DNA from: Cylindrotheca closterium | Taxonomy: Eukaryota > Bacillariophyta > Bacillariophyceae > Bacillariales > Bacillariaceae | Assembly (NCBI GenBank): GCA_933822405.4 | Contig: CAKOGP040001969.1 | Coordinates: 185,452 to 249,451 of the forward strand | Length of the DNA: 64,000 nt | Direction: 5' to 3' | In this document: positions 1 through 64,000 of the stretch, in pieces | How the letters are laid out: the number at the start of each line of letters is the position of its first letter | Numbering within the stretch: the stretch's first letter is position 1 | Notes under the pieces: generated by a model | Database searches by the model: none | What the model saw: only the letters and a program-made list of their open reading frames with translations | Told to the model about the DNA's origin: nothing | Position numbers and translations under genes: made by a program

Positions 1-2242
1 GGCCTGGTTCATTGTTGGTGGCGGGGCTAGGACTTCTCCTCCTTCTTCTCCTCCTCTTCCTGTTGTGGATGAAGGAGCGGTAGAAGGCGACTCGGATGGT
101 GACCCAATAGAAGGAGCGGGCGACTTTATTTGGTTTGGATCGCTCCCCCAAGGCCCTCTTGGCTTGTTTCCACCTCCGCCGCCGCCGCCGCCACCACCAC
201 CAGCAGCGGACAATGGTGGTGTTTTGCTTGGAGCTGCGCTTGCAACTAGGTTCATAGTTGGAGCACCACTGGGTGAACTACTTCCACTCGGAGCTGTACT
301 GGGAGATTTGCTCAAGCTTGGTTGTTCAGATCCAGTGGGAACAACACTGGGAGATTCGCTTTCACTTGGAAAAGCACTGGGCGAAATGCTCTCACTCGGA
401 TTTGAACTGGGAGAATTGCTTTCACTTGGGGAGCCACTTGGTGCCATACTTTCGGATGGAGCAGCACTGGGAGAACTGCTCTTACTCGGAACAGAACTGG
501 GAGACATGCTTTCAGTCGTAGAGCTACTGGGCTTAAAGCTTTGACTTGGAACAGAACTGGGAGACATGCTTTCACTTGGAGAACCACTTGGTGCAATACT
601 TTCACTTGGAGCACCGCTGGGAGAAATGCTCTTACTCGGAACAGAACTGGGAGACATGCTTTCACTTGGAACAGCACTGGGCTTAAAGCTTTGACTTGGA
701 GCACCGCTGGGAGAATTGCTTTCACTTGGAGAACCACTTGGTGCAATACTTTCACTTGGAACAGCACTGGGCTTAAAGCTTTCACTTGGAGCACCACTTG
801 GAGCATCACTGGGAGCTGCAGACGGGGCACAAGTGTTGTAGTCTGCAACAATGGGAGCTGCATTGTTGATTTGCGCAGCATTATTATTGTTCGCATTCCC
901 AGTAGCTTTGCCGCCAAAACTGGCAAAACCAGAATTGGAGAAGTATTGAATCCTGGCGCAGGCGCTCAAAGGATTGCTGCCGCATCGATCAGAATCACAG
1001 TTAGTTGACACGATGGTACGGAACTCTGCAGTGGGTTCTTGGTACGCAAAGTTGGTGTTGGAAAACGCGGATGTATCACATGAGCTCTCAGCTCCCCTGT
1101 CATGTATGCAGCCGAAATTGTGGCCCAACTCGTGAGCAAAGGTATAGACTCCCGTGGCGCAATCCCAACGTGTGATAGAAACCATTTTATTTATTGGAAG
1201 AATGTAGGGGGAACTTGTTCTGCGACGTGCAAGCCCACCTTCAATCAATAATGTTAGATGATTGCAACATTGGAATACTCGAACAACGAGCCAACAAGCC
1301 AAACTTACAAATGCGAGTGTCGTCCTCAATGATCATGGCAACTGCATCGGCGCATTTCTCGTCCCGCAAGGCAATCGAGTTCGTCATACCATCGTCAATA
1401 CCTGCTTCTAGAGCATTTAGAGCTGGTACAAAAGCATTAGGTGCGACACTATCCTCGGTATAGCTCGTTCTATAGGCATGAACCAGACGAACCTCGGCAT
1501 TAATGCCAGAGTTAGTAAAGGCAGTGTTTGTTTCCGAAAATGCCAAATTAATTAGGCCTCGCATGTTTTGCTCCGTGGTGGAAGTAGTAGTGCATCCTCC
1601 GGCCATGCCAGACGCATTGCATTCAGCATCCCTAGTCCATAAAACCATAATATCAATGACGGGTGTGATTTGTAGAGATCGCCCTTCCTGTAAAACCTGC
1701 CGGACCTTGTTGTTGTCAGTTAACATGCGGCTAGCTGGAGAGACTTCTACTTCCGCATCTTCAGAATCTTCAGAATCAGGATAGTCGCTGCCTGGTTTGC
1801 AATCAATCACCTGGCTGCCAGCGAAATCCCGTCTCAACTGGCAGACAGTCCATGCTCCGTCTTCCATGTCCACAAGAGAACCAAAGAAGCCATTGTCGCT
1901 GCTGATAATGTTCGCTGCGCCACCAGCCGGGGACTCTCCAGCCCAACCTTCGACTTTGCTGGGTTTCTTCTTATAAGAGATTTTCTTACCATTGGGCAAA
2001 GTGAAGTCAATGTCATCGTTGGACTCGACATCGATCTCAAGTTCAACCTGACAGCGAGGCGCTCTGGAGTTGTCATTGCAGTTTATAGCTTTGATAGTTT
2101 TGCGTCCTTGGTGCGCTGTTGAGGGAAAGATTGAGAGCTTTGTACTCCTGCTGAAAGATGCTTTCGCTGGGTTATAGTGCTTACCATTTTGCGAGGAGAC
2201 AAGACCAAGTCCGCTGAAGAAAAGAAAGAGGTTCAATTTCAT
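1..2242 (-). CDS. Secreted HExxH zinc metalloprotease (reprolysin-like) with Ser/Pro-rich tail, spliced, 3' end cut by window
   Basis: Two exons, 2242-1309 and 1238-1 on the minus strand, with a 70-bp GTAAGT/AG intron at 1239-1308. Joined they give 724 codons with no stop, open through the left edge. The upstream in-frame TTG at 2248 is not used as start; the first ATG (2242) opens a clear signal peptide, MKLNLFLFFSGLGLVSSQ. Residues about 347-358 read HELGHNFGCIHD, the HExxHxxGxxHD zinc site of metzincin peptidases such as reprolysins (M12B); the three His ligands and catalytic Glu are all present. Cys residues nearby suggest disulfides. From about residue 440 the chain becomes Ser/Pro repeats of the SESxSPSxxPS type, then poly-Gly and Gly/Glu-rich stretches, which suggests a rigid, glycosylated stalk or wall attachment. 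Role in extracellular or cell-wall proteolysis is inferred. The protease fold is well supported; substrate and true C-terminus are unknown. Confidence 0.88.
180..830 (-). repeat. Degenerate tandem repeats coding the Ser/Pro tail of the metalloprotease
   Basis: Imperfect in-phase repeats of about 30-60 bp built on the + strand word ctttcacttggagcaccact, which read SESxxPSGxPS on the minus strand. A (CCG/CCA) run at 174-205 encodes the poly-Gly part. Such arrays change length readily and are a likely place for allelic size variation. Confidence 0.8.
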
Positions 2243-2879
2243 GTTCAAACTGCTCGATAATGGGTACCAGTAGTAGTCGCCGAATGATGATCGTTCCTGT
2301 GAAAGATTTTATGTTTGCATTTCCGATAGTCATTTCCCGCTCCCGATGCGGACGGGCGACCAATGATATTGTATTGTTTAGACCATTGATCACCGATACT
2401 TTCCGTTGTAATAATTTTGTCTGTTCAAAAGCCAGCAGAGCCCAAAACATTTTTTCAAAGCACCGCGGTCATTAGAGTTTCAAAAGAAGAAAACTTAGAA
2501 ATACATACTGTTTTACCATCGGTTCCGGTAGCACGATCAAACTGCCCGCCGTACAAAATGCGTAGACGTGGTACAAAACCTGTATTCGATTGAGTCTATC
2601 GGCACTAATGACACGTGCGATTCAAAAATAGTAACCGAGGCAATCGCCTCAAACCGTACAAACGACCTTGTTGTGATTACATATCTTGTTTTTTGAATGT
2701 GTACTATGTGCTTAATGTATACAGATTAGTGATATATGCACTTTAATTACAATATTTGGTATAGGCTCGATCAGATTCAGGCATTTCCACCAAGTCATCT
2801 GAAATGTTGGAATGAGTCAAAAGAAAACAGTTGCCGAGCATCTCTTTTCCATCGTAGCACTCCATACCATCGCCAAATA

Positions 2880-3330
2880 CTGATCCCAATAGGTAAAGTA
2901 ACAACTTTGCTGGCGGTCCGACCTTGTCTGGGTACCGGCACAGGGCCCTAGGAAAGATTCTCAACAACTGTTAGACTGTAGGCCCACCATTCGACCATCC
3001 AGGTCAAATGTATGCAGTTTGATCCCTTCTACCTAGAAAACCCCCAATTCAACCAACCTATCGTCGTTACATGTACCCATAGAGAAACAATGTATGTTAG
3101 AATAAAGAAATGCAATTAAATTAGGCCCATCTTACGACAAATACTGGTTTTGGGGCAAAACTTACATGAATTCTGACCCATTCAGGCCACTGTACGCTTG
3201 ATTCAGGCCGGATTAATGACGAAGTCGCATAATCTTCGAACCACAAGGATCAATGTAAGAGACTGGTGCATTGTTGAGTGGCTGTCCCTTACCATGGCGG
3301 CCATGAGCGGCCTTTGGGACCTGCCGAACA
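2880..3330. repeat. Dispersed repeat, copy 1 (related to 11400-11830)
   Basis: Shares, in the same order, words such as the pair tgtctgggtaccggcac / tgtctggataccgacac, ttctaccta..aattc, tacccat.ga, aattaggcc, aaacttac, ttctgaccc, tgatt/tgatgtaggccg, tggtg.attgttga.tgg, and agctgtccc..atggcggcca with 11430-11820. The overall match is loose with gaps, so these are old copies. No coding content or terminal repeats are obvious. Confidence 0.6.
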
Positions 3331-3931
3331 ATGGCAAACCGAAAGGAAAAAAAATGAAAATCCAGAAATCTCTGCAGCCAAAGTACATGAAGCAACCCAG
3401 CAAGGTTTCCGACCTGTATAGACACCAATAGAGCCTACCAACCCTCGGAGAAACCCTTTCTTTGTATGTGGAGCCCATTATGGACCCCAAAGGATCGCCC
3501 TGCAGAACCAGGTGGACGAGCCATGGTTGATTGTAGTATGATTGAGGCGGAACAAATATTGAACTGCCACCACAGAAGTAGCCATAATATCAATAAAGAC
3601 CACCGCCGCATCTGATTCCATCTTCTCTTCTTGTGGGACTCATGCCATGCAATTCATCTGTTTTTGACGAGTTTTGCCACTTGATGGACTTGGTTCAAAA
3701 TCGTTATGTACGAACCATGATAGCAACCATTAGATAGTAGCAAGGCCTTTGGGATATCAATAGAAGCAGTCCCCGCAGAATGTTTCGTGTCTTTTCCCCT
3801 TTCTTCGTCCTAAGGAGTCCAGAAACGGGGGGACAACCACTGTTGAGACATTGTTGGTGTGCTTCAGCGGTCATTTTGGAGACCAAAGAAAGCAATGCGC
3901 TCAGATCACTTCGTACAAAGAAGATAGATAG

Positions 3932-4053
3932 GAATGATACAAAGATATCGTTAGCTCTGCATCCATTTCCTCTGGGCGGACGATGCCTGCAAGAATGATA
4001 CAAAGATATCGTTAGCTCTGCATCCATTTCCTCTGGGCGGACGATGACTGCAA
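3932..4053. repeat. 61-bp tandem duplication (2 copies)
   Basis: The block beginning gaatgatacaaagatatcg at 3932 recurs at 3993 with a 61-bp period; the two copies are almost identical, differing at about one base (cgatgcctgcaa against cgatgactgcaa). The duplication is recent and non-coding. Confidence 0.9.
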
Positions 4054-4132
4054 GTCTGTCAAAGCTCACCATAATGTCGCAGCAATCACATCCATCGGCC
4101 ATTTTCGGTAAATTTCAACGGTGGGATCTTCC

Positions 4133-4209
4133 GTTGTGCAAGGATTTTTTCGATTTTGGGCTTCTACAATGCATAATGAACGAGAGTATTCAAAAAATCC
4201 TTGCACAAC
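4133..4209. repeat. Perfect 18-bp inverted repeat (hairpin)
   Basis: Arms 4133-4150 (gttgtgcaaggatttttt) and 4192-4209 are exact reverse complements, separated by 41 bp. The pairing stops sharply on both sides. It could be a MITE relic, a small-RNA hairpin or a cruciform site; nothing decides between these. Confidence 0.85.
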
Positions 4210-5121
4210 AATGTTTGTTGACGCCAACGAGCCTCCAGGAGGTTGATGATGGAAATGGAAGGTTTGTGTTTCTTCCATATGGTACAATTTCTACGAATAG
4301 CCACGAAGGTGCGCGCAAAATGTAAAGGTACTATTCTAGGCATGATTGATGACACATCCTACCAGAAACTTGGATTCTACGCAAATCTACGGCGAGTTTC
4401 CAAAAATTGATTTGGACTGTACCTACCGGGTACATGCATTTGCCGAAAACGCCTTCAAGCCCAACATGACTGACTCCTTCAGGGCATCAGCAGCGCTTCA
4501 TACTGCATAAGTAAGTATCTGGTGAAAAATGCTCAATATGGACTATTTGAGTGCTGACGTTCGTTTTTCCGTAAATGAATTTTTTCAGAACCAGCCAGCT
4601 CAGCAATTATTTAATTTTTATATGGACCCAGACCAACAGAAATAGACGACTCTTAAATGAGCTGACGTGTCAGTAAAAACTTGGATCTAACACACATGTA
4701 CCAAAATGCGAACCGTCGTCAACGGGTTGCCTACATTGGACACACACGTATTACACGTAGCGTGCGAGTGAGGCCAATCCACACGGTCAACGCGAAACTC
4801 GATATGTGCGCGTTTTGTGCACACTTTTTCTGTTTCGTTTTGGTGCCGGGCAAAACTCTCCACACAGCTGACAAACGCGAAACAGAAAAACTCTAGTCAA
4901 TCGGACCAATCAAAATTCAGCTTGAATGTACCCTCGTTTTGTTTTATTTCTTTCATCAACGTCAAAACATCCGCGCCATAGCGTTTTCATCATGGTTACT
5001 GTAGAATCCTACAGGTTTGGTTGTTTTCAGGATCGCTCGTCCTACAAATACTGAAACTTCTACTACCCTTTAAATATTGTTAACTTTAAATAGTGTTAAC
5101 TAGTAATACCTTTAAGTGTTG

Positions 5122-5883
5122 CTACCCAATGTATCTTTCATTTGGTTTATTGATTGGCGGTGGTGGCTTGTCTCCAGTCCTGGATGGCCAATATATTTCA
5201 TGGCGATGCCAAAGTATATCAAAATGTTGAATCAGCTTCCTTCTGAAGCTCTTCAAAGAAAGGGTGCACACCGGGATAGCCGCTGGAACAGCTACTGTTT
5301 CGTCATCAATAGCCATGAAATCCATGGCATCTCCATTATCGTCATCATTATCCTCGTCATTGTCATCGCTGTCATCACTCTCTTTGTTTGTACGATCAAT
5401 GTCCACTCCCATGCCAGAAGAATCGTGAGTTAGCATGTCCTCAACTACACGAGGTGGGATTTGTGGCAATGCAGTTCCAAAAAGGTCGCAGATGTCATCA
5501 CGGTCATGATCCCCATCTTCTCCTCCAAGATAGCGGGATGCATTCCATCCTTCATCCAGACCATCCTCCGCCAATAAAAAGTTGTGGAGGGCGCAGCAAG
5601 TCAGCCATATTCTGTCGCAAACTTCTATTCCATGTAGGGGAATTCCTGTTTTGAGGATGCGGAAGCGCCCTTTCATGATGCCAAAGGTACACTCCACGTC
5701 TTTCCTCATGCTTTCCAACCACTTGCTAAAACATCTCCTGTAGTTGAGTCGATACAGCTCATCAGCCTTGTTGGAGGGCCATAGGGTTGGGCATTGCCCA
5801 TGACGCCTTGAATCGGAGTTTTTGTGTTTGTTTGATTGTTGTGCTGATGATTCGTTGGACCCAAAATCCTGTTTGGTTGGACG
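5122..5883 (-). pseudogene. PIF/Harbinger (HARBI1-like) DDE transposase, C-terminal fragment
   Basis: An open frame of 253 codons that begins right after an in-frame stop (5884-5886) and has no convincing initiator. It contains CPTLWPSNKADELY and VECTFGIMKGRFRIL, the latter being the region around the catalytic Glu in HARBI1/PIF-type DDE nucleases, followed by the conserved LTCCALHNFLL helix. The two catalytic Asp regions that should precede it are missing; there is no room for them before the element's right end. An acidic Asp-rich stretch and a Trp/His-rich tail complete the protein. It is the relic of the transposase that once mobilised the surrounding element. Family assignment is firm; a retained function is unlikely. 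Confidence 0.85.
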
Positions 5884-5886
5884 TCA

Positions 5887-5925
5887 AAAATCCAACATTC
5901 CAGGAGCTCTGGAATGTTGGATTTT
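5887..5925. repeat. Near-perfect palindrome, 17-bp arms, 5-bp loop
   Basis: aaaatccaacattccag is followed by gagct and then its exact reverse complement ctggaatgttggatttt. It lies inside the Harbinger element just upstream of the transposase fragment, about 125 bp from the right terminus, so it may be a subterminal site or the product of an internal rearrangement. Confidence 0.9.
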
Positions 5926-6360
5926 CATTTTCCCAACATTCGCGAAACAGAAGTAGTCTGTAGAGCTGGTAGGATTTCTACGTTGGTACATATTCTACCT
6001 ACGGTATTTCCTGTTTCGCGTTCGCGAATGTTGACCGTGTGTGGATTGGCCTGAGTGGAACCAAAAGTGACGACATCACTCCCCAACACCGATCGCCTCC
6101 CCGAATGGAAAATTGAAAAATAGAAGGCAATCCCACCTTCCCCTTTTATGCTAGTGATATATTTGCACTTCTCAGCACGCTCATCAGGGGATGTTTCACC
6201 ATTACCATTAGAACCAACCAATGCAAAAACTAAAAAGTACAATACAACAGTATCAAGTGCATTTTCCAAAATCTTCTCTTGTTTATTAGTTTTTAAATTG
6301 TGTGCGTGTGCTTTAGTGTGGTGGTGGTGGTGGTGTTTCTCTATGTTCAATTTCAAGTGT

Positions 6361-7084
6361 GTGTTGTCTGCAAAGTGGCCCGTCTTCTTTTCCCCTGGCA
6401 GCTTTGCTTACTACTTTGTGTGTGTGCACGTGAAAACTGAGATGTACGGTGGGGTTTGGTGCAACAATTTTAAGCTATTTATTTAGTACTCATTTTCGTG
6501 TAGCTCCGTGTCGCAGTTGACCACCAAATAAAAATGGTTCCTTTTTGCTCCGACTCATTCGACCGTTTGAATGTCTGAGCTGATATCATTCATTCTTTGG
6601 AATAAAATTGTAGGATGAAGTTAATAATACACGTACACGTACACGTACTGCAGCATACACTGCCAGCAGGAGTGGTCGCTCTTCTCTGCCTAATACTAGT
6701 AATTACTTGTACTAAGAGCTGGTACTACTTCTGCTGGTGTGCAGCAGTAAAAGGAAGGGATGACGTCAAATAACAAATAAAACTGGTATAAAGGATTGAT
6801 GGATTGATGGATTGATTGATGCATTCATTCGTGTTATTGGAGTAGATAGGTACATTGTTTGGCGATGACACAAAACGATGATATTGGAGTATGACAATAA
6901 AACTGTTTGGCGATGACACTCCCTTTTTTTGTGTGTCCGTTTTACTCTTGTCCGTACACGTGTACTGTGTGCGTATGGAGAAGATTGACGAAAGGTCGTT
7001 GTGGGTGATGTCATCCGTTGGGTATCGCTGTTGGTCGAATTTTGATTGACGGAAGCGTCATATGCTCCCTTGCGTGTTCCTAAC
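6361..7084. other. Gene-free stretch with microsatellites
   Basis: Holds a tandem acacgt run at about 6630-6652, a gattgatg run at about 6796-6822 and a ggcgatgacac word at 6861 and 6911. Nothing else was seen. Confidence 0.5.
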
Positions 7085-7620
7085 ACATGTCCCAAAATGC
7101 GAACCGTCGTTAATTACGGTTCGTACTGCAGAAGAAGGAGCCATTGGATTACATACCTACAGTACCGGTACCTGGTACGGTATCTGCTCGTTGGACACAC
7201 ACGCACGTGCGTGCGTGTGGAACCAGAAGTGACGACATCACTTGCCCCCCCGTCCAACCGAACGAACGCGTTCGCCTCCCCAAGCCAACCCGAATGGAAA
7301 ATTGAAAAATAGAAGGCAATCCCACCTTCCCCTTCGAATATTTATGCTAGTGATATTACTGTAAAATTTGCAATTCCCACTCTCTTTACCATTTTATAAT
7401 ACCATTAGAACCAACCAACCAACCAATGCAACTAGCCATCAAGAATAGTTTCCAAAATCTTTTATTTTTTATAAGGTTTTTAAATTGTGTGCGTGTGCTT
7501 TAGTGTGGTGTCTGTTTGTTCTCTATGTTCAATTTCAAGTGTGTGCGTGTGGTACAGTTGAAAGTTATAGTGGCATTGTGGTTCTTGTACAATCCATCCA
7601 TCTATTGATTCATTGTGGTT

Positions 7621-8187
7621 CTAGCTGGAAAAGAATTCTCGTTGAATCTTGCGCTGTGCCTTGCGAGTGCATTGTCTGCGACAAGCCTTGCGAATAGCCC
7701 CAGCGTCTTGAGAATGATCCGAAGAAGTCAAAATACTGCGTCTTTCTTCTGGACTCAAGAGCAATTCACCTCGAGATTTGCGACGCTGATGGTCACGTAA
7801 TTCTTCAAAATCGTTAATGGCCTTGGTCTCTTCTTGATTGTATTCCCATCCAAGTTCTACGGGACATCCAATGCTACAACATGGATGGTCTCCCAAGACT
7901 TGTGGATACGAGCGAATCTTGCAGTCTCCAAAGCGGACCGATTTGGTGCCGGTGGAATGTCGTCTCATCATTTTGGACGAGAGACCGGAAAACGAAGTGG
8001 TGGATTCATCGTCACTCAAGGTGGAAGAGGAATTGGAGCGCACGGGTTCGTGTTCTGGTTGTTCTTGTTCCTCTTCTTTAATGGTCTTGGCTGGTTTCGT
8101 GGAAACATCATCCTCGTGCTTGTGGTGACGGAATCGTTGCAAGTTGACAATGCTGCTCAACGAGTTTCTGCGGCCCATGAGTCCCAT
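7621..8187 (-). CDS. Hypothetical diatom protein with VRFG...GWEY motif, 188 aa
   Basis: An intronless ORF from ATG at 8187 to a TAG at 7621. The first 90 residues are polar and Ser/Glu/Lys-rich. The conserved part, about residues 80-120, reads SVRFGDCKIRSYPQVLGDHP, then CCSIGCP and LGWEYN. Many stramenopile proteins of unknown function carry a similar V-R-F...LG-D-P...G-P...LGWEY signature; I know of no assigned activity. The last 60 residues are basic (RRKSRGELL, RKACRRQCTRKAQRKIQRE), which may help nuclear localisation. No signal peptide or membrane segment is visible. The gene's 3' flank is the segment duplicated around the Harbinger insertion, so a second copy of this locus may once have existed. 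Function unknown. Confidence 0.75.
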   Translation of the reverse strand: MGLMGRRNSLSSIVNLQRFRHHKHEDDVSTKPAKTIKEEEQEQPEHEPVRSNSSSTLSDDESTTSFSGLSSKMMRRHSTGTKSVRFGDCKIRSYPQVLGDHPCCSIGCPVELGWEYNQEETKAINDFEELRDHQRRKSRGELLLSPEERRSILTSSDHSQDAGAIRKACRRQCTRKAQRKIQREFFSS

Positions 8188-9427
8188 TTTGTATTTGTAT
8201 TTGCGGTTGCGTTAGTTGCTGTGGGTTGTTTTGTTTTGTTTTGGTTGGAATAAAGTTTGAGACAAACTTTATATGGACTGATGACAGGCTATTATTATCT
8301 TTGTGTTCATGTAAGGCAATCGAATGTCTATTGTCTTTGTGTATTGTAGTGTTGTGTTGTGTTGTGTTGTGTTGGTTCTGTATTGTAAAACAAAACAAAT
8401 TGAGAAAGGAGTTTCAAATTTGTTTGTTCGTTTTGTGAGATAATCGTGTGGGCCTCGAAAAAACTCGAAAGGAGAAAAACGCAACTCACTTCGGGAGGTT
8501 GGACGTAAAACTGCTGTAGCAGTGAGCAGCGGCGTATGTGGCACAAAGCTGGCTGGTCGTGCCAGATAGGCTACGTTGTTAGTCCGTGGGCACCACATAT
8601 ACCAAAAAAGGGCCTTGGACATTTCCTGTGTAGAATATGTACCAACAGTCGCGTGGAGAAGGTCTTTTATGGGAATCCCGGACAAGACAGGAACAAAACC
8701 CGAAGCCACACGTACACACACACACAAGTTTGAATGCAATTGCATTGTTTCTGGGATTGCGCGCGCAGGCACATATCATTTTCTATACGTGCACGAGGAT
8801 CCCAAAAATCGCTTACGAATGACCACCAGGGGCGTTGAAACGCACCTCCGACCAGGAAAAAAAGTACCAGTGCAGCCTCCGAAACGACTTCGGCATTGAA
8901 TATCTCTGGAGCATTCGTTTCGACCACACATTGTGCACAGCGTTAAGTAATGGTCAGTGATTTGGTCGTTTTGTCACGTCTGTGATAATTAGACTTCTCA
9001 CCAATCCTCGGAAGAACCTTTCGTCTCACACAAGCTTCGGGCAGAAGTCTGCTCTGCGAACCCAAACATCATTATCCGGCAGTTCTGAGTTTCGTTTTTT
9101 TTTTGGTAATCCGGTAAAGGGGAAAAGTGTACGTCGATCATTCCCACAAGTACACACGTCGATCGTTGTCGAACGTCATTCATTCGTTCCTTTGATCGTA
9201 ATATATATATATATAACGTCGTGAAATGTCGATCGTCATTTTGTAAATGTCTTTTTTTTAAATATGGGACCAAAGAAACACGTTGTGTTTATTTGAAATC
9301 CTTCAGGTTTCTTTTTGTAGTTATATATATAATGAGTTTTATGAGAACTCTAAAAGTGATTAAAAAGTACGGTGTAGTTGATGTTTTACTCTTGTTCCGG
9401 TTTTACTTTGGAATAACAGGGGGTAAT

Positions 9428-9566
9428 GGTACTGCAATGGTACTGCAATGGTACTGCAATGGTACTGCAATGGTACTGCAATGGTACTGCAATGGTACTG
9501 CAATGGTACTGCAATGGTACTGCAATGGTAAGGGTAATGGTAATGGTAATGGTAATGGTAATGGTA
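9428..9566. repeat. Minisatellite: 9 x 11 bp followed by ggtaat repeats
   Basis: Nine perfect copies of ggtactgcaat (9428-9526) pass through ggtaag into about five copies of ggtaat (to about 9566). The 11-bp and 6-bp units share ggta and aat, so the longer unit probably arose from the shorter one by insertion of ctgca. Confidence 0.95.
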
Positions 9567-9644
9567 TTGGGCAAAAAAGGACAGAGACAGTAGTCTTGGT
9601 AGAAATTGGGTATGGAAATATATGACAATAAGACTAGTATTTTA

Positions 9645-11960
9645 AAAAATCCTAATAGTAGTCCTATACTGTATAAATAATACTATGATGATAGCTGCTG
9701 GCCATTAATACCAATATTATAGACTCCTGCTCCTGACTACATGGTGTACGTCTGTCAAGGACGAATGGGCCAGATGATGATGCTGGATTTATTATATAGT
9801 TCCATCTTCCTCTAGTCCTAGCATCAGCTAGTATCCTATGCTACAAGAACTCCTCTGCTGTTGTGTGACCTTACTACTGCCAAGGGACAGGGACAATATG
9901 AACAGCCACATACCACTAAATGAACCAGGTGCATGAAATTGGAGCAACAACATTTACGCAAAAACCACAACCGCAAAAAAGACCATGGACTGGGCGGAAG
10001 ACGATGTCCTCTTATGAGCAGGCCACCAAAGAAGATTTCTTATCCACTACTAGAGCAGCAAGTGGATGGATTGGATTACATGTGTGCTGATCATTACTAT
10101 AGGAGGTACCATACGATACTATCCTCTTGACAAAATACCATGGGTGGTTGCTGGTAGTTCTAGTGGTATATGTTCAGCAATGCAAGAATGCAATGGATGT
10201 CGTTCAGATTCCTCAGCATGATCATTGCGCCGCTGGCCATGTAGTAGCAGGTTATGCAAATAATAAGTTTTTGAGGTTGGGGATTTTGATGATCCTGATG
10301 ATCCAGACTATAATGTCGTTCATGCAAAAGGGATCAGCAGATTGCACATCAACGACGGCCGTGGGTTGGCTGCCTCCTCCTAAAAGCGACTATGACTACT
10401 GCTAGAAAATTGTTGGAAAGAATTGAGGCAGCAACAAGCGGGTGTAATGTAATGAAGAGTATACTAGTTGTACTAATGACAAGAATGATAATAATTGTCA
10501 TAGATCATGCATCATGATTCTTCCAGTTTGGCTCCATCCCTCCCATTGGCATTACTATTGTATTTCAGTTTATGAACCCAATACAGTAAGTCTATTTTCA
10601 TGTTTCTCACTTGTTTTCTCGAAAACACTATCACATTATATTTACCAATAGTCTGACCATCACCTCCCACAGACATGGAATAATTCCCAAATTTACGCAA
10701 GTTCAAATACTATGTTATACTGCTGTATGATACGATAGTCACTATTTGTAGCTAGAAGTCGGCAACTGAATTGAAGCTTTAAAGAACACTTGAAGAAAAA
10801 GTAAAAGAGCTGACAGCTCCCATAGATACGCCGTGACTGTACATATACTAAATCTGAAGGGACGAGGCCAACATTTCTCCCTAGCCTGCAATTTGAAAAG
10901 GAGCAGCACTTGCATTAAATGAAGATGGTGCTTGGTTTTTGTGTCACAGCATGTGGTGTGGAAGTAGTCTACTGACAGGTATTTAGATCCATTATATGAT
11001 TTTGGTGCTGGTACTGGTACACTGGTCCCTCCGTTTTTGATTTGTGCTGCCACGACATCAGTGTGTGGAACATCAATATTATCAAACTAGACAATAGAGC
11101 AAAACCTGAAAAGCAACAAAGCAGTTGCCGCCTTGTAGCTAGAATGATTACGTGGTGCAAAATGAAAAGCAGGTGCTGCCAACAAGGGACGATGGTGGCG
11201 GAACAAGAGGCAATAGCCCCATCTTGTACGATATGACCTTCTTTGATTAAAAATCTTAAAATTTGAATATGCACCATTTGCTCACAGTGTATAGACCAGA
11301 GTTGTATCCGTTTTAGATTCCAAATTTTGGTCTAGAAGGGGTCAACAGGAAACCAGAGCCGGGAATCTCATTTCTGCCGCAGCATTGCAAACATCATCCA
11401 AAGTTGATATAGACAGGTATATTGATAACTTTTGTTGGGGTCTTCCCGTGTCTGGATACCGACACGGAGATTCTTGGCCACTTCTGGCTGGATTGCATTC
11501 TGAATCGACGACAAATGACAAGTAGGTGCAATTCAATCACTTCTACCTTAAATTCTCCCATTCCAAGCCGCCAAACCTTGTTAGATATACCCATGGAAGT
11601 AAAATAAGTTTTAGACTAAGGAAGTTTGAGGAAATTAGGCCAACAATTCGACAATTCCAGAATTTTCAACAAACTTACCTCTTTTCTGACCCCATTTTGG
11701 CCTCATGATACTTGATGTAGGCCGAATCATTGCCTTGGTCCCAAAAAATCCAAGCCTTTGGTATCCAAGGGAGACTCTGGTGTATTGTTGAATGGATAGC
11801 TGTCCCAATGGCGGCCACAGGGACCTTCAGAGCGGCTGAGAACGGACAGCACCAGTCCTAATAGTAGTCCTATAGTAGCTGCTGGTCAATGTCATTATTA
11901 TAGACTCCTGCTGGCTATGTCTGTCAAGGACAAATGAGCCAGATAATATCATTATTATGA
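9645..11960. repeat. Diverged direct repeats (about 110-130 bp) flanking 2.1 kb
   Basis: 9645-9775 and 11848-11960 both read tcctaatagtagtccta, then agctgctgg, attatagactcctgct, tgtctgtcaaggac.aatg and gccaga in the same orientation. The 2.1 kb between them has no recognisable ORF. This could be an old LTR-like or segmental duplication; no primer-binding site or polypurine tract was identified. Confidence 0.65.
11400..11830. repeat. Dispersed repeat, copy 2 (related to 2880-3330)
   Basis: Same-orientation, gapped similarity to 2880-3330, including tctggataccgacac, aattaggcc, aaacttacct and atggcggccac. Non-coding. Confidence 0.6.
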
Positions 11961-12223
11961 TATTAAATCACTTCATGATTTGAAGCTTCAATGCTGATGC
12001 TAACATAACTTTCACTCGATCGAAAGACAGCATACCTATATTATTACAAGAAATGATTGCTACCGTACAATCCTGAACGCCATTCATTCGGTCCACATGA
12101 GACTAGCTAGTATTAAAATGGCTATTGTTTTGCGTATAGACTAGACAAAGAGTGAACATCATAGTATGGTTGTCTCAGTTCAATTCCATCCTCGCCGTCG
12201 CATCACACAACTCTCTCAAGTGA

Positions 12224-13570
12224 TTATTGAATGATCATCATTTGTACAAAGTCATCAATGGTCTCCCTTTGTTCTGGAGAGGCTCCCAACTTTGGTAGTT
12301 TGTTTGTGATTGGTTTCAGAATCAAACTTATTGTTTCAGTCTTTGAATCGCTGCTGCCATGATCATAGTTATCATCATTGTCATCATCACCGTTGTGATA
12401 AAATATACTCACTGCCTTTGCAACCCTTGTCAAAACCTCATTGTTGATACTAGTACTACTACTAGTACTACTATTGTCTGGCAACAACAGCAAGGCTTTG
12501 CTCCATTTCTCGCGCATGGCTCCTTCGGTAAAGCGGAAAATGCAAAGCGAGAATACAGAAGACTTGTTGACATTGGCCTCATCGCCCTGAAACAAGATAG
12601 TATCAATTCGCTCCAATGCTTCCTTCACCAAATTAGAATATTCCTCATGCTTTAAAGGATTAGAAATCACCTTGCGGATTTCAGCCTTCCACAATACATT
12701 CAACAGTCCGGCAGCATTCCAATAATCCGCTTTCATTGCTTCTGACATAGTTCCCCACAGACTACCATTGACAATTAAAGCATGCAACTTGGCGTCATCT
12801 TTGAGATACAAGTAGGATAGTGCCAAATGAAATTCCATGTGTCCCTTCATGAAAAAGTTGCAATCTTCAAACTTTGGTCTGTGCAAGATCAGCCAGTTGG
12901 CGCACTGTTCATGAAAACCTTGAGACGTCAACGCATGGGCTACGGCATGGATGGTCCAAGGGTCGTCCATGCCACTAGCAATGGCGGTTCTGGCAATCGA
13001 TTCGGCTTGTTTGGAATCACCCGACATATAATGGGCAAACGCCAAGATACCACCACAAAAGGGCGTGTCTTGAATATTGGCCTCCAATACTTTGGACGCC
13101 TCCAACATGCTGCCCGTGCAGGCCATCCAAAAGGCAATGTTGACGGCACGTTCGGTAAAGAATGCTTTCAATAATGATTGTGAATGTGAGCAAGCAGCAG
13201 TAGCCTGTCGAAAACTAATCAACGCTTCGGTGAATTTTCCCACATTCAATGACTGCAATCCCTCGGCAAAGGACTGATGCATATTATCATTATCATCTGA
13301 TTGTTCTTGTTCTTGTTTTTGTCGTTGCGTCGAGAGCTGTTCCAGGCAAGACTTGACTATTTCTTGAGACTTCGCGGATTCACCTAAATTCCACAAGGAA
13401 TCGGCTTGGAACAATAGCAAAGTCCGATGTTGTGAATCATCATCACTTTCATTCATCATCAGCTCATCTACTCCCTCATCGTGCTGTTTTGGCGAAAGCT
13501 CATAAGGCTGCCTCATGCCTAATATGGCTGAAATATAATCATGTAGTTCATTTGGTAACTCTGTTTGCAT
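12224..13570 (-). CDS. TTC38: TTC38-like tetratricopeptide repeat protein, 448 aa
   Basis: Intronless ORF with ATG at 13570. Helical repeats run through the protein. The best marker is residues about 200-290: DDPWTIHAVAHALTSQG, then CNFFMKGHMEFHLAL and DYWNAAGLLNVLWK. These match in order and spacing the hallmark DPWAxHAVAHVxEMQG, CNFLAGHNWWHxAL and DxxDAASLLxRL blocks of the TTC38 family found from bacteria to mammals. Length is close to the usual 450-470. The TTC38 family is poorly characterised; no enzyme activity is established. The Trp-His pair of the NWWH block is replaced here by Glu-Phe-His, so any function depending on it may differ. No targeting peptide is seen, so a cytosolic location is likely. 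It lies tail-side of the next minus-strand gene with 314 bp between them. Confidence 0.82.
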   Translation of the reverse strand: MQTELPNELHDYISAILGMRQPYELSPKQHDEGVDELMMNESDDDSQHRTLLLFQADSLWNLGESAKSQEIVKSCLEQLSTQRQKQEQEQSDDNDNMHQSFAEGLQSLNVGKFTEALISFRQATAACSHSQSLLKAFFTERAVNIAFWMACTGSMLEASKVLEANIQDTPFCGGILAFAHYMSGDSKQAESIARTAIASGMDDPWTIHAVAHALTSQGFHEQCANWLILHRPKFEDCNFFMKGHMEFHLALSYLYLKDDAKLHALIVNGSLWGTMSEAMKADYWNAAGLLNVLWKAEIRKVISNPLKHEEYSNLVKEALERIDTILFQGDEANVNKSSVFSLCIFRFTEGAMREKWSKALLLLPDNSSTSSSTSINNEVLTRVAKAVSIFYHNGDDDNDDNYDHGSSDSKTETISLILKPITNKLPKLGASPEQRETIDDFVQMMIIQ

Positions 13571-13884
13571 CGTGGTGGTCCTGGGTGTGATCTAGCAGTA
13601 CCATCGATCTCACAATATGATAATGATATATAGATGATGATGATGATGATGATGATGATAGACGCTGATTTTTATTTTCGGTCGCGTCGGATTTTGATTG
13701 CATGATTCCTGCAACGCGATTCATTCCCGAATATACCGGTACCGCGGTAGTATAATACCGCGGTAGGTATATACCGACTATTGAAGAATTGAAATCCTGA
13801 AAGGAAGAATTTTTAAAACGGAGCGCCATATAAACTGAATGATATAAATACAGCACTTATTTATGATAATTGTTAGTGATACTA
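13571..13884. other. Intergenic region with GAT microsatellite and paired palindromes
   Basis: A gat run at 13634-13660 is followed by accgcggta motifs at about 13740 and 13757 around a short TA-rich centre, inside a larger ataccgg...taccg inverted arrangement (13733-13775). This is upstream DNA of the TTC38-like gene and may carry its promoter. Confidence 0.5.
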
Positions 13885-15573
13885 CTACAGCTGTCCTCTT
13901 CGTTCCATTTCATCCGCTTGCTGTCTCCATTCTTTCAGTGATTTTCTAGGCATCTCTTGCATCACGTCATAGCCTGGGTCATCGTAATCATCAAAATCCC
14001 CATCCTCAAAGTTTGCATTTGCATCACCGTCACCGCCTTCTTCATCCCAACTGGCAGCATAACCTACATTATAACTGCTATCGCCATATTCATCTTCGTA
14101 CATGACTGATGCTGAATCCTGGATCCAGTCGTACCCTTGATTGTAGACGACATCTTCCCCATCGTCAAAGAATTCGGATTTTTCTTGTTCGTCTTCTGCT
14201 CGTGCCTTGGCCCCTTGTTCCAATAGTTTGGTGCGCAATTCTGCCACACCACCCTCACATGCCTCCATGATGATTCTCCACAAATCCTTGATCCCTTCTC
14301 CCGTCGTACTACTGACACAAAGTGGTTGTCCTTCCGGCAATCCCAATTCTTGTTGAATTTCATACAGTGCCTTTTCCAGTTCCAATGGCAGTTCTTCCAT
14401 AGTAGAAATGGGACTAGAAGTAATCTTGTCCACCTTGGTTGCCACCACAATGATAGGAACTCCACTGTCGTACAAGGCCGCCAATACCGCCTTGTCGTCG
14501 TCGCTGGGCACTCGTCGAATGTCGACCAGCAAAATCCCCAACATGAGTTCCTTGCGTTCGGCCAAATACCGTTCGGCGGCCATTTGGACCGCTTCCTTGT
14601 TGTCTTTGGACAGTTTGGCGTATCCAAAACCTGGCAAGTCGACCAGGCCCATCAGACACTTTGGCGCCTTTTTCTTATTGGCCGCCGAATTTCCTCCACC
14701 TCGGTACAAACCATACAAGTTCACGGAAGCTGTCGCTCCGGGCGTCTTGCCCACTCGAGCTTGATCGGACTGGACGAGTCTATTCAATAAGGAAGACTTT
14801 CCGACGTTACTTCGACCCAAAAAGGCCACCTCGGGGGCACCCAAGGTGGGTGGGAGTTGCTTGTTCAGGTAGGCGCCCACAAATTCGACTTGGTCCTGTC
14901 GGGGTTGGGCCTTGAATCGTTTCCAGGCCACCAGTGCCTTGTCTTGGACGGACAAGAAGGATTGCGACAATTCCAATTCCAATTCGGCTTCTTGTTGCAA
15001 AGTATCGACGTTGTGAAGGCCTTCTTCCTTGGCCAATTTCCGTCGTTTCTTTTCGGCTTGGACGTTGCGCGCCATGTCTTTTTTCGAGACAACTTGCCAT
15101 GGCGGGGGTACATGAGGTTGTTTCTTTGGTTGTTGTTGTTTGGGTGGTGATGAGGATGTCAAAGTTGGATTCATTTGTTGGTCTTTTTCTCGCTTTTTCT
15201 CCGTCTTGGTTGTCTTTCGGGTCTTTTTGGGATTTCCCTTCTTGTTGGTGGGAGGGCCACTCGATTTCTTCTTTTTCTTGGTTGGACCACCACCACCACC
15301 ACCACCACCAGTAGGGCCAGCTTTCTTCTTCTTATTGCCTGCTGCTGATGCTGGTCCACTGCTTCTTCTCGCTGCATATAATGGCTGAAGTCCAAATGGT
15401 GATGCCCTTCTGCTGCTAATGTTGCTCTGGTAGCCTCCTTCTTGTGACGACGTTGATTGCAAATATGAAATGGATGACGGTGGCGTCAATAAGAGGGCAT
15501 CCGCTAATTTTATTTTCCACTGGAACGAGGACATCATCAGAAAGAAGAGTATTATTATGTGATCATGCTTCAT
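13885..15573 (-). CDS. engB: EngB/YihA/YsxC-family ribosome-assembly GTPase, probably organellar, 562 aa
   Basis: ATG at 15573 is preferred because it opens a hydrophobic leader (MKHDHIIILFFLMMSSF); the frame stays open upstream to an ATG at 15753, which would only add an unlikely charged extension. After a low-complexity Gly/Lys/Pro region, the GTPase domain begins near residue 245: GRSNVGKSS (G1, about residue 253), a TPGATASVN switch region (G2), DLPGFGYAKL (G3) and VATKVDKI (G4), the spacing and wording of EngB, a bacterial-type GTPase for late large-subunit ribosome assembly. The signal-like N-terminus and bacterial ancestry point to the plastid or mitochondrion; no clean AFAP motif is seen, so the organelle is uncertain. 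The C-terminal 100 residues are acidic and absent from bacterial EngB. Intronless. Confidence 0.9.
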   Translation of the reverse strand: MKHDHIIILFFLMMSSFQWKIKLADALLLTPPSSISYLQSTSSQEGGYQSNISSRRASPFGLQPLYAARRSSGPASAAGNKKKKAGPTGGGGGGGGPTKKKKKSSGPPTNKKGNPKKTRKTTKTEKKREKDQQMNPTLTSSSPPKQQQPKKQPHVPPPWQVVSKKDMARNVQAEKKRRKLAKEEGLHNVDTLQQEAELELELSQSFLSVQDKALVAWKRFKAQPRQDQVEFVGAYLNKQLPPTLGAPEVAFLGRSNVGKSSLLNRLVQSDQARVGKTPGATASVNLYGLYRGGGNSAANKKKAPKCLMGLVDLPGFGYAKLSKDNKEAVQMAAERYLAERKELMLGILLVDIRRVPSDDDKAVLAALYDSGVPIIVVATKVDKITSSPISTMEELPLELEKALYEIQQELGLPEGQPLCVSSTTGEGIKDLWRIIMEACEGGVAELRTKLLEQGAKARAEDEQEKSEFFDDGEDVVYNQGYDWIQDSASVMYEDEYGDSSYNVGYAASWDEEGGDGDANANFEDGDFDDYDDPGYDVMQEMPRKSLKEWRQQADEMERRGQL

Positions 15574-15937
15574 TGTGAACGAAGATGAGAGCAATAATGC
15601 TTCGGTTGGTTTTGTGTATAATATACAGTACTGTATGATGTTCTGTTTTACTATTTTATCTGATGCGATATAGACGCGATAGGATGAGATCACTGGATTT
15701 ATTGATGGATTCTGGAGAAGGCGGGTGCGCGGTGCTGTGCGCATGCATGACATCAAATACGTACGCAGTATGGACAGTTTTCTGAAACATACAGATTGAA
15801 TACCATCGTACCTGGTACCGGTGTAAACATGTATTGATCTCTTTTATATATTTTCCTGCCACCCTCCATGCTATATTACCCTATTCCACGCCTATACTCG
15901 TACTGTACCTGCGTTCTAATCATCCATCCGTCTTGAA
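15574..15937. promoter_or_regulatory. Divergent intergenic region
   Basis: 364 bp between the EngB gene (-) and the basic-protein gene (+); it must hold both promoters. TATA-like words (tgtataatatac at 15614-15625 and tttatatattt at 15843-15853) are present, but their roles are not proven. Confidence 0.4.
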
Positions 15938-16143
15938 ATGGGACGAGCTCGAAGGAATCAACGAGATGCCATTCGGAAGCAACGGGCAAAGAGGAGAAGG
16001 AAAAAAGGCGAGGATCATGACGATGAGGATGACTCGGATCATGGAAATGATGATGTTTCTGATGTTCTTCTTCCGGCAATAAGAACGACAAGTCGAAGTC
16101 GAAAGAGCATTATTGCTGCTGGTACGGGTGCAGATACTACTAC

Positions 16144-16181
<38 letters not shown>

Positions 16182-16468
16182 AGGAAGAAAAGAAGTCGAA
16201 CAATGATGAACATGGGATGGATGGGGAAACAGAGACGAAATCGCCATTGGAACGAAACGGAAACGAACAACAAATTAATGAGAAAGAAGAACAAGACTCC
16301 AATAAGGTGCCCTCCTCGACGTCAATCACCAAATGTGGAGCTACTAGCACGATTGCCAAAAAGAAGGCGCCGATGGACAAGATTGAACGTATGAGACTCA
16401 AGAAACAACAGCAAAAAGCACGGCGCAAAGAAAAAAAGGAGGCCAAAATGAAGCTGCTGCAATCGTGA
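15938..16468 (+). CDS. Small highly basic, low-complexity protein, 176 aa
   Basis: ATG at 15938 opens MGRARRNQRDAIRKQRAKRR, followed by an acidic Asp/Glu patch, a long Thr/Asn run (from the ACT/AAT microsatellite at 16134-16180), and a Lys/Arg/Gln coiled-coil-like tail (KIERMRLKKQQQKARRKEKK). The charge pattern resembles nucleolar or ribosome-assembly proteins, but I recognise no named domain. No signal peptide or membrane segment. The ORF has normal-looking codons outside the Thr run and a promoter-sized gap upstream, which supports a real gene. The Thr/Asn run is probably variable in length. Function unknown. Confidence 0.6.
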
Positions 16469-16851
16469 TGACTTTCCATGCGGTTGAATTTTCGATGAAT
16501 GAAAAGATTTGGTTTTTGCCAAATACGTTCAACAGAATCGGGATCTATCATCATGGAATATGTCTAGTATTCAGGCAATGAGAAGTGCTATCCAGCCATG
16601 ATAGAATGGTGCAACAGCGATCTTCCGTCAATCTAAATGAGTTGCCATCATCATTCATGGGAGTTTCTTCCCTGTTCACAAACATTCTTTTAAAATCTTG
16701 TTGAAGTTTGCATCCTTTTGCAACCGAAACATGTACTAGATGCGATCAGTTAATAGTTGCATGAAATAATGGGACTTTTTCGTTGGTCAAATGGCAGACA
16801 CCAATAGTCACTATTATAACAATAACAATAATATTATTCTATTACTATTGA
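16469..16851. other. Intergenic region between convergent genes
   Basis: Holds only 3' flanks; an aataa-rich tract (16816-16850) lies just past the minus-strand gene's stop and may include its polyadenylation signal. No gene seen. Confidence 0.45.
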
Positions 16852-19431
16852 TTACAGTGATTCTTCATTAATAATGGACGGTCTCTTTCGAAATAGTACG
16901 TTTCTTCGACCGGTCACTTGAAAATCATCCTGCTTCAAATCATGGCCCTCGTCCTCCTCGTCATCGGTAGGCAAGTGGAAGGTATCCACACTCCCATCCG
17001 TATCTTCCGGAAGAGGTTCCATCTTGTTGCCGCCCTTTTTCCCTAGTCCAAGATTATGACTGCCATAATAGATATCATACGATCCATCTTCAATATCATC
17101 CTTCAAATCATCATCATCATCATCATCATCGCTATCAACTCCGCCATCATCATCATTGACTAGCACTGCTCCCGAACGGGGCTTGGGTAGCATTTCGCTG
17201 TCCGAAGAAGAAGAAGAAGAAGACATGACTTCGGCATCTTCCAGATTGTCGTGAAGGTTGGGTGTCGTTGGAGGAAGTCGATAGGCCTTTCGGTCAGCAC
17301 TACTAGTAGGCTTTGGCGAGAGTGATTTCGAGACCCTGGACGACGGCCCAAACAATTGACGCTTGTAATGCTGGGGTGTTTGTGGTGCCGAGACATTCCT
17401 ACTAGCCAGGTTTGGCTTATGGGGAACAATGTTCCGAGACAATTTGCGATGAGACGATCGGACCTTTTTGGCAGTAGTACTCGAGGCTGATCTGGCTCCG
17501 AGCGACTCGAAAGAATGTTCCGATGGAGCCAAACTGTTGTTGGAAGAAATAGTCCTCAAATATGGTGGCGTCGTGTTCATGACAGCAGCAGCAGAAGCAG
17601 CCGTGCCTCGAAGGGAAGTGGATTTTGATCTTGTAGAGGTACTGAGCTGAGATATCACTGAATGCTGAGAATGTTGAGAACTTCGAGTGGTTGGTCGGCC
17701 ATCAATGACTTCATCAATACAGGGACCACCGTTGGACTGGACGGATGTGCTATTAATGGACGAAGCTGTAGAGGAAGCCCCATCGGTCACCACGGAATGG
17801 CTGCTAATGCTGGGAATTTCTTCGTACAGACGGCCCGAATGACTATTGTCCGAGTCCTCCACCACGTGTAATCCCTTCATTTTGTTCTGCAAGGCATTTT
17901 TCCGTTGTCGTTGTCTCTGTACTCGTTCTTCCTTTTCCATTTTGGACAAATGCTCGCGCATGTCCATGGTGAGTGGTTTCAAACCAATCTCGGTCAAAAA
18001 GTGCACTGCAAATTTCATATTCTTGGCATTCTGCAAGACGGAATTTGTAGTGTACGACGTCAATGTGGATGTCGTGGAAGTAAAGGATGCTCTGCTTCCA
18101 CCACCAGTACTTGCCCCACTCGCAGTATTATTGTTGTTATTATTTGTAGAAGTATTCAATAACAATACCAATCCGGCAAAGGCGTGAGAAAATTCCTGTA
18201 TTCTTCTTTGGAGACGAGGCAATGTCAAGTGTTGTGCCAGATCCTTCAGCAGAATCTTTAGAAAATACCGACATGAGGGGGTGGTAGTTTTTTCCGAAAG
18301 TTTGACAATGTCAAAGATTTGATACGAAATGGCATTGTTGACCAGCAAATGAGAAAAGAACATGGCCATATTCCTCAGTTTCCTCAGTTTCTTGGTCTCT
18401 TTGCGATAACAAGATGCAAATTTGTGCTCCAAGGCTTGTCGCCATTTGGAGCGGGCGGATCGTGTTGGAAATCGGGGAGACCGTGGAGGGAGTCCACTTT
18501 TGCTGTTGCTGCTGCTGCCGCCCAAATTGGAATGCCGGGGCGTCATATTGGTATTGTGACAGAGATGGGCCGCCACGGCCCCATAATTTTCAAAATAGAC
18601 TTGTTCTTGCGAACAGCACTTGACCAAAATATCTACCAACTCGCGTTCGTCCTTGACGTCCAACAAATCAACTTGATCCAAACACTCTTCCATACTGGTG
18701 GTTGCAAAATTGAAAATGACTGGCAAGTTTCCTCCTCCTTGAGGGATGGACCATGTCCGACCCATGGCAGAACGTCGATGCAATTCATGTGGATTGGGTC
18801 GTTGTTGTAATCCATATCGTGAAAGTCTCTGACTGTTGCTATTGAGTGTCGATTCGGAGTGGCTTTCCTCATCATCCTTAGTATTGTAGTTGTTGCCTGT
18901 CAAATTGGAAGTTCGTGAAGTGCTGGTAACATCATCCGAAGCAGAAAATCCAGTCGACAATTGAAATCTGGCATTCTTCTTCTTTTTGTTGAGCTTGTTC
19001 GTGATGTTTCTCGCAAACCCACCACCACCGAATTTTCCTCCCTTTTTCATGAGAGACGAGGAGGCGGAAGTATGTGTGGTGATGGATGCTCCCCCCGAGG
19101 CCTTTTTATGTTTCCGCCGTAATAATCTTCGTTCATTCCACCATCGAAACCCAAGATTGACCAAGTGCAAGAGTGCAATTAACAGTATAGCATCTATTAC
19201 CTCCCGGAACCAGGACTTTGCGACAGCCGTTGTGGCATCAGTCACCACTGTTTGTACAATATCATCGGCGGCTGCTTTTGTGGAAGAAGCAGCGGCGGAA
19301 GCTGTAGCAGTAGTAGCACTTGCAGATACTGATTCAGGTGTCAAGGCAGATTTGATCCGAGACAGTGTGGATGTATCCGTTTCAGCTACGTCTTCAGGGG
19401 CATTATCAGTACTTGTACTCCAAGAAAACAT
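16852..19431 (-). CDS. Membrane-anchored protein with a CWC22-like MA3 domain, 859 aa
   Basis: The start is ATG at 19431 (MFSWSTSTDN...); the longer open frame begins only at a TTG. Residues about 76-98 are a hydrophobic helix (IDAILLIALLHLVNLGF) followed by WWNERRLLRRK, a typical single membrane anchor with positive charges. Residues about 240-520 hold the conserved part: ELVDILVKCCSQEQVYFENY, ETKKLRKLRNMAMFFSHLL, KLSEKTTTPSCRYFLKILL and MKFAVHFLTEIGLKPLTMDM. These match block by block the MA3 domain of the spliceosomal factor CWC22 (CCAQQRTYEKF, ETNKLRNVAKFFAHLL, LSEETTTSSSRIFIKI, NTRFAINFFTSIGL). A Ser/Asn-rich insert splits the domain. The MIF4G half of CWC22 is absent. The C-terminal third is disordered and ends in acidic patches. 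This is not the ordinary CWC22; a membrane-tethered RNA or translation factor is inferred. Confidence 0.78.
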   Translation of the reverse strand: MFSWSTSTDNAPEDVAETDTSTLSRIKSALTPESVSASATTATASAAASSTKAAADDIVQTVVTDATTAVAKSWFREVIDAILLIALLHLVNLGFRWWNERRLLRRKHKKASGGASITTHTSASSSLMKKGGKFGGGGFARNITNKLNKKKKNARFQLSTGFSASDDVTSTSRTSNLTGNNYNTKDDEESHSESTLNSNSQRLSRYGLQQRPNPHELHRRSAMGRTWSIPQGGGNLPVIFNFATTSMEECLDQVDLLDVKDERELVDILVKCCSQEQVYFENYGAVAAHLCHNTNMTPRHSNLGGSSSNSKSGLPPRSPRFPTRSARSKWRQALEHKFASCYRKETKKLRKLRNMAMFFSHLLVNNAISYQIFDIVKLSEKTTTPSCRYFLKILLKDLAQHLTLPRLQRRIQEFSHAFAGLVLLLNTSTNNNNNNTASGASTGGGSRASFTSTTSTLTSYTTNSVLQNAKNMKFAVHFLTEIGLKPLTMDMREHLSKMEKEERVQRQRQRKNALQNKMKGLHVVEDSDNSHSGRLYEEIPSISSHSVVTDGASSTASSINSTSVQSNGGPCIDEVIDGRPTTRSSQHSQHSVISQLSTSTRSKSTSLRGTAASAAAVMNTTPPYLRTISSNNSLAPSEHSFESLGARSASSTTAKKVRSSHRKLSRNIVPHKPNLASRNVSAPQTPQHYKRQLFGPSSRVSKSLSPKPTSSADRKAYRLPPTTPNLHDNLEDAEVMSSSSSSSDSEMLPKPRSGAVLVNDDDGGVDSDDDDDDDDLKDDIEDGSYDIYYGSHNLGLGKKGGNKMEPLPEDTDGSVDTFHLPTDDEEDEGHDLKQDDFQVTGRRNVLFRKRPSIINEESL

Positions 19432-20251
19432 GGTGATTAGCGATAGGTATATATATATATATATGTCGAGCAAGTAAACGCAATCGGGAAGAATTATGGA
19501 AAAAGTAGAAACGCTTGATCCGCAAGAGAGAGAGAGAGAGATAGAAGAAGGAATCTAACTGCACCGTTCAGTGAGATGTGAACTGATGATTCTTCTGTGC
19601 TTCCGCGTGCCTGAGGATCAGAAGAATTTCTAACTTATTCCCTCTTATGCACAATCTCCAAGGTCTTCAGCATCAAGAAGATGTTGCTTGGTGGAAACAA
19701 GATTGGAAGCTCGCTATAGTTCAGGTTTTGGTCGAATTCAAATAACCTATCTGCTCTTCGCTGAGTTGTCACACTTAATTTTCAGTTCAGACTTCAGTTC
19801 GTGGACGGGCCGGAATTTTGTCGATTCATTCCATATGGAAGGCAGGCATGCCTCGCGCGTTGGAGACGGTCGATTGCTTCGATTGCTTCGAAATGCGTCT
19901 GTCGGGTATTCATATCATGTTCTACCGGGTATGCACGCGCACGCGTTATTTTCACAGCATTGGATCGATTTTGAATTTCTCATCATCAACATTGCAGGCA
20001 ACTTATAATAAGTTTCAGGTCAGTTATTTTATACGTATTGCTGTGCGGTTATTGATTCAGGACGATAATACGGAATATATGAGGCGAGTAGAAGTCTTCT
20101 AGAATACGAAGACACAACCACGGCAGCGGAACCAAAGGAAAGTTTAGACATAAGAACCACGACCTGAAGCATTCCTGAATACGTGCTGTAATATATAGAC
20201 TGCGTGTTTGGAGCATCCTCCTCTATACCGGTACTGTCAAATTTCGATAAG
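19432..20251. promoter_or_regulatory. Divergent intergenic region
   Basis: 820 bp between divergent genes. A TA run (19449-19464) sits just upstream of the MA3-protein start, and an AG run lies at 19525-19541. No ORF with support was found, and the two promoters cannot be placed exactly. Confidence 0.45.
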
Positions 20252-23143
20252 ATGCTGAATATGGACAGGAAAATGCCATCGCCCAATAGAAAAAAGACTC
20301 CACCAAGGACTGCAACGCCAAACAGGGCCATTCCGTTACGTCCAGTGGCTTTGATTGGTCTCCTTTTGGGTGCTACTCAGCTTGCGTTTGTGCACAACAA
20401 GGCCATGAAACCTTTTCAGCATGAGACTTCCGAAGTGGACATTCTTCATGAAATACCCACCATTCGAGACTTGTCGGAAACTTCAAAACAAATAAGGAAT
20501 GCTCCTGAGCATCACAGTGCCAAGACGGATAGCAGTGCTGATCGAAAAGCAGATGACGCAAACAAGCCAAGACCTATTGCTACAACTGCGAAGCCGACAC
20601 CTCAACCTTCTGAAGTCAAAGTCAAACCCATTGTCATCACCAATCCGACGACAGAAACGACGACGAATACGCAACAAATAGCAACAGCGGCAACAGCAGG
20701 TGCCACAAAGGAACCTCTGCCGTATCCTCCTCAACATTTGACGGACATACTCCAGGAAACTACTGGCACCAAATACCAAAAAGCCAAGAAATCCAGCAAG
20801 CACGATTACCTCAAAATGAAGAACCGCAACAAAAATTATGTTCCCGGATACTATCCAATCACCAACAGTAACAATGGTGTACCAGTCAAGTATCCACCTT
20901 TTGTACACGTCGATCCCTATCCACCCCACTATCAACCCCTCCTTTCCGAATTTTTGGTCCAACAATATCCATTGCATCCCGGTCATGACATGGATGCCGT
21001 CGTCTTGGCGTCCAGTCCCGATTCGACTTTGGCGGCCTCCATTCACAATTTGTACCATTTGCAAGGATTCCGACGATTCATCTTTGTCGTGGACAATTCC
21101 ACCAAGACGTGTCCCCAAGTCTTTGATTTGTTGCCCCAACATGGAGGGGAACCAATCAAACGAACCATTCGATTTGGAGATGGTTACGGCAAGGGAGATG
21201 GAGAAGGTGATGACAGTAGTAGCGATGAGGATGAGGATAGTAGTGAAGATACTCCAGAAGAAATAGAAGCCGAAAAACGAAAAAACAAACCATTTCTGGA
21301 AATGCCCACGACCTATGATCCACGAAAGAAACATGTCTGTCTATCCCATACTGATTTCTATACTCCTGAACAAGTGCAAATACTCATGGATCCGAATGGT
21401 CGCTATAGCAACATCATGGAAGGACCGCCCACCAAAGTGAAACGGGGCGGAAAGATGTATGCCAATCCACGAATGGGCTGGTATCTTCAACAGTTCACCA
21501 AATTGTTGATTCCAAGATTGATTCCAGACTTGTCATCACAATATTTTACCATTGATGGTGATATCATCCCCAATCGACCATTTGATTACCGAAAATTCAA
21601 CTACCGATCCGAAGAGCTTACCTTTGTCATGCCCCAAGTCTACAATGACCAGTTTCACTGTCGCAAGTTTGTCGACGAGGTATTTCCAGAATTGGTGGGT
21701 ACACGGTATCATCCCAAGGCTACCAATGTCGTTGGCTGGATGGTCATTGATCGGGAAATATCCGATGCCATGATTGAAAACTTGGATCGAAACATGACCA
21801 ATGTCTTTGGATATCAAGATACCTTCCCTTTTAATGTATTGCAATACGCCAATGAACTCATCAAGGAGGACATGTACTTTTCAGAATACTTTACCTATGG
21901 TCTATTCGCCTTGGATTATGACAAGCGCAACGAGGATTACAACCACAAGATTGTCATTCAGGAATTTGAAATGCCAGCCAGGAATCAGAACATTAACAAG
22001 TCGTGCTTGATGAATCGAAAGCATTACATTCAAGTCCAAAAACATATCACATTACCTCCATGGATAATTTGGGAAATGCACAAGTATACTCGGTTCAATT
22101 CATGCCCGGATGATGACATTTTCTTACACTTTTCGACCGTGGGCATTTGGCACGACTTTCACAAGCCGCCATGGGGTGGCGGCAATCAATTCCTGTTGGC
22201 CCTGCGACACGGAATGGACGAAGTTGGAGTTCGAGTTATTGGAAAGAACGACCCAGACAATGGACAACAGCGACTACTGAATGAGTCTCAAATCATGTTG
22301 GCCAATTCCATTACCTTCAAGGGTGACACCACGCCTCTGGACAACCTCAAGGCGGCTAACAATTTGGGATTGGTTCATCGCGTCGATGGACCCTACTATG
22401 TTGCTCGCTACTTCAAGGCTCTCAATTTTACAGACGAGCAAGGTCCTGGTCCATTGGATAAGGAAGATAATGCCACGCGGAAAATCAATCGGCGGTACGC
22501 CTGTTCGACCATCTTTCAATCTCACTGGAGTATGGAAGCCAACATTAAGATTGGATTAGACTTGAGAAACCCTGTGGTGATTCCCAACATGATTGACGAA
22601 ACAATCTTTTATCCACCCAAGGAACCACGAGCACCAATAGAAGGACGCAAGATTCGCATCGTGGCAACAAGCCATAGTGATAACCAGCGTAAGGGTTTCG
22701 ACAGTATGCTTTGGATGGACGAGAATTTGGATTTTGATCGATATGAAATGATGTTCATGGGCGGGTACCCGAAATGGTTCACGCCGAAACGCCTTCAAAT
22801 CGTCACGGCTAACGGTTCTGCAGCTGTGGCTGACTTTTTGCGATCCGGTGACATTTACTTTGCACCCTCACGGTTTGAACCAGCATCCAATGCAGTATCG
22901 GAAGCGCTTGCTTGTGGACTACCGGTGTTGTATCAACAAGGTAGTAGCCACGGTGACTTGGTCGGTGAGGCTGGACTGGGTTTCAAAAATGTGGGCCCAG
23001 CTCTGTTGAAGTCTCTCGATAAAATGGTCGAAAACTACTCAAAGCACTTTGATGCAATTTATGTGCCTAGAATGGAGGAAATCACAGACAAGTACCTTTC
23101 GATTATGCGATGGTGCTTTTACATGAAGCGGTTAATATTGTAA
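20252..23143 (+). CDS. Golgi-type two-domain glycosyltransferase (DUF6492-like GT-A part + GT4-like GT-B part), 963 aa
   Basis: The first ATG is at 20252; the open frame further up starts with GTG. Near the N-terminus VALIGLLLGATQLAFVHN is a probable type II membrane anchor, followed by a Thr/Pro-rich stem. Residues about 240-590 resemble DUF6492-type transferases: MDAVVLASSPDSTLAASIHN, FIFVVD, and FTIDGDIIP with a D-x-D (Asp435-Gly-Asp437) able to bind metal and nucleotide sugar. The C-terminal 250 residues look like a GT-B/GT4 enzyme: IRIVATSHSDNQRKGFD, then FAPSRFEPASNAVSEAL with the retaining E-x7-E pair (Glu876, Glu884) and ACGLPVLY. An acidic Asp/Ser insert interrupts the first domain. 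Two different transferase folds in one chain suggest synthesis of an alternating or two-step glycan, perhaps wall or mucilage polysaccharide; that is inference. Intronless. Confidence 0.8.
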   Translation: MLNMDRKMPSPNRKKTPPRTATPNRAIPLRPVALIGLLLGATQLAFVHNKAMKPFQHETSEVDILHEIPTIRDLSETSKQIRNAPEHHSAKTDSSADRKADDANKPRPIATTAKPTPQPSEVKVKPIVITNPTTETTTNTQQIATAATAGATKEPLPYPPQHLTDILQETTGTKYQKAKKSSKHDYLKMKNRNKNYVPGYYPITNSNNGVPVKYPPFVHVDPYPPHYQPLLSEFLVQQYPLHPGHDMDAVVLASSPDSTLAASIHNLYHLQGFRRFIFVVDNSTKTCPQVFDLLPQHGGEPIKRTIRFGDGYGKGDGEGDDSSSDEDEDSSEDTPEEIEAEKRKNKPFLEMPTTYDPRKKHVCLSHTDFYTPEQVQILMDPNGRYSNIMEGPPTKVKRGGKMYANPRMGWYLQQFTKLLIPRLIPDLSSQYFTIDGDIIPNRPFDYRKFNYRSEELTFVMPQVYNDQFHCRKFVDEVFPELVGTRYHPKATNVVGWMVIDREISDAMIENLDRNMTNVFGYQDTFPFNVLQYANELIKEDMYFSEYFTYGLFALDYDKRNEDYNHKIVIQEFEMPARNQNINKSCLMNRKHYIQVQKHITLPPWIIWEMHKYTRFNSCPDDDIFLHFSTVGIWHDFHKPPWGGGNQFLLALRHGMDEVGVRVIGKNDPDNGQQRLLNESQIMLANSITFKGDTTPLDNLKAANNLGLVHRVDGPYYVARYFKALNFTDEQGPGPLDKEDNATRKINRRYACSTIFQSHWSMEANIKIGLDLRNPVVIPNMIDETIFYPPKEPRAPIEGRKIRIVATSHSDNQRKGFDSMLWMDENLDFDRYEMMFMGGYPKWFTPKRLQIVTANGSAAVADFLRSGDIYFAPSRFEPASNAVSEALACGLPVLYQQGSSHGDLVGEAGLGFKNVGPALLKSLDKMVENYSKHFDAIYVPRMEEITDKYLSIMRWCFYMKRLIL

Positions 23144-23562
23144 AGTAGCCAAGATGGTCAAGAAATTATTGCACCATACCCATTGCTCACCATATTGGCC
23201 AAGTCCAAAATTATAAAAGATGCAAATATAAAGACGAAATTCGATCCGGATGAAGTGACGCAAGTACACGTGTTTTGATACTACGACATTCCATTTCTCC
23301 GATCTTCGATCATGTTGACGTGAGAATCGGAACAAACTGTGAGCGAAATGACTCTTTTCTATCAATGACTTTTTTCTTTCGAAAATCCGATGGTCCTGCA
23401 AAGGTGGTTTTTCCGTATGTTCGGAAGAAAATGACAGTGATATATTTTCACAAGATCGAATAAGTATATATTGCCATCATCATCATACAGCACAATTGAA
23501 CATCAGATACGATACTACTTTTCTCATGATAAGATCGTCCTCTCTCAACGACTTCTAACATC
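23144..23562. promoter_or_regulatory. Intergenic region upstream of CS-domain gene
   Basis: 419 bp between two plus-strand genes. It carries the 3' flank of the glycosyltransferase and the promoter of the next gene; TATA-like gtatatattgcc at 23464-23475 lies about 90 bp before its ATG. No other gene seen. Confidence 0.4.
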
Positions 23563-26500
23563 ATGGCTGAAGTTCGAATCTTCGTGGAGGAAGTCGCAAA
23601 CATAATTAATATTTCCACAGAAAAACAAGAGGAAATAATAAAACAACTGGACTATGAATCGATTTCGAAAAGGTGGCAGCTGAAATCAGTTTCTAACGAA
23701 CAATGGGAATCCATGGGTGCTCCTGATGGATTTGTCACTATCTTACAAACCTGCCTTGATAGACATGCAGAGCGTGAACTTGAAGAGTTGAAGAACACAA
23801 TAAACTCAGATGTGAACCATGCGATTGCCTCAGCGCAACCTCGCGCCAGAAGTAAGACAGGAAGACGGCGCAGGCTATCGAAAGCTAATTCTATGAGCGA
23901 GCTCGATCTGGATAATGCCAATAAAGAGGCCAGTCCTGTCGCCCTGGAGCTAAGGCGAAGGAATAGTGTCGGACCCCGTCGCCGATCATCCAATTCAGGT
24001 GGCTCACTAAATAACTCTCTATCGGATCTTATCGATCTTATTGGCGATATTGGCGGCGACAAGGAGAGTAATCCTGTTGCCCCAGCTTCACCTGTACGAC
24101 GATCGAGAAATACTATCGGGGACACACGCCGTGTATCAAAGTCCCCTGAAAAGCGTCGTGGTGTGATTGGGCATGATGTCAGTGATAAAGAATTGGAAAT
24201 TGCAGGCGGCCAACGAAGTACCAGCCGCGGACCTCGGCGTCGAGAGTCCAGATCTGTTGAATCTCTGAATGATATCAATCGGCGTGTATCAAAGTCTCCT
24301 GAAAAGCACCGTGCCGTGATTGGACATGATGTCAGTGATAAAGAGTTGGACATGGCGGGTAAAAGAAGAAGCAGCACTGGACCTCGGCAACGAAAGTCCA
24401 AATCAATTGAGCCTCTGAACGATGTCAATCGGCGTGTATCAAAGTCCCCTGAATCTCGCCGTGCTGTGATTGGCCATGATGTCAGTGATAAGGAACTGGA
24501 CATGCAGGGACAAAGACGAAGAAGAAGCCTTGGACCTCGTCGCCAAAAGTCAAAGTCAATTGAGCCTCTGAATGACGTCGAAATTGTCGGTGGCGATGAT
24601 AATGGGCGTCGACGCCGAATGTTGAAGTCTGCCGAATCTCTCAGAAGTCTTGGGGATATTGATACAGGGAATACGGATAGCAATCCTATCGCAGGAGCCT
24701 CACCTGGAAGACGACGAAAGTTAAAGTCTGCTGGGTCTCTCAGAAGTCTTGGTGATATTGATATTGGTAATACGGATAGCAATCCTATTACAGTAGCCTC
24801 CCCTGGAAGGCAAGGACGGAGGCATACTAGCCTTGGGCCACGTCGTTTTTCCAAATCCCCTGACAAGCGTCGAGCTGTCACTGGCAATGATTCCAGCCAT
24901 AAAGACCTAGACGCAGTTGAACGCAGCAGACTAAACCGACAAGAATCTCGACGCCGGCTCCAAAAGAAGACGGCTTCGGCTAGCAGCACTCTTCCTTTAA
25001 AGGGTGAAGAAGGAAACGGTCGCACCAACAGCGGTCTCCGTCAAAGTAATAGAGGTACAAAAGCCGACGACAACAGTGTTGGCAGCGGATGTGGACTTAA
25101 AAATAGCACCAGCGATGACGAAAACAACGTTGGCAGTGGACGTCGACGAGCGAGAGGTAAAAGTTCCAATTATGCCGCCTTTGGTCCAAAAACTCAAAGA
25201 TCACTAGTTTTGGCACCGCGACCACAAAGTCCTGGTGGACCCACGCAACTCGACAATGACGGAACGATGAAAACAAGACGACGAGCTAGAACAGCAAGAA
25301 GGCCAAGCGGCGGCCGTCTACAATCGGAAAGTCAGTCGCCACGCCGATCTTTTGCAAGATGCCAATCCGAATCGCCCTCTGCAAAACGAGCGTTGGTAAG
25401 TGAACTGAATCTTCCAGCTGCTCCCATGTTCGACAGAGCTAATAGCTCTGTGCATCTTGGGTGTTCAGCTAAACAGGCTGCCAAATCAGATATAGCACAA
25501 TTCCAGCCCTCCTTGGAACACGCCGTTCAAAGGAACAACCGATCGTACTTACCCTCCAATGACTCTTCGTCCCCCCAGCCTTTGAGTATGCCGGAGCACT
25601 CGTTTTCCATTGAAAAAGACACCAACTCCGGCCGCTTCTGCTACTTGTCCCGTGGTAAAATCCTTTACGAGTGGAATCAGAGCTTTGACACAATGGTTCT
25701 GATGGTTCCCAAGCCACCTGAAGTCCCAGAGGCCGACGTCGTCTGCACCATTGAAGAATCGTCTCTCCAATTGGGACGCAAGGGTGACAGGCAGGCATTC
25801 TTCCATCGGCCATTGGGTGGAAAGTGTATTCCCGAGAGTTCGATTTGGGTCCCATACGGAGGTGCTGATGTCAAGGGTATTATTGTTCATCTAAAGAAGG
25901 CCAATCCTGGTGAGAAATGGCAGCGCCCACTTCTGGCAGTCACTGGCACTAAAGTCAAGAAGACAGAGCGATCTGCTCGCCGAGATTCCCTCCCAGAAGA
26001 CTTTGGAAGCCCGAGACTGCACAAAGATTCCATCACAGATGCTGCCCACCAAAAAGAAAGGAGAAGAATGAGTATGGGACAGAAATCTTCTTCGAGCAGA
26101 GGATTGGAAATTTTGGAACCGGAGAACATAAATTGCACTCCTAGAGCCGTCGCCAAAACCGGAGTTGACCTGGAAACACTTCAGCACGCAAATAGGGTCG
26201 AGAAATTTTCATCGCACTCTGTGGATTTTCTTTTGGATCTTCCTGATGAGGAGACAGGCTCCGAAGATGATGAGGAGAGTTTCTGGGGCTCTTCGGCAAG
26301 TTTGCCGACATTAGGTCCAAATCTCACGGAAGAAGCTGATGAAAAGAGGGGAAAAGAGGGGAAAAAGAGGCGCAGTAGGCGACGACGAATAAAAAGAGGA
26401 AGCCGACAAATGATTTTGCAAGCGGCTTCTTCAATGTCACCAGGCAAATTGAAGTTTTCGATTACAAAAAGAACCCTTTCAACCGACACTTCTGATAGTA

Positions 26501-26721
26501 AAACAAACGGCAAAGGACTTGCGGAAGGCCCGATGCACAGCAGCTACCAGCAGTTGGATGGTGGTGACAATGAATCAGTCTTTTCCATGAACGACGAGTC
26601 TGGATCGTCACCCAAACAGCAGCCATTAGAAGGGAAATCTGAACCCAATTGCTTTACGCATATGCTGGTGGAAGCAGCCCCGTTGCCGTTTGACGCTGAC
26701 GAGAATGCCATAGCAACCTGA
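23563..26721 (+). CDS. CS (p23/NudC-like) domain protein with basic internal repeats, 1052 aa
   Basis: ATG at 23563. Residues 1-80 form a small helical domain (IINISTEKQEEIIKQLDYES, WESMGAPDGFVTILQ) that could be SAM-like. Residues about 190-340 are three roughly 50-residue repeats beginning RRVSKSPE(K/S) and containing IGHDVSDKEL, then two 35-residue repeats built on LKSAxSLRSLGDID. All are Arg/Ser-rich, disordered and rich in possible kinase sites (RRVSKSP). Residues about 690-790 look like a CS domain: ILYEWNQSFDTMVLMVPKP, VVCTIEESSLQLGRKG, FHRPLGGKCIPESSIW and GIIVHLKKANPGEKWQRPLL, close to NudC-type CS folds that bind Hsp90 or client proteins. The last 250 residues are basic then acidic. 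A co-chaperone or cytoskeletal scaffold is plausible but not shown. Confidence 0.75.
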   Translation: MAEVRIFVEEVANIINISTEKQEEIIKQLDYESISKRWQLKSVSNEQWESMGAPDGFVTILQTCLDRHAERELEELKNTINSDVNHAIASAQPRARSKTGRRRRLSKANSMSELDLDNANKEASPVALELRRRNSVGPRRRSSNSGGSLNNSLSDLIDLIGDIGGDKESNPVAPASPVRRSRNTIGDTRRVSKSPEKRRGVIGHDVSDKELEIAGGQRSTSRGPRRRESRSVESLNDINRRVSKSPEKHRAVIGHDVSDKELDMAGKRRSSTGPRQRKSKSIEPLNDVNRRVSKSPESRRAVIGHDVSDKELDMQGQRRRRSLGPRRQKSKSIEPLNDVEIVGGDDNGRRRRMLKSAESLRSLGDIDTGNTDSNPIAGASPGRRRKLKSAGSLRSLGDIDIGNTDSNPITVASPGRQGRRHTSLGPRRFSKSPDKRRAVTGNDSSHKDLDAVERSRLNRQESRRRLQKKTASASSTLPLKGEEGNGRTNSGLRQSNRGTKADDNSVGSGCGLKNSTSDDENNVGSGRRRARGKSSNYAAFGPKTQRSLVLAPRPQSPGGPTQLDNDGTMKTRRRARTARRPSGGRLQSESQSPRRSFARCQSESPSAKRALVSELNLPAAPMFDRANSSVHLGCSAKQAAKSDIAQFQPSLEHAVQRNNRSYLPSNDSSSPQPLSMPEHSFSIEKDTNSGRFCYLSRGKILYEWNQSFDTMVLMVPKPPEVPEADVVCTIEESSLQLGRKGDRQAFFHRPLGGKCIPESSIWVPYGGADVKGIIVHLKKANPGEKWQRPLLAVTGTKVKKTERSARRDSLPEDFGSPRLHKDSITDAAHQKERRRMSMGQKSSSSRGLEILEPENINCTPRAVAKTGVDLETLQHANRVEKFSSHSVDFLLDLPDEETGSEDDEESFWGSSASLPTLGPNLTEEADEKRGKEGKKRRSRRRRIKRGSRQMILQAASSMSPGKLKFSITKRTLSTDTSDSKTNGKGLAEGPMHSSYQQLDGGDNESVFSMNDESGSSPKQQPLEGKSEPNCFTHMLVEAAPLPFDADENAIAT
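24129..24820 (+). repeat. In-frame tandem repeats inside the CS-domain gene
   Basis: Three units of about 150 bp starting (c/g)g(c/g)cgtgtatcaaagtc near 24129, 24281 and 24431, followed by two units of about 105 bp containing agtcttgg(g/t)gatattgat. All keep the reading frame. Confidence 0.85.
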
Positions 26722-27058
26722 AGTTGCAAGAAAGCTTTGGCCGTCTCTGAATGAAAGTGTTATATATTAAAATAATCCAAGCCAAAAAATTAAATTGCCT
26801 GATCAAGCACCGTTAGGTTCAAATTTAGGGCTGGTGGTGCCTATCATCACCAAAGTATTGGAAATTAGAAATTGTAACTAAATACGAATCTAGAAAAATT
26901 AAGAGCTGCGCATAGTTTCGCGAAGCAATAAATCCGATTCTTTCCCCTGTCAAATACTCGTTGACTCTCATTTGATCTCAGAACCGCAAACATGGTACCA
27001 AAAGAAAGCTAAAATTGTGTTTACCCAATTTCCCCATGCTTCTTCATGTTCCGCCACA
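26722..27058. other. Intergenic region between convergent genes
   Basis: 337 bp of AT-rich 3' flank; two aataaa-like signals occur (near 26770 and 26925). No gene seen. Confidence 0.45.
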
Positions 27059-28692
27059 CTACTTCCTAGACTTCTTTTGACTTCGGAACAGCTGCTTGAC
27101 TTTTTTCTCCACTTCTGCAAAATCGCTCTCGACCCAGCCCCCGCTTTCCGTCTTCTTTAAGAATCGGATGCCTTTCCCCAGCAAGACACCGGTGAGATCT
27201 TGAAAAGTGGTTACCCGCTTGTACCTTGGGGTATTATTGTACTCCTCTTGGTGATCCTTTATAAACTGGCGAAAACGGACATTGCCTGGATGCATTTGCA
27301 ACACGCTACCTTTGCCGAATAATACATCATCTGGGGTCGGTTTGATCAAGCTGACGGCTGTGTTTGCAGGAGGGTCGGTGCCGTGATCATTTTTCTGTGG
27401 AGCTATTGGTAGTTTGGGACGAGTCAAAGCCTGCACCATAGAGTCAGTAGAGTCTTCTTGCTCATCCGTCATGATCTCTCCGTCTTTAGCAGGTGGCGAG
27501 GAGACAGAGTTTCTATTCCGTTGATGCAGGTATTTGTGGGCCCAGACATCTAGGATGTCCTGCCGAAGATTCCCAGTTGCGTCTACAGGACAATTTTCCA
27601 TGTTCAAGCCGTAGCTCTTGAGAGTGTATTGTAGCTCCATGTCGGATCCATAATGCAGCCGAGCCCTGCTTCTTGTCGAACGCCCGAATCGCCTAAGGAC
27701 GTTTTCCAAAAATTTGTTGCTTGATACAAGACCTCCGCGATGGGGTTTAAGGCAAAGATGCAATGCTGAGCGACGGACAGGGATCATTGGAACAAAATCC
27801 ATAAACTTCAACAGAGCATCCAATTTGGGAAGTTTTGCCGGTTTATCAGGTGTTGAAAAGTCGTAGTAGCACAAGACAATACCTTTTTTTTGTACTGACG
27901 GCATTGGACTCAATATATTGAAGAACATGAAATAATTTACGCGAATCTACAAGACGGGCAGTAGTGATGAGAGCCGTGATTATACATTGCCAACATCGAG
28001 ACAACGACATTACTTACAGCCGTCTCGGCCGAACTCAATTGTCCCAATATATGGTTCAAAAGGTATACCACCATTCTACCATTTCGATCAGTGCCGTCTT
28101 GAATATGATAATACAGACCAGAAAATAGAATTTCTGTTTCCTCAGCAGTCAAATCATCTAAGGTAATGTCACGGGCGATCGCGTCTCTTCCAAAGTATAT
28201 CTCTTTCCGACTCAACAAGCCAAGCATTTGATTGACAGACTCGCCCACATCGTGAATATTGGCTCTCAGAAACTTTAGGCGGAAATTGGGATCTTCCACA
28301 TAGGATCGATTCTGGCTTGCTGCCAAGTCATAAATCTTAGCTTTTTTCTTTTGCAATAGTTTGTCAAATTCCTTGAGGGACTGCTGAATCATTTCAGGAG
28401 TCTCCTTGAGCTCTTCTCCAACACAGTGCAACTCGTCCATAGCCTTGGACCGTTCCTGAACTGATAGTTTGCTCATTTCCGAAGCAAGAAAGTCTTCCGT
28501 TGGTTTCATAATGTCGCTCAAAGTATCATTATTATCTTGACTGGGGGCAGGAATGGGAGATGATGAGGTACCCAAGCATTGCTGAAACCATCCATCATTG
28601 TTGTTATTGTTGTTGATGATGCCGGTCGTGTGCTGATACGGAGATGACGATGATGCCATTTTCAATTTCGAACAAGCAGAGGGATCACTCAT
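27059..28692 (-). CDS. CRAL/TRIO-like + DUF6824-type domain protein, spliced, 520 aa
   Basis: Two exons: 28692-28018 and 27946-27059, with a 71-bp intron at 27947-28017 (GTAAGT ... TTGTAG). Splicing turns two separate frames into one protein reading SSAETA|IRVNYFMFF across the junction. The N-terminal half has a region like CRAL/TRIO lipid-binding proteins (DPNFRLKFLRANIHDVGESV, then LFSGLYYHIQDGTDRNGRMV). The C-terminal about 90 residues start PDDVLFGKGSVLQMHPGNVR and end in a Lys/Arg helix, the pattern of the DUF6824 domain very common in diatoms, thought to be DNA-binding although this is unproven. It is a diverged relative of the two genes at 37698-42215: it keeps one DUF6824 domain where they have two, and it alone has an intron. 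Confidence 0.8.
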
Positions 28693-29266
28693 CTATCGAC
28701 GATTGATATCATGAGCCCTTGCAGTCGCAAAAAAGAATGCGGCAATAATGTATGTGATACTGCAATCAACTAATGGTTCTCGTCAACATGAGGTGAGGCA
28801 TTCTCATACAATATAACAGTGACTATTTTATATAATATATATATAATATATGCCGGGGTATTTTTGTGATTTTGGGAACTGAAAAATATAACGTGGACAC
28901 CAAACACATTCGTCATTCAATACGGTACGTGTACCTACACGTATTAAAGCAGCTACGAGTACATGTACACGAAACGTACGGGTAGAATTTTTTCGCACTA
29001 TATCAGTACCAAGTACTGTCAAGGAGTACTGTCGCGCTTCCGTTTTCAAATATTTTATAATATACGATATACGAGAGACATGCGAATCGTCTACTGTTTT
29101 GTATGTGCATATGATAGAGGATGACAACCACGCAACCGTTTCCACTCTCTCTGTTTTCCATACAATGACACAAGTCACTGCAGCGGCTCCGCGCCTCGGC
29201 AAAAGTGAAAATTGCGAACAACAATGGGATTCATTCGGCTAGAAGTTGTTGCTCTACGAAACGATA
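28693..29266. promoter_or_regulatory. Divergent intergenic region
   Basis: 574 bp between divergent genes. It has a TA-rich run (28830-28850) and clustered gtac/acgt words (28920-28980). No ORF with support. Both promoters must lie here. Confidence 0.45.
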
Positions 29267-32200
29267 ATGAAGAACGTATTCCGTACTATTGCTATTGTTG
29301 TGAAGAGCGAGAGTATCAATCTTTCCATCTTTCCCCTTCTATACCTGCTGGTCTTTTATATTCCCTTGGTGTCATCGATGAATGATGCTCCAATCTGGAT
29401 ATCGAAAGGTGTGAGTTCCTATTCCAATCAAGATCTCGCTGGTCGTCGACTTGCTATCAGCCCCACATTATTCAGAACAACCAATGTTGAAGGCAAAAAA
29501 CAAAAGACAAGCGACATACTAAAAGAGCTTCGATACAAGCATGCGATTTTAATGCCAAGAAAACAGACCAAAAAAACATCCTACAGCAAGAAAGAGAATG
29601 GCGGGCCCATTCGTGATTGGTTTCCAGATGTATCTTGGCCAATATCGGAACCTCTTGCCCACCCATCACCAAGCATGACACCATCCTCCACTACAGACGT
29701 TTTGGACACGTCCTCTCCAACCTTCGAAGATGTTGTCAATACCATCGTGCCAACAGAAATCACGCGTTTTCCCTCTGCTACGCCCACGACGTTCATGCCA
29801 ACTGTCATCACAGATGTTCCTACGGGATATCAACCTCTATCGTCATCTCGACCCACAGCAACACCCAGCCTTACGCCTGTACCTACAACTGAAAGTGTTC
29901 CAACCATGCCACCATCGAAGGCAGCATTGCCTACTGGATCACCGTTGTCGCCCAGTCCTTCCGAATCCACAAGTGGTCTGCCCACGGCCCAGACTTCTTC
30001 AGTTCCATCAGACACCCCATCACTGACCCCAAGCAGCATTCCCATGGCTCCAATCAACACCGTCACTGACCGGCCCAGTATTACTGATGGTGCCGATCAA
30101 ATTAGCGACGCTCCAGTTGTTGCAACCGGCACCGAAAGCCCAACGAATCATCCTGCAAGTGACAGTACTAATCCAGCAGCATTGCCTACTGGACCACCCT
30201 TGTCACCCAGTCCCTCAGAGTCCCCGAGTATTTGGTCCACAGTCATTCCATCAGAATCGCCGAGCAATCAGTCTACGGCCAGTCCATCCGAATCTTCAAG
30301 GAATCAGCCTACAAACGAGACTTCTGAATCCCCAAGTAATCAGCCCATCGTGAAGCCTTCTGAATCGCCAAGTGACAAGCCCACAGTCAGTCCATCTGAA
30401 TCTCCAAGTAATCAGCCCACACTCGATCCATCTGAATCGCCAAGTGACAAGCCCACAGTCAAGACTTCTGAATCGCCAACCAATCAGCCCACAGTCAATC
30501 CATCTGAATCGCCCAGTAACCAGCCCACAGTCAATCCATCTGAATTGCCAAGCAACCATCCCACAGTCAAGACTTCCGAATCCCCAAGCATTCAGCCCAC
30601 AGTCAGTCCATCCGAATCCCCAAGTATTCAACCCACAGTCAGTCCATCTGAATCTCCAAGTATCCAGCCCACAATCGGTCCAACTGAATCTCCAAGTATC
30701 CAGCCCACAACCAAGCCTTCCACAGTTGCATCTGACGTTCCGTCACTGCCGCCAAGCACCACAACTTCTATGCCTCCAACGAAAGCAGCTAGCCATTATC
30801 CAACTAGCAACGCTCCAACTGTTGCCATTGGAACTGAAAGCCCATCGTCCATGGAAAACACGAATCCACCTGATGACTCGGTGGCAAATAAGCGGTCGTT
30901 GAATGGTTTTGAGCTATCATTAAAACCCAAACAGGATCGTTCCACGAGGGGCAATGCAATCGATACAGACGATTTGGAACCTACCATTGCAGCTGCTATG
31001 GGCTCCTTTTTCTTTTCTGAGTTTCATTCCACATGGAACAACCTTCAGAGCATACAATTATCAGTCCAAGCTCGATCGGATGGTACCTTTGGCAAGAATA
31101 CCACCACCTCCAATGATACCCGAAAGTCTAGGAGATTGAGCCATGATTCCCATTTGACTGATGATCGGAGACTACTGGGCAGTTGGATCTTTGTCGTTTC
31201 GATTGGAATCGCAAGTTTTGACGCTACCACCACTACCATTCCTACCTCAATTGAAATCGACCTGTCACAAAAGAATGCCTTGGACCAAACGCTTGCCATT
31301 GATTCGCTCTTTGAGGAATGGAATATTCCATGGACCATTTATAATGTCACCATGATTGGGCAGTTCGCATCATCATCATCTCCACCTCCTTCTCAAATGG
31401 ACGAAAACTCATCCGGAACCAATGCACAAGTGACCGTCTTGGTTCCCACTGCCTTTTGTGTCTTGATCATTTCCATGATATTCCTATGGGCACAATCGCA
31501 CTACCGCAAGCGTCGTCGCGGTGGCTTTCCACGATTTGCAACGAGTACTAGCGTCATGACAAAGAACAGCACGTCCGAAGCAAGTCATGATGAGCCAGAA
31601 ATCACTGGCAGCCAAGAAGGCCCCACCACTATATTTCAATCCCCGACTACTACCACGACCCCCGAGGCTGATGAAGACGATGACGACGAAGATGATGATG
31701 ATGAAGAAATTGAAATTCACTTTCGCTATAGCAAAGATCACGAAGAGCAACGAGAAATGGTGCTATTTGAAGATTTGGACGAGTTTGTATGGGAAATATC
31801 TTCTTCTTCCTCCAATCCCACTGACGAAACCACCAACAGTCATGATAGCGATCGCAGTGACAGCGAGAACAACCTACCAAACCGAGAACTCAGCATCATT
31901 GAGGAGCAGTCCGAATCATCCGAGCACTTTGAGGAAGCCCTTCAATACAGCCATGAACAGTATGGTAATGACGACGAGGACGAGGTCGACGCCGACGCCA
32001 AGTCTACTCAACACAAGCCTATGGGCAGTACTTCGACACGCAAAAAGACATCTACCATCGCCAGTATAACCATCCCGGGCTTCAAACCCTCACCAAACAC
32101 TGCCATGACTCGTGTCGACGAGGTCAAGAGGACCGAGTCCACGACAGCCACCACCAATACGACCACCCCGCCAACCAAGTCTTCGCTCAAACCCGCACCA

Positions 32201-32329
32201 AGCAAGAAGGCTAATAGTAGCTCAGCAAACCAGCAGTATCAGAATCACTTTTTGACGTGGGACAGTTTGGTGGAAGCCTCCTATTTGGCCCATGCTTCCC
32301 CCGAGAAGGACAGCATTTATGAATCCTAG
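29267..32329 (+). CDS. Mucin-like single-pass membrane protein with Ser/Pro/Thr repeats, 1020 aa
   Basis: The first ATG (29267) gives MKNVFRTIAIVVKSESINLS followed by a strongly hydrophobic run, a signal peptide. After about 100 residues comes a long Ser/Thr/Pro region; from about 30190 to 30720 it is an array of 12-residue units of the type PSESPSNQPTVS. Residues about 545-710 are a compact extracellular, membrane-proximal domain that I do not recognise. Residues about 722-742 (VTVLVPTAFCVLIISMIFLW) form the membrane helix, followed by RKRRR as stop-transfer. The cytoplasmic tail of about 270 residues is very acidic, then Ser/Thr-rich, ending FLTWDSLVEASYLAH. It probably sits in the plasma membrane as a glycosylated surface or wall-linked protein; adhesion is a guess. 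The repeat array shares the SESPS unit with the metalloprotease tail at the left edge. Confidence 0.8.
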   Translation: MKNVFRTIAIVVKSESINLSIFPLLYLLVFYIPLVSSMNDAPIWISKGVSSYSNQDLAGRRLAISPTLFRTTNVEGKKQKTSDILKELRYKHAILMPRKQTKKTSYSKKENGGPIRDWFPDVSWPISEPLAHPSPSMTPSSTTDVLDTSSPTFEDVVNTIVPTEITRFPSATPTTFMPTVITDVPTGYQPLSSSRPTATPSLTPVPTTESVPTMPPSKAALPTGSPLSPSPSESTSGLPTAQTSSVPSDTPSLTPSSIPMAPINTVTDRPSITDGADQISDAPVVATGTESPTNHPASDSTNPAALPTGPPLSPSPSESPSIWSTVIPSESPSNQSTASPSESSRNQPTNETSESPSNQPIVKPSESPSDKPTVSPSESPSNQPTLDPSESPSDKPTVKTSESPTNQPTVNPSESPSNQPTVNPSELPSNHPTVKTSESPSIQPTVSPSESPSIQPTVSPSESPSIQPTIGPTESPSIQPTTKPSTVASDVPSLPPSTTTSMPPTKAASHYPTSNAPTVAIGTESPSSMENTNPPDDSVANKRSLNGFELSLKPKQDRSTRGNAIDTDDLEPTIAAAMGSFFFSEFHSTWNNLQSIQLSVQARSDGTFGKNTTTSNDTRKSRRLSHDSHLTDDRRLLGSWIFVVSIGIASFDATTTTIPTSIEIDLSQKNALDQTLAIDSLFEEWNIPWTIYNVTMIGQFASSSSPPPSQMDENSSGTNAQVTVLVPTAFCVLIISMIFLWAQSHYRKRRRGGFPRFATSTSVMTKNSTSEASHDEPEITGSQEGPTTIFQSPTTTTTPEADEDDDDEDDDDEEIEIHFRYSKDHEEQREMVLFEDLDEFVWEISSSSSNPTDETTNSHDSDRSDSENNLPNRELSIIEEQSESSEHFEEALQYSHEQYGNDDEDEVDADAKSTQHKPMGSTSTRKKTSTIASITIPGFKPSPNTAMTRVDEVKRTESTTATTNTTTPPTKSSLKPAPSKKANSSSANQQYQNHFLTWDSLVEASYLAHASPEKDSIYES
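30190..30720 (+). repeat. 36-bp in-frame repeats coding SESPSxxPTVxP
   Basis: About 14 imperfect copies of a 36-bp unit (tctgaatcgccaagtaacca type) with no frame breaks. Neighbouring units are often nearly identical, a sign of ongoing slippage or unequal exchange. Confidence 0.9.
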
Positions 32330-32725
32330 ACTATATATTTCATAGTATAATATCAAAACGTATTTTTGAAATGCATCATTTGTCCTGGAACAACACTCTA
32401 ATTTGAAATACTGGTACATATCTTTCTTTTGTTTTCTTACCATGGTATGATAATTATACTGATCAATCAATTGCTGAATCATCCTTATACCGGAATCATC
32501 TTTATACCATGGTACCATAATAAACAACCTACAGTATTATTGCTCAAATCATTTGGTGTCATCTGGCGTATCTCCCCCAATAAAAATAAACCAATCCCCC
32601 AATATCATTGTCAACATCATCAAAAGCCGCTCATAATCATAATAACTCATCATCATCAACTGCAATCATAGCGACGAGAATACATATGCCTACAGTTTAT
32701 TCCTTCGTTGATTCGCATACATACA
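32330..32725. promoter_or_regulatory. Intergenic region upstream of HAD gene
   Basis: 396 bp of AT-rich DNA. taccatggta occurs at about 32440 and 32506. It holds the 3' flank of the membrane-protein gene and the promoter of the phosphatase gene. No gene seen. Confidence 0.4.
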
Positions 32726-33726
32726 ATGTCTTCTAGTGCCATCATGTCCTCTCGTGTCAGTGAATTCAAAATGATTGTTTTTGACAAAGACGGGACACTG
32801 GGAAATGACAAAGGTACACACAAACGATGGGTTCAACACATGACACGGCATTTAGAAATGGAGCTTGATTCATTGTGCACGATGCCATCATCGTCTGACG
32901 TCGCACAGCTGTCCAAAGAGGACATTCCTACTTTGATTGAATCCTTCCATGCGGCACTTGGATTCCGTTCGACGACTTCAAAAGGTGATGGCGGCGGGAT
33001 TCTGCTGCCGTCCGCACCTGTGACATCTGGTACATGGGCATCGATTTTGACAATTTGTGCCCATCAACTTCAGTCCATGGGGGTCCAAGATGCCTCCCAA
33101 AAAGTAAGGCAGTGGCACAACTCTATAAAAGGAGCGTTGCATGCGCAAGACCGACCTCTGATTGATGATTTACCATCACTCATGGTCAAACTAAAGAAAA
33201 CTTATGGATTCCACATAGCCATTTGTACCTCTGACGATCGATCATCCACGGATATTTGCGTGGAGAACTGGAACTTGACCGACGTTATTGATGTAAGAAA
33301 ACCTGAAGCGCAATCTATGTATGTTGCTTGAGATGCACTGCGTGGAAATCAACCTCAACGTTGTTTTTTTAAAATTCCTCACCTCGACGATGATTCATAA
33401 AATAGTATTCGATCTGTGGAGATGAAGTTTCGAATGGGAAGCCGAGCGGCGATCCTTTACTAGCACTATGCAATCAAGCTGCAATGCAGCCTTTTGAATG
33501 CATTGTCGTCGGTGATACAACGTCGGATACGGGCATGGCAAAAAACGCGGGTGCTGGATTGATGATCGGAGTATTATCAGGGAGTGGGACGAAGCAACAG
33601 CTACTGGCCTCTGGTGCGATTGTCGCATTGGAAGATGTTGGACGAATACCGGAGTACCTCGAGTCTCAAGTATATACTCAACAAGTAACTACAATTGGTC
33701 ACTGCGCTGCGACAAATTTTGATTGA
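32726..33726 (+). CDS. HAD-superfamily phosphatase (phosphoglycolate phosphatase-like), spliced, 295 aa
   Basis: Exons 32726-33292 and 33406-33726, joined across a 113-bp intron (GTAAGA ... AATAG) into 295 codons. The first ATG is at 32726; the open frame further up starts at TTG. All HAD motifs are there: motif I MIVFDKDGTL (nucleophile Asp and acid/base Asp), motif II CTSDD, motif III around NGKPSGDP (Lys), motif IV VVGDTTSDTGMAKNAG. A helical cap of about 120 residues lies between motifs I and II, typical of C1-cap enzymes such as phosphoglycolate and haloacid hydrolases. The reaction is Mg-dependent hydrolysis of a small phosphate ester; the substrate cannot be told. No clear transit peptide is seen. 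The junction reads VID|YSICGDE, which restores the strand before motif III. Confidence 0.87.
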
Positions 33727-34396
33727 CAAGAGCAAGGTTTCCATGTGACACCAACATAGGCCTATGAATACCGCAGTTGTGAGAATAATACAAGTGACAC
33801 CCTCGTCTGTTTCGTTGCCATCTGCCACTTAGATGCTAGCAAACTGGTCCATTTTACCTTACCAGAAAAGAATCCTCTGTAAAGTGCCCGTTGGTAGTAG
33901 AGGGAATCCAGAAGCGACAGAGCGAGAGAGAGAGAGAGACTTTTTTGTTGTTGGGTGTCGCAGTGGCTACTGTTACTCATTATTATATCCTAGATGCTCA
34001 TCTAGAGGCCGGAATGAATGAATGAATCGCTACTACAGCTTCAAGTATAGTCAATTCAAGTGACGCCTTGCATCTGTTTCATTGCCGCCCATCTGCCGTT
34101 TTCGACGCTACCTTGCAACTCCATTCAAGCGTACAGTATTTCTAATAATAAAAGATGAACTAACTACTGTATTTTATATATAATACTGAGTTATATTTAC
34201 ATATAAAAGATATTAGGAGGCCTAGGACTACTCCATAAAAAAACGCGCGCTGAGTATATATCAAGGGAACAAGAACAGAGGGAGGCTTCGACGTTTCACT
34301 TCCAATGACTTTTAACCAATCAATGAAACAATGAATCAATGAAACAATGAATCAATGAATCAATCACATCTGATTAGTACATTATTTCTTTCTTTT
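33727..34396. other. Intergenic region between convergent genes
   Basis: 670 bp with an AG run (33921-33940), a gaatgaat run (34013-34026), TA-rich DNA (34170-34215) and a caatgaaa/caatgaat array (34317-34365). No coding potential seen. Confidence 0.5.
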
Positions 34397-35683
34397 TTAT
34401 GCAATTGCAGCCACGGCCTTTTCAGCCGCATCGTCCAAATCATTGGCCGAGATCAATTGGAGACCAGACTCATTGAGCATTTTCTTGCCCTCATTGACCT
34501 TGGTTCCTTCGAGTCTCACAACGACGGGAATCTTGAGTTCGAGCGTCTTGCTAGCTTCAATGATACCCTGGGCGATCACGTCGCAACGCATGATACCACC
34601 AAAGATGTTGACCAAAATGGCCTTGACGGCCGGATCGGCGGTGATGATTTCAAAGGCAGCCGTGATTTGTTCCGTCGTGGCCGAACCACCGACGTCCAAA
34701 AAGTTGGCGGGTGTTCCACCCTTCATGCTGATAATGTCCATGGTGGCCATGGCAAGTCCGGCACCATTGACCATGCAACCAATGTCGCCTTCGAGACCGA
34801 TGTAGTTCAAATCGTGCTTGGTGGCAGCGACTTCACGGGAATCTTCTTGCGTAAAGTCGCGTTGGGCAAAGATATCCTTTTGTCGAAAGGAGGCATTGTC
34901 ATCAAAGCCAATCTTGGCATCGGCGGCAAGCAGATTGCCATCAAAGTCAACCGCCAGGGGGTTGACTTCGACCATGGTACAATCCTTTTCCACGAAAAGG
35001 TTGAAGAGAGCCCGGATTTGTTCTCCGGCGGCAGCCTTGTTGTCGGCAGCCACTTCCAGTCCATTGACAATGGTCTCAATGTCTGCTTCGGTAATCCCGC
35101 GTTGCAGATCGACGGGCACTTGGATGATCTTTTCGGGGTTGGATTCGGCCAAGTCTTCAATGCTGGTGCCTCCTTCGGCCGAGGCGATGATGAGGGCGCC
35201 TTGCGACGCACGGTCCATGATGATGCTAAAGTAACATTCCCGTGCCAATGCCATTTTCTTGGCAATCAGCAACGTATTGACGGGCTTTCCAGCCGGTCCG
35301 GATTGCTTGGTGACCAAGGTGCCTCCCAGCATTTTGGAAGCATATTCTTCCACTTCCGAAGTCTTGATGATGTGGACTCCGCCTTGGAGGCCATTGGTAA
35401 AGGCACCCAACCCGCGGCCCCCGGCTAGAATCTGAGACTTGATGACGACTTCTTCATCTCCAATTTGATTGGCGGCAGCGACAGCTTCTTCCACGGAGTG
35501 AGCGGCAATCCCAAAGGGAACGTTGACGCCGGCTTGTTCCATAATGGCCGAGGATTGGTATTCGTGCAAATTCAAAAAACGCTTGCTTTGAAAGTTGACC
35601 TTGTGGCATTTGCTGCTGCTGTTGCTAGCAGAAGCAGAAGCAGAAACAGAACGAAGGGAACGGGCAGCCAATCTGTGAAACAT
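34397..35683 (-). CDS. sucC: Succinyl-CoA ligase (succinate-CoA ligase) beta subunit, mitochondrial, 428 aa
   Basis: Intronless ORF with ATG at 35683. The first about 35 residues (MFHRLAARSLRSVSASASAS...) are rich in Arg and Ser and lack acids: a mitochondrial presequence. The mature part begins RFLNLHEYQS, the usual start of the beta subunit. The ATP-grasp domain includes VVIKSQILAGGRGLG and the metal-binding region EVNPLAVDFDGNLLAADAKI. The C-terminal CoA-ligase domain has MVNGAGLAMATMDI, NFLDVGGSA and VNIFGGIMRCDVIAQGI. The enzyme makes succinate and a nucleoside triphosphate from succinyl-CoA in the TCA cycle, paired with an alpha subunit that is not in this window. Nucleotide preference (ADP or GDP) cannot be read safely from sequence. 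Length is normal for the family. Confidence 0.97.
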   Translation of the reverse strand: MFHRLAARSLRSVSASASASNSSSKCHKVNFQSKRFLNLHEYQSSAIMEQAGVNVPFGIAAHSVEEAVAAANQIGDEEVVIKSQILAGGRGLGAFTNGLQGGVHIIKTSEVEEYASKMLGGTLVTKQSGPAGKPVNTLLIAKKMALARECYFSIIMDRASQGALIIASAEGGTSIEDLAESNPEKIIQVPVDLQRGITEADIETIVNGLEVAADNKAAAGEQIRALFNLFVEKDCTMVEVNPLAVDFDGNLLAADAKIGFDDNASFRQKDIFAQRDFTQEDSREVAATKHDLNYIGLEGDIGCMVNGAGLAMATMDIISMKGGTPANFLDVGGSATTEQITAAFEIITADPAVKAILVNIFGGIMRCDVIAQGIIEASKTLELKIPVVVRLEGTKVNEGKKMLNESGLQLISANDLDDAAEKAVAAIA

Positions 35684-37256
35684 TGTGGCGTATGTGATTT
35701 GTATCTGTCAAGACCTATGCAGTACAGTAATAATTGTTGTTGGACTTGACAATTGATTTGGACAACAACAAGGAGAAGGAAGATCCAAATCTGCCGGAAG
35801 AGGAGGGACAGATTGGGGGTACACTACTACTGCACGGGTTGAATTGATTTTTTGCATCCATTTCCATTTGAAAGGAGCGTTATTTCCGATTGTTTGCCTA
35901 CCATTTCTAGTTCTTTTCTACGGCATTCTATGAACACATGGTTCAATATATGTGCTAAAAAGGGTCTCCCCCATCCCCAAACGTCGAAGGATGGAAGAAG
36001 GCATTCATCCTTCTCCTTCTTTGACAAAACAGGGGGGAAGGAAGGACGTTCTCCTGATTTCAGATTGATGCCATATTGAATATGTTACTATTGATATAGA
36101 TATATCTCTGGATGACTCGCTCTGTGATGAATGAATGAATGAATGATTCATCAATCATCATAATCCATCCATCAATCATCCATCAATCATCCATCAATCA
36201 TGATCTTCAACATCATCGGCTGCAACAATTATAAAAGATCCTCCAATTTGATACAATGATGCGTGAGGTCATATGATCCACGATGATGATTTCGTGACAA
36301 CAAACACGTTCGTCCATACCGGTATGCATGTCGAATCGGTTCTTTGCTTTTATTGCTTAGGTATTTACCTGCGATGACGCAAAACATAACAAAACAAAAC
36401 AACACAAAACAAAGCTCAAAAAGTCTACCAAACCTTGTTATCAAGATCCCTTCCAAACCGATCTGAATCAATAAATCATTGTAGGTCAGCATCATACATA
36501 CATACTATTATTTTCACACCAACAGGATCAAGAACCACCACCACCACCACCACCACCACCACCCCAACAAACATCATCATCAACAACATTTGAATCAAAT
36601 GCTGCAACAACAGAAATACGGTCCAAATTTTTGTTGCAGGCAACAACGATGAGGCAACAACGATTCATTATTTGTCAAGAATGGGGTACTACTGTACGGT
36701 TCATCATTTGCAGATACAGTCTACTGTATGGAATTTGGGTATACGGTACTATACCGTAGTATTTTGACGAAAAAACCTTTATTACGGCGGTACAAAAAAC
36801 ACAACTCGTACCATATACTACTGTACAAATTCGTCTTAATTCCGGGGAGGGGGGTCATCCAGGCCGTTGATTCATTCATCAAACTTTGGGCCATCAAAAC
36901 GTCAACAAACCAATAAGGTGGAAACTTACACTTGCTTGTTGGAACATGGAGATGATGATGATGGTGAGGATGATGGTGAAGGTATCGGATCCTGATAAAA
37001 ATATTCATGATCGAGCAACAACAAGTGATGATAATGGCAATAATGACGATAATAATGCCTGTCTCTCTCGTTTGCTGCGGTGCCAATATAGTATATTGTC
37101 CCAACCGTACTACCGTTTTCTAGAAAGGTAATAGTAACTAATGATTATCAGGATTGAATGAATCAGACCAATCGCCTGCTAGATATCATAGATGATGAGG
37201 CATTCGTCGAGTGGCATTCATTGTGTACTACTAAATACTAAATGTAACACATATAT

Positions 37257-37291
<35 letters not shown>

Positions 37292-37355
37292 AGTCTTTTA
37301 TAGAAGCTATTAGCATCGTTACGTTCTTCTGCGATTCGAAAACGGACACAATCTC

Positions 37356-37391
<36 letters not shown>

Positions 37392-37697
37392 GAGATTGGC
37401 ATATATATCATGATGACATCCATCATGGTGATAAACTACACCGCATAGGGAATAGGAACAGTACAATAGGTACTGTAATAATAACAGGAATGCGAAAATA
37501 AGATCTAGGTATATCCTAGAGGTTATTGTTTGTAGGTTCTTAGCAAGCACCTTGCGAACAGTATTTACAATAATAATGTATCGCAGAGGTGAGGGATAAT
37601 ATTCATATTGATACAGTAATGATGATGGCCGATTTCCACCATTTGGTCAGTGCAAATAAAAAAGGCGCGAGATCTTTCCCCATTCTCCATACGCGCC
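35684..37697. other. 2-kb gene-free stretch with microsatellites
   Basis: Contains a gaatg/atcatccatca array (36126-36200), an (ACC) run (36533-36563), a (TCA) run (37259-37291) and the TA palindrome at 37350-37397. The 35684-35830 part is probably the succinyl-CoA ligase promoter. No supported ORF. Confidence 0.55.
37350..37397. repeat. 48-bp perfect palindrome around a TA run
   Basis: aatctcattat, a run of alternating TA, then ataatgagatt: the whole 48 bp is self-complementary. The non-TA arms (aatctca / tgagatt) exceed what a plain microsatellite explains. It could extrude as a cruciform. Confidence 0.9.
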
Positions 37698-39497
37698 TCA
37701 TCGCATTCTTCGAACATTGCGAAATTGCTTCGACACCTTCTCACGGGCCGCTTCGTCAGACACCACCTCCCATCGTCCAACATGATCAGCGGAGGGCTTC
37801 AGAAAGCGACCACCATTCTTTTGGATGCGTTCTACCAATTGAGATACTGTATTCTTTTTCTCTCCACGATCAGTGCGGTTATACTCGTCTGATAATGCAA
37901 TAACAAGCTCTCGTAGTCGTTGGTTACCTGGATTGTCCGGCCGTTGCCCAAACAAGACATCGTTTGGCCCGATCTGATCTACGACTACAACCTGCTTTGA
38001 TGACGATGCTCCTGCTGCTGCTGCAAAGGGGGGGAGCCCTGCAATGGAAGCACTGCTTGTGCTTGGTCGAGATCGACGACGACGCAAATTGCGGAAGAGC
38101 TGTGTGATCTTGACACGTTGTTCATCTGGCGATAGTTCCACCCATTGGATGTTTCTCATTTCATCCTCTGATGACATGGAATCTGCTTTCGAAACAGATT
38201 GAGGGTCTGGTTTTAGGAATCTACCTCCATGCCTGTGGACTTCATCGATGATTCCAGATACAATGGTCCGTCGATTGGAAATACTTCCATTCGCGTACGC
38301 TGTGGCATAAATGAGTGCCAAGGAATGCAGCCGTTCGTTGCCCACACCTTTGACTCTCTGACCCAAGGACAAGACATCGTTTTCATTGCCGCTGTTCGGT
38401 CCTGATGTGGCGTCATGACAGGATGGGTTCTGTTGGTGCGTTATAGAAGCATTGGTAGAAGGAATGCGCAATGATGCTTGTTGCCGTTGCTCCTTCTCTC
38501 GAAGAATTCGTCTCTGAAACCAAGCATTATGATGGTTCAAATCCATCTCACTCTCAAGGCCCGTCAAAGGCAGCGCTCCTCTGGTTATACCGTAGCTTGC
38601 AAGCAAATATTGACATTCTGTATGAGATCCCAAGTGTACACGAGATTTGACGCGCTCCTCATATGGCAGCATTGCAATGCATGCCTTGAGCACCAAGCAT
38701 TCAATGGAATTGCTGAAACATAGATGAAACCCATCAATTTTCATAGGAACAACGTTGTGGTACAAGTTTGTTGTTTCTGCGAACCCCGCCCCCTTCAAAT
38801 GGTCTTTATACTGTTCCACAAGATAGCTTACAACGACGGCGCCTTTGCTAATGTCAACCATTGTTTCAACACTGTTTGCGGAAGCGTAAAATCTAGCTCG
38901 CATCTCTGTACGGACAGTTGTCTTGGATCGAATGCCGGGAAACTCCAAATGAATCATTCGTCCTGATCGATCCCGAAATGGGCAGAACTGGAAGAAGCCT
39001 TCCAACAAACAGGATAGGTCATCTTGGTCCAAATCTTGTGCGGTGATGTCCCGAACCAAGCTCTCCTCACCAAAGAGGTCTTGTTTATGTTTGAAAAAGT
39101 TAATCAGCTTCTCAGCTGAATCTTTTGGTTTAAAATGGCTCGCTCGTAAGAAAGCCAACTGAAGTTCCCGATTGGAAACATACGATGGGTCTTGCCTTTC
39201 CGCTGATTCGTATGCAGTTCCTTTCTTCATACGATTAAGATGCATCTCCAGCCCAACCAGCAGATCGTTTTCATTTAAGTCAACTTCACCAGCAACTCCA
39301 TGAAGCAGTTCCTGTTCATGTTGAATCTCATCGAAGGTAAGATGCTTCATGCCTTCCATCAGAACGTCTTCATAATCGGAAACCCCTGGTACTGTTCGTT
39401 TCCGACTGCTATTCAATTGACTGGTGACGCCAAATCCGCCTGGGAAATTGATTCCGCAGAGGCATGATTTGCTTGGGGCTTCAACTGATGTGCTCAT
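37698..39497 (-). CDS. CRAL/TRIO-like protein with two DUF6824-type domains, paralog 1, 599 aa
   Basis: Intronless, with ATG at 39497 (MSTSVEAPSKS). Residues about 40-330 form the lipid-binding-like half: DPSYVSNRELQLAFLRASHF, LLEGFFQFCPFRDRSGRMIH, then VSYLVEQYKDHLKGAGF and SRVHLGSHTECQYLLASYGI. Residues about 370-475 begin NENDVLSLGQRVKGVGNERL and residues about 505-599 begin GPNDVLFGQRPDNPGNQRLR. Both end in basic helices (RRRRSR, RNVRRMR) and are tandem copies of the DUF6824-type module; the first has lost part of the DVLFGR signature. The protein could connect a lipid signal to DNA binding, but that is inference from domain types. It shares most of its sequence with the next gene, 958 bp away on the same strand. 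Confidence 0.82.
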   Translation of the reverse strand: MSTSVEAPSKSCLCGINFPGGFGVTSQLNSSRKRTVPGVSDYEDVLMEGMKHLTFDEIQHEQELLHGVAGEVDLNENDLLVGLEMHLNRMKKGTAYESAERQDPSYVSNRELQLAFLRASHFKPKDSAEKLINFFKHKQDLFGEESLVRDITAQDLDQDDLSCLLEGFFQFCPFRDRSGRMIHLEFPGIRSKTTVRTEMRARFYASANSVETMVDISKGAVVVSYLVEQYKDHLKGAGFAETTNLYHNVVPMKIDGFHLCFSNSIECLVLKACIAMLPYEERVKSRVHLGSHTECQYLLASYGITRGALPLTGLESEMDLNHHNAWFQRRILREKEQRQQASLRIPSTNASITHQQNPSCHDATSGPNSGNENDVLSLGQRVKGVGNERLHSLALIYATAYANGSISNRRTIVSGIIDEVHRHGGRFLKPDPQSVSKADSMSSEDEMRNIQWVELSPDEQRVKITQLFRNLRRRRSRPSTSSASIAGLPPFAAAAGASSSKQVVVVDQIGPNDVLFGQRPDNPGNQRLRELVIALSDEYNRTDRGEKKNTVSQLVERIQKNGGRFLKPSADHVGRWEVVSDEAAREKVSKQFRNVRRMR

Positions 39498-40454
39498 GCT
39501 CTATTCCTTTTTCTAATTCAGCCGTGTCTTAACTTCTAGGTTTCAAGGAAACTGTAATGTCAGCAGCGTTCTTAATGGGATGATGCTGAGATGCTGAGAT
39601 GCTGATGTGCTGGTGCGATGATGAAGGTTTGGTTTTAAAAATAGAAATCGATTCATATCTCATCGTGCGACGCGAGCTCGTTAGCAATAGAAACGCGGTG
39701 GGATTGATTGACGCAGTAGGCAAAGTTCTTCCGAAATCGGAAAATTACGAAAATCCCAATTAGTTCAATTTTACCGGTACTCGTACCCATATATACCGGG
39801 TATAGTATGTGTTCAGTCATTTAATGAATAAAAGGCTTCAAGAATAGAATGATACCGTCCCAAGAGTTCAGAGTAGGCCGTTTGGACAGAATGACAGACG
39901 AGTGCAGCTGGTACAAAGAACAAATGAGGGGGGACAACAAAGGGAGGGGGAGACGCGTATACCGGTATAGTAATAGCATGCCTAGGAATAGTGCCTCTAC
40001 AAGGAAAGTCTAAGCATAACAAAAAGGTGAAGGTAATTTCATTTTCAATCGTTCCTGTTGCAAAATTCAGCGGAACTTTTGCATACTTCCTCCCTCGAAA
40101 ATAGTATTTGAAGGATCTTAGTAGAAGCGACTCAATAGTAGTGGTGATTGTCGATCCGCCTATGAAAATTCAATTTCGTTTCCACTAATTAATCAACCAT
40201 TCACTTTTACCAACCCGCCAACGGCAACCATTTTATGCTACATAATATATGTATGCGTTCGACCGATTTGAAATTGCGAAATTGTATTATTCTACACTTT
40301 TTTAATAGCGGACCAAAACTATGGTTCAACACGTACACTAGCCTACTTTTTAGAAAAGTAAGTAAGTAAGTAAGGAAGGAAGGAATGAATGAATTGAATG
40401 AATTGAATGAATCACTGTACGTAGAATAATAGATCATCACACATGATGATTTTC
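39498..40454. other. Intergenic region between tandem paralogs
   Basis: 957 bp: the promoter of paralog 1, then DNA with ataccggtat words (39955-39967) and a taag/ggaa/gaatgaat array (40357-40412). No gene seen. Confidence 0.5.
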
Positions 40455-42215
40455 TCATCGCAATCGTCGCATATTACGAAATTGTTTGGACACCTTCTCA
40501 TGGGCCGCTTCATCGGATGCCACCTCCCATCTTCCATCATGATTAGCAGAGGGCTTTAAAAAACGACCCCCCCTCTTTTGAATATGTTTGATCAATTGCG
40601 ATACTGTATTCTTTTTCTTGCCGCGATCGGTGCGGCTGTATTCGTCGGATAGCCCCGCAACTATCTCTCGTAGTCGTTGGTTCCCTGGATTATCGGACCG
40701 TTGCCCAAACAAGACATCGTTTGGGCCAATATGTTCTAAAATTATCGGAGGCCTTGATAATGTTGGTGTATTTGAAAGACTGATGCACGTTCGAGAGCGT
40801 CGACGACGCAAATTGCGAAAGAGCTGCGTGACCTTGGCCCGTTGTTCATCTTGCGATAGTTCCACCCATGTGATCCTCCCTTCATCCTGTGACGACAATG
40901 AATCTGCTTGCGAAACAGATTGAGGGTCTGGCTTTAGAAATCTACCTCCATGCCTGTGGACTTCATCGATGATTGCAGATACAATGGTCCGTCGATTGGA
41001 AATACTTCCATTCGCGTACGCTGTGGCGTAAATGAGCGCCAACGAAAGCAGCCGTTCGTTTCCTAAAGTTTTGACTCTCTGACCCAAGGACAAGACATCA
41101 TTTTCATTGCCGCTGTTCGGGCCAGATGCGGTGTCATGGCTGGGTAGGTTATGTTGGGGCGTTGCAGGTGAACCAGAAGAAGGATTTGGGAATGATACAT
41201 GTTGCCGTTGCTCTTTCTCTCGAAGGATTCGTCTCTGAAACCAAGCATTATGATGGTTCAAATCCATCTCACTTTCGAGTCCCTTCAGAGGAAGAGCTCC
41301 TCTGGTTATGCCATAGCTTGCGAGTAAATATTGACATTCTGTGTGGGATCCCAAGTGTACACGCGATTTGACGCGTTCACGATGCGGCAGTATTGAAATG
41401 CACGTCCTGGTTACCATGCATTCTATTGGATTGCTATAACATATGTGTAATCCGTCAATCCTTATGGGGAGACCTTTCTGGAACAAGTTAAGTGCTTCGA
41501 GGAACCCCGCCCCTTTCAAATGATCTTTATACTGTTCCACCATATAAGATACGATGACAGTTCCTTTGCTGATGTCTACCATTGTTTCAACACTGTTTGC
41601 TGACATGTAAAATCTGGCTCGCAACTCTGTGCGGACAGCTGTCTTGGATCGAACGCCGGGGAACTCCAAATGGATCATTCGTCCTGATCGATCACGAAAT
41701 GGGGAGTATTGAAAATAGCCTTCCAACAAACAGGATAGGTCATCTTGGTCCAAATCTTGTACAGTGATGTCCCGAACCAAGCTTTCTGCACCAAAGAGGC
41801 CTTGTTTGTATCTAAAGAAGTTCATCAGTTTCTCAGCCGAAGCTTTTGGTTCAAAATGACTCGCTCGTAAGAAAGCCAACTGAAGTTCCCGATTGGAAAC
41901 ATAAGATGGGTCTTGCCTTTCCGCTGCTTCGTACGCAGTTCCTTCCTTCATGAGATTAAGATGTGTCTCTAACCCAAGAAGCAGGTCGTTGATCGTATTT
42001 TCATTCAGGTCAACTTCATTAGCAACTCCATGAAGCAATTCTTGCTCACGCTGAATCTGATCGAAAGAGAGATTCTTCATGCCTTCCATCAGCATGTCTT
42101 CATAATTGGAAACCCCGGGGAGTCTTATTCTTTTGCGGTTGCTTCCGCTTGGGGATGAGTTGTATCCGCAAAAACATGATGATGATTTTCTTGAGATTGC
42201 AACTGGTGTGCTCAT
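40455..42215 (-). CDS. CRAL/TRIO-like protein with two DUF6824-type domains, paralog 2, 586 aa
   Basis: Intronless, with ATG at 42215 (MSTPVAISRKSS). It aligns with the gene at 37698-39497 almost end to end: the N-terminal SCFCGYN against SCLCGIN, DPSYVSNRELQLAFLRASHF identical, SRVHLGSHTECQYLLASYGI identical, and both DUF6824-type modules (NENDVLSLGQRVKTLGNERL near residue 370; GPNDVLFGQRSDNPGNQRLR near residue 497). Differences cluster in the middle of the lipid-binding-like part (ALNLFQKGLPIRIDGLHICY) and in the linkers, and it has a three-residue insertion near residue 75 (ENTINDLL). A tandem duplicate, both copies intact and hence probably both used. Function unknown. Confidence 0.82.
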   Translation of the reverse strand: MSTPVAISRKSSSCFCGYNSSPSGSNRKRIRLPGVSNYEDMLMEGMKNLSFDQIQREQELLHGVANEVDLNENTINDLLLGLETHLNLMKEGTAYEAAERQDPSYVSNRELQLAFLRASHFEPKASAEKLMNFFRYKQGLFGAESLVRDITVQDLDQDDLSCLLEGYFQYSPFRDRSGRMIHLEFPGVRSKTAVRTELRARFYMSANSVETMVDISKGTVIVSYMVEQYKDHLKGAGFLEALNLFQKGLPIRIDGLHICYSNPIECMVTRTCISILPHRERVKSRVHLGSHTECQYLLASYGITRGALPLKGLESEMDLNHHNAWFQRRILREKEQRQHVSFPNPSSGSPATPQHNLPSHDTASGPNSGNENDVLSLGQRVKTLGNERLLSLALIYATAYANGSISNRRTIVSAIIDEVHRHGGRFLKPDPQSVSQADSLSSQDEGRITWVELSQDEQRAKVTQLFRNLRRRRSRTCISLSNTPTLSRPPIILEHIGPNDVLFGQRSDNPGNQRLREIVAGLSDEYSRTDRGKKKNTVSQLIKHIQKRGGRFLKPSANHDGRWEVASDEAAHEKVSKQFRNMRRLR

Positions 42216-42886
42216 GCTCGTGTTCTATTCCTTATTCTGCTTTTAGAATCATCAATTTCTAGGTATCAAGAACTCTATGGTTCCAATTGTGAAATAACTA
42301 TTACAGCAAAACGCAAAACCTTGTTATGAAACTACGTATATTACCGCAACGAATGATGAACCGGGATTGGAAGCATCCTTGTTGGAAGTATTACTGTAGA
42401 GTTTCGCTGGCGTCAGCGGCGACGTGCGCAAGCAAAGGAATTAGATATACGCGCGTATTATTCTCGCACTTGTTACCTTTTTTGCCCACTTCCTCCCGGC
42501 GCGGGCCCGTCCAAGGGGAGAGCATAGAGTTATGCAATACCTTTTTGGGACACGTGGGAAAAGAAGACCGGCAATTTTGTACATATATAAAAAAGGCGGG
42601 GAACGGAAATAAACGAAAGAAGTGCAGTAATATCTTCGCCGCACAATGATCCGTTTCGGATGGATTTTCACTCCATCACAGAAAACAGGCTTTGGAAGGG
42701 CGCAATGACACCGACATGCATCCAAGTCAAATTGAAATATGAAGGCAAATAAAAAGAGTAATAGGTATAATACTATATCTGTGTAGTCCTAGTTGAATGC
42801 AGAAAATTGATTTTCTTCTACCGAAAACTTGTGCGCTGGCTGTGCTTGTAGCTGTTGGCTTACAATGATCGTTCTTTTTATAGTTT
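42216..42886. other. Gene-free stretch
   Basis: The promoter side of paralog 2, then 500 bp with no recognised feature. TATA-like tacatatataaaaaagg at 42580-42596 is not tied to any ORF I trust. Confidence 0.4.
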
Positions 42887-43555
42887 TCAGTAGTGCGTCG
42901 CTGAATGCGGTTTACCTCTCGTGCCCATCATGAGAAGAATAGTCCCAATAGAATAACAATAGCATTGTTGAATGTACTCATGCAGCAATTGCCAATGTTG
43001 TGGCGTTCCTCCTTGCAATCGCAGTTGCATGCTCTGGAACGACGGCTCTCTTATTATTTGTTCCAATACTAAGCCTGAGAAACACAATTTCTGTTCGTGA
43101 GTTCTTTGTCCTTCCTCTTGGGCTTCGATAGAGCTTTCCTGCGATATATGTTGGCATGACATTGCGATCGCCTCCAGATCATTGATCCCTTCTTCATACT
43201 GGCGATTTTGCTCTTTGAGGACACAATATAATCGAGAATCTTGAAGCATTATCCTGATCTGCTATACGTATGCCCATGGTCGTGGTAATCGACATTTTCT
43301 CCTGTTCGGCTTTCAAATTTAGAATGCCCAACTTTCGGAAGGTCTGAAGTCTTCGCGGCTGTACCAGGCCGCTTCACGGTCTTCCTTGTTAGGCATTGGA
43401 TACATCCTCACCTTGGCTGAAGGATAAAATTGAACTTCGGCGCCTCCTGATTCTTGATATAATCCATTTTTTTTCGTGGATGTTTGCAAAAGGAAGACAG
43501 GAACGATTGGAAAGATTTTGTAACAGTCGTAAGAATCTTTGAAACACAGGTTATT
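42887..43555 (-). pseudogene. Broken or unusually spliced diatom WYS...EEF-type protein gene
   Basis: A frame open from about 43555 to 43319 encodes EVQFYPSAKVRMYPMPNKED and REAAWYSREDFR (about 43345-43445), matching a signature common in diatom proteins (VxFxxxVxVxxxP...E..AxWYSxEEF). The matching downstream half is the ORF 43249-42887 (MLQDSRLYCVLKEQNRQYEE, then a helical Glu/Gln-rich stretch) in the same frame, but separated by 60-70 bp with three stops (TAA, TGA, TAG). I found no GT-AG pair that joins the two correctly, and no good ATG before the first half. So this is probably a decayed gene, or one with a noncanonical or longer intron. No function is assigned. Confidence 0.45.
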
Positions 43556-44128
43556 AAGCCCCTATTTATTTATCTCATAAAGGTGGATGTTCAAGCCCCT
43601 ATACATACCCTTACAGGTAGTATTAAAATACGACTCCTCCGACTTTTGACTAGCAGTAAGATGTTGTGGCTGACGAACAACAGCTGGAAACATGAAAGGC
43701 TGACCCTCTGTATCATAATCTCCTTGTTTGAATGAATCAATCAGGTAGTACTGCACGGCTGGCTGCAGATTCTGCTGGGTTCCAACTGAGTGTCTATGAA
43801 GGGGCAAGAAGGGTAGTCATGGTGGTATCCGAAGGCAAAGTACTGTAAGGTCTACGGTCCTGATGGTACCGGCACCGAGCGACGCTAGTGCTCAGTCGAA
43901 AATACTGTATCAAGTTTACACATTCCTGCCCAAATCGTTACTCTGGCATTGGTCTCCACCATCTTTTCATTGCTTCGCAGCATCATGTCAAAAGCATGCA
44001 CTACGACAGTCGAAATTCATCACTTCTAAATAACCAGTATAATCGAAGTATTGCAAGTGTTACACCACATTTATTATTTGTTCAATACAAAACAACTTGT
44101 TCAGCTCCTAGCATCGCCCGTTCAATTC
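43556..44128. other. Gene-free stretch downstream of glutamine synthetase
   Basis: 3' flank of the glutamine synthetase gene and unassigned DNA; short ORFs lack recognised motifs. Nothing else seen. Confidence 0.4.
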
Positions 44129-45570
44129 TTAGGCCTCCTCCTTGTCCAAAGGAGTGATTTCAGGAGCCTCGGGTCCCATGATGGTCGACATGATCTTTCC
44201 ACTGACCAAGTAAGGGTCACAGTTGGAAGAAGGTCTACGGTCCTCAAAGTATCCCTTTCCTTCGTCCCAGGTGTCACGTCCGATTCGGACCGAGGCTCCA
44301 CGGTTGGCAACACCAAAAGTGAAATCGTTAATGGAGGCAGTCTCGAATTTTCCGGTCAATCGAAGTTCGTTTCCTTCTCCGTAAATGGCAATGTGTTCGG
44401 CGTGCTTCTCGCCCAACTTGTAGATGGCCTTCTTGATTACCTCAAGCCCACCTTCTTCTCTCATTGATTTGGTGGAAACGTTGGTGTGCATACCGGCACC
44501 ATTCCAGTCTCCCTCGACGATTGGCTTGGGGTGAAGCGTGCAGTAGACTTGGAAGTCTTCACAGACTCGTTGCAGGATGTATCGGGACATCATAAGTTGG
44601 TCACCAGCATCAATTCCGACGCATGGTCCGACTTGGTATTCTTGTTGTCCAGGCATGACCTCTCCGTTGGTCCCAGAGATGGTGATTCCGGCGTAAAGGG
44701 CAGCCTTGTACATGGCGTCAACGATGGCTCGTCCAAAAGAGTTCTCTGGACCGACCGAGCAGTAGTAGGGACCTTGGGCACGGCTGGGCATGCCACCTTC
44801 GGGCCAACCAAGGGGTGTGCGCTCATCCAAGTTGAAGAGGGTGAATTCTTGTTCCATTCCGAACCAGACTTCTTCGTCGTCCATGCCTTCAAATGCCTTG
44901 GCGGCTGAGGATTAGAAAGAAAAAAATCAAAGAGTGGAAGGAAATGAATGGGTGAGCAAAGCGTATTGATTGGAGCAAAATGATTGAGTTTCCAAGACGG
45001 ATGCAGATGACGAGCGGAATACTAATGCAAAGCAGTGTCTTGACGACCAATCGACGTCTAGTCCTTGTCATCATTATGTTGTTGTTGTGACTTACCAAAA
45101 GCACGGTTGTTGGTTTCCAAAGGTTCTCCAGCGGGAGTGTAGGTATCGCACATGACAAGGATATTGTCGATTCCGTCAGAGCGAGGGCGGAAGGGGTCCT
45201 TGAAGATACGGCATGGACGGAGGATGACCTCGGAGTCGTCACCTGGAGCTTGGTCGGTGGAAGATCCATCAAAGTTCCACTTTGGCAAGCTTTCGACAGA
45301 CTTTCCCTTGGCAGCAGGAAGAGTACGAGTCTTGGAACGCGTATTTCCAACGGCATCGGTCCACACGTACTCGGCAAGGATGCTGTCCTCAGGGAAAGGA
45401 AGAGAGTTGTATTTGGCAATGACGGCAGGATCCAAAGAGGACTGTCCGGTGGTCTTGGAAAGGACACCAGCGTTCAAGGAAGTAGACAGCTTGGGTGCCA
45501 TGGCAGGGGCAAAGGCCAAAGATTGGGCGGCAAAGCCGAGAGCAAAAACAAGGGAGGAGGTAAACTTCAT
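44129..45570 (-). CDS. GSII: Glutamine synthetase type II, plastid-targeted, spliced, 416 aa
   Basis: Exons 45570-45096 and 44904-44129 with a 191-bp intron (GTAAGT ... CTCAG); the join reads [20 protein letters not shown] at 45570 opens [20 protein letters not shown] followed by APAMAP: a signal peptide ending in the A-F-A-P type cleavage motif that diatoms use to send proteins through the ER into complex plastids. The enzyme body has [17 protein letters not shown] (the Asp-loop latch), the metal-binding [34 protein letters not shown] and [10 protein letters not shown] with the active-site Arg. It makes glutamine from glutamate, ammonium and ATP, assimilating nitrate-derived and photorespiratory ammonium in the chloroplast. 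A large transposon lies 152 bp upstream of the ATG and may have displaced promoter elements. Confidence 0.96.
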
Positions 45571-45721
45571 GATGAGGAGTGTGTACCGGTCGGTAGTATT
45601 CAAAATTATGTGACGACAAATGCCGACGACGGAATCAATCGAACGGATGGCAGAAAATTGATGGATCTTCCAAATTCCGGCAGAGGAAATACAGGAAGCG
45701 GTAAAAGAAGGAAAAAACAAA
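45571..45721. promoter_or_regulatory. Remaining promoter of the glutamine synthetase gene
   Basis: 151 bp between the GSII start codon and the proposed left end of the transposon. It holds any core promoter and 5' UTR. No clear TATA box is seen. Confidence 0.4.
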
Positions 45722-45974
45722 AGGCAGGTATCGTATAATCTTGGTCAACAAATTTGCTTGCGTCTACCAGTTTCTACATACGGTACGTGACGGGAGCAGG
45801 TCCCATATCCAGGTTACTTAGATTTCAAAAAAGGCGAATCAAAAATATTGTTCGTCACGGAGAAACTCACCAATGCTACAGGCAAAAAAATTTCACACAC
45901 ATCAAAACCCAAGTCGCAGCTCAAATGCGCTATAACTTTGGTGACAACGAGAAGTAAGAGAGAGGCCTTGAACC

Positions 45975-48900
45975 ATGGCACGAGGACGGCCTTCAGGAAG
46001 CAAGAACAAATCAGGTCATTCGGCCGGAGGAGATAGAAGATCAAGGAAGTACAAGAAACGATTGGAAGAAGAAAAAGGGGAACAACAACGACGCACCGAT
46101 AATTTTTTCAAACAGAGAAAGAAAGCAGTGGATCCTCCCAAATGGACAGATCATCCAGTATGCGAAAAAAACTTTGAAGAATCGCAAAGAATGCTTGCAG
46201 AAGTGCTTGATCACCCGTCAATGCCCAAAGGGAAAAATGTGCCTACACTTGGTATCATTGACTCTACATCCGACAATTGGAATGTCACCTATGACACTTC
46301 GCCTACTACAGACAATGAAGCCAAATACTACAGAAGGTCGATTATGCCTCCCAAAGGCACGCCATTGCAAGCATTTCTTGATCATGCGAAGGGTCAGATT
46401 GAAAACAATGGCCTCTGGAAGTGCCGCCAATACTACTATCGGACGCTTGAGTCACCATTGACATGTGGCCTTGGGTCGTCGCCAGCTCCAGACAAGTTCT
46501 ATTTGCCAGATATGGTTCGGATTTGGAAACCCAAGGAACAGTTCCACAGCATTCAGTTTGATTACAAGTGCCCCCACTGCAAATCTTGTTCCATAGAACA
46601 CAACGCACAGACTTGGCGGCCAGCATTTGAGCACAATGAGATCAGATGGGTCTATTGCCATCGCTTGCTCTGCAAAGATTGTAATGCTATGTTTAGTTCA
46701 ACTGATCCTTCTTTCCTTGGAATGCTCCCCACAAGCATTGCAGAAAGCTTTGAGTTTGTCTTCCCGCCACAAGGACCTGGGGTGCATCGAGTCATGCTTC
46801 GTCGGTTGTCACTGCAAATAGACAATCATGTCCTTTTTGGAGCATGGGCCCGTGAGGTCAATGATCTCTTGTGGGAAAAGTACTTTCAAAAGTGCAATCA
46901 GTACTATGAAGTCTTAAATGATTGGCTTGCAAAGTGGCCGTCACCTTCCTGCTATGACAGCACGGTGCCTTTGCATGCAAGGGATGGAAAGGGACAATAT
47001 GATGGCCGACCGATTGTCCCCTACTCAGCATTTGGTGCAGCTGGGCATCATAATGGAATCATGATGACAGAAGGCCTGGCAAAGACACTGTTTCGGCTTG
47101 TAGAAGGCGGCAAGAGATTTCAATATAATCAGAATTCTTTTGCCGCATGGCACGATGGCGGCTTGCGAGCTGATGACACCTTCAAGCTTCCGAAGAAGGT
47201 GTATGTGACAACATCGGGAGGGAACCGGGTGAAGCCTTATGCTTCTGTACTGACTTTGCTATCACAGTGCGGAAAGATTGTTGCTGCTGTCTGGAAGACA
47301 AGCATGTCCCACGCTGCAAATAGGCTTATTCTGCCGGGACTTAAGATTGCAAGGGACCATGTTGGCGCGCCACCTTTACGTCTACTCCAAACAGACAATT
47401 CTATAGGGGAACAAGCACCTTACTATGAAGTATTTCCAGAACTGGAGCAGGGCACAGTGGCTCGTGCTTCACTGCCAATGATTGAAATACCGCCTGATGA
47501 CATTGTTTCTTTTGATGTTGGCAGTGTCTTCAATGCTTACATCTTGACGCTAATAGACATCTTCATTCAGCATGAGGATCAAGAAATCTACTATGGTTTG
47601 GATACAGAGTTTGAGAGAGACAGCAAACTTACAGTATTGTCGCTGGCATTCCCTCAGTCATTGAGAGGATCAGAACTAGGAACAACAATCCCTATTGCCA
47701 TTGTCATTCACCTACACAAGATTGGCAAGGAGCAGTTCCCTGCTGACTTAAAGCGCCTCTTGGAGCTTCCAAGTATGATTCCAACCGGACGCTTGATTGG
47801 AGGTGATTGTAAGAAGCTAGAGGAACAGTATGGTATTAAGTTCAACAGAATGATTGAGCTAGGTAACTTGTGTCGATTGGACAATGGTGAGCTTTCAAGC
47901 TTTTCCCTTTGCAACTTGATGAAAGTGTACCTCCAGTGCATGTACCCGATGAACAAGTCAGCTGCGCAGTTGTCTAGCTATGCAAAACCAACACTGACAC
48001 CTACAGACAAACAATACTGCGCACTTGATGCAGTGGTCTCACTATGGGTTTTTCACCGGACGGTAGAATCATTAGCAAATGGCATTGGTAATCAACATCC
48101 AACTTTGCAGGTTGGGAAACGGTGTACGGTGACACATAATGCAAAAGACATTGCTTTTGGGCATCTGATCTTTGTTGGTGCCGGAGGCGAACAGATGCGG
48201 TGGGGTGGTATGACATTGGGCAGAAGGGACTGCCTTGTTGCTATTGAAAGTCTTATCGACGAAGACTTTGAACCAAAACGAAGGAACTCGACTTGGCCAG
48301 CAACTGCAGAGACAATGAGAGAGCTTCACAACAATGTTCCCAATTTAGGACTGGCAGTGGCTGCAACGCAAGTCAGGATCCATCTAGATGGCAGTGAATG
48401 CCAACCATCGAGCACACCGGAGATGCTAAGTGAGGCCACTATTCAATCCTTCCAAGTTGACAAGAGCTATCTTGATGTGCTTCTTTGGAAGGCAACTGAG
48501 GCAGTACCAATGGAAGACGGGGAAGATATTGATCTGCTGGTTGAGGGTGAAGAAACTGTGAGCAGCAGTGGGAAGACCAACAAGGGTGAGGCTGAGACTG
48601 GTGCATTGACAAACTCGCTGCGTGATCTTTTTCACCAGCTTCATTGCCTACCATTATCAAAAAAATCTCCGGCTATTGCACATGTTCTCCAGCTGGTTCT
48701 TGTTGCAACTTGGATCAGTGACGAAGAGGATTATGCAAATGTTGTTGAGGTCTTGCAAAACAAAGGCGAAGAGGATGTCGCTGTCCACGAGTTCCACAAT
48801 CGTGGCTACTGGCGGGAACGTGTTCGAAGAAACACACCATTGCCCCAGGATCATGCAAATAATATTCGAGTGGTGCAACATGAAATTTGGAGCAATTGTG

Positions 48901-50963
48901 GATTTGTCAGCATTAGAACCAAGGAGATAGCACAATGGTTTGATAAGTTTGCTGAAAATGCTGAGAATGGATTTTACTACATACCTCCAGATATGAGAAT
49001 GTACAGGATTGATAGGGTGGATTGTGATGGATTGAAGGTGTACACCACAGACTTTGGAACCAATCTCAACGAATCACTGCATCAGAAATACGCGGACTTG
49101 GTGGGACCATTTGCAGTGGGAGCCGAAACTGCAGATGTCCTGCTAGTCAACCGATCATTCCGTTTCAATATTGCTGTTGGAATATCAAAATACGGTGAGC
49201 CAGACTTTCATACTGAGCGACATGACATTGTTGATAAGACGCAGCACTGGATGATGCACATCTTTGCAACTTATGCTTGGCCAACACACAAGAACTTACT
49301 GGATTTCAGCCCACCAAAGAATGCCACTCTTGTAGGCCTTCGCCCACTTCCGCTTGATGAAAACCATGTGAGATATTCCAAGTTGCCAAATGCAGGTCTA
49401 ACGCCAGATCACAGATACTTGTCACAGAAACTGGGGGTCGAGATTGCACCAGTGCCTCTATCAACCAAAGATGAGTTCCAATTGTATACTTTCCACATCA
49501 GGGGGGTTGTTGCGATGTCAAGGAATCCAAACCAAAACGACTGGGATAATCTTGCAAGAAAGTTTCTTGAGAAGGCAAATGGAAAGACCATCTTTCCAAA
49601 GACAGAAGATCAATTGAAAAAATATTTCATTCATTGGAAACAGAACCAGTCCAAACGCCTCTTTGGAAAGGTGGTCAACATTAAAAACTCAAAAGTTTTC
49701 AAGCAACTCCAAAGCCAAAAGGCGTCCTCCATTTCAGTGATACACAAAACAAAACTACCAACACAAGTTGAAGGCACATACTATTCCCACAAGCAGCCTT
49801 TGGCCAACAAGGTAAATGTAGTGCCCCCAGATGTGGCGTACAATCAAATCAACCATGTGCCATTTGAATCCAAGCTGCAAAAGAAATCAAAACAGAAAAA
49901 GGGGCCAACCACAATTGAAGACCTACAGAAGAAGTCATCGAGGGACCTCAAACGGGTTGCTCATCGATGTGTTTGGTTTCCCTATTGTCAAAAGCAAGTA
50001 TGGGCCTGTGGGGGCAACAAATTTTCCAATTGCAAGTTCATCAATGAAGAACACAAAATCAACAAAAAGTCGAGTGCTGAGATCGACAAAAGAAGGAAGT
50101 TTGTCAGACTGGAGAAGGAGAAAGAAACTGCAACAAGGGCTCGAAAAAGGCAGAGGGTAATAAAGGGCATTGTGGCAAAAGCAAGGATACAAAAAAGCAA
50201 ATCAGGTTCTCACCTCAGAACGAAAGTGATTGAAGGAACCAAAACGTCCGAAGCCATTACAATTCCAGAAGAAGAGTATCTGAGCCAAAAATGTATTGTG
50301 TTAGGCAGTGGGAAAATCATTGCAGACACTTTGCTTCAGGCTCTTGCGACACCTACCGTTATGATTGATGATGAAGTTGTCAATGCATACCTATCCCTTC
50401 TTGTGGACTTGGCGCATTCCTCAAGAAGAAGAGCAGGCGTTGGGACAACTCAATCGGGGATCTGGCAAATGCTTACAAATCGTCACTACACATGGAGGGA
50501 AATCTATCCAAATCTGAATCGACCACACCGAGTGAATCTCATCCCAGCATTCTTTGGAAGCCGAGCGGCTGGGCATTGGGGAGCCCTAATCGTGGACAAT
50601 GAATGCTCACCTGGGCAAAGAAAGATTATCTATGTTGATAGTATATCATCTGTAAGAAAAGATAATTTCAACACAGTAAAACGATTGTTGAGACAGTGGG
50701 AGAGTGATACGAACAATTTTGTGCAAATTGACTCACCCAGCCAGGCCTCGGGCTCCAATGATTGTGCAGTGTACACTCTTGCTGCATGTGCTCACTACGT
50801 ATTCCGCACTGGCGATTTCCTGCCAACTTCATTTCAATTCCAAAATGGTATTAATGCAACCCGGTATGGTCGAGAGTGGAGACGCCATGTTCACAAGTCA
50901 ATCATGAACCAGAGGATTGATATGAGCGACCCCGTTCTCGGTTGGATGGTTCTTCGACCATAG
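45975..50963 (+). CDS. Transposase-like protein: zinc ribbon, DDE-type core split by a DEDDy exonuclease, C-terminal Ulp1 protease, 1662 aa
   Basis: ATG at 45975. The N-terminus RGRPSGSKNK is an AT-hook-like DNA contact, followed by a basic stretch. A zinc ribbon starts at Cys199-x2-Cys202 (YKCPHCKSC) and ends near LLCKDC. The RNase H-fold core supplies Asp400/401 (ADDTFKLPKKVYV), Asp474 (LLQTDN) and, much later, Glu1033 (NLNESLHQKY). Between the last two lies a 3'-5' exonuclease domain: Asp543/Glu545 (GLDTEFE), Asp611 (IGGDCKKL), Tyr681/Asp685 (YCALDA), a complete DEDDy site. A Cys cluster (RCVWFPYC, ACGGNKFSNC) follows near residue 1330. The end is a Ulp1/C48 cysteine protease: His1534 (GHWGAL), Asp1555 (YVDS), Gln1590 and Cys1597 (SNDCAVYTL). 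All catalytic residues are kept, so the protein may be active. The whole ORF has no intron. Confidence 0.8.
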   Translation: MARGRPSGSKNKSGHSAGGDRRSRKYKKRLEEEKGEQQRRTDNFFKQRKKAVDPPKWTDHPVCEKNFEESQRMLAEVLDHPSMPKGKNVPTLGIIDSTSDNWNVTYDTSPTTDNEAKYYRRSIMPPKGTPLQAFLDHAKGQIENNGLWKCRQYYYRTLESPLTCGLGSSPAPDKFYLPDMVRIWKPKEQFHSIQFDYKCPHCKSCSIEHNAQTWRPAFEHNEIRWVYCHRLLCKDCNAMFSSTDPSFLGMLPTSIAESFEFVFPPQGPGVHRVMLRRLSLQIDNHVLFGAWAREVNDLLWEKYFQKCNQYYEVLNDWLAKWPSPSCYDSTVPLHARDGKGQYDGRPIVPYSAFGAAGHHNGIMMTEGLAKTLFRLVEGGKRFQYNQNSFAAWHDGGLRADDTFKLPKKVYVTTSGGNRVKPYASVLTLLSQCGKIVAAVWKTSMSHAANRLILPGLKIARDHVGAPPLRLLQTDNSIGEQAPYYEVFPELEQGTVARASLPMIEIPPDDIVSFDVGSVFNAYILTLIDIFIQHEDQEIYYGLDTEFERDSKLTVLSLAFPQSLRGSELGTTIPIAIVIHLHKIGKEQFPADLKRLLELPSMIPTGRLIGGDCKKLEEQYGIKFNRMIELGNLCRLDNGELSSFSLCNLMKVYLQCMYPMNKSAAQLSSYAKPTLTPTDKQYCALDAVVSLWVFHRTVESLANGIGNQHPTLQVGKRCTVTHNAKDIAFGHLIFVGAGGEQMRWGGMTLGRRDCLVAIESLIDEDFEPKRRNSTWPATAETMRELHNNVPNLGLAVAATQVRIHLDGSECQPSSTPEMLSEATIQSFQVDKSYLDVLLWKATEAVPMEDGEDIDLLVEGEETVSSSGKTNKGEAETGALTNSLRDLFHQLHCLPLSKKSPAIAHVLQLVLVATWISDEEDYANVVEVLQNKGEEDVAVHEFHNRGYWRERVRRNTPLPQDHANNIRVVQHEIWSNCGFVSIRTKEIAQWFDKFAENAENGFYYIPPDMRMYRIDRVDCDGLKVYTTDFGTNLNESLHQKYADLVGPFAVGAETADVLLVNRSFRFNIAVGISKYGEPDFHTERHDIVDKTQHWMMHIFATYAWPTHKNLLDFSPPKNATLVGLRPLPLDENHVRYSKLPNAGLTPDHRYLSQKLGVEIAPVPLSTKDEFQLYTFHIRGVVAMSRNPNQNDWDNLARKFLEKANGKTIFPKTEDQLKKYFIHWKQNQSKRLFGKVVNIKNSKVFKQLQSQKASSISVIHKTKLPTQVEGTYYSHKQPLANKVNVVPPDVAYNQINHVPFESKLQKKSKQKKGPTTIEDLQKKSSRDLKRVAHRCVWFPYCQKQVWACGGNKFSNCKFINEEHKINKKSSAEIDKRRKFVRLEKEKETATRARKRQRVIKGIVAKARIQKSKSGSHLRTKVIEGTKTSEAITIPEEEYLSQKCIVLGSGKIIADTLLQALATPTVMIDDEVVNAYLSLLVDLAHSSRRRAGVGTTQSGIWQMLTNRHYTWREIYPNLNRPHRVNLIPAFFGSRAAGHWGALIVDNECSPGQRKIIYVDSISSVRKDNFNTVKRLLRQWESDTNNFVQIDSPSQASGSNDCAVYTLAACAHYVFRTGDFLPTSFQFQNGINATRYGREWRRHVHKSIMNQRIDMSDPVLGWMVLRP

Positions 50964-51077
50964 AATAGGAGATAAATTAGAAATGTTCTAAATCTCATTT
51001 GACAGGATTACTAGTCTTCCAATCCAACGTTTCACGCAAAGTACTTACAGCAGAATGACAAGTAGGTAGTAACAACG

Positions 51078-51530
51078 ATACCTTCTTGTTTTGTCTTGCT
51101 GCGGTATTGAATGCAAATGCTTCGACCGACCATCGAAAAGGCAAAGCACCTTGAATCTCAATTAAGCAGTGCAGTAGCAAGATAAATCCCACTCCGCTTC
51201 TGCTTTCAAGTGGATTGTTAGATTTATCAATACCTTCTTGTTTTGTCTTCCTGCGGTATTGAATGCAAACGCTTCAACCGACCATCGAAAAGGCAAAGCA
51301 CCTTGAATCTCAATTAAGCAGTGTAGTAGCAAGATAAATCCCACTCCGCTTCTGCTTTCAAGTGGATTGTTGGATTTATCGATACCTTCTTGTCTTGTCT
51401 TCCTGCGGTGTTGAATGCAAACGCTTCGACCGACCATCGAAAAGGCAAAGCACCTCGAATCTCAATTAAGCAGTGCAGTAGCAAGATAAATCCCACCCCG
51501 CTTCTGCTTTCAAGTGGATTGTTGGATCGC
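51078..51530. repeat. Three tandem copies of a 151-152 bp repeat
   Basis: Units beginning accttcttgt near 51081, 51232 and 51384, each running through ttgaatgcaaa.gcttc, gaccgaccatcgaaaaggc and cttctgctttcaagtggatt. They are more than 90% alike by eye. They lie between the transposase ORF and the right end of its element, where subterminal transposase-binding arrays are often found. Confidence 0.9.
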
Positions 51531-51940
51531 TGCATTCTGATCAAACGGCGCCTCCTGTACACAAATCGAGAGCGCCGATGCCGATTTGTTACTTGTTGGA
51601 GGCTGGCGATCGTAGTGTTGTCAATTGAACCAATGATGATGATGATGCTTGCAACCAGCTCCCGTCAAAAACGGTACGAAAACGGACGAAAAATGCCTCT
51701 GCTACAGTCATATCCGGGTCGCTTAGCGGCTCTATTTTTTGAAATCAAATATTATTCGTCTGTTCTTCGATCTTTGGTGATTCCAAGCGGAAATGTGCCG
51801 TCATCGTAGGGGTAGTATGAAAAATACGGCGATTTTCAAATATTCATCACCTATTTTATGGAATACCTGCCGAAACAAACACGTCAGTAATCCATTGCAG
51901 CGTTTATATACGTCTACTTTTCAACCAAAGCACAGCTGAT

Positions 51941-52011
51941 TCTCCTGTAGTGAAGTGGTTATCACTCTTGACTTTGAATCAAGCATCCCAAGTTCGAATC
52001 TTGGCAGGAGA
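51941..52011 (+). tRNA. trnQ-UUG: tRNA-Gln (anticodon TTG)
   Basis: The 71 bases fold into a full cloverleaf: acceptor tctcctg/caggaga, D stem gtga/tcac, anticodon stem cttga/tcaag with loop ctttgaa (anticodon TTG, reading CAA), T stem ccaag/cttgg with loop ttcgaat. Box A (tagtgaagtgg) and box B (gttcgaatc) are good RNA polymerase III promoters. There is no intron and no encoded CCA, as in eukaryotic genes. A T-rich terminator (52016 onward) follows, and the TATA-like tttatatacg lies about 38 bp upstream. Confidence 0.95.
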
Positions 52012-54428
52012 ATTCCTTTTTTCCTTTTTTTTACACATTTTGCGTTTGACGGCCCAACACCGGTACATATGGATAAGGACAGCTTTGACTTCACTTGTAT
52101 ATATATATGGAGACCAGGAGACCAGTTACTAATACTCTAACCCCTCCTCTTGTTGTTCTCATCGGCAGTCTGCTTGTCAATATTCCTGCAGCGAGTTTTT
52201 CAGTGTGGCTTTTCCTAAAAATACTTTAGGAACCAAAACAACAGATTCAGTTAAGTTTGGAAACACGCACGAGGGTGTAACGCGCGGCACTTATTATTTG
52301 CGGAAATCCGTCGGTTCATCAAACTTCCCGAACAAAATTGAAAATTCGATTGATTCTGCCGGCAATGTATTTACAATACTGATGTAATTTCACGTAGTTG
52401 AAGTTGTTCTTTCAAAATGAAACCCTATGTATTTTTCAATGAGTCATGCTATTGAATAATGTCGATGAAGGGGAGGAAGCATTATTTGCAATATGCGAGG
52501 GAGATCAGAAGGATGACTGGATGGATCTTTGAATTTGACATGACTTTGATGATGACGGCCGATGACAGCATCTCGACAAAACGACGACGAACGACAGGAC
52601 GGCAGCCACGATAGTCAAGAATAGGAAGGAAACCATGATGCTTGATTGATTCACTCAAGAGGATGGGTTTCAAGCACTTTCAAGCACCTCCAAGCTATCA
52701 TATCGGGTACTGAGATCCAGCAATAGCCTGTGTGTGATATTTTCAAGTTACTTTCGGCCGGAATAGACATGCTGGAATTGTCGTATTGGATCAGAACGAT
52801 GAGGCAAAAGAACAGTCTTGTATTTGTTGTCATTCCTGTCAGTAATGGTTTTCAATCAGCACAACCAATGGCATGTCCTCATCGATTGGATTTAAATATC
52901 AGAGTCCAGCAGAGGCAATGAAATCATCTTCGTCTCTATAGTGTTGTCCGCCCCATCTTTTGATTGGATTATCAGAAGACTACTATAGAATCAAGTCAGA
53001 GACAAAGGAATCAGCTCAGAAAGGAATAGTAGAAACAATAAGAGCAGTCAGTTTCTATTCGTGTTTTCTATTATAGGGCTATGCTCCCTGCTTCTGTTTC
53101 TCCATGTTTGATGACTATTGCTTGGGTTCTTTTGCATGACATTCATTCATGATGTCCTAGCTGCGGCCATATCTATCTCCTTGTCTTAGGCTGGCATCGT
53201 CTCTGACGACGATGCAATCAATGAGAAAAGGATTTGAATGAATGTTGTACCACCTACTTGCTGGAATAATGCATTGCAGGAGCCTTTTTCGTGTGGCGAA
53301 TCATGTTTATTGTGGCTGAATGTACCAATCACCGTGATTGACAGGACCTGAATGCTGGCATTGCTCTTCTGTTGGCAATCATGCAGTATGCAATATTTTT
53401 CATCGTTTCACGTCCCATAGAGGTGGAGTGATGACAACCAAAATATCTTTTGATTTGTGCTTCGGAAGTCAAAAAAGATAGATACCACCTTATCACTGCC
53501 ATGAAGGTATGTGTACGGCCGATGGACGTAGTGGAATTCCGCTGTTCCTTTTAGCTTCATAGCTCAAACCGCTGATATCAGTTCACCCGAAGGTGATAAT
53601 AGAATATGAAAACTTCATGCTTCTCGAAGAAAGTGCAACACTGCTAAATTGACAATCGCCAGGACATGCGGCTTAATTATTCGAATGGATGTCTTGCGAT
53701 ATTATTTCTCGTACATGGATTTGGACCTGTGCCGAAGAAAACCGCAGCGAAATGGGCTCGTAATTGTTCTTTTGAAATGAATGAATCGCTGGTATACGTG
53801 CACTGGTACTGGTACTCGTTCTTCATACATCGCTTTCCACCAAGTGAGATACAATGCAATGATACAGTTTATTGCAGTATTATTGCTGCACTCGCTTTTT
53901 TTTCTTCATGAAGGATGAGACATCCGTTAATGTCAACTTAGTATCATCACTGTATTGGCATGTCAATGCTGTCTTTCGTTCCAACTTTTTGGTATTCCTT
54001 TTTCAATTTTCTTTCTCATTGCACTATTCACCATATTGAAGTTGGCCGTTGCTACGACTGTTTACAAATCTGATGTTGTTGTATTTTGTACCGTACCGGT
54101 AGGACATATTTGGCTATCTAAGATAGCCTACTGCCGTCCTCCGTGTGTGTGTTCGTAGTATTTTGTCTTGGTGTGTGTAGCATGCAGGCTCTTACATGAT
54201 GCTGGTGCAATTTTTAGTGAATTTTCAGCCAATGAGAGTTAGTCAAATCACTAAAAATCAACCCATTTTTAGTGGTCTAAGCCAATCACAGCGGGCCATT
54301 CACTAAAAATAGAATATCTCCACTAAGTTAGTACTCATCAAAAACACATCTTAACGCGCCAAAAGACTTCACAACAGGTCCCCAAAAAGCATTGACTTTG
54401 ATGAGGCAACAGCAGCGACACGTATGCT
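52012..54428. other. Gene-free stretch before the second transposase gene
   Basis: About 2.4 kb with no supported ORF. It has a TA run (52098-52108) and scattered at-rich DNA. The last 220 bp (54211-54310) hold four inverted copies of a tttttagtg word and may be part of the following element. Confidence 0.5.
54211..54310. repeat. Fourfold inverted motif tttttagtg / cactaaaaa
   Basis: Forward copies at 54211-54219 and 54265-54274, reverse copies at 54249-54257 and 54301-54310; the first pair gives 10-bp arms (tttttagtga and tcactaaaaa) around 27 bp. Words like gccaatgag and gccaatcac lie between them. Placed about 120-220 bp before the transposase ATG, they may be regulatory or transposase-binding sites. 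Confidence 0.75.
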
Positions 54429-57400
54429 ATGAAACGAAAATCAACGTCATCACAGAGGCCAACCCTCGATGGCAAACATAAGGAAAAGATCTCCCAGGGA
54501 CAGAAACGAGCACATGCTGAGAGATTAGAAGCTTCAAGGCAAACAAATCAAGCAACCTTCATGAACTCATTGTATGCCAATGTTCGACGGCAGCAAGCTG
54601 AAGCTAATGCAGCTGAACATTCTGAGCAGAATCCGGATGGTGAAGGAGAAGATGAAAGGAATGCTAGCATACCAATCATTGACCAGCCTCCTGAGCTAAT
54701 TGAACGACATGAGGGTATGCCTATAGTTCCAAATCTTGATATCCTTGACGATGAAGAGTTTGTGGACGAAGATCTCACTGAGGAAGAACCTGAGCTGACG
54801 ATCATGCACAGATATCTCCAAGCAATCCAAAAACGGCTGCAGTATGAGACTTCCCCCAAGTTTCCAGCATTGGAAAACAAATGGCTCAACGAATTTCTGG
54901 GGGAAAATGACTGGTGGATCCATCGGCATCAGTACCGCTCTATCTGTAGATTACTGCAAATCCAGTACAAAGAGGAAGAAAACGAGGCTGCATACTTTAG
55001 AAAGGTTTATGTTTGGTTGCCTGATGTTAGATGGGGTCCATCTTGCATGCCGACTTGTGCTAAATGTGGCTCCAATACCACTGTCAGGAATAATGGCTTC
55101 CGCGACAACCATTTTGGGCGCAGAGTAGTCGCACTTGATCATGACTACTACTGTATTTCAAGGCGGTATCGGTGTAATAATTGTGAGCAGAAGGCAAGAG
55201 AGGCAAAGATAGCTATTCAACAAAGTGCTGCCGCGAACAATATTGCGATCCAATTCACCGAAGAGACGGACAGTGGACAGCAGTATTCATTCATGGCATG
55301 GAACAGAAAAACACTTGAGCTGTATCCACATGGTATCGGGCAAGAATTCCCCGCATTTTTGACCCATAGGTCTGGAGTGGATCGCCTCCTTCTGGACATG
55401 ATGCGCCCACTTTTTGACAAAGGCTTACGACCTGGGGCATTTGCAGACACCATTCTGGAACTGCATGCAAAGCGGTACCATCAGGAATGTCTAAAACATG
55501 AACTTGAACTAGCAAAGACAGCCAATCGCTATCACAGACCTATGCTTTCAGCATTTGGAGACACATCAAAGTACAACGGATTGGTCCCAACTGGTTCCTA
55601 TCTCATGTATGTGTACAAGTTGTTTCACAGCACCATCAAGGACTTCCTAGACACTGAAGTAAAGAAAAGGGGCGCCAAAATGATTTGTGTTGATGCCAGT
55701 TACAAGGAGCCAAAGCATCTTTGTCAGTATCATGGCCAGAATCTGTTTAAGGGCCTGATCACTGTCACAAACGAAATTGGGGAAATACGATTGCAATTCC
55801 ACGTGGTCACAGATGACCACGAACAATTTCGACCATCGTTGATTGCGTTTTTGGAAACAGTGAAAGCATACGGCCAAAATCCGTTGGAGCTTGTCTTCAC
55901 AGACAATGTCCAGGCCGATAGGCAATTTTACTTGGACACGTTTCCTTCTTTGGCTGAAGCCCAAGCTCGTCTTGATAGAATTGTGACCGGCGGCAACGAA
56001 GAAAGCGGTGATGAACAAGACAACACTTGCACAGTCGACGATGACCAATTTTTTGTAATTTCAGAAAGAGGTGAGATGAACAGATTTGTCACAGCACTTG
56101 ACGAAATCATGCAAGACAAATCCGCAGAGGATCAAGTGGTCGGGCTTGATGCAGAATGGAATGTCAATATAGCCAGCTATGGAATGCCAAAGAAAATTGG
56201 AAAACTTGCACTACTAATTCTGGCCTACAAAGACAGTGACGGGCGTCACAAGGCTGCTCTATTGAGACTGCATAAGTTCCCTTCACTTCCGCATCGCTTG
56301 CTTGCTTTCTTGGTCGGGGGAACAAAGTTTGTCGGGAATTATGTAGGTGGTGACATTAAACGGCTCGGACGTGACTATCACTGTGAGGATGAGATGAAGA
56401 AAGTTTCAGTAGTCAACAACGGATTGGTCCCAACTGGTTCCTATCTCATGTATGTGTACAAGTTGTTTCACAGCACCATCAAGGACTTCCTAGACACTGA
56501 AGTAAAGAAAAGGGGCGCCAAAATGATTTGTGTTGATGCCAGTTACAAGGAGCCAAAGCATCTTTGTCAGTATCATGGCCAGAATCTGTTTAAGGGCCTG
56601 ATCACTGTCACAAACGAAATTGGGGAAATACGATTGCAATTCCACGTGGTCACAGATGACCACGAACAATTTCGACCATCGTTGATTGCGTTTTTGGAAA
56701 CAGTGAAAGCATACGGCCAAAATCCGTTGGAGCTTGTCTTCACAGACAATGTCCAGGCCGATAGGCAATTTTACTTGGACACGTTTCCTTCTTTGGCTGA
56801 AGCCCAAGCTCGTCTTGATAGAATTGTGACCGGCGGCAACGAAGAAAGCGGTGATGAACAAGACAACACTTGCACAGTCGACGATGACCAATTTTTTGTA
56901 ATTTCAGAAAGAGGTGAGATGAACAGATTTGTCACAGCACTTGACGAAATCATGCAAGACAAATCCGCAGAGGATCAAGTGGTCGGGCTTGATGCAGAAT
57001 GGAATGTCAATATAGCCAGCTATGGAATGCCAAAGAAAATTGGAAAACTTGCACTACTAATTCTGGCCTACAAAGACAGTGACGGGCGTCACAAGGCTGC
57101 TCTATTGAGACTGCATAAGTTCCCTTCACTTCCGCATCGCTTGCTTGCTTTCTTGGTCGGGGGAACAAAGTTTGTCGGGAATTATGTAGGTGGTGACATT
57201 AAACGGCTCGGACGTGACTATCACTGTGAGGATGAGATGAAGAAAGTTTCAGTAGTCAACAACGGATTGGTCCCAACTGGTTCCTATCTCATGTATGTGT
57301 ACAAGTTGTTTCACAGCACCATCAAGGACTTCCTAGACACTGAAGTAAAGAAAAGGGGCGCCAAAATGATTTGTGTTGATGCCAGTTACAAGGAGCCAAA

Positions 57401-60400
57401 GCATCTTTGTCAGTATCATGGCCAGAATCTGTTTAAGGGCCTGATCACTGTCACAAACGAAATTGGGGAAATACGATTGCAATTCCACGTGGTCACAGAT
57501 GACCACGAACAATTTCGACCATCGTTGATTGCGTTTTTGGAAACAGTGAAAGCATACGGCCAAAATCCGTTGGAGCTTGTCTTCACAGACAATGTCCAGG
57601 CCGATAGGCAATTTTACTTGGACACGTTTCCTTCTTTGGCTGAAGCCCAAGCTCGTCTTGATAGAATTGTGACCGGCGGCAACGAAGAAAGCGGTGATGA
57701 ACAAGACAACACTTGCACAGTCGACGATGACCAATTTTTTGTAATTTCAGAAAGAGGTGAGATGAACAGATTTGTCACAGCACTTGACGAAATCATGCAA
57801 GACAAATCCGCAGAGGATCAAGTGGTCGGGCTTGATGCAGAATGGAATGTCAATATAGCCAGCTATGGAATGCCAAAGAAAATTGGAAAACTTGCACTAC
57901 TAATTCTGGCCTACAAAGACAGTGACGGGCGTCACAAGGCTGCTCTATTGAGACTGCATAAGTTCCCTTCACTTCCGCATCGCTTGCTTGCTTTCTTGGT
58001 CGGGGGAACAAAGTTTGTCGGGAATTATGTAGGTGGTGACATTAAACGGCTCGGACGTGACTATCACTGTGAGGATGAGATGAAGAAAGTTTCAGTAGTC
58101 AACTTGGGACGTTATGCAAGAGATAGGGATGTTGTACAGAGTGGTACAGTCAGATTGGATGCTCTTGTTCAGATTTGTTTGGGCGAAACCATGCAAAAAC
58201 AAGCCAGTGTTCGTGTCTCAAGTAAATGGGAACAGCCCTCATTATCGCAGGATCAAAAGAAGTACGCAGCACTGGATGGGATCAAGTCACTGGAGGTGTA
58301 CCTTTACCTTCGGCAGAAACCAGACCTATCAGTTCGGCTATCAGTTGAGGAAGCAAGAGCTGGCCTTTGTATTGACGTTGCTCCACTTCGTGGAGGAGCC
58401 CTCAGCATGGTTGCGACTAGGTGCGCAACTGGCACATTGACAGAACAAACTTATGATGAATGGGAAGTGCCAAGTGATATGAGACTTGACACTGGACAGA
58501 TCAATAAACGACGATACCGCGTTGTGAATGTATGTTCTGTGGTCGCACCACATTATATTGTACCATATGTGAAGAAGAAAGAAAGTGGAGGGCCTGTTTG
58601 TCTTGACGACTTTGGGGCTCCACCATTCTTTGTCATTCTACCTTTGACCATGTTGAAGCAGCACATAGAATCAGATACAATTCGCCCTTTCCCAAATATG
58701 AACCCAAATGTGAATAACATGACCGGAGCAACCGGAGGAGCAATTCCACCGGCACCAATAGTGCCGCCAGCACCGCCAGCACCTCCGCGGATTATGCAAA
58801 ACCAATTGTTCGATCAGAACGAGACTTTCACGGAGGAGGATACTGGACAAATAGGAACAATGGACCAATTGGACGGTGATGCTGAAACTGCAGCTGTCAA
58901 TCTATCCAACAAAGATGTGGAAATGCTACACAAGGTGTGCCTCCTTGGAGACAAAGCAGCTTTGGGAAATGACTTGTTGGCGTGTGCACATCTTGACAAC
59001 GCTCCAGACAAAATCACTGACTGTTTTTCGGCTGTTGTTGGTGATGTCTTTCATTTAATGGATCGAATGAAAATTCCCACTCACCATGAGTTCAAAAAGG
59101 CTTTCAAGGTCGCATTACGAGACAGTGTTTTGCAATGGAGCCCTCCTGAGCTGGAAGAGGTGAAGACCGCAGTGAAGGCAAAAGATGGAAAGACTGACGA
59201 TGAAATTGATGCTGACATGTATTTCAATGCAGCCTTCTGGAAGGCATGCGTCCCGAGAAGGGTCCTACCTCCTCGGTTGCTATATTGGAGGGTCCGAGCT
59301 GTATTTGTTTCGTTTGGAGGTATGATTGACTCGACAAGCAAGAAACCGCTTTTCAACAAGACAGCATGGAAGAAAGCCAACAATATTTTGAAAGAAATCT
59401 TGCGCGGGTATTATTCTGATCCTCCAGGATATTCGTTTTATTCTACAAAGTTCAACAAGAGAGGAGAGCCAATGGTCAATGCCTACGGTTTTGATATTCT
59501 TTCTTGCAGACGTGGGACCAATGACGTGGAATCGACTCACAAGTTACTTTTGTCAATATTTGGCACTTGGCATATTGGGCTTCAGATGTCGGATTGTTTG
59601 CTCAGAGAGAGAAGGCATCGTCATAATCAAAGATGTTCAGAGAAACGCCGGTTGGGCCATCCTTGCATAGGGCATTATGACACTTGGCTGATTGACGCTC
59701 TACAGATTCTGGTACAGGTCAATCATGGGATCTTGCTCCATCCAAATTGGATCAATTCAAGCGACTTCAAGAACACGCAAGAAAAGTTTGGGACGATTAC
59801 ACTGCATGATGCTGAGTTGGCGGAAGCACTTGCAAAAGTTCAGATTGACGAAAGTGTGCGGCTGACTCATGATATGCAGTATTTGTGTTCTGTGATGGGA
59901 ACAAAGCTTCCGTTGTTACCTGTTCACACTATTGACGAGCGCAGGCACTTCTCAAATCTTGTTGTACAGCTTCAAAACGGCCAGGATAAATCTTGCAAGA
60001 AGATGGCACTGGAATGGACAAAAGCGGTGAACGGTGTTACCATTTTTCCAAAGCTGCCGGTACATCTTCGAAATTATCGCGACAAGTTTGAGCGGAATGC
60101 AAAAGTACGTCAAGCTTTCAAAGATGCTCAAGAGTCAAGGGAAATTCTATCTACCTTGAACAAGGCTCTTTGCCCAGAAATCGAAGCAGATGAAGGGATT
60201 GATGCAGAAGACACGCCACAGCAGTTGGACAATTATACTAGGCAATGGCCTGCAATATGTGCACCACCACAACTGCTGCTTCCATTGGCTCCATCTGCTG
60301 TCGAGCCGGGAAATATTCATGTGGGTGGCGTTCTCATCAACAAGGCGCCGGATATTGCACCATTAGATCGTATTAAGAAGAGAGGAAGAGGTCAGAGAGG

Positions 60401-60536
60401 GCCGGATAATCCTAGAAAGGGTGCCAGGCCCAAGCGCAGATGCATGTTGTGCAAGGGAAAAGGTGAGACTGATGATGCTGCCCGAAATTGTCCAGGTAGC
60501 AGACATCGAGAAGACTGCAAACACCTACAAAGATAA
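54429..60536 (+). CDS. Transposase-like protein with DDE-type core and DEDDy exonuclease, bearing an in-frame triplication, 2035 aa
   Basis: ATG at 54429. After a charged N-terminus comes a zinc ribbon (Cys210-x2-Cys213, then RYRCNNCEQK). The core gives Asp422 (ICVDASYKEPKHL), Asp492 (VFTDN), the exonuclease start Asp574/Glu576 (GLDAEWN) and Asp642 (GGDIKRL). Residues 383-663 are then repeated exactly at 664-944 and 945-1225. After the third copy the exonuclease is completed by Tyr1279/Asp1283 (YAALDG), and the transposase core by Glu1701 (NDVESTHKLLLSIFG). The end is a basic Cys cluster (RRCMLCKGKG ... NCPGS), with no Ulp1 domain. Without the repeats the protein would be 1473 aa. It is homologous to the 45975-50963 protein in plan, but far diverged in sequence. 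No intron. With three copies of half a catalytic core its activity is doubtful. Confidence 0.78.
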   Translation: MKRKSTSSQRPTLDGKHKEKISQGQKRAHAERLEASRQTNQATFMNSLYANVRRQQAEANAAEHSEQNPDGEGEDERNASIPIIDQPPELIERHEGMPIVPNLDILDDEEFVDEDLTEEEPELTIMHRYLQAIQKRLQYETSPKFPALENKWLNEFLGENDWWIHRHQYRSICRLLQIQYKEEENEAAYFRKVYVWLPDVRWGPSCMPTCAKCGSNTTVRNNGFRDNHFGRRVVALDHDYYCISRRYRCNNCEQKAREAKIAIQQSAAANNIAIQFTEETDSGQQYSFMAWNRKTLELYPHGIGQEFPAFLTHRSGVDRLLLDMMRPLFDKGLRPGAFADTILELHAKRYHQECLKHELELAKTANRYHRPMLSAFGDTSKYNGLVPTGSYLMYVYKLFHSTIKDFLDTEVKKRGAKMICVDASYKEPKHLCQYHGQNLFKGLITVTNEIGEIRLQFHVVTDDHEQFRPSLIAFLETVKAYGQNPLELVFTDNVQADRQFYLDTFPSLAEAQARLDRIVTGGNEESGDEQDNTCTVDDDQFFVISERGEMNRFVTALDEIMQDKSAEDQVVGLDAEWNVNIASYGMPKKIGKLALLILAYKDSDGRHKAALLRLHKFPSLPHRLLAFLVGGTKFVGNYVGGDIKRLGRDYHCEDEMKKVSVVNNGLVPTGSYLMYVYKLFHSTIKDFLDTEVKKRGAKMICVDASYKEPKHLCQYHGQNLFKGLITVTNEIGEIRLQFHVVTDDHEQFRPSLIAFLETVKAYGQNPLELVFTDNVQADRQFYLDTFPSLAEAQARLDRIVTGGNEESGDEQDNTCTVDDDQFFVISERGEMNRFVTALDEIMQDKSAEDQVVGLDAEWNVNIASYGMPKKIGKLALLILAYKDSDGRHKAALLRLHKFPSLPHRLLAFLVGGTKFVGNYVGGDIKRLGRDYHCEDEMKKVSVVNNGLVPTGSYLMYVYKLFHSTIKDFLDTEVKKRGAKMICVDASYKEPKHLCQYHGQNLFKGLITVTNEIGEIRLQFHVVTDDHEQFRPSLIAFLETVKAYGQNPLELVFTDNVQADRQFYLDTFPSLAEAQARLDRIVTGGNEESGDEQDNTCTVDDDQFFVISERGEMNRFVTALDEIMQDKSAEDQVVGLDAEWNVNIASYGMPKKIGKLALLILAYKDSDGRHKAALLRLHKFPSLPHRLLAFLVGGTKFVGNYVGGDIKRLGRDYHCEDEMKKVSVVNLGRYARDRDVVQSGTVRLDALVQICLGETMQKQASVRVSSKWEQPSLSQDQKKYAALDGIKSLEVYLYLRQKPDLSVRLSVEEARAGLCIDVAPLRGGALSMVATRCATGTLTEQTYDEWEVPSDMRLDTGQINKRRYRVVNVCSVVAPHYIVPYVKKKESGGPVCLDDFGAPPFFVILPLTMLKQHIESDTIRPFPNMNPNVNNMTGATGGAIPPAPIVPPAPPAPPRIMQNQLFDQNETFTEEDTGQIGTMDQLDGDAETAAVNLSNKDVEMLHKVCLLGDKAALGNDLLACAHLDNAPDKITDCFSAVVGDVFHLMDRMKIPTHHEFKKAFKVALRDSVLQWSPPELEEVKTAVKAKDGKTDDEIDADMYFNAAFWKACVPRRVLPPRLLYWRVRAVFVSFGGMIDSTSKKPLFNKTAWKKANNILKEILRGYYSDPPGYSFYSTKFNKRGEPMVNAYGFDILSCRRGTNDVESTHKLLLSIFGTWHIGLQMSDCLLRERRHRHNQRCSEKRRLGHPCIGHYDTWLIDALQILVQVNHGILLHPNWINSSDFKNTQEKFGTITLHDAELAEALAKVQIDESVRLTHDMQYLCSVMGTKLPLLPVHTIDERRHFSNLVVQLQNGQDKSCKKMALEWTKAVNGVTIFPKLPVHLRNYRDKFERNAKVRQAFKDAQESREILSTLNKALCPEIEADEGIDAEDTPQQLDNYTRQWPAICAPPQLLLPLAPSAVEPGNIHVGGVLINKAPDIAPLDRIKKRGRGQRGPDNPRKGARPKRRCMLCKGKGETDDAARNCPGSRHREDCKHLQR
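55575..58103 (+). repeat. Perfect tandem triplication of 843 bp
   Basis: Units 55575-56417, 56418-57260 and 57261-58103. I found no base difference between them where compared, and antisense shadow ORFs recur exactly every 843 bp. The unit length is divisible by three, so the frame is kept. Junctions read gtcaac|aacgg, with about 2 bp of shared sequence, pointing to end joining rather than long-homology recombination for the first event. Confidence 0.95.
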
Positions 60537-61285
60537 AAAGAGTAGCCTGTATTGACTTACCATTTATTCTGCTTAGCCTATCAGTTGCGCTTGTTTTAGT
60601 GGTGTTGTTTCAGTTGTGTTGATGGGCGACTGCTCCAACCCAATTTTATTGAAAAAAGTCCACGTCTTTTTTTTAAAGAGTCCCTTTTCTCTAAGCATAA
60701 AAAATATCATAATAAAACTGTCGCCACGAACCACCGTTTTCAACTTTTACCGTGGAGTTGGTGTGGAATACATGCTGTCATTCAATTTTGTGTAAATGTA
60801 AATTTTACCTGGCTTTTTCATTATATTCAATTTTCTGGTGCGAAACGCGTAGTGTTCCAAAAATAAGTATATGGTGCAATTCAGTTTTCCAACAGGAAAA
60901 CCAAAAAAGAGAAAATCCAAAACGAGCCGGTTGATTCTACCAGTGAAAGACTGCAATGTTTCACAAAGCTGACGGAATTGTATAAACACTTACATACCGG
61001 CGATGATCATTCTCTTTCGAAAGGTTACAGCCATTAGTGGCGAACTCCTTTGCAATTTGAAACTGACAGATATCGATTTCCATATTTGTAGAGAATCGAT
61101 ACCAGGAAATTTATCCTGGCCGGGCCAGAATGACACAATGTGGCGTCTTACGACGCCATGAGAAGCATGCATTGTGTTGCAGGCTGGAGATGATAATCTC
61201 GACATTGCGGATCGTCTCTTTTTTTCCCTTTTCCTTTTCCTTCTTTTCCTTCTCTTTCCCCTTCTTTTTTCCCCGGGGGATCTAG
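60537..61285. other. Gene-free stretch downstream of the second transposase gene
   Basis: AT-rich flank with a ttttagtgg word at 60594 that mirrors the upstream motif, and a tttcctttt pyrimidine tract (61216-61272). No ORF with support. The right end of the element was not located. Confidence 0.45.
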
Positions 61286-61293
61286 TATAAATA
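61286..61293 (+). promoter_or_regulatory. TATA box-like element
   Basis: tataaata at 61286-61293, with a second tataaaag at 61309-61316, about 170-200 bp before the ATG of the Ser-rich ORF. A long pyrimidine tract precedes it. It is the best core-promoter match in this part of the window; use not proven. Confidence 0.5.
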
Positions 61294-61486
61294 GCTGCAC
61301 CAGCATAGTATAAAAGCCTGCATGCATGCACCTCAAAAAAAGGGCAGTCGTATTGGTCGTACATCAATTACTTTCGTACTATAATTTTATTTTGGCATAG
61401 TAAGTACCGGTACAGTTATGTTGAATTGCATGGCATCATAACCAACGACGAATTCTGATAGCTGAGCGTCCTACCTGCCGCTCATC

Positions 61487-61762
61487 ATGTCACCCGATCC
61501 CTCAAGCTCAGACTCATCAATGTCATGGGATTCATCAAGCTCCTCAAGTCCCTCCTCAAGCTCGAAATCATCCATGTCATCGGAGTCTTCAAAAAGCTCC
61601 TCAAGCTCCTCAGATGATTTCTCAAGCTCTTCAAGTGACGAAATGGATATCTCTGCCTGCTCCCAGGATTATTTACTCAATATTCCTGACGAATTGCTGT
61701 TCGAAGCCTACCTGAGGAGGGCAAGCAAGATCAACTACACAGTCTTCGAATTCGGCTACTAG
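61487..61762 (+). CDS. Small Ser-rich protein, 91 aa
   Basis: ATG at 61487 follows TATA-like sequences by about 190 bp. Residues 1-55 are nearly all Ser/Asp/Met, coded by ctcaagctcctc-type repeats. The last 35 residues are ordinary (SQDYLLNIPDELLFEAYLRR, ending FEFGY) and could be a short helical motif. The 3' 90 bp overlap, on the other strand, the C-terminal codons of the zinc-finger ORF at 61673-62224, so at most one of the two coding assignments is likely to be right there. No homolog is recognised. The Ser array may be just a low-complexity repeat that stays open. Confidence 0.4.
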   Translation: MSPDPSSSDSSMSWDSSSSSSPSSSSKSSMSSESSKSSSSSSDDFSSSSSDEMDISACSQDYLLNIPDELLFEAYLRRASKINYTVFEFGY

Positions 61763-62224
61763 TAAATTCTCTTCTTGAATTTTAGCTCCCTCAGTACTTC
61801 TTGGTTTTGTAGTTGGTGTTGATGTTGGTGTTGCTACTTGTCGAACTCCCACATCGTGTATTACCAGAACGTCGCTTCCGCCGCATTCCTTGGAACAGTA
61901 CCAGTGACCGTCTTCCTTGCTAATTGACATCAACATATTTTCCTGTACACACAAATTGTGGACTCCGCATTTACATTGAATGCAACCATGATTCGGATGG
62001 AGAGAATCATGTTTGCACTTTCGGATGCTGCAAAAGCCATTCGAATGTGATACTGCAACTTTGGACCAAACTCTTCTACCGACTAATTTGGCGGCAGTAT
62101 TTTGGCCACTGGGTGGCAATCCTTTGGCTCTACTTTTTTGTTTGTTCAAACCAACGTTGTGATGAAGGTTATCATCTTCCTCGCTATCAGAGTCTAGTGC
62201 AAAAATTGACACGGCATTAGTCAT
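61673..62224 (-). CDS. Putative Cys-rich zinc-finger protein, 183 aa
   Basis: ATG at 62224 (MTNAVSIFALDSDSEEDDN). Residues about 72-115 contain CSIRKCKHDSLHPNHGCIQC, then KCGVHNLCVQ and WYCSKECGG. The spacing (C-x4-C ... C-x2-C-x-C-x2-H-x2-C ... C-x3-C) is enough for one or two zinc ions, resembling PHD/RING-like or transposon-linked zinc fingers, but no named family is certain. The N-terminal acidic and basic stretches look nuclear. The C-terminus overlaps the Ser-rich ORF on the other strand. It lies between two mobile elements and could itself be a transposon gene piece. Function unknown. Confidence 0.5.
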   Translation of the reverse strand: MTNAVSIFALDSDSEEDDNLHHNVGLNKQKSRAKGLPPSGQNTAAKLVGRRVWSKVAVSHSNGFCSIRKCKHDSLHPNHGCIQCKCGVHNLCVQENMLMSISKEDGHWYCSKECGGSDVLVIHDVGVRQVATPTSTPTTKPRSTEGAKIQEENLLVAEFEDCVVDLACPPQVGFEQQFVRNIE

Positions 62225-62690
62225 GATAAACTAGTGAAAAGAGCAGAAGATCAAGTGCTATGAAGTCTTTTCTTATTTTGATGTGAATTGTGAGTTGAGG
62301 TCTTCGAAACCATTATTGAGAATTGGCCAATCAAAATTGTTCGATTTCAAAATGCACCGTGCATGGACAATCGTCCAGCTTGAGCCAAAATGGATGCAGC
62401 TCAAGGGGGGTACCCGGAAGTAACTGTCCAGCGTGGAAAAATTCAGGCTGCATGCATCATTTTTGGTTCGATAACTTCCCGCCTTAGCAAGATTGATTGA
62501 CAAAGTTCTTCTGATGTCATAAACAAATCAAATGGCATCCAGGGGGGAGCTATATGGGGAAAAACCGAATCAACCAATCAAAACAATTCAATTTGCAATT
62601 TCACTGCACCATCTTGATAAAAATAGTTATGAATTCCAATAAAATTAGATAACGATATCAAAAGTCATGGATTGATTTCAGCCAATCCGA
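62225..62690. other. Gene-free stretch
   Basis: Upstream side of the zinc-finger ORF and downstream end of the retroelement relic. No terminal repeat, tRNA or ORF with support was found. Confidence 0.4.
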
Positions 62691-63755
62691 TAGCGCCGAG
62701 ATTCTGATCAAAACGACGCACCAAAAAAATTGAAGTGGTATACCTAGTCATTTTCCACAGTCGGCTAGCATCGTCGGCCATTTGATTGTTTGTTCCAGAT
62801 AAGTGCCCAATACGATGATGTGCTCTTTGTTCCCGCTGTAATCCTGCTGCTAACCGTAATATTCTTGCTCTTGCCTTTCAAGAGATGGAAGATCCTTTTG
62901 TGCGCCACGACACTGCTGGTGTGTTGTCACAGCCAGTGTAAGTGGTTTCACCTTCCACCTGGGCTGTCTTTCCAAGAACAAAATGATGGAGAACGGTGCC
63001 CTCCAGCTCCAAGCCTGAGTTGGTAAGTTTTCCTGTCAGATTGTGGTCTGAAATGACCTCTTTTTTCACTGCTTCTTGATATGGTCCGCGCAAGACGATG
63101 GCCTCTTCACCATCTGTGAACCACACTCCTCCCCTTCCCGACTTTGCCGCATCACAAGCGCCAACGTGTAAGTCAACGCCTGGTACCAGCTCTTCCAGTG
63201 TTGTGGGGCTCTTTGCATGGCCATGAAGAAAATTTTGGAAGATTTCCAGTTGCTCACGGACCTCAGGAGTCAACCACACCCTACAATCCACCTGTCAAAT
63301 CAGTGCATCCTGCAGCAGGGAGAAATGTCCCTCACTGCCCGACATTCCTGGCTGCAGGCTTCGTAAGACTCCTAACACCTGCTGCCATCGTTTCAGGGAG
63401 ACGCGTTTGCAATCCAAGACCTCACCCAGGAGTGACAGGGCCTTGCTCACTCGTTTCTCTTTCAAGTGCAATGTCTTTGTTGTCGCTCCCCAGTTCCAAC
63501 CCAAGGCTTCTTTGACTGTGTGCCAAGAGGCATCTCCCATAGCCATTTTTGATTGTGACTGTGGCTCATTTCGCCACTGGTTGTCCGTGGGTCGATTTGG
63601 TTGGAAGACCTTGTCAATGTTGTGGCTGAGGACGGCTTATTGATTTGCCAAAGGATTGCTTGGATGGTCTTGGCCCATTCCAACAAAATCGTCCACAAAT
63701 ACTTCCATCTTTTTCAATGGGCGCTGGTACTTCAGTGGCTGGTGAGATTTTGGCC
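62691..63755 (-). pseudogene. Degenerate retroelement: reverse transcriptase C-terminal part plus RNase H-like domain
   Basis: In one minus frame: LKYQRPLKKMEVFVDDFVGM carries the FVDD form of the reverse transcriptase active-site motif; then LHLKEKRVSKALSLLGEVLD and LKRWQQVLGVLRSLQPGM, a thumb-like region; then GACDAAKSGRGGVWF, LTNSGLELEGTVLHH and TGCDNTPAVSWRTKGS, an RNase H-like domain. After a frame change near 62878 it continues HHRIGHLSGTNNQMADDASR. The frame is broken by TAA (63637-63639), TGA (63295-63297) and that frameshift, so it is dead. The order and the last motif resemble DIRS/Ngaro-type retroelements, but no tyrosine recombinase is in view, so the class is open. Confidence 0.8.
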
Positions 63756-64000
63756 AAACTTTATACTGATGATGCTTCGAAATTTAAAAACATGGGCGAA
63801 CTTGACGAAGCTGGGGTTGCCATGTCGTTGTCTGAAATCCTCAATGGAATATCAGAAAAGTATAAAGGCCTCACCACCAAAGAAAGTATCCAAAAATTTG
63901 TTGCCAAGCTGTTGGAACTTTCGCCAATTGATCATTGGTCTACTGGAGCACTGAATTGGGAGTGCATTCATGATCTTGTTTTCATAGCAAAGGTCCTTTG
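63717..64000 (+). CDS. Start of an unidentified ORF, cut by the right edge
   Basis: From ATG at 63717 the frame stays open for at least 94 codons to the window end. It starts MGAGTSVAGEILAKLYTDDA and continues with amphipathic helices (GVAMSLSEILNGISEKYKGL, TKESIQKFVAKLLEL). MGAGTS could be an N-myristoylation site. Composition looks like a real soluble protein rather than a chance ORF. Its first codons lie antisense to the reverse transcriptase relic, so either a host gene lies right against the relic or the true start is different. No family recognised. Confidence 0.45.
   Translation, partial: MGAGTSVAGEILAKLYTDDASKFKNMGELDEAGVAMSLSEILNGISEKYKGLTTKESIQKFVAKLLELSPIDHWSTGALNWECIHDLVFIAKVL

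Follow-up and report, generated by a model that had tools for sequence, protein, structure and literature searches.

Two transposases with an exonuclease inside the catalytic core

The two large open reading frames of the window, by which we mean the whole 64,000-nucleotide stretch of Cylindrotheca closterium DNA analysed here (contig CAKOGP040001969.1, positions 185,452 to 249,451), encode DDE-type transposases in which the second Asp and the Glu of the catalytic core are separated, in sequence, by a WRN-like DEDDy exonuclease. We consider it probable that they belong to autonomous DNA transposons of the cut-and-paste type, two members of a Dada-like lineage in this diatom, with an exonuclease that most likely trims 3' ends before joining. 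The architecture and its conservation, the element ends, the target duplications and recent copying were established directly. A preliminary description of this DNA had proposed that a DEDDy exonuclease is set inside the DDE core of both proteins; this is confirmed here, in mobile elements and with both active sites conserved over 78 proteins. The two open frames, ORF1 (45975-50963, + strand) and ORF2 (54429-60536, + strand), and the ORF1 residues D400, D474, D543/E545, D611, Y681, D685 and E1033 were likewise found exactly where that description placed them.

Element 1 is a complete transposon of 6149 bp (45723-51871, + strand), with ends 5'-GGCAGGTAT...ATACCTGCC-3' that were delimited by copy homology and shared termini. 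Indeed, the copies at C63 and C330 become homologous to it exactly at 45723, homology with the C264 copy extends up to its right end, and the same ends recur in short non-autonomous copies. Three tandem 152-bp repeats lie near the right end (51078-51533). The dN/dS ratio of the window ORF1 was about 0.17 against C264, about 0.21 against C330 and about 0.67 against the C63 copy; for C223, dS was not computable.

ORF1 (1662 aa) combines a zinc ribbon, the DDE core with its nested exonuclease, and an Ulp1 protease. The N-terminal CX2C...CX2C zinc ribbon (46569-46682, + strand) corresponds to the DUF6729 region, as indicated by cysteine conservation among the proteins with a letter there (C199 in 72/72, C202 in 70/71, C233 in 71/71 and C236 in 67/71) and by a DUF6729 match in the relative P0002, which is 46% identical to ORF1. 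The link to DUF6729 suggested earlier was thus right, with Pfam matches in ORF2 (E 5.6e-10) and P0002 (E 1.8e-8) and none in ORF1 itself; the name DUF6729 was not mentioned in the literature searched, a body of work mostly outside subscription journals. The first half of the DDE core (47157-47414, + strand) contains D400 (47172-47174) and D474 (47394-47396). The exonuclease follows (residues 541-694; 47595-48056, + strand), with D543, E545, D611, Y681 and D685, then a DxxH motif (D884-H887; 48624-48635, + strand; D in 74/77 and H in 77/77 aligned proteins) and the catalytic Glu, E1033, in GTNLNESLH (49071-49073, + strand), 559 residues after D474. In the AlphaFold model (mean pLDDT 82.0, pTM 0.67), D400 falls within a strand, D474 immediately follows a strand and E1033 is part of a helix; this predicted secondary structure agrees with an RNase H fold core. 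At the C-terminus, the Ulp1 (Peptidase_C48) domain (residues 1532-1610; 50568-50804, + strand) was recognized by Pfam when the last 223 residues were searched alone (E 7.8e-6, 26.3 bits for a cut-off of 20.7), and gave no match when the whole of ORF1 was searched. Its His-Asp-Gln-Cys residues were kept in all three aligned sequences, ORF1 and two relatives, the latter scoring 19.7 and 19.0, slightly below the 20.7 cut-off.

Element 2 (54187-61318, + strand) is a complete transposon of 7132 bp with imperfect terminal inverted repeats (5'-GGCTCTTACAT...ATAAAAGCC-3'). A near-identical copy is present at C100 (2968-8413; identity 99.955-100%), with different flanks. Its ORF2 (2035 aa) comprises the DUF6729 zinc region, the DDE core with the nested exonuclease, and a C-terminal cysteine-rich motif; a loose pattern for the C-terminal CCHC zinc motif of Dada matched 48/78 family proteins. 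ORF2 contains three in-frame, 100% identical copies of an 843-bp (281-codon) unit (55573-58101, + strand), so that the first and second Asp and the first half of the exonuclease each occur three times. Only the third exonuclease segment (57834-58319, + strand) is complete; it is followed by the DxxH motif, here DVFH (59043-59054, + strand), and by the catalytic Glu, E1701, in RGTNDVESTH (59529-59531, + strand). The C100 copy has a single 843-bp unit in an intact frame of 1473 aa, and the triplication in the window may reflect a fault of assembly or damage to this copy.

Conservation and history of the nested domain

Conservation of the two active sites was evaluated on an alignment of 78 related proteins that included ORF1, ORF2 (P0003) being left out because of its repeats. 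In the DDE site, the first Asp was conserved in 78/78 proteins, the second in 76/77 and the Glu in 76/77. In the exonuclease, the D/E/D residues were present in 76/76 proteins, and the Tyr and last Asp in 75/76. The Asp and Glu residues are thus near-invariant, and the free variation in homologs that would have spoken against the proposed architecture is excluded, as is a chance origin of the motifs, given their conservation over 78 proteins. The median spacing between the first and second Asp is 70 residues. The exonuclease was found at the same place in 76 of the 78 proteins, ORF1 among them. Exceptions were few: P0051 keeps the DDE and DxxH residues and lacks most of the exonuclease; P0060 has neither the exonuclease nor D474; P0020 has lost Y681 and has Lys in place of Glu; P0076 has lost D685; and P0078 has Gly in the D474 column.

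From its sequence, the nested domain fits a DEDDy exonuclease (PF01612), on the basis of its D-E, D and Y...D residues and of Pfam and profile matches. The DNA_pol_A_exo1 match of ORF1 alone was slightly below the cut-off (E 9.6e-5, 22.7 bits for 23.6), that of ORF2 was weak (E 0.0057, 16.9 bits), and a profile of 56 relatives matched the WRN exonuclease structures with an E value of 1.3e-39, the WRN domain being the closest solved structure. In WRN, this exonuclease is part of a helicase protein, whereas in the present family it is nested in a transposase. Across 72 proteins, exonuclease distances were correlated with DDE distances (r 0.73, a value reached in 0/500 permutations), the zinc region tracking the DDE core more closely (r 0.90). 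The exonuclease tree contained 28 splits with high support; 23 of them were also highly supported in the DDE tree and 3 were in conflict. This correlation and these shared splits fit a single, old insertion of the exonuclease, inherited with the core.

Element ends and target sites

The short inverted termini match at 20/26 positions in element 2 and at 18/26 in element 1. Matches to the two ends numbered 45 and 55 for element 2, and 16 and 36 for element 1, and the scoring of target duplications covered 14 and 8 of these, respectively; L039 (right end not reached), L058, and L056 and L057 (in the C414 region, the same as L034/L035) were excluded from this scoring. In the element 2 family, exact 8-bp duplications were found at 9 of the 14 sites (C100, L031, L032, L035, L036, L037, L038, L040 and L041). 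The other five were imperfect: 7/8 in the window (agcatgca at 54179-54186 and tgcatgca at 61319-61326), 5/8 at L042, 2/8 at L033, and 3/8 at both L034 and L044. L031 is flanked by sequence that is itself a tandem repeat.

For element 1, the window copy shows no clean duplication (5/8). Among the eight copies of its family with both ends read, duplications were clear at C57 (8 bp) and at the outer flanks of a tandem pair on C351 (9 bp); C46 showed poly-T, C209 a 6/8 match, and C435, C58 and C557 none. The target duplications are mutually dissimilar, and the targets are dispersed and unrelated. No Rfam match at the gathering score was obtained in 18 insertion loci, a screen that a broken RNA gene could escape, and no tRNA was found in the same 18 loci or in 11 rebuilt empty sites of element 2.

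Relationship to Dada transposons

The preliminary description knew of no named superfamily with exactly this plan. That statement is not supported: a similar plan is described for a little-studied group of DNA transposons, the Dada superfamily (Kojima and Jurka, 2013; PMC3706591), and a wholly new plan was dropped in view of the exonuclease-bearing Dada members described there from Laccaria bicolor and Ectocarpus siliculosus. As far as these descriptions go, Dada and the present family share a DDE triad with DxxH after the second Asp, an N-terminal CCCC zinc motif (CX2C-CX2C here, C389/C394/C429/C432 in Dada-U6_DR), a similar spacing between the first two Asp residues (68 in Dada-U6_DR, for a median of 70 here) and a large protein (1402 aa in Dada-U6_DR); the fungal and brown-algal Dada also have a DEDDy exonuclease between the second Asp and DxxH (PMC3706591).

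The protein plan resembles that of the Dada group, but the ends and insertion sites of the C. closterium elements are unlike those of described Dada. According to PMC3706591, Dada duplicates 6-7 bp of target, Dada-U6 and Dada-U1 are stated to have no terminal inverted repeats, and insertion occurs inside snRNA or tRNA genes; here, the duplication is 8 bp, inverted repeats are present and no RNA gene was found at the dispersed targets. Dada genes described there have introns, Perkinsus excepted, whereas the present ones are single long ORFs, and the Ulp1 domain of ORF1 is an extra relative to described Dada. Termini that are not inverted repeats, a duplication of 6-7 bp and insertion in RNA genes, all diagnostic of Dada, thus seem not to hold for elements sharing its protein plan. 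In Table 1 of PMC3706591, Dada-1_LB, Dada-2_LB and Dada-1_ES bear names without an RNA-gene target, and all Dada with clearly definable termini are reported there to lie in RNA genes; taken together, the termini of the Laccaria and Ectocarpus members seem undefined. Compared by description, these members may belong to the present lineage. One tentative reading, which we hold to be possible and clearly less probable than a Dada-like lineage, is that of a separate superfamily of diatoms and at least one fungus that would take in the Laccaria and Ectocarpus elements now named Dada, instead of leaving them in Dada; in it, the nested exonuclease would be part of transposition, an imprecise cut being trimmed to a fixed 3' end.

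Possible role of the nested exonuclease

We infer the biochemical activities and the order of the reaction steps as follows. The zinc ribbon is probably the part that binds the element ends; the DDE core (RNase H fold, C/DxxH group) would cut both ends and link their 3'-OH termini to the target strands at positions 8 bp apart. Between cleavage and joining, the exonuclease most likely shortens the exposed 3' ends by a few nucleotides, its substrate being the donor flank or an unprocessed transposon end. Since it leaves the core just past the second Asp, it is probably close to the active site. Processing of cleaved 3' ends was also suggested for the Dada exonuclease (PMC3706591). In element 1, the C-terminal Ulp1-type protease probably acts on proteins at the insertion complex, stripping them of SUMO or of a modifier like it.

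The exonuclease might instead act outside end processing, on another nucleic acid, for instance by degrading the cleaved donor site or intermediates of host repair, and so favor re-copying of the element from the sister strand. Donor gap repair is a known route to a higher transposon copy number, the closest sequence relative is the exonuclease of WRN, a repair enzyme, and P0051 keeps its DDE residues without most of the exonuclease. We regard this as rather unlikely, since the position after the second catalytic Asp and near-invariance at a mean protein distance of about 0.6 suggest a tight coupling to the core. The presence of two nuclease sites per transposase chain, with few exceptions in 78 divergent proteins, makes exonucleolytic end processing directly testable, and the defined ends, intact ORF and nearly identical recent copy would make these elements usable in an assay.

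Comparison with Mutator and Kolobok

The C/DxxH signature is common to the Mutator, hAT, P, Kolobok and Dada transposases, as described in PMC3942029, PMC3706591 and PMC9587614. KolobokD, a DDE transposon of this group, also encodes a DnaQ-type exonuclease according to PMC9587614, but of the DEDDh type, whereas the present one is DEDDy; moreover, the 4-bp TTAA duplication of Kolobok was not seen for the C. closterium elements.

Membership of the Mutator (MULE) superfamily, with later acquisition of an exonuclease, appears improbable. The motif order (D..K, TDN, C/DxxH, TNxxE), the 8-9 bp target duplication and the C/D(2)H signature as described in PMC3942029 are indeed MULE-like, Mutator/MULE and IS256 sharing all three features, and the one ordinary MULE read among those of the same genome has the same order. 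Nevertheless, no significant match emerged when 17 MULE proteins were compared with the family by profile, the segment spanning the first two Asp residues aligning out of register (E 0.0062, probability 6%) and the TNxxE segment in register (E 0.07, probability 0.8%), neither being significant; the Pfam MULE model matched none of the family proteins scanned. Membership was rejected on this profile evidence, despite the agreeing motif order. In Mutator, C/D(2)H is placed 11-19 residues past the second Asp according to PMC3942029, whereas here the exonuclease intervenes, and the MULE survey PMC6446971 does not use the word "exonuclease" in its main text.

Finally, the perfect threefold repeat in the window ORF2 might suggest that the nesting is accidental, confined to a single ORF or produced by assembly, with a degenerate transposase and an unrelated exonuclease read through. 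This is very improbable, indeed refuted for the family as a whole, given the shared place of the exonuclease in 76 of the 78 aligned proteins and its single occurrence in the intact C100 frame.

Domain Architecture and Conservation

Two uninterrupted long frames on the forward strand of the window, ORF1 (45975-50963, 1662 residues) and ORF2 (54429-60536, 2035 residues), encode proteins which, judged from their sequences, are two branches of a single family. A protein search returned two relatives for ORF1 and 76 matches for ORF2, including ORF2 itself; the relatives with a named source came from the diatoms Discostella, Cyclotella, Thalassiosira, Skeletonema and Chaetoceros and from one fungus, Rhodosporidiobolus (P0076). 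Identity to the aligned piece of ORF1 was 27% for the related protein P0078 and 16-21% for ORF2-type proteins. ORF1, P0078 and two other relatives (P0001 and P0002) clustered together with a support of 1.0 in the DDE tree and of 0.86 in the exonuclease tree. The fungal transposase P0076 (R. ruineniae) is embedded in a protein model of an aldo-keto reductase, an enzyme matched there in two stretches, and is probably an insertion into the gene for this reductase.

The preliminary description had placed a DEDDy exonuclease inside a DDE-type core, and both sets of active-site residues were indeed near-invariant, rather than freely varying, across 78 aligned proteins (ORF1 plus 77 relatives, ORF2 being omitted for its repeats; counts are among sequences with a letter at the position). 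The DDE triad was kept at D400 (78/78), D474 (76/77) and E1033 (76/77), and the exonuclease residues at D543, E545 and D611 (76/76 each), Y681 and D685 (75/76 each). The DxxH motif was also retained, H887 in 77/77 and D884 in 74/77, with Ser in the other three, as was H1036 (77/77). Exceptions were found in individual relatives: neither E1033 nor Y681 remains in P0020, the D474 column holds Gly in P0078, P0060 is without the exonuclease and without D474, and P0051 retains the DDE and DxxH residues and is missing most of the exonuclease.

ORF1 residues 150-1240 were modeled using AlphaFold2 from an alignment of 37 sequences (mean pLDDT 82.0, pTM 0.67). In the model, the strand that holds D400 is succeeded by more strands, then by a long helix and a further strand, right after which D474 is placed. 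Beyond the exonuclease, a beta-rich piece, poorly predicted stretches (pLDDT < 50 at residues 805-831 and 842-876), the DxxH motif and a mostly helical region precede E1033, close to the start of a helix. Except for the exonuclease, this order agrees with the one described for Mutator-type cores (PMC3942029). From the predicted secondary structure, we infer that D400, D474 and E1033 would meet in one site. Of the exonuclease residues, D543 and E545 sit on the same strand, D611 is near a helix start, and Y681 and D685 stand in a long helix.

A profile of 56 relatives matched the WRN exonuclease best among structures (E 1.3e-39), followed by EXD2, mut-7, NanoRNase C and others, and no match to a structure chain extended through the DDE part. 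Exonuclease and DDE-core distances were correlated in 72 proteins (r 0.73, reached in 0 of 500 permutations), and 23 of the 28 high-support splits of the exonuclease tree were also high-support in the DDE tree, with three in conflict. The correlation and the shared splits thus fit a single exonuclease insertion, passed on together with the core.

Proteases occur in other transposons, and both types seen here are reportedly named in a study on Ginger transposons. The C-terminal 223 residues of ORF1 matched Peptidase_C48 in Pfam (E 7.8e-6, above cut-off), two relatives scoring slightly under the cut-off, and its His, Asp, Gln and Cys were kept in 3/3 sequences. Pfam assigned an OTU protease domain to P0062, a very long relative (2367 residues) in which this domain is N-terminal; a Ulp1-like stretch was seen there by eye, and none was reported by Pfam.

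Element Ends, Targets and Recent Movement

Element 1 (45723-51871) has its left end where two copies elsewhere in the genome start exactly, at 45723, and its right end is common to the copy on contig C264. Its termini are GGCAGGTAT and ATACCTGCC, with inverted repeats matching at 18/26 positions. Three 152-bp tandem repeats lie near the right end (51078-51533), matched also by C264 and C39 pieces. The left end of the element lies upstream of a glutamine synthetase gene (44129-45720, reverse strand), about 150 bp from its likely start codon; this gene has Gln-synt_N and Gln-synt_C matches and, by eye, a signal-peptide-like N-terminus. Element 2 (54187-61318, forward strand), delimited by copy comparison, ends in GGCTCTTACAT and ATAAAAGCC (inverted repeats 20/26). 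Both families include short non-autonomous copies with these ends.

In the element-2 family, an exact 8-bp target duplication was found at 9 of the 14 sites scored (8/12 plus 1/2), where loci L034 and L035 share a tandem group on C414 and the sequence on either side of L031 is itself a 142-bp tandem repeat; the other sites gave 7/8 (window), 5/8 (L042), 3/8 (L034 and L044) and 2/8 (L033). Among eight element-1 copies read at both ends, duplications of 8 bp at C57 and of 9 bp in the outer flanks of a C351 tandem pair were observed, C46 showed poly-T and C209 6/8, and no clear duplication was seen at C435, C58, C557 or the window. No common motif was seen by eye in base counts of nine duplications, the 11 rebuilt insertion sites had no mutual similarity, and no small RNA genes were found at targets (Rfam and tRNA searches of 18 loci; tRNA search of the 11 rebuilt element-2 sites).

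Element 2 moved recently, since a copy 99.955-100% identical lies between unrelated flanks at C100:2968-8413 in the 47.6 Mb genome searched, the window itself being on C425. Besides pieces, these two were the only full copies of element 2 among the protein-search matches listed. An 843-bp unit is present in three 100% identical, in-frame copies in ORF2 (55573-58101, forward strand) and is single at C100; this triplication could have arisen by tandem expansion not long ago or be an error of the assembly. For the window ORF1, dN/dS was about 0.17 against the C264 piece, about 0.21 against the C330 piece and 0.67 against C63. A second complete ORF1-type frame (1690 residues, 48% identity) was found at C223.

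What the data show is the architecture, conservation, ends and copying of these elements; beyond this, we propose that the transposase core would probably cut and join DNA, that the nested exonuclease would trim 3' ends exposed in the complex, and that the ORF1 protease would act on modified host proteins. The chances that 3'-end trimming is the exonuclease's main role seem evenly balanced.

Relation to Known Superfamilies

The earlier view that no named superfamily has this plan is not supported, as exonuclease-bearing Dada transposons have already been described with the protein plan of ORF1 and ORF2. Dada as described has 6-7 bp duplications, small-RNA-gene targets and no terminal inverted repeats (PMC3706591); a single later copy inserted at a site outside RNA genes has also been mentioned. 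None of these three characters was found in our elements, which, compared with Dada by description, are therefore classed as a Dada-like lineage and not as Dada members. Concerning Mutator-like elements (MULEs), a comparison of the family with 17 MULE proteins gave no significant profile match. The only such frame read in this genome, on C537, has no exonuclease domain in its database twin; it is one of 10 matches to ordinary MULE transposases, which also include C17 and C433.

Elsewhere in the window, three genes encode DUF6824 domains (27059-27928, 37698-39497, 40455-42215, reverse strand), and in two of these genes the domain was matched in two stretches.
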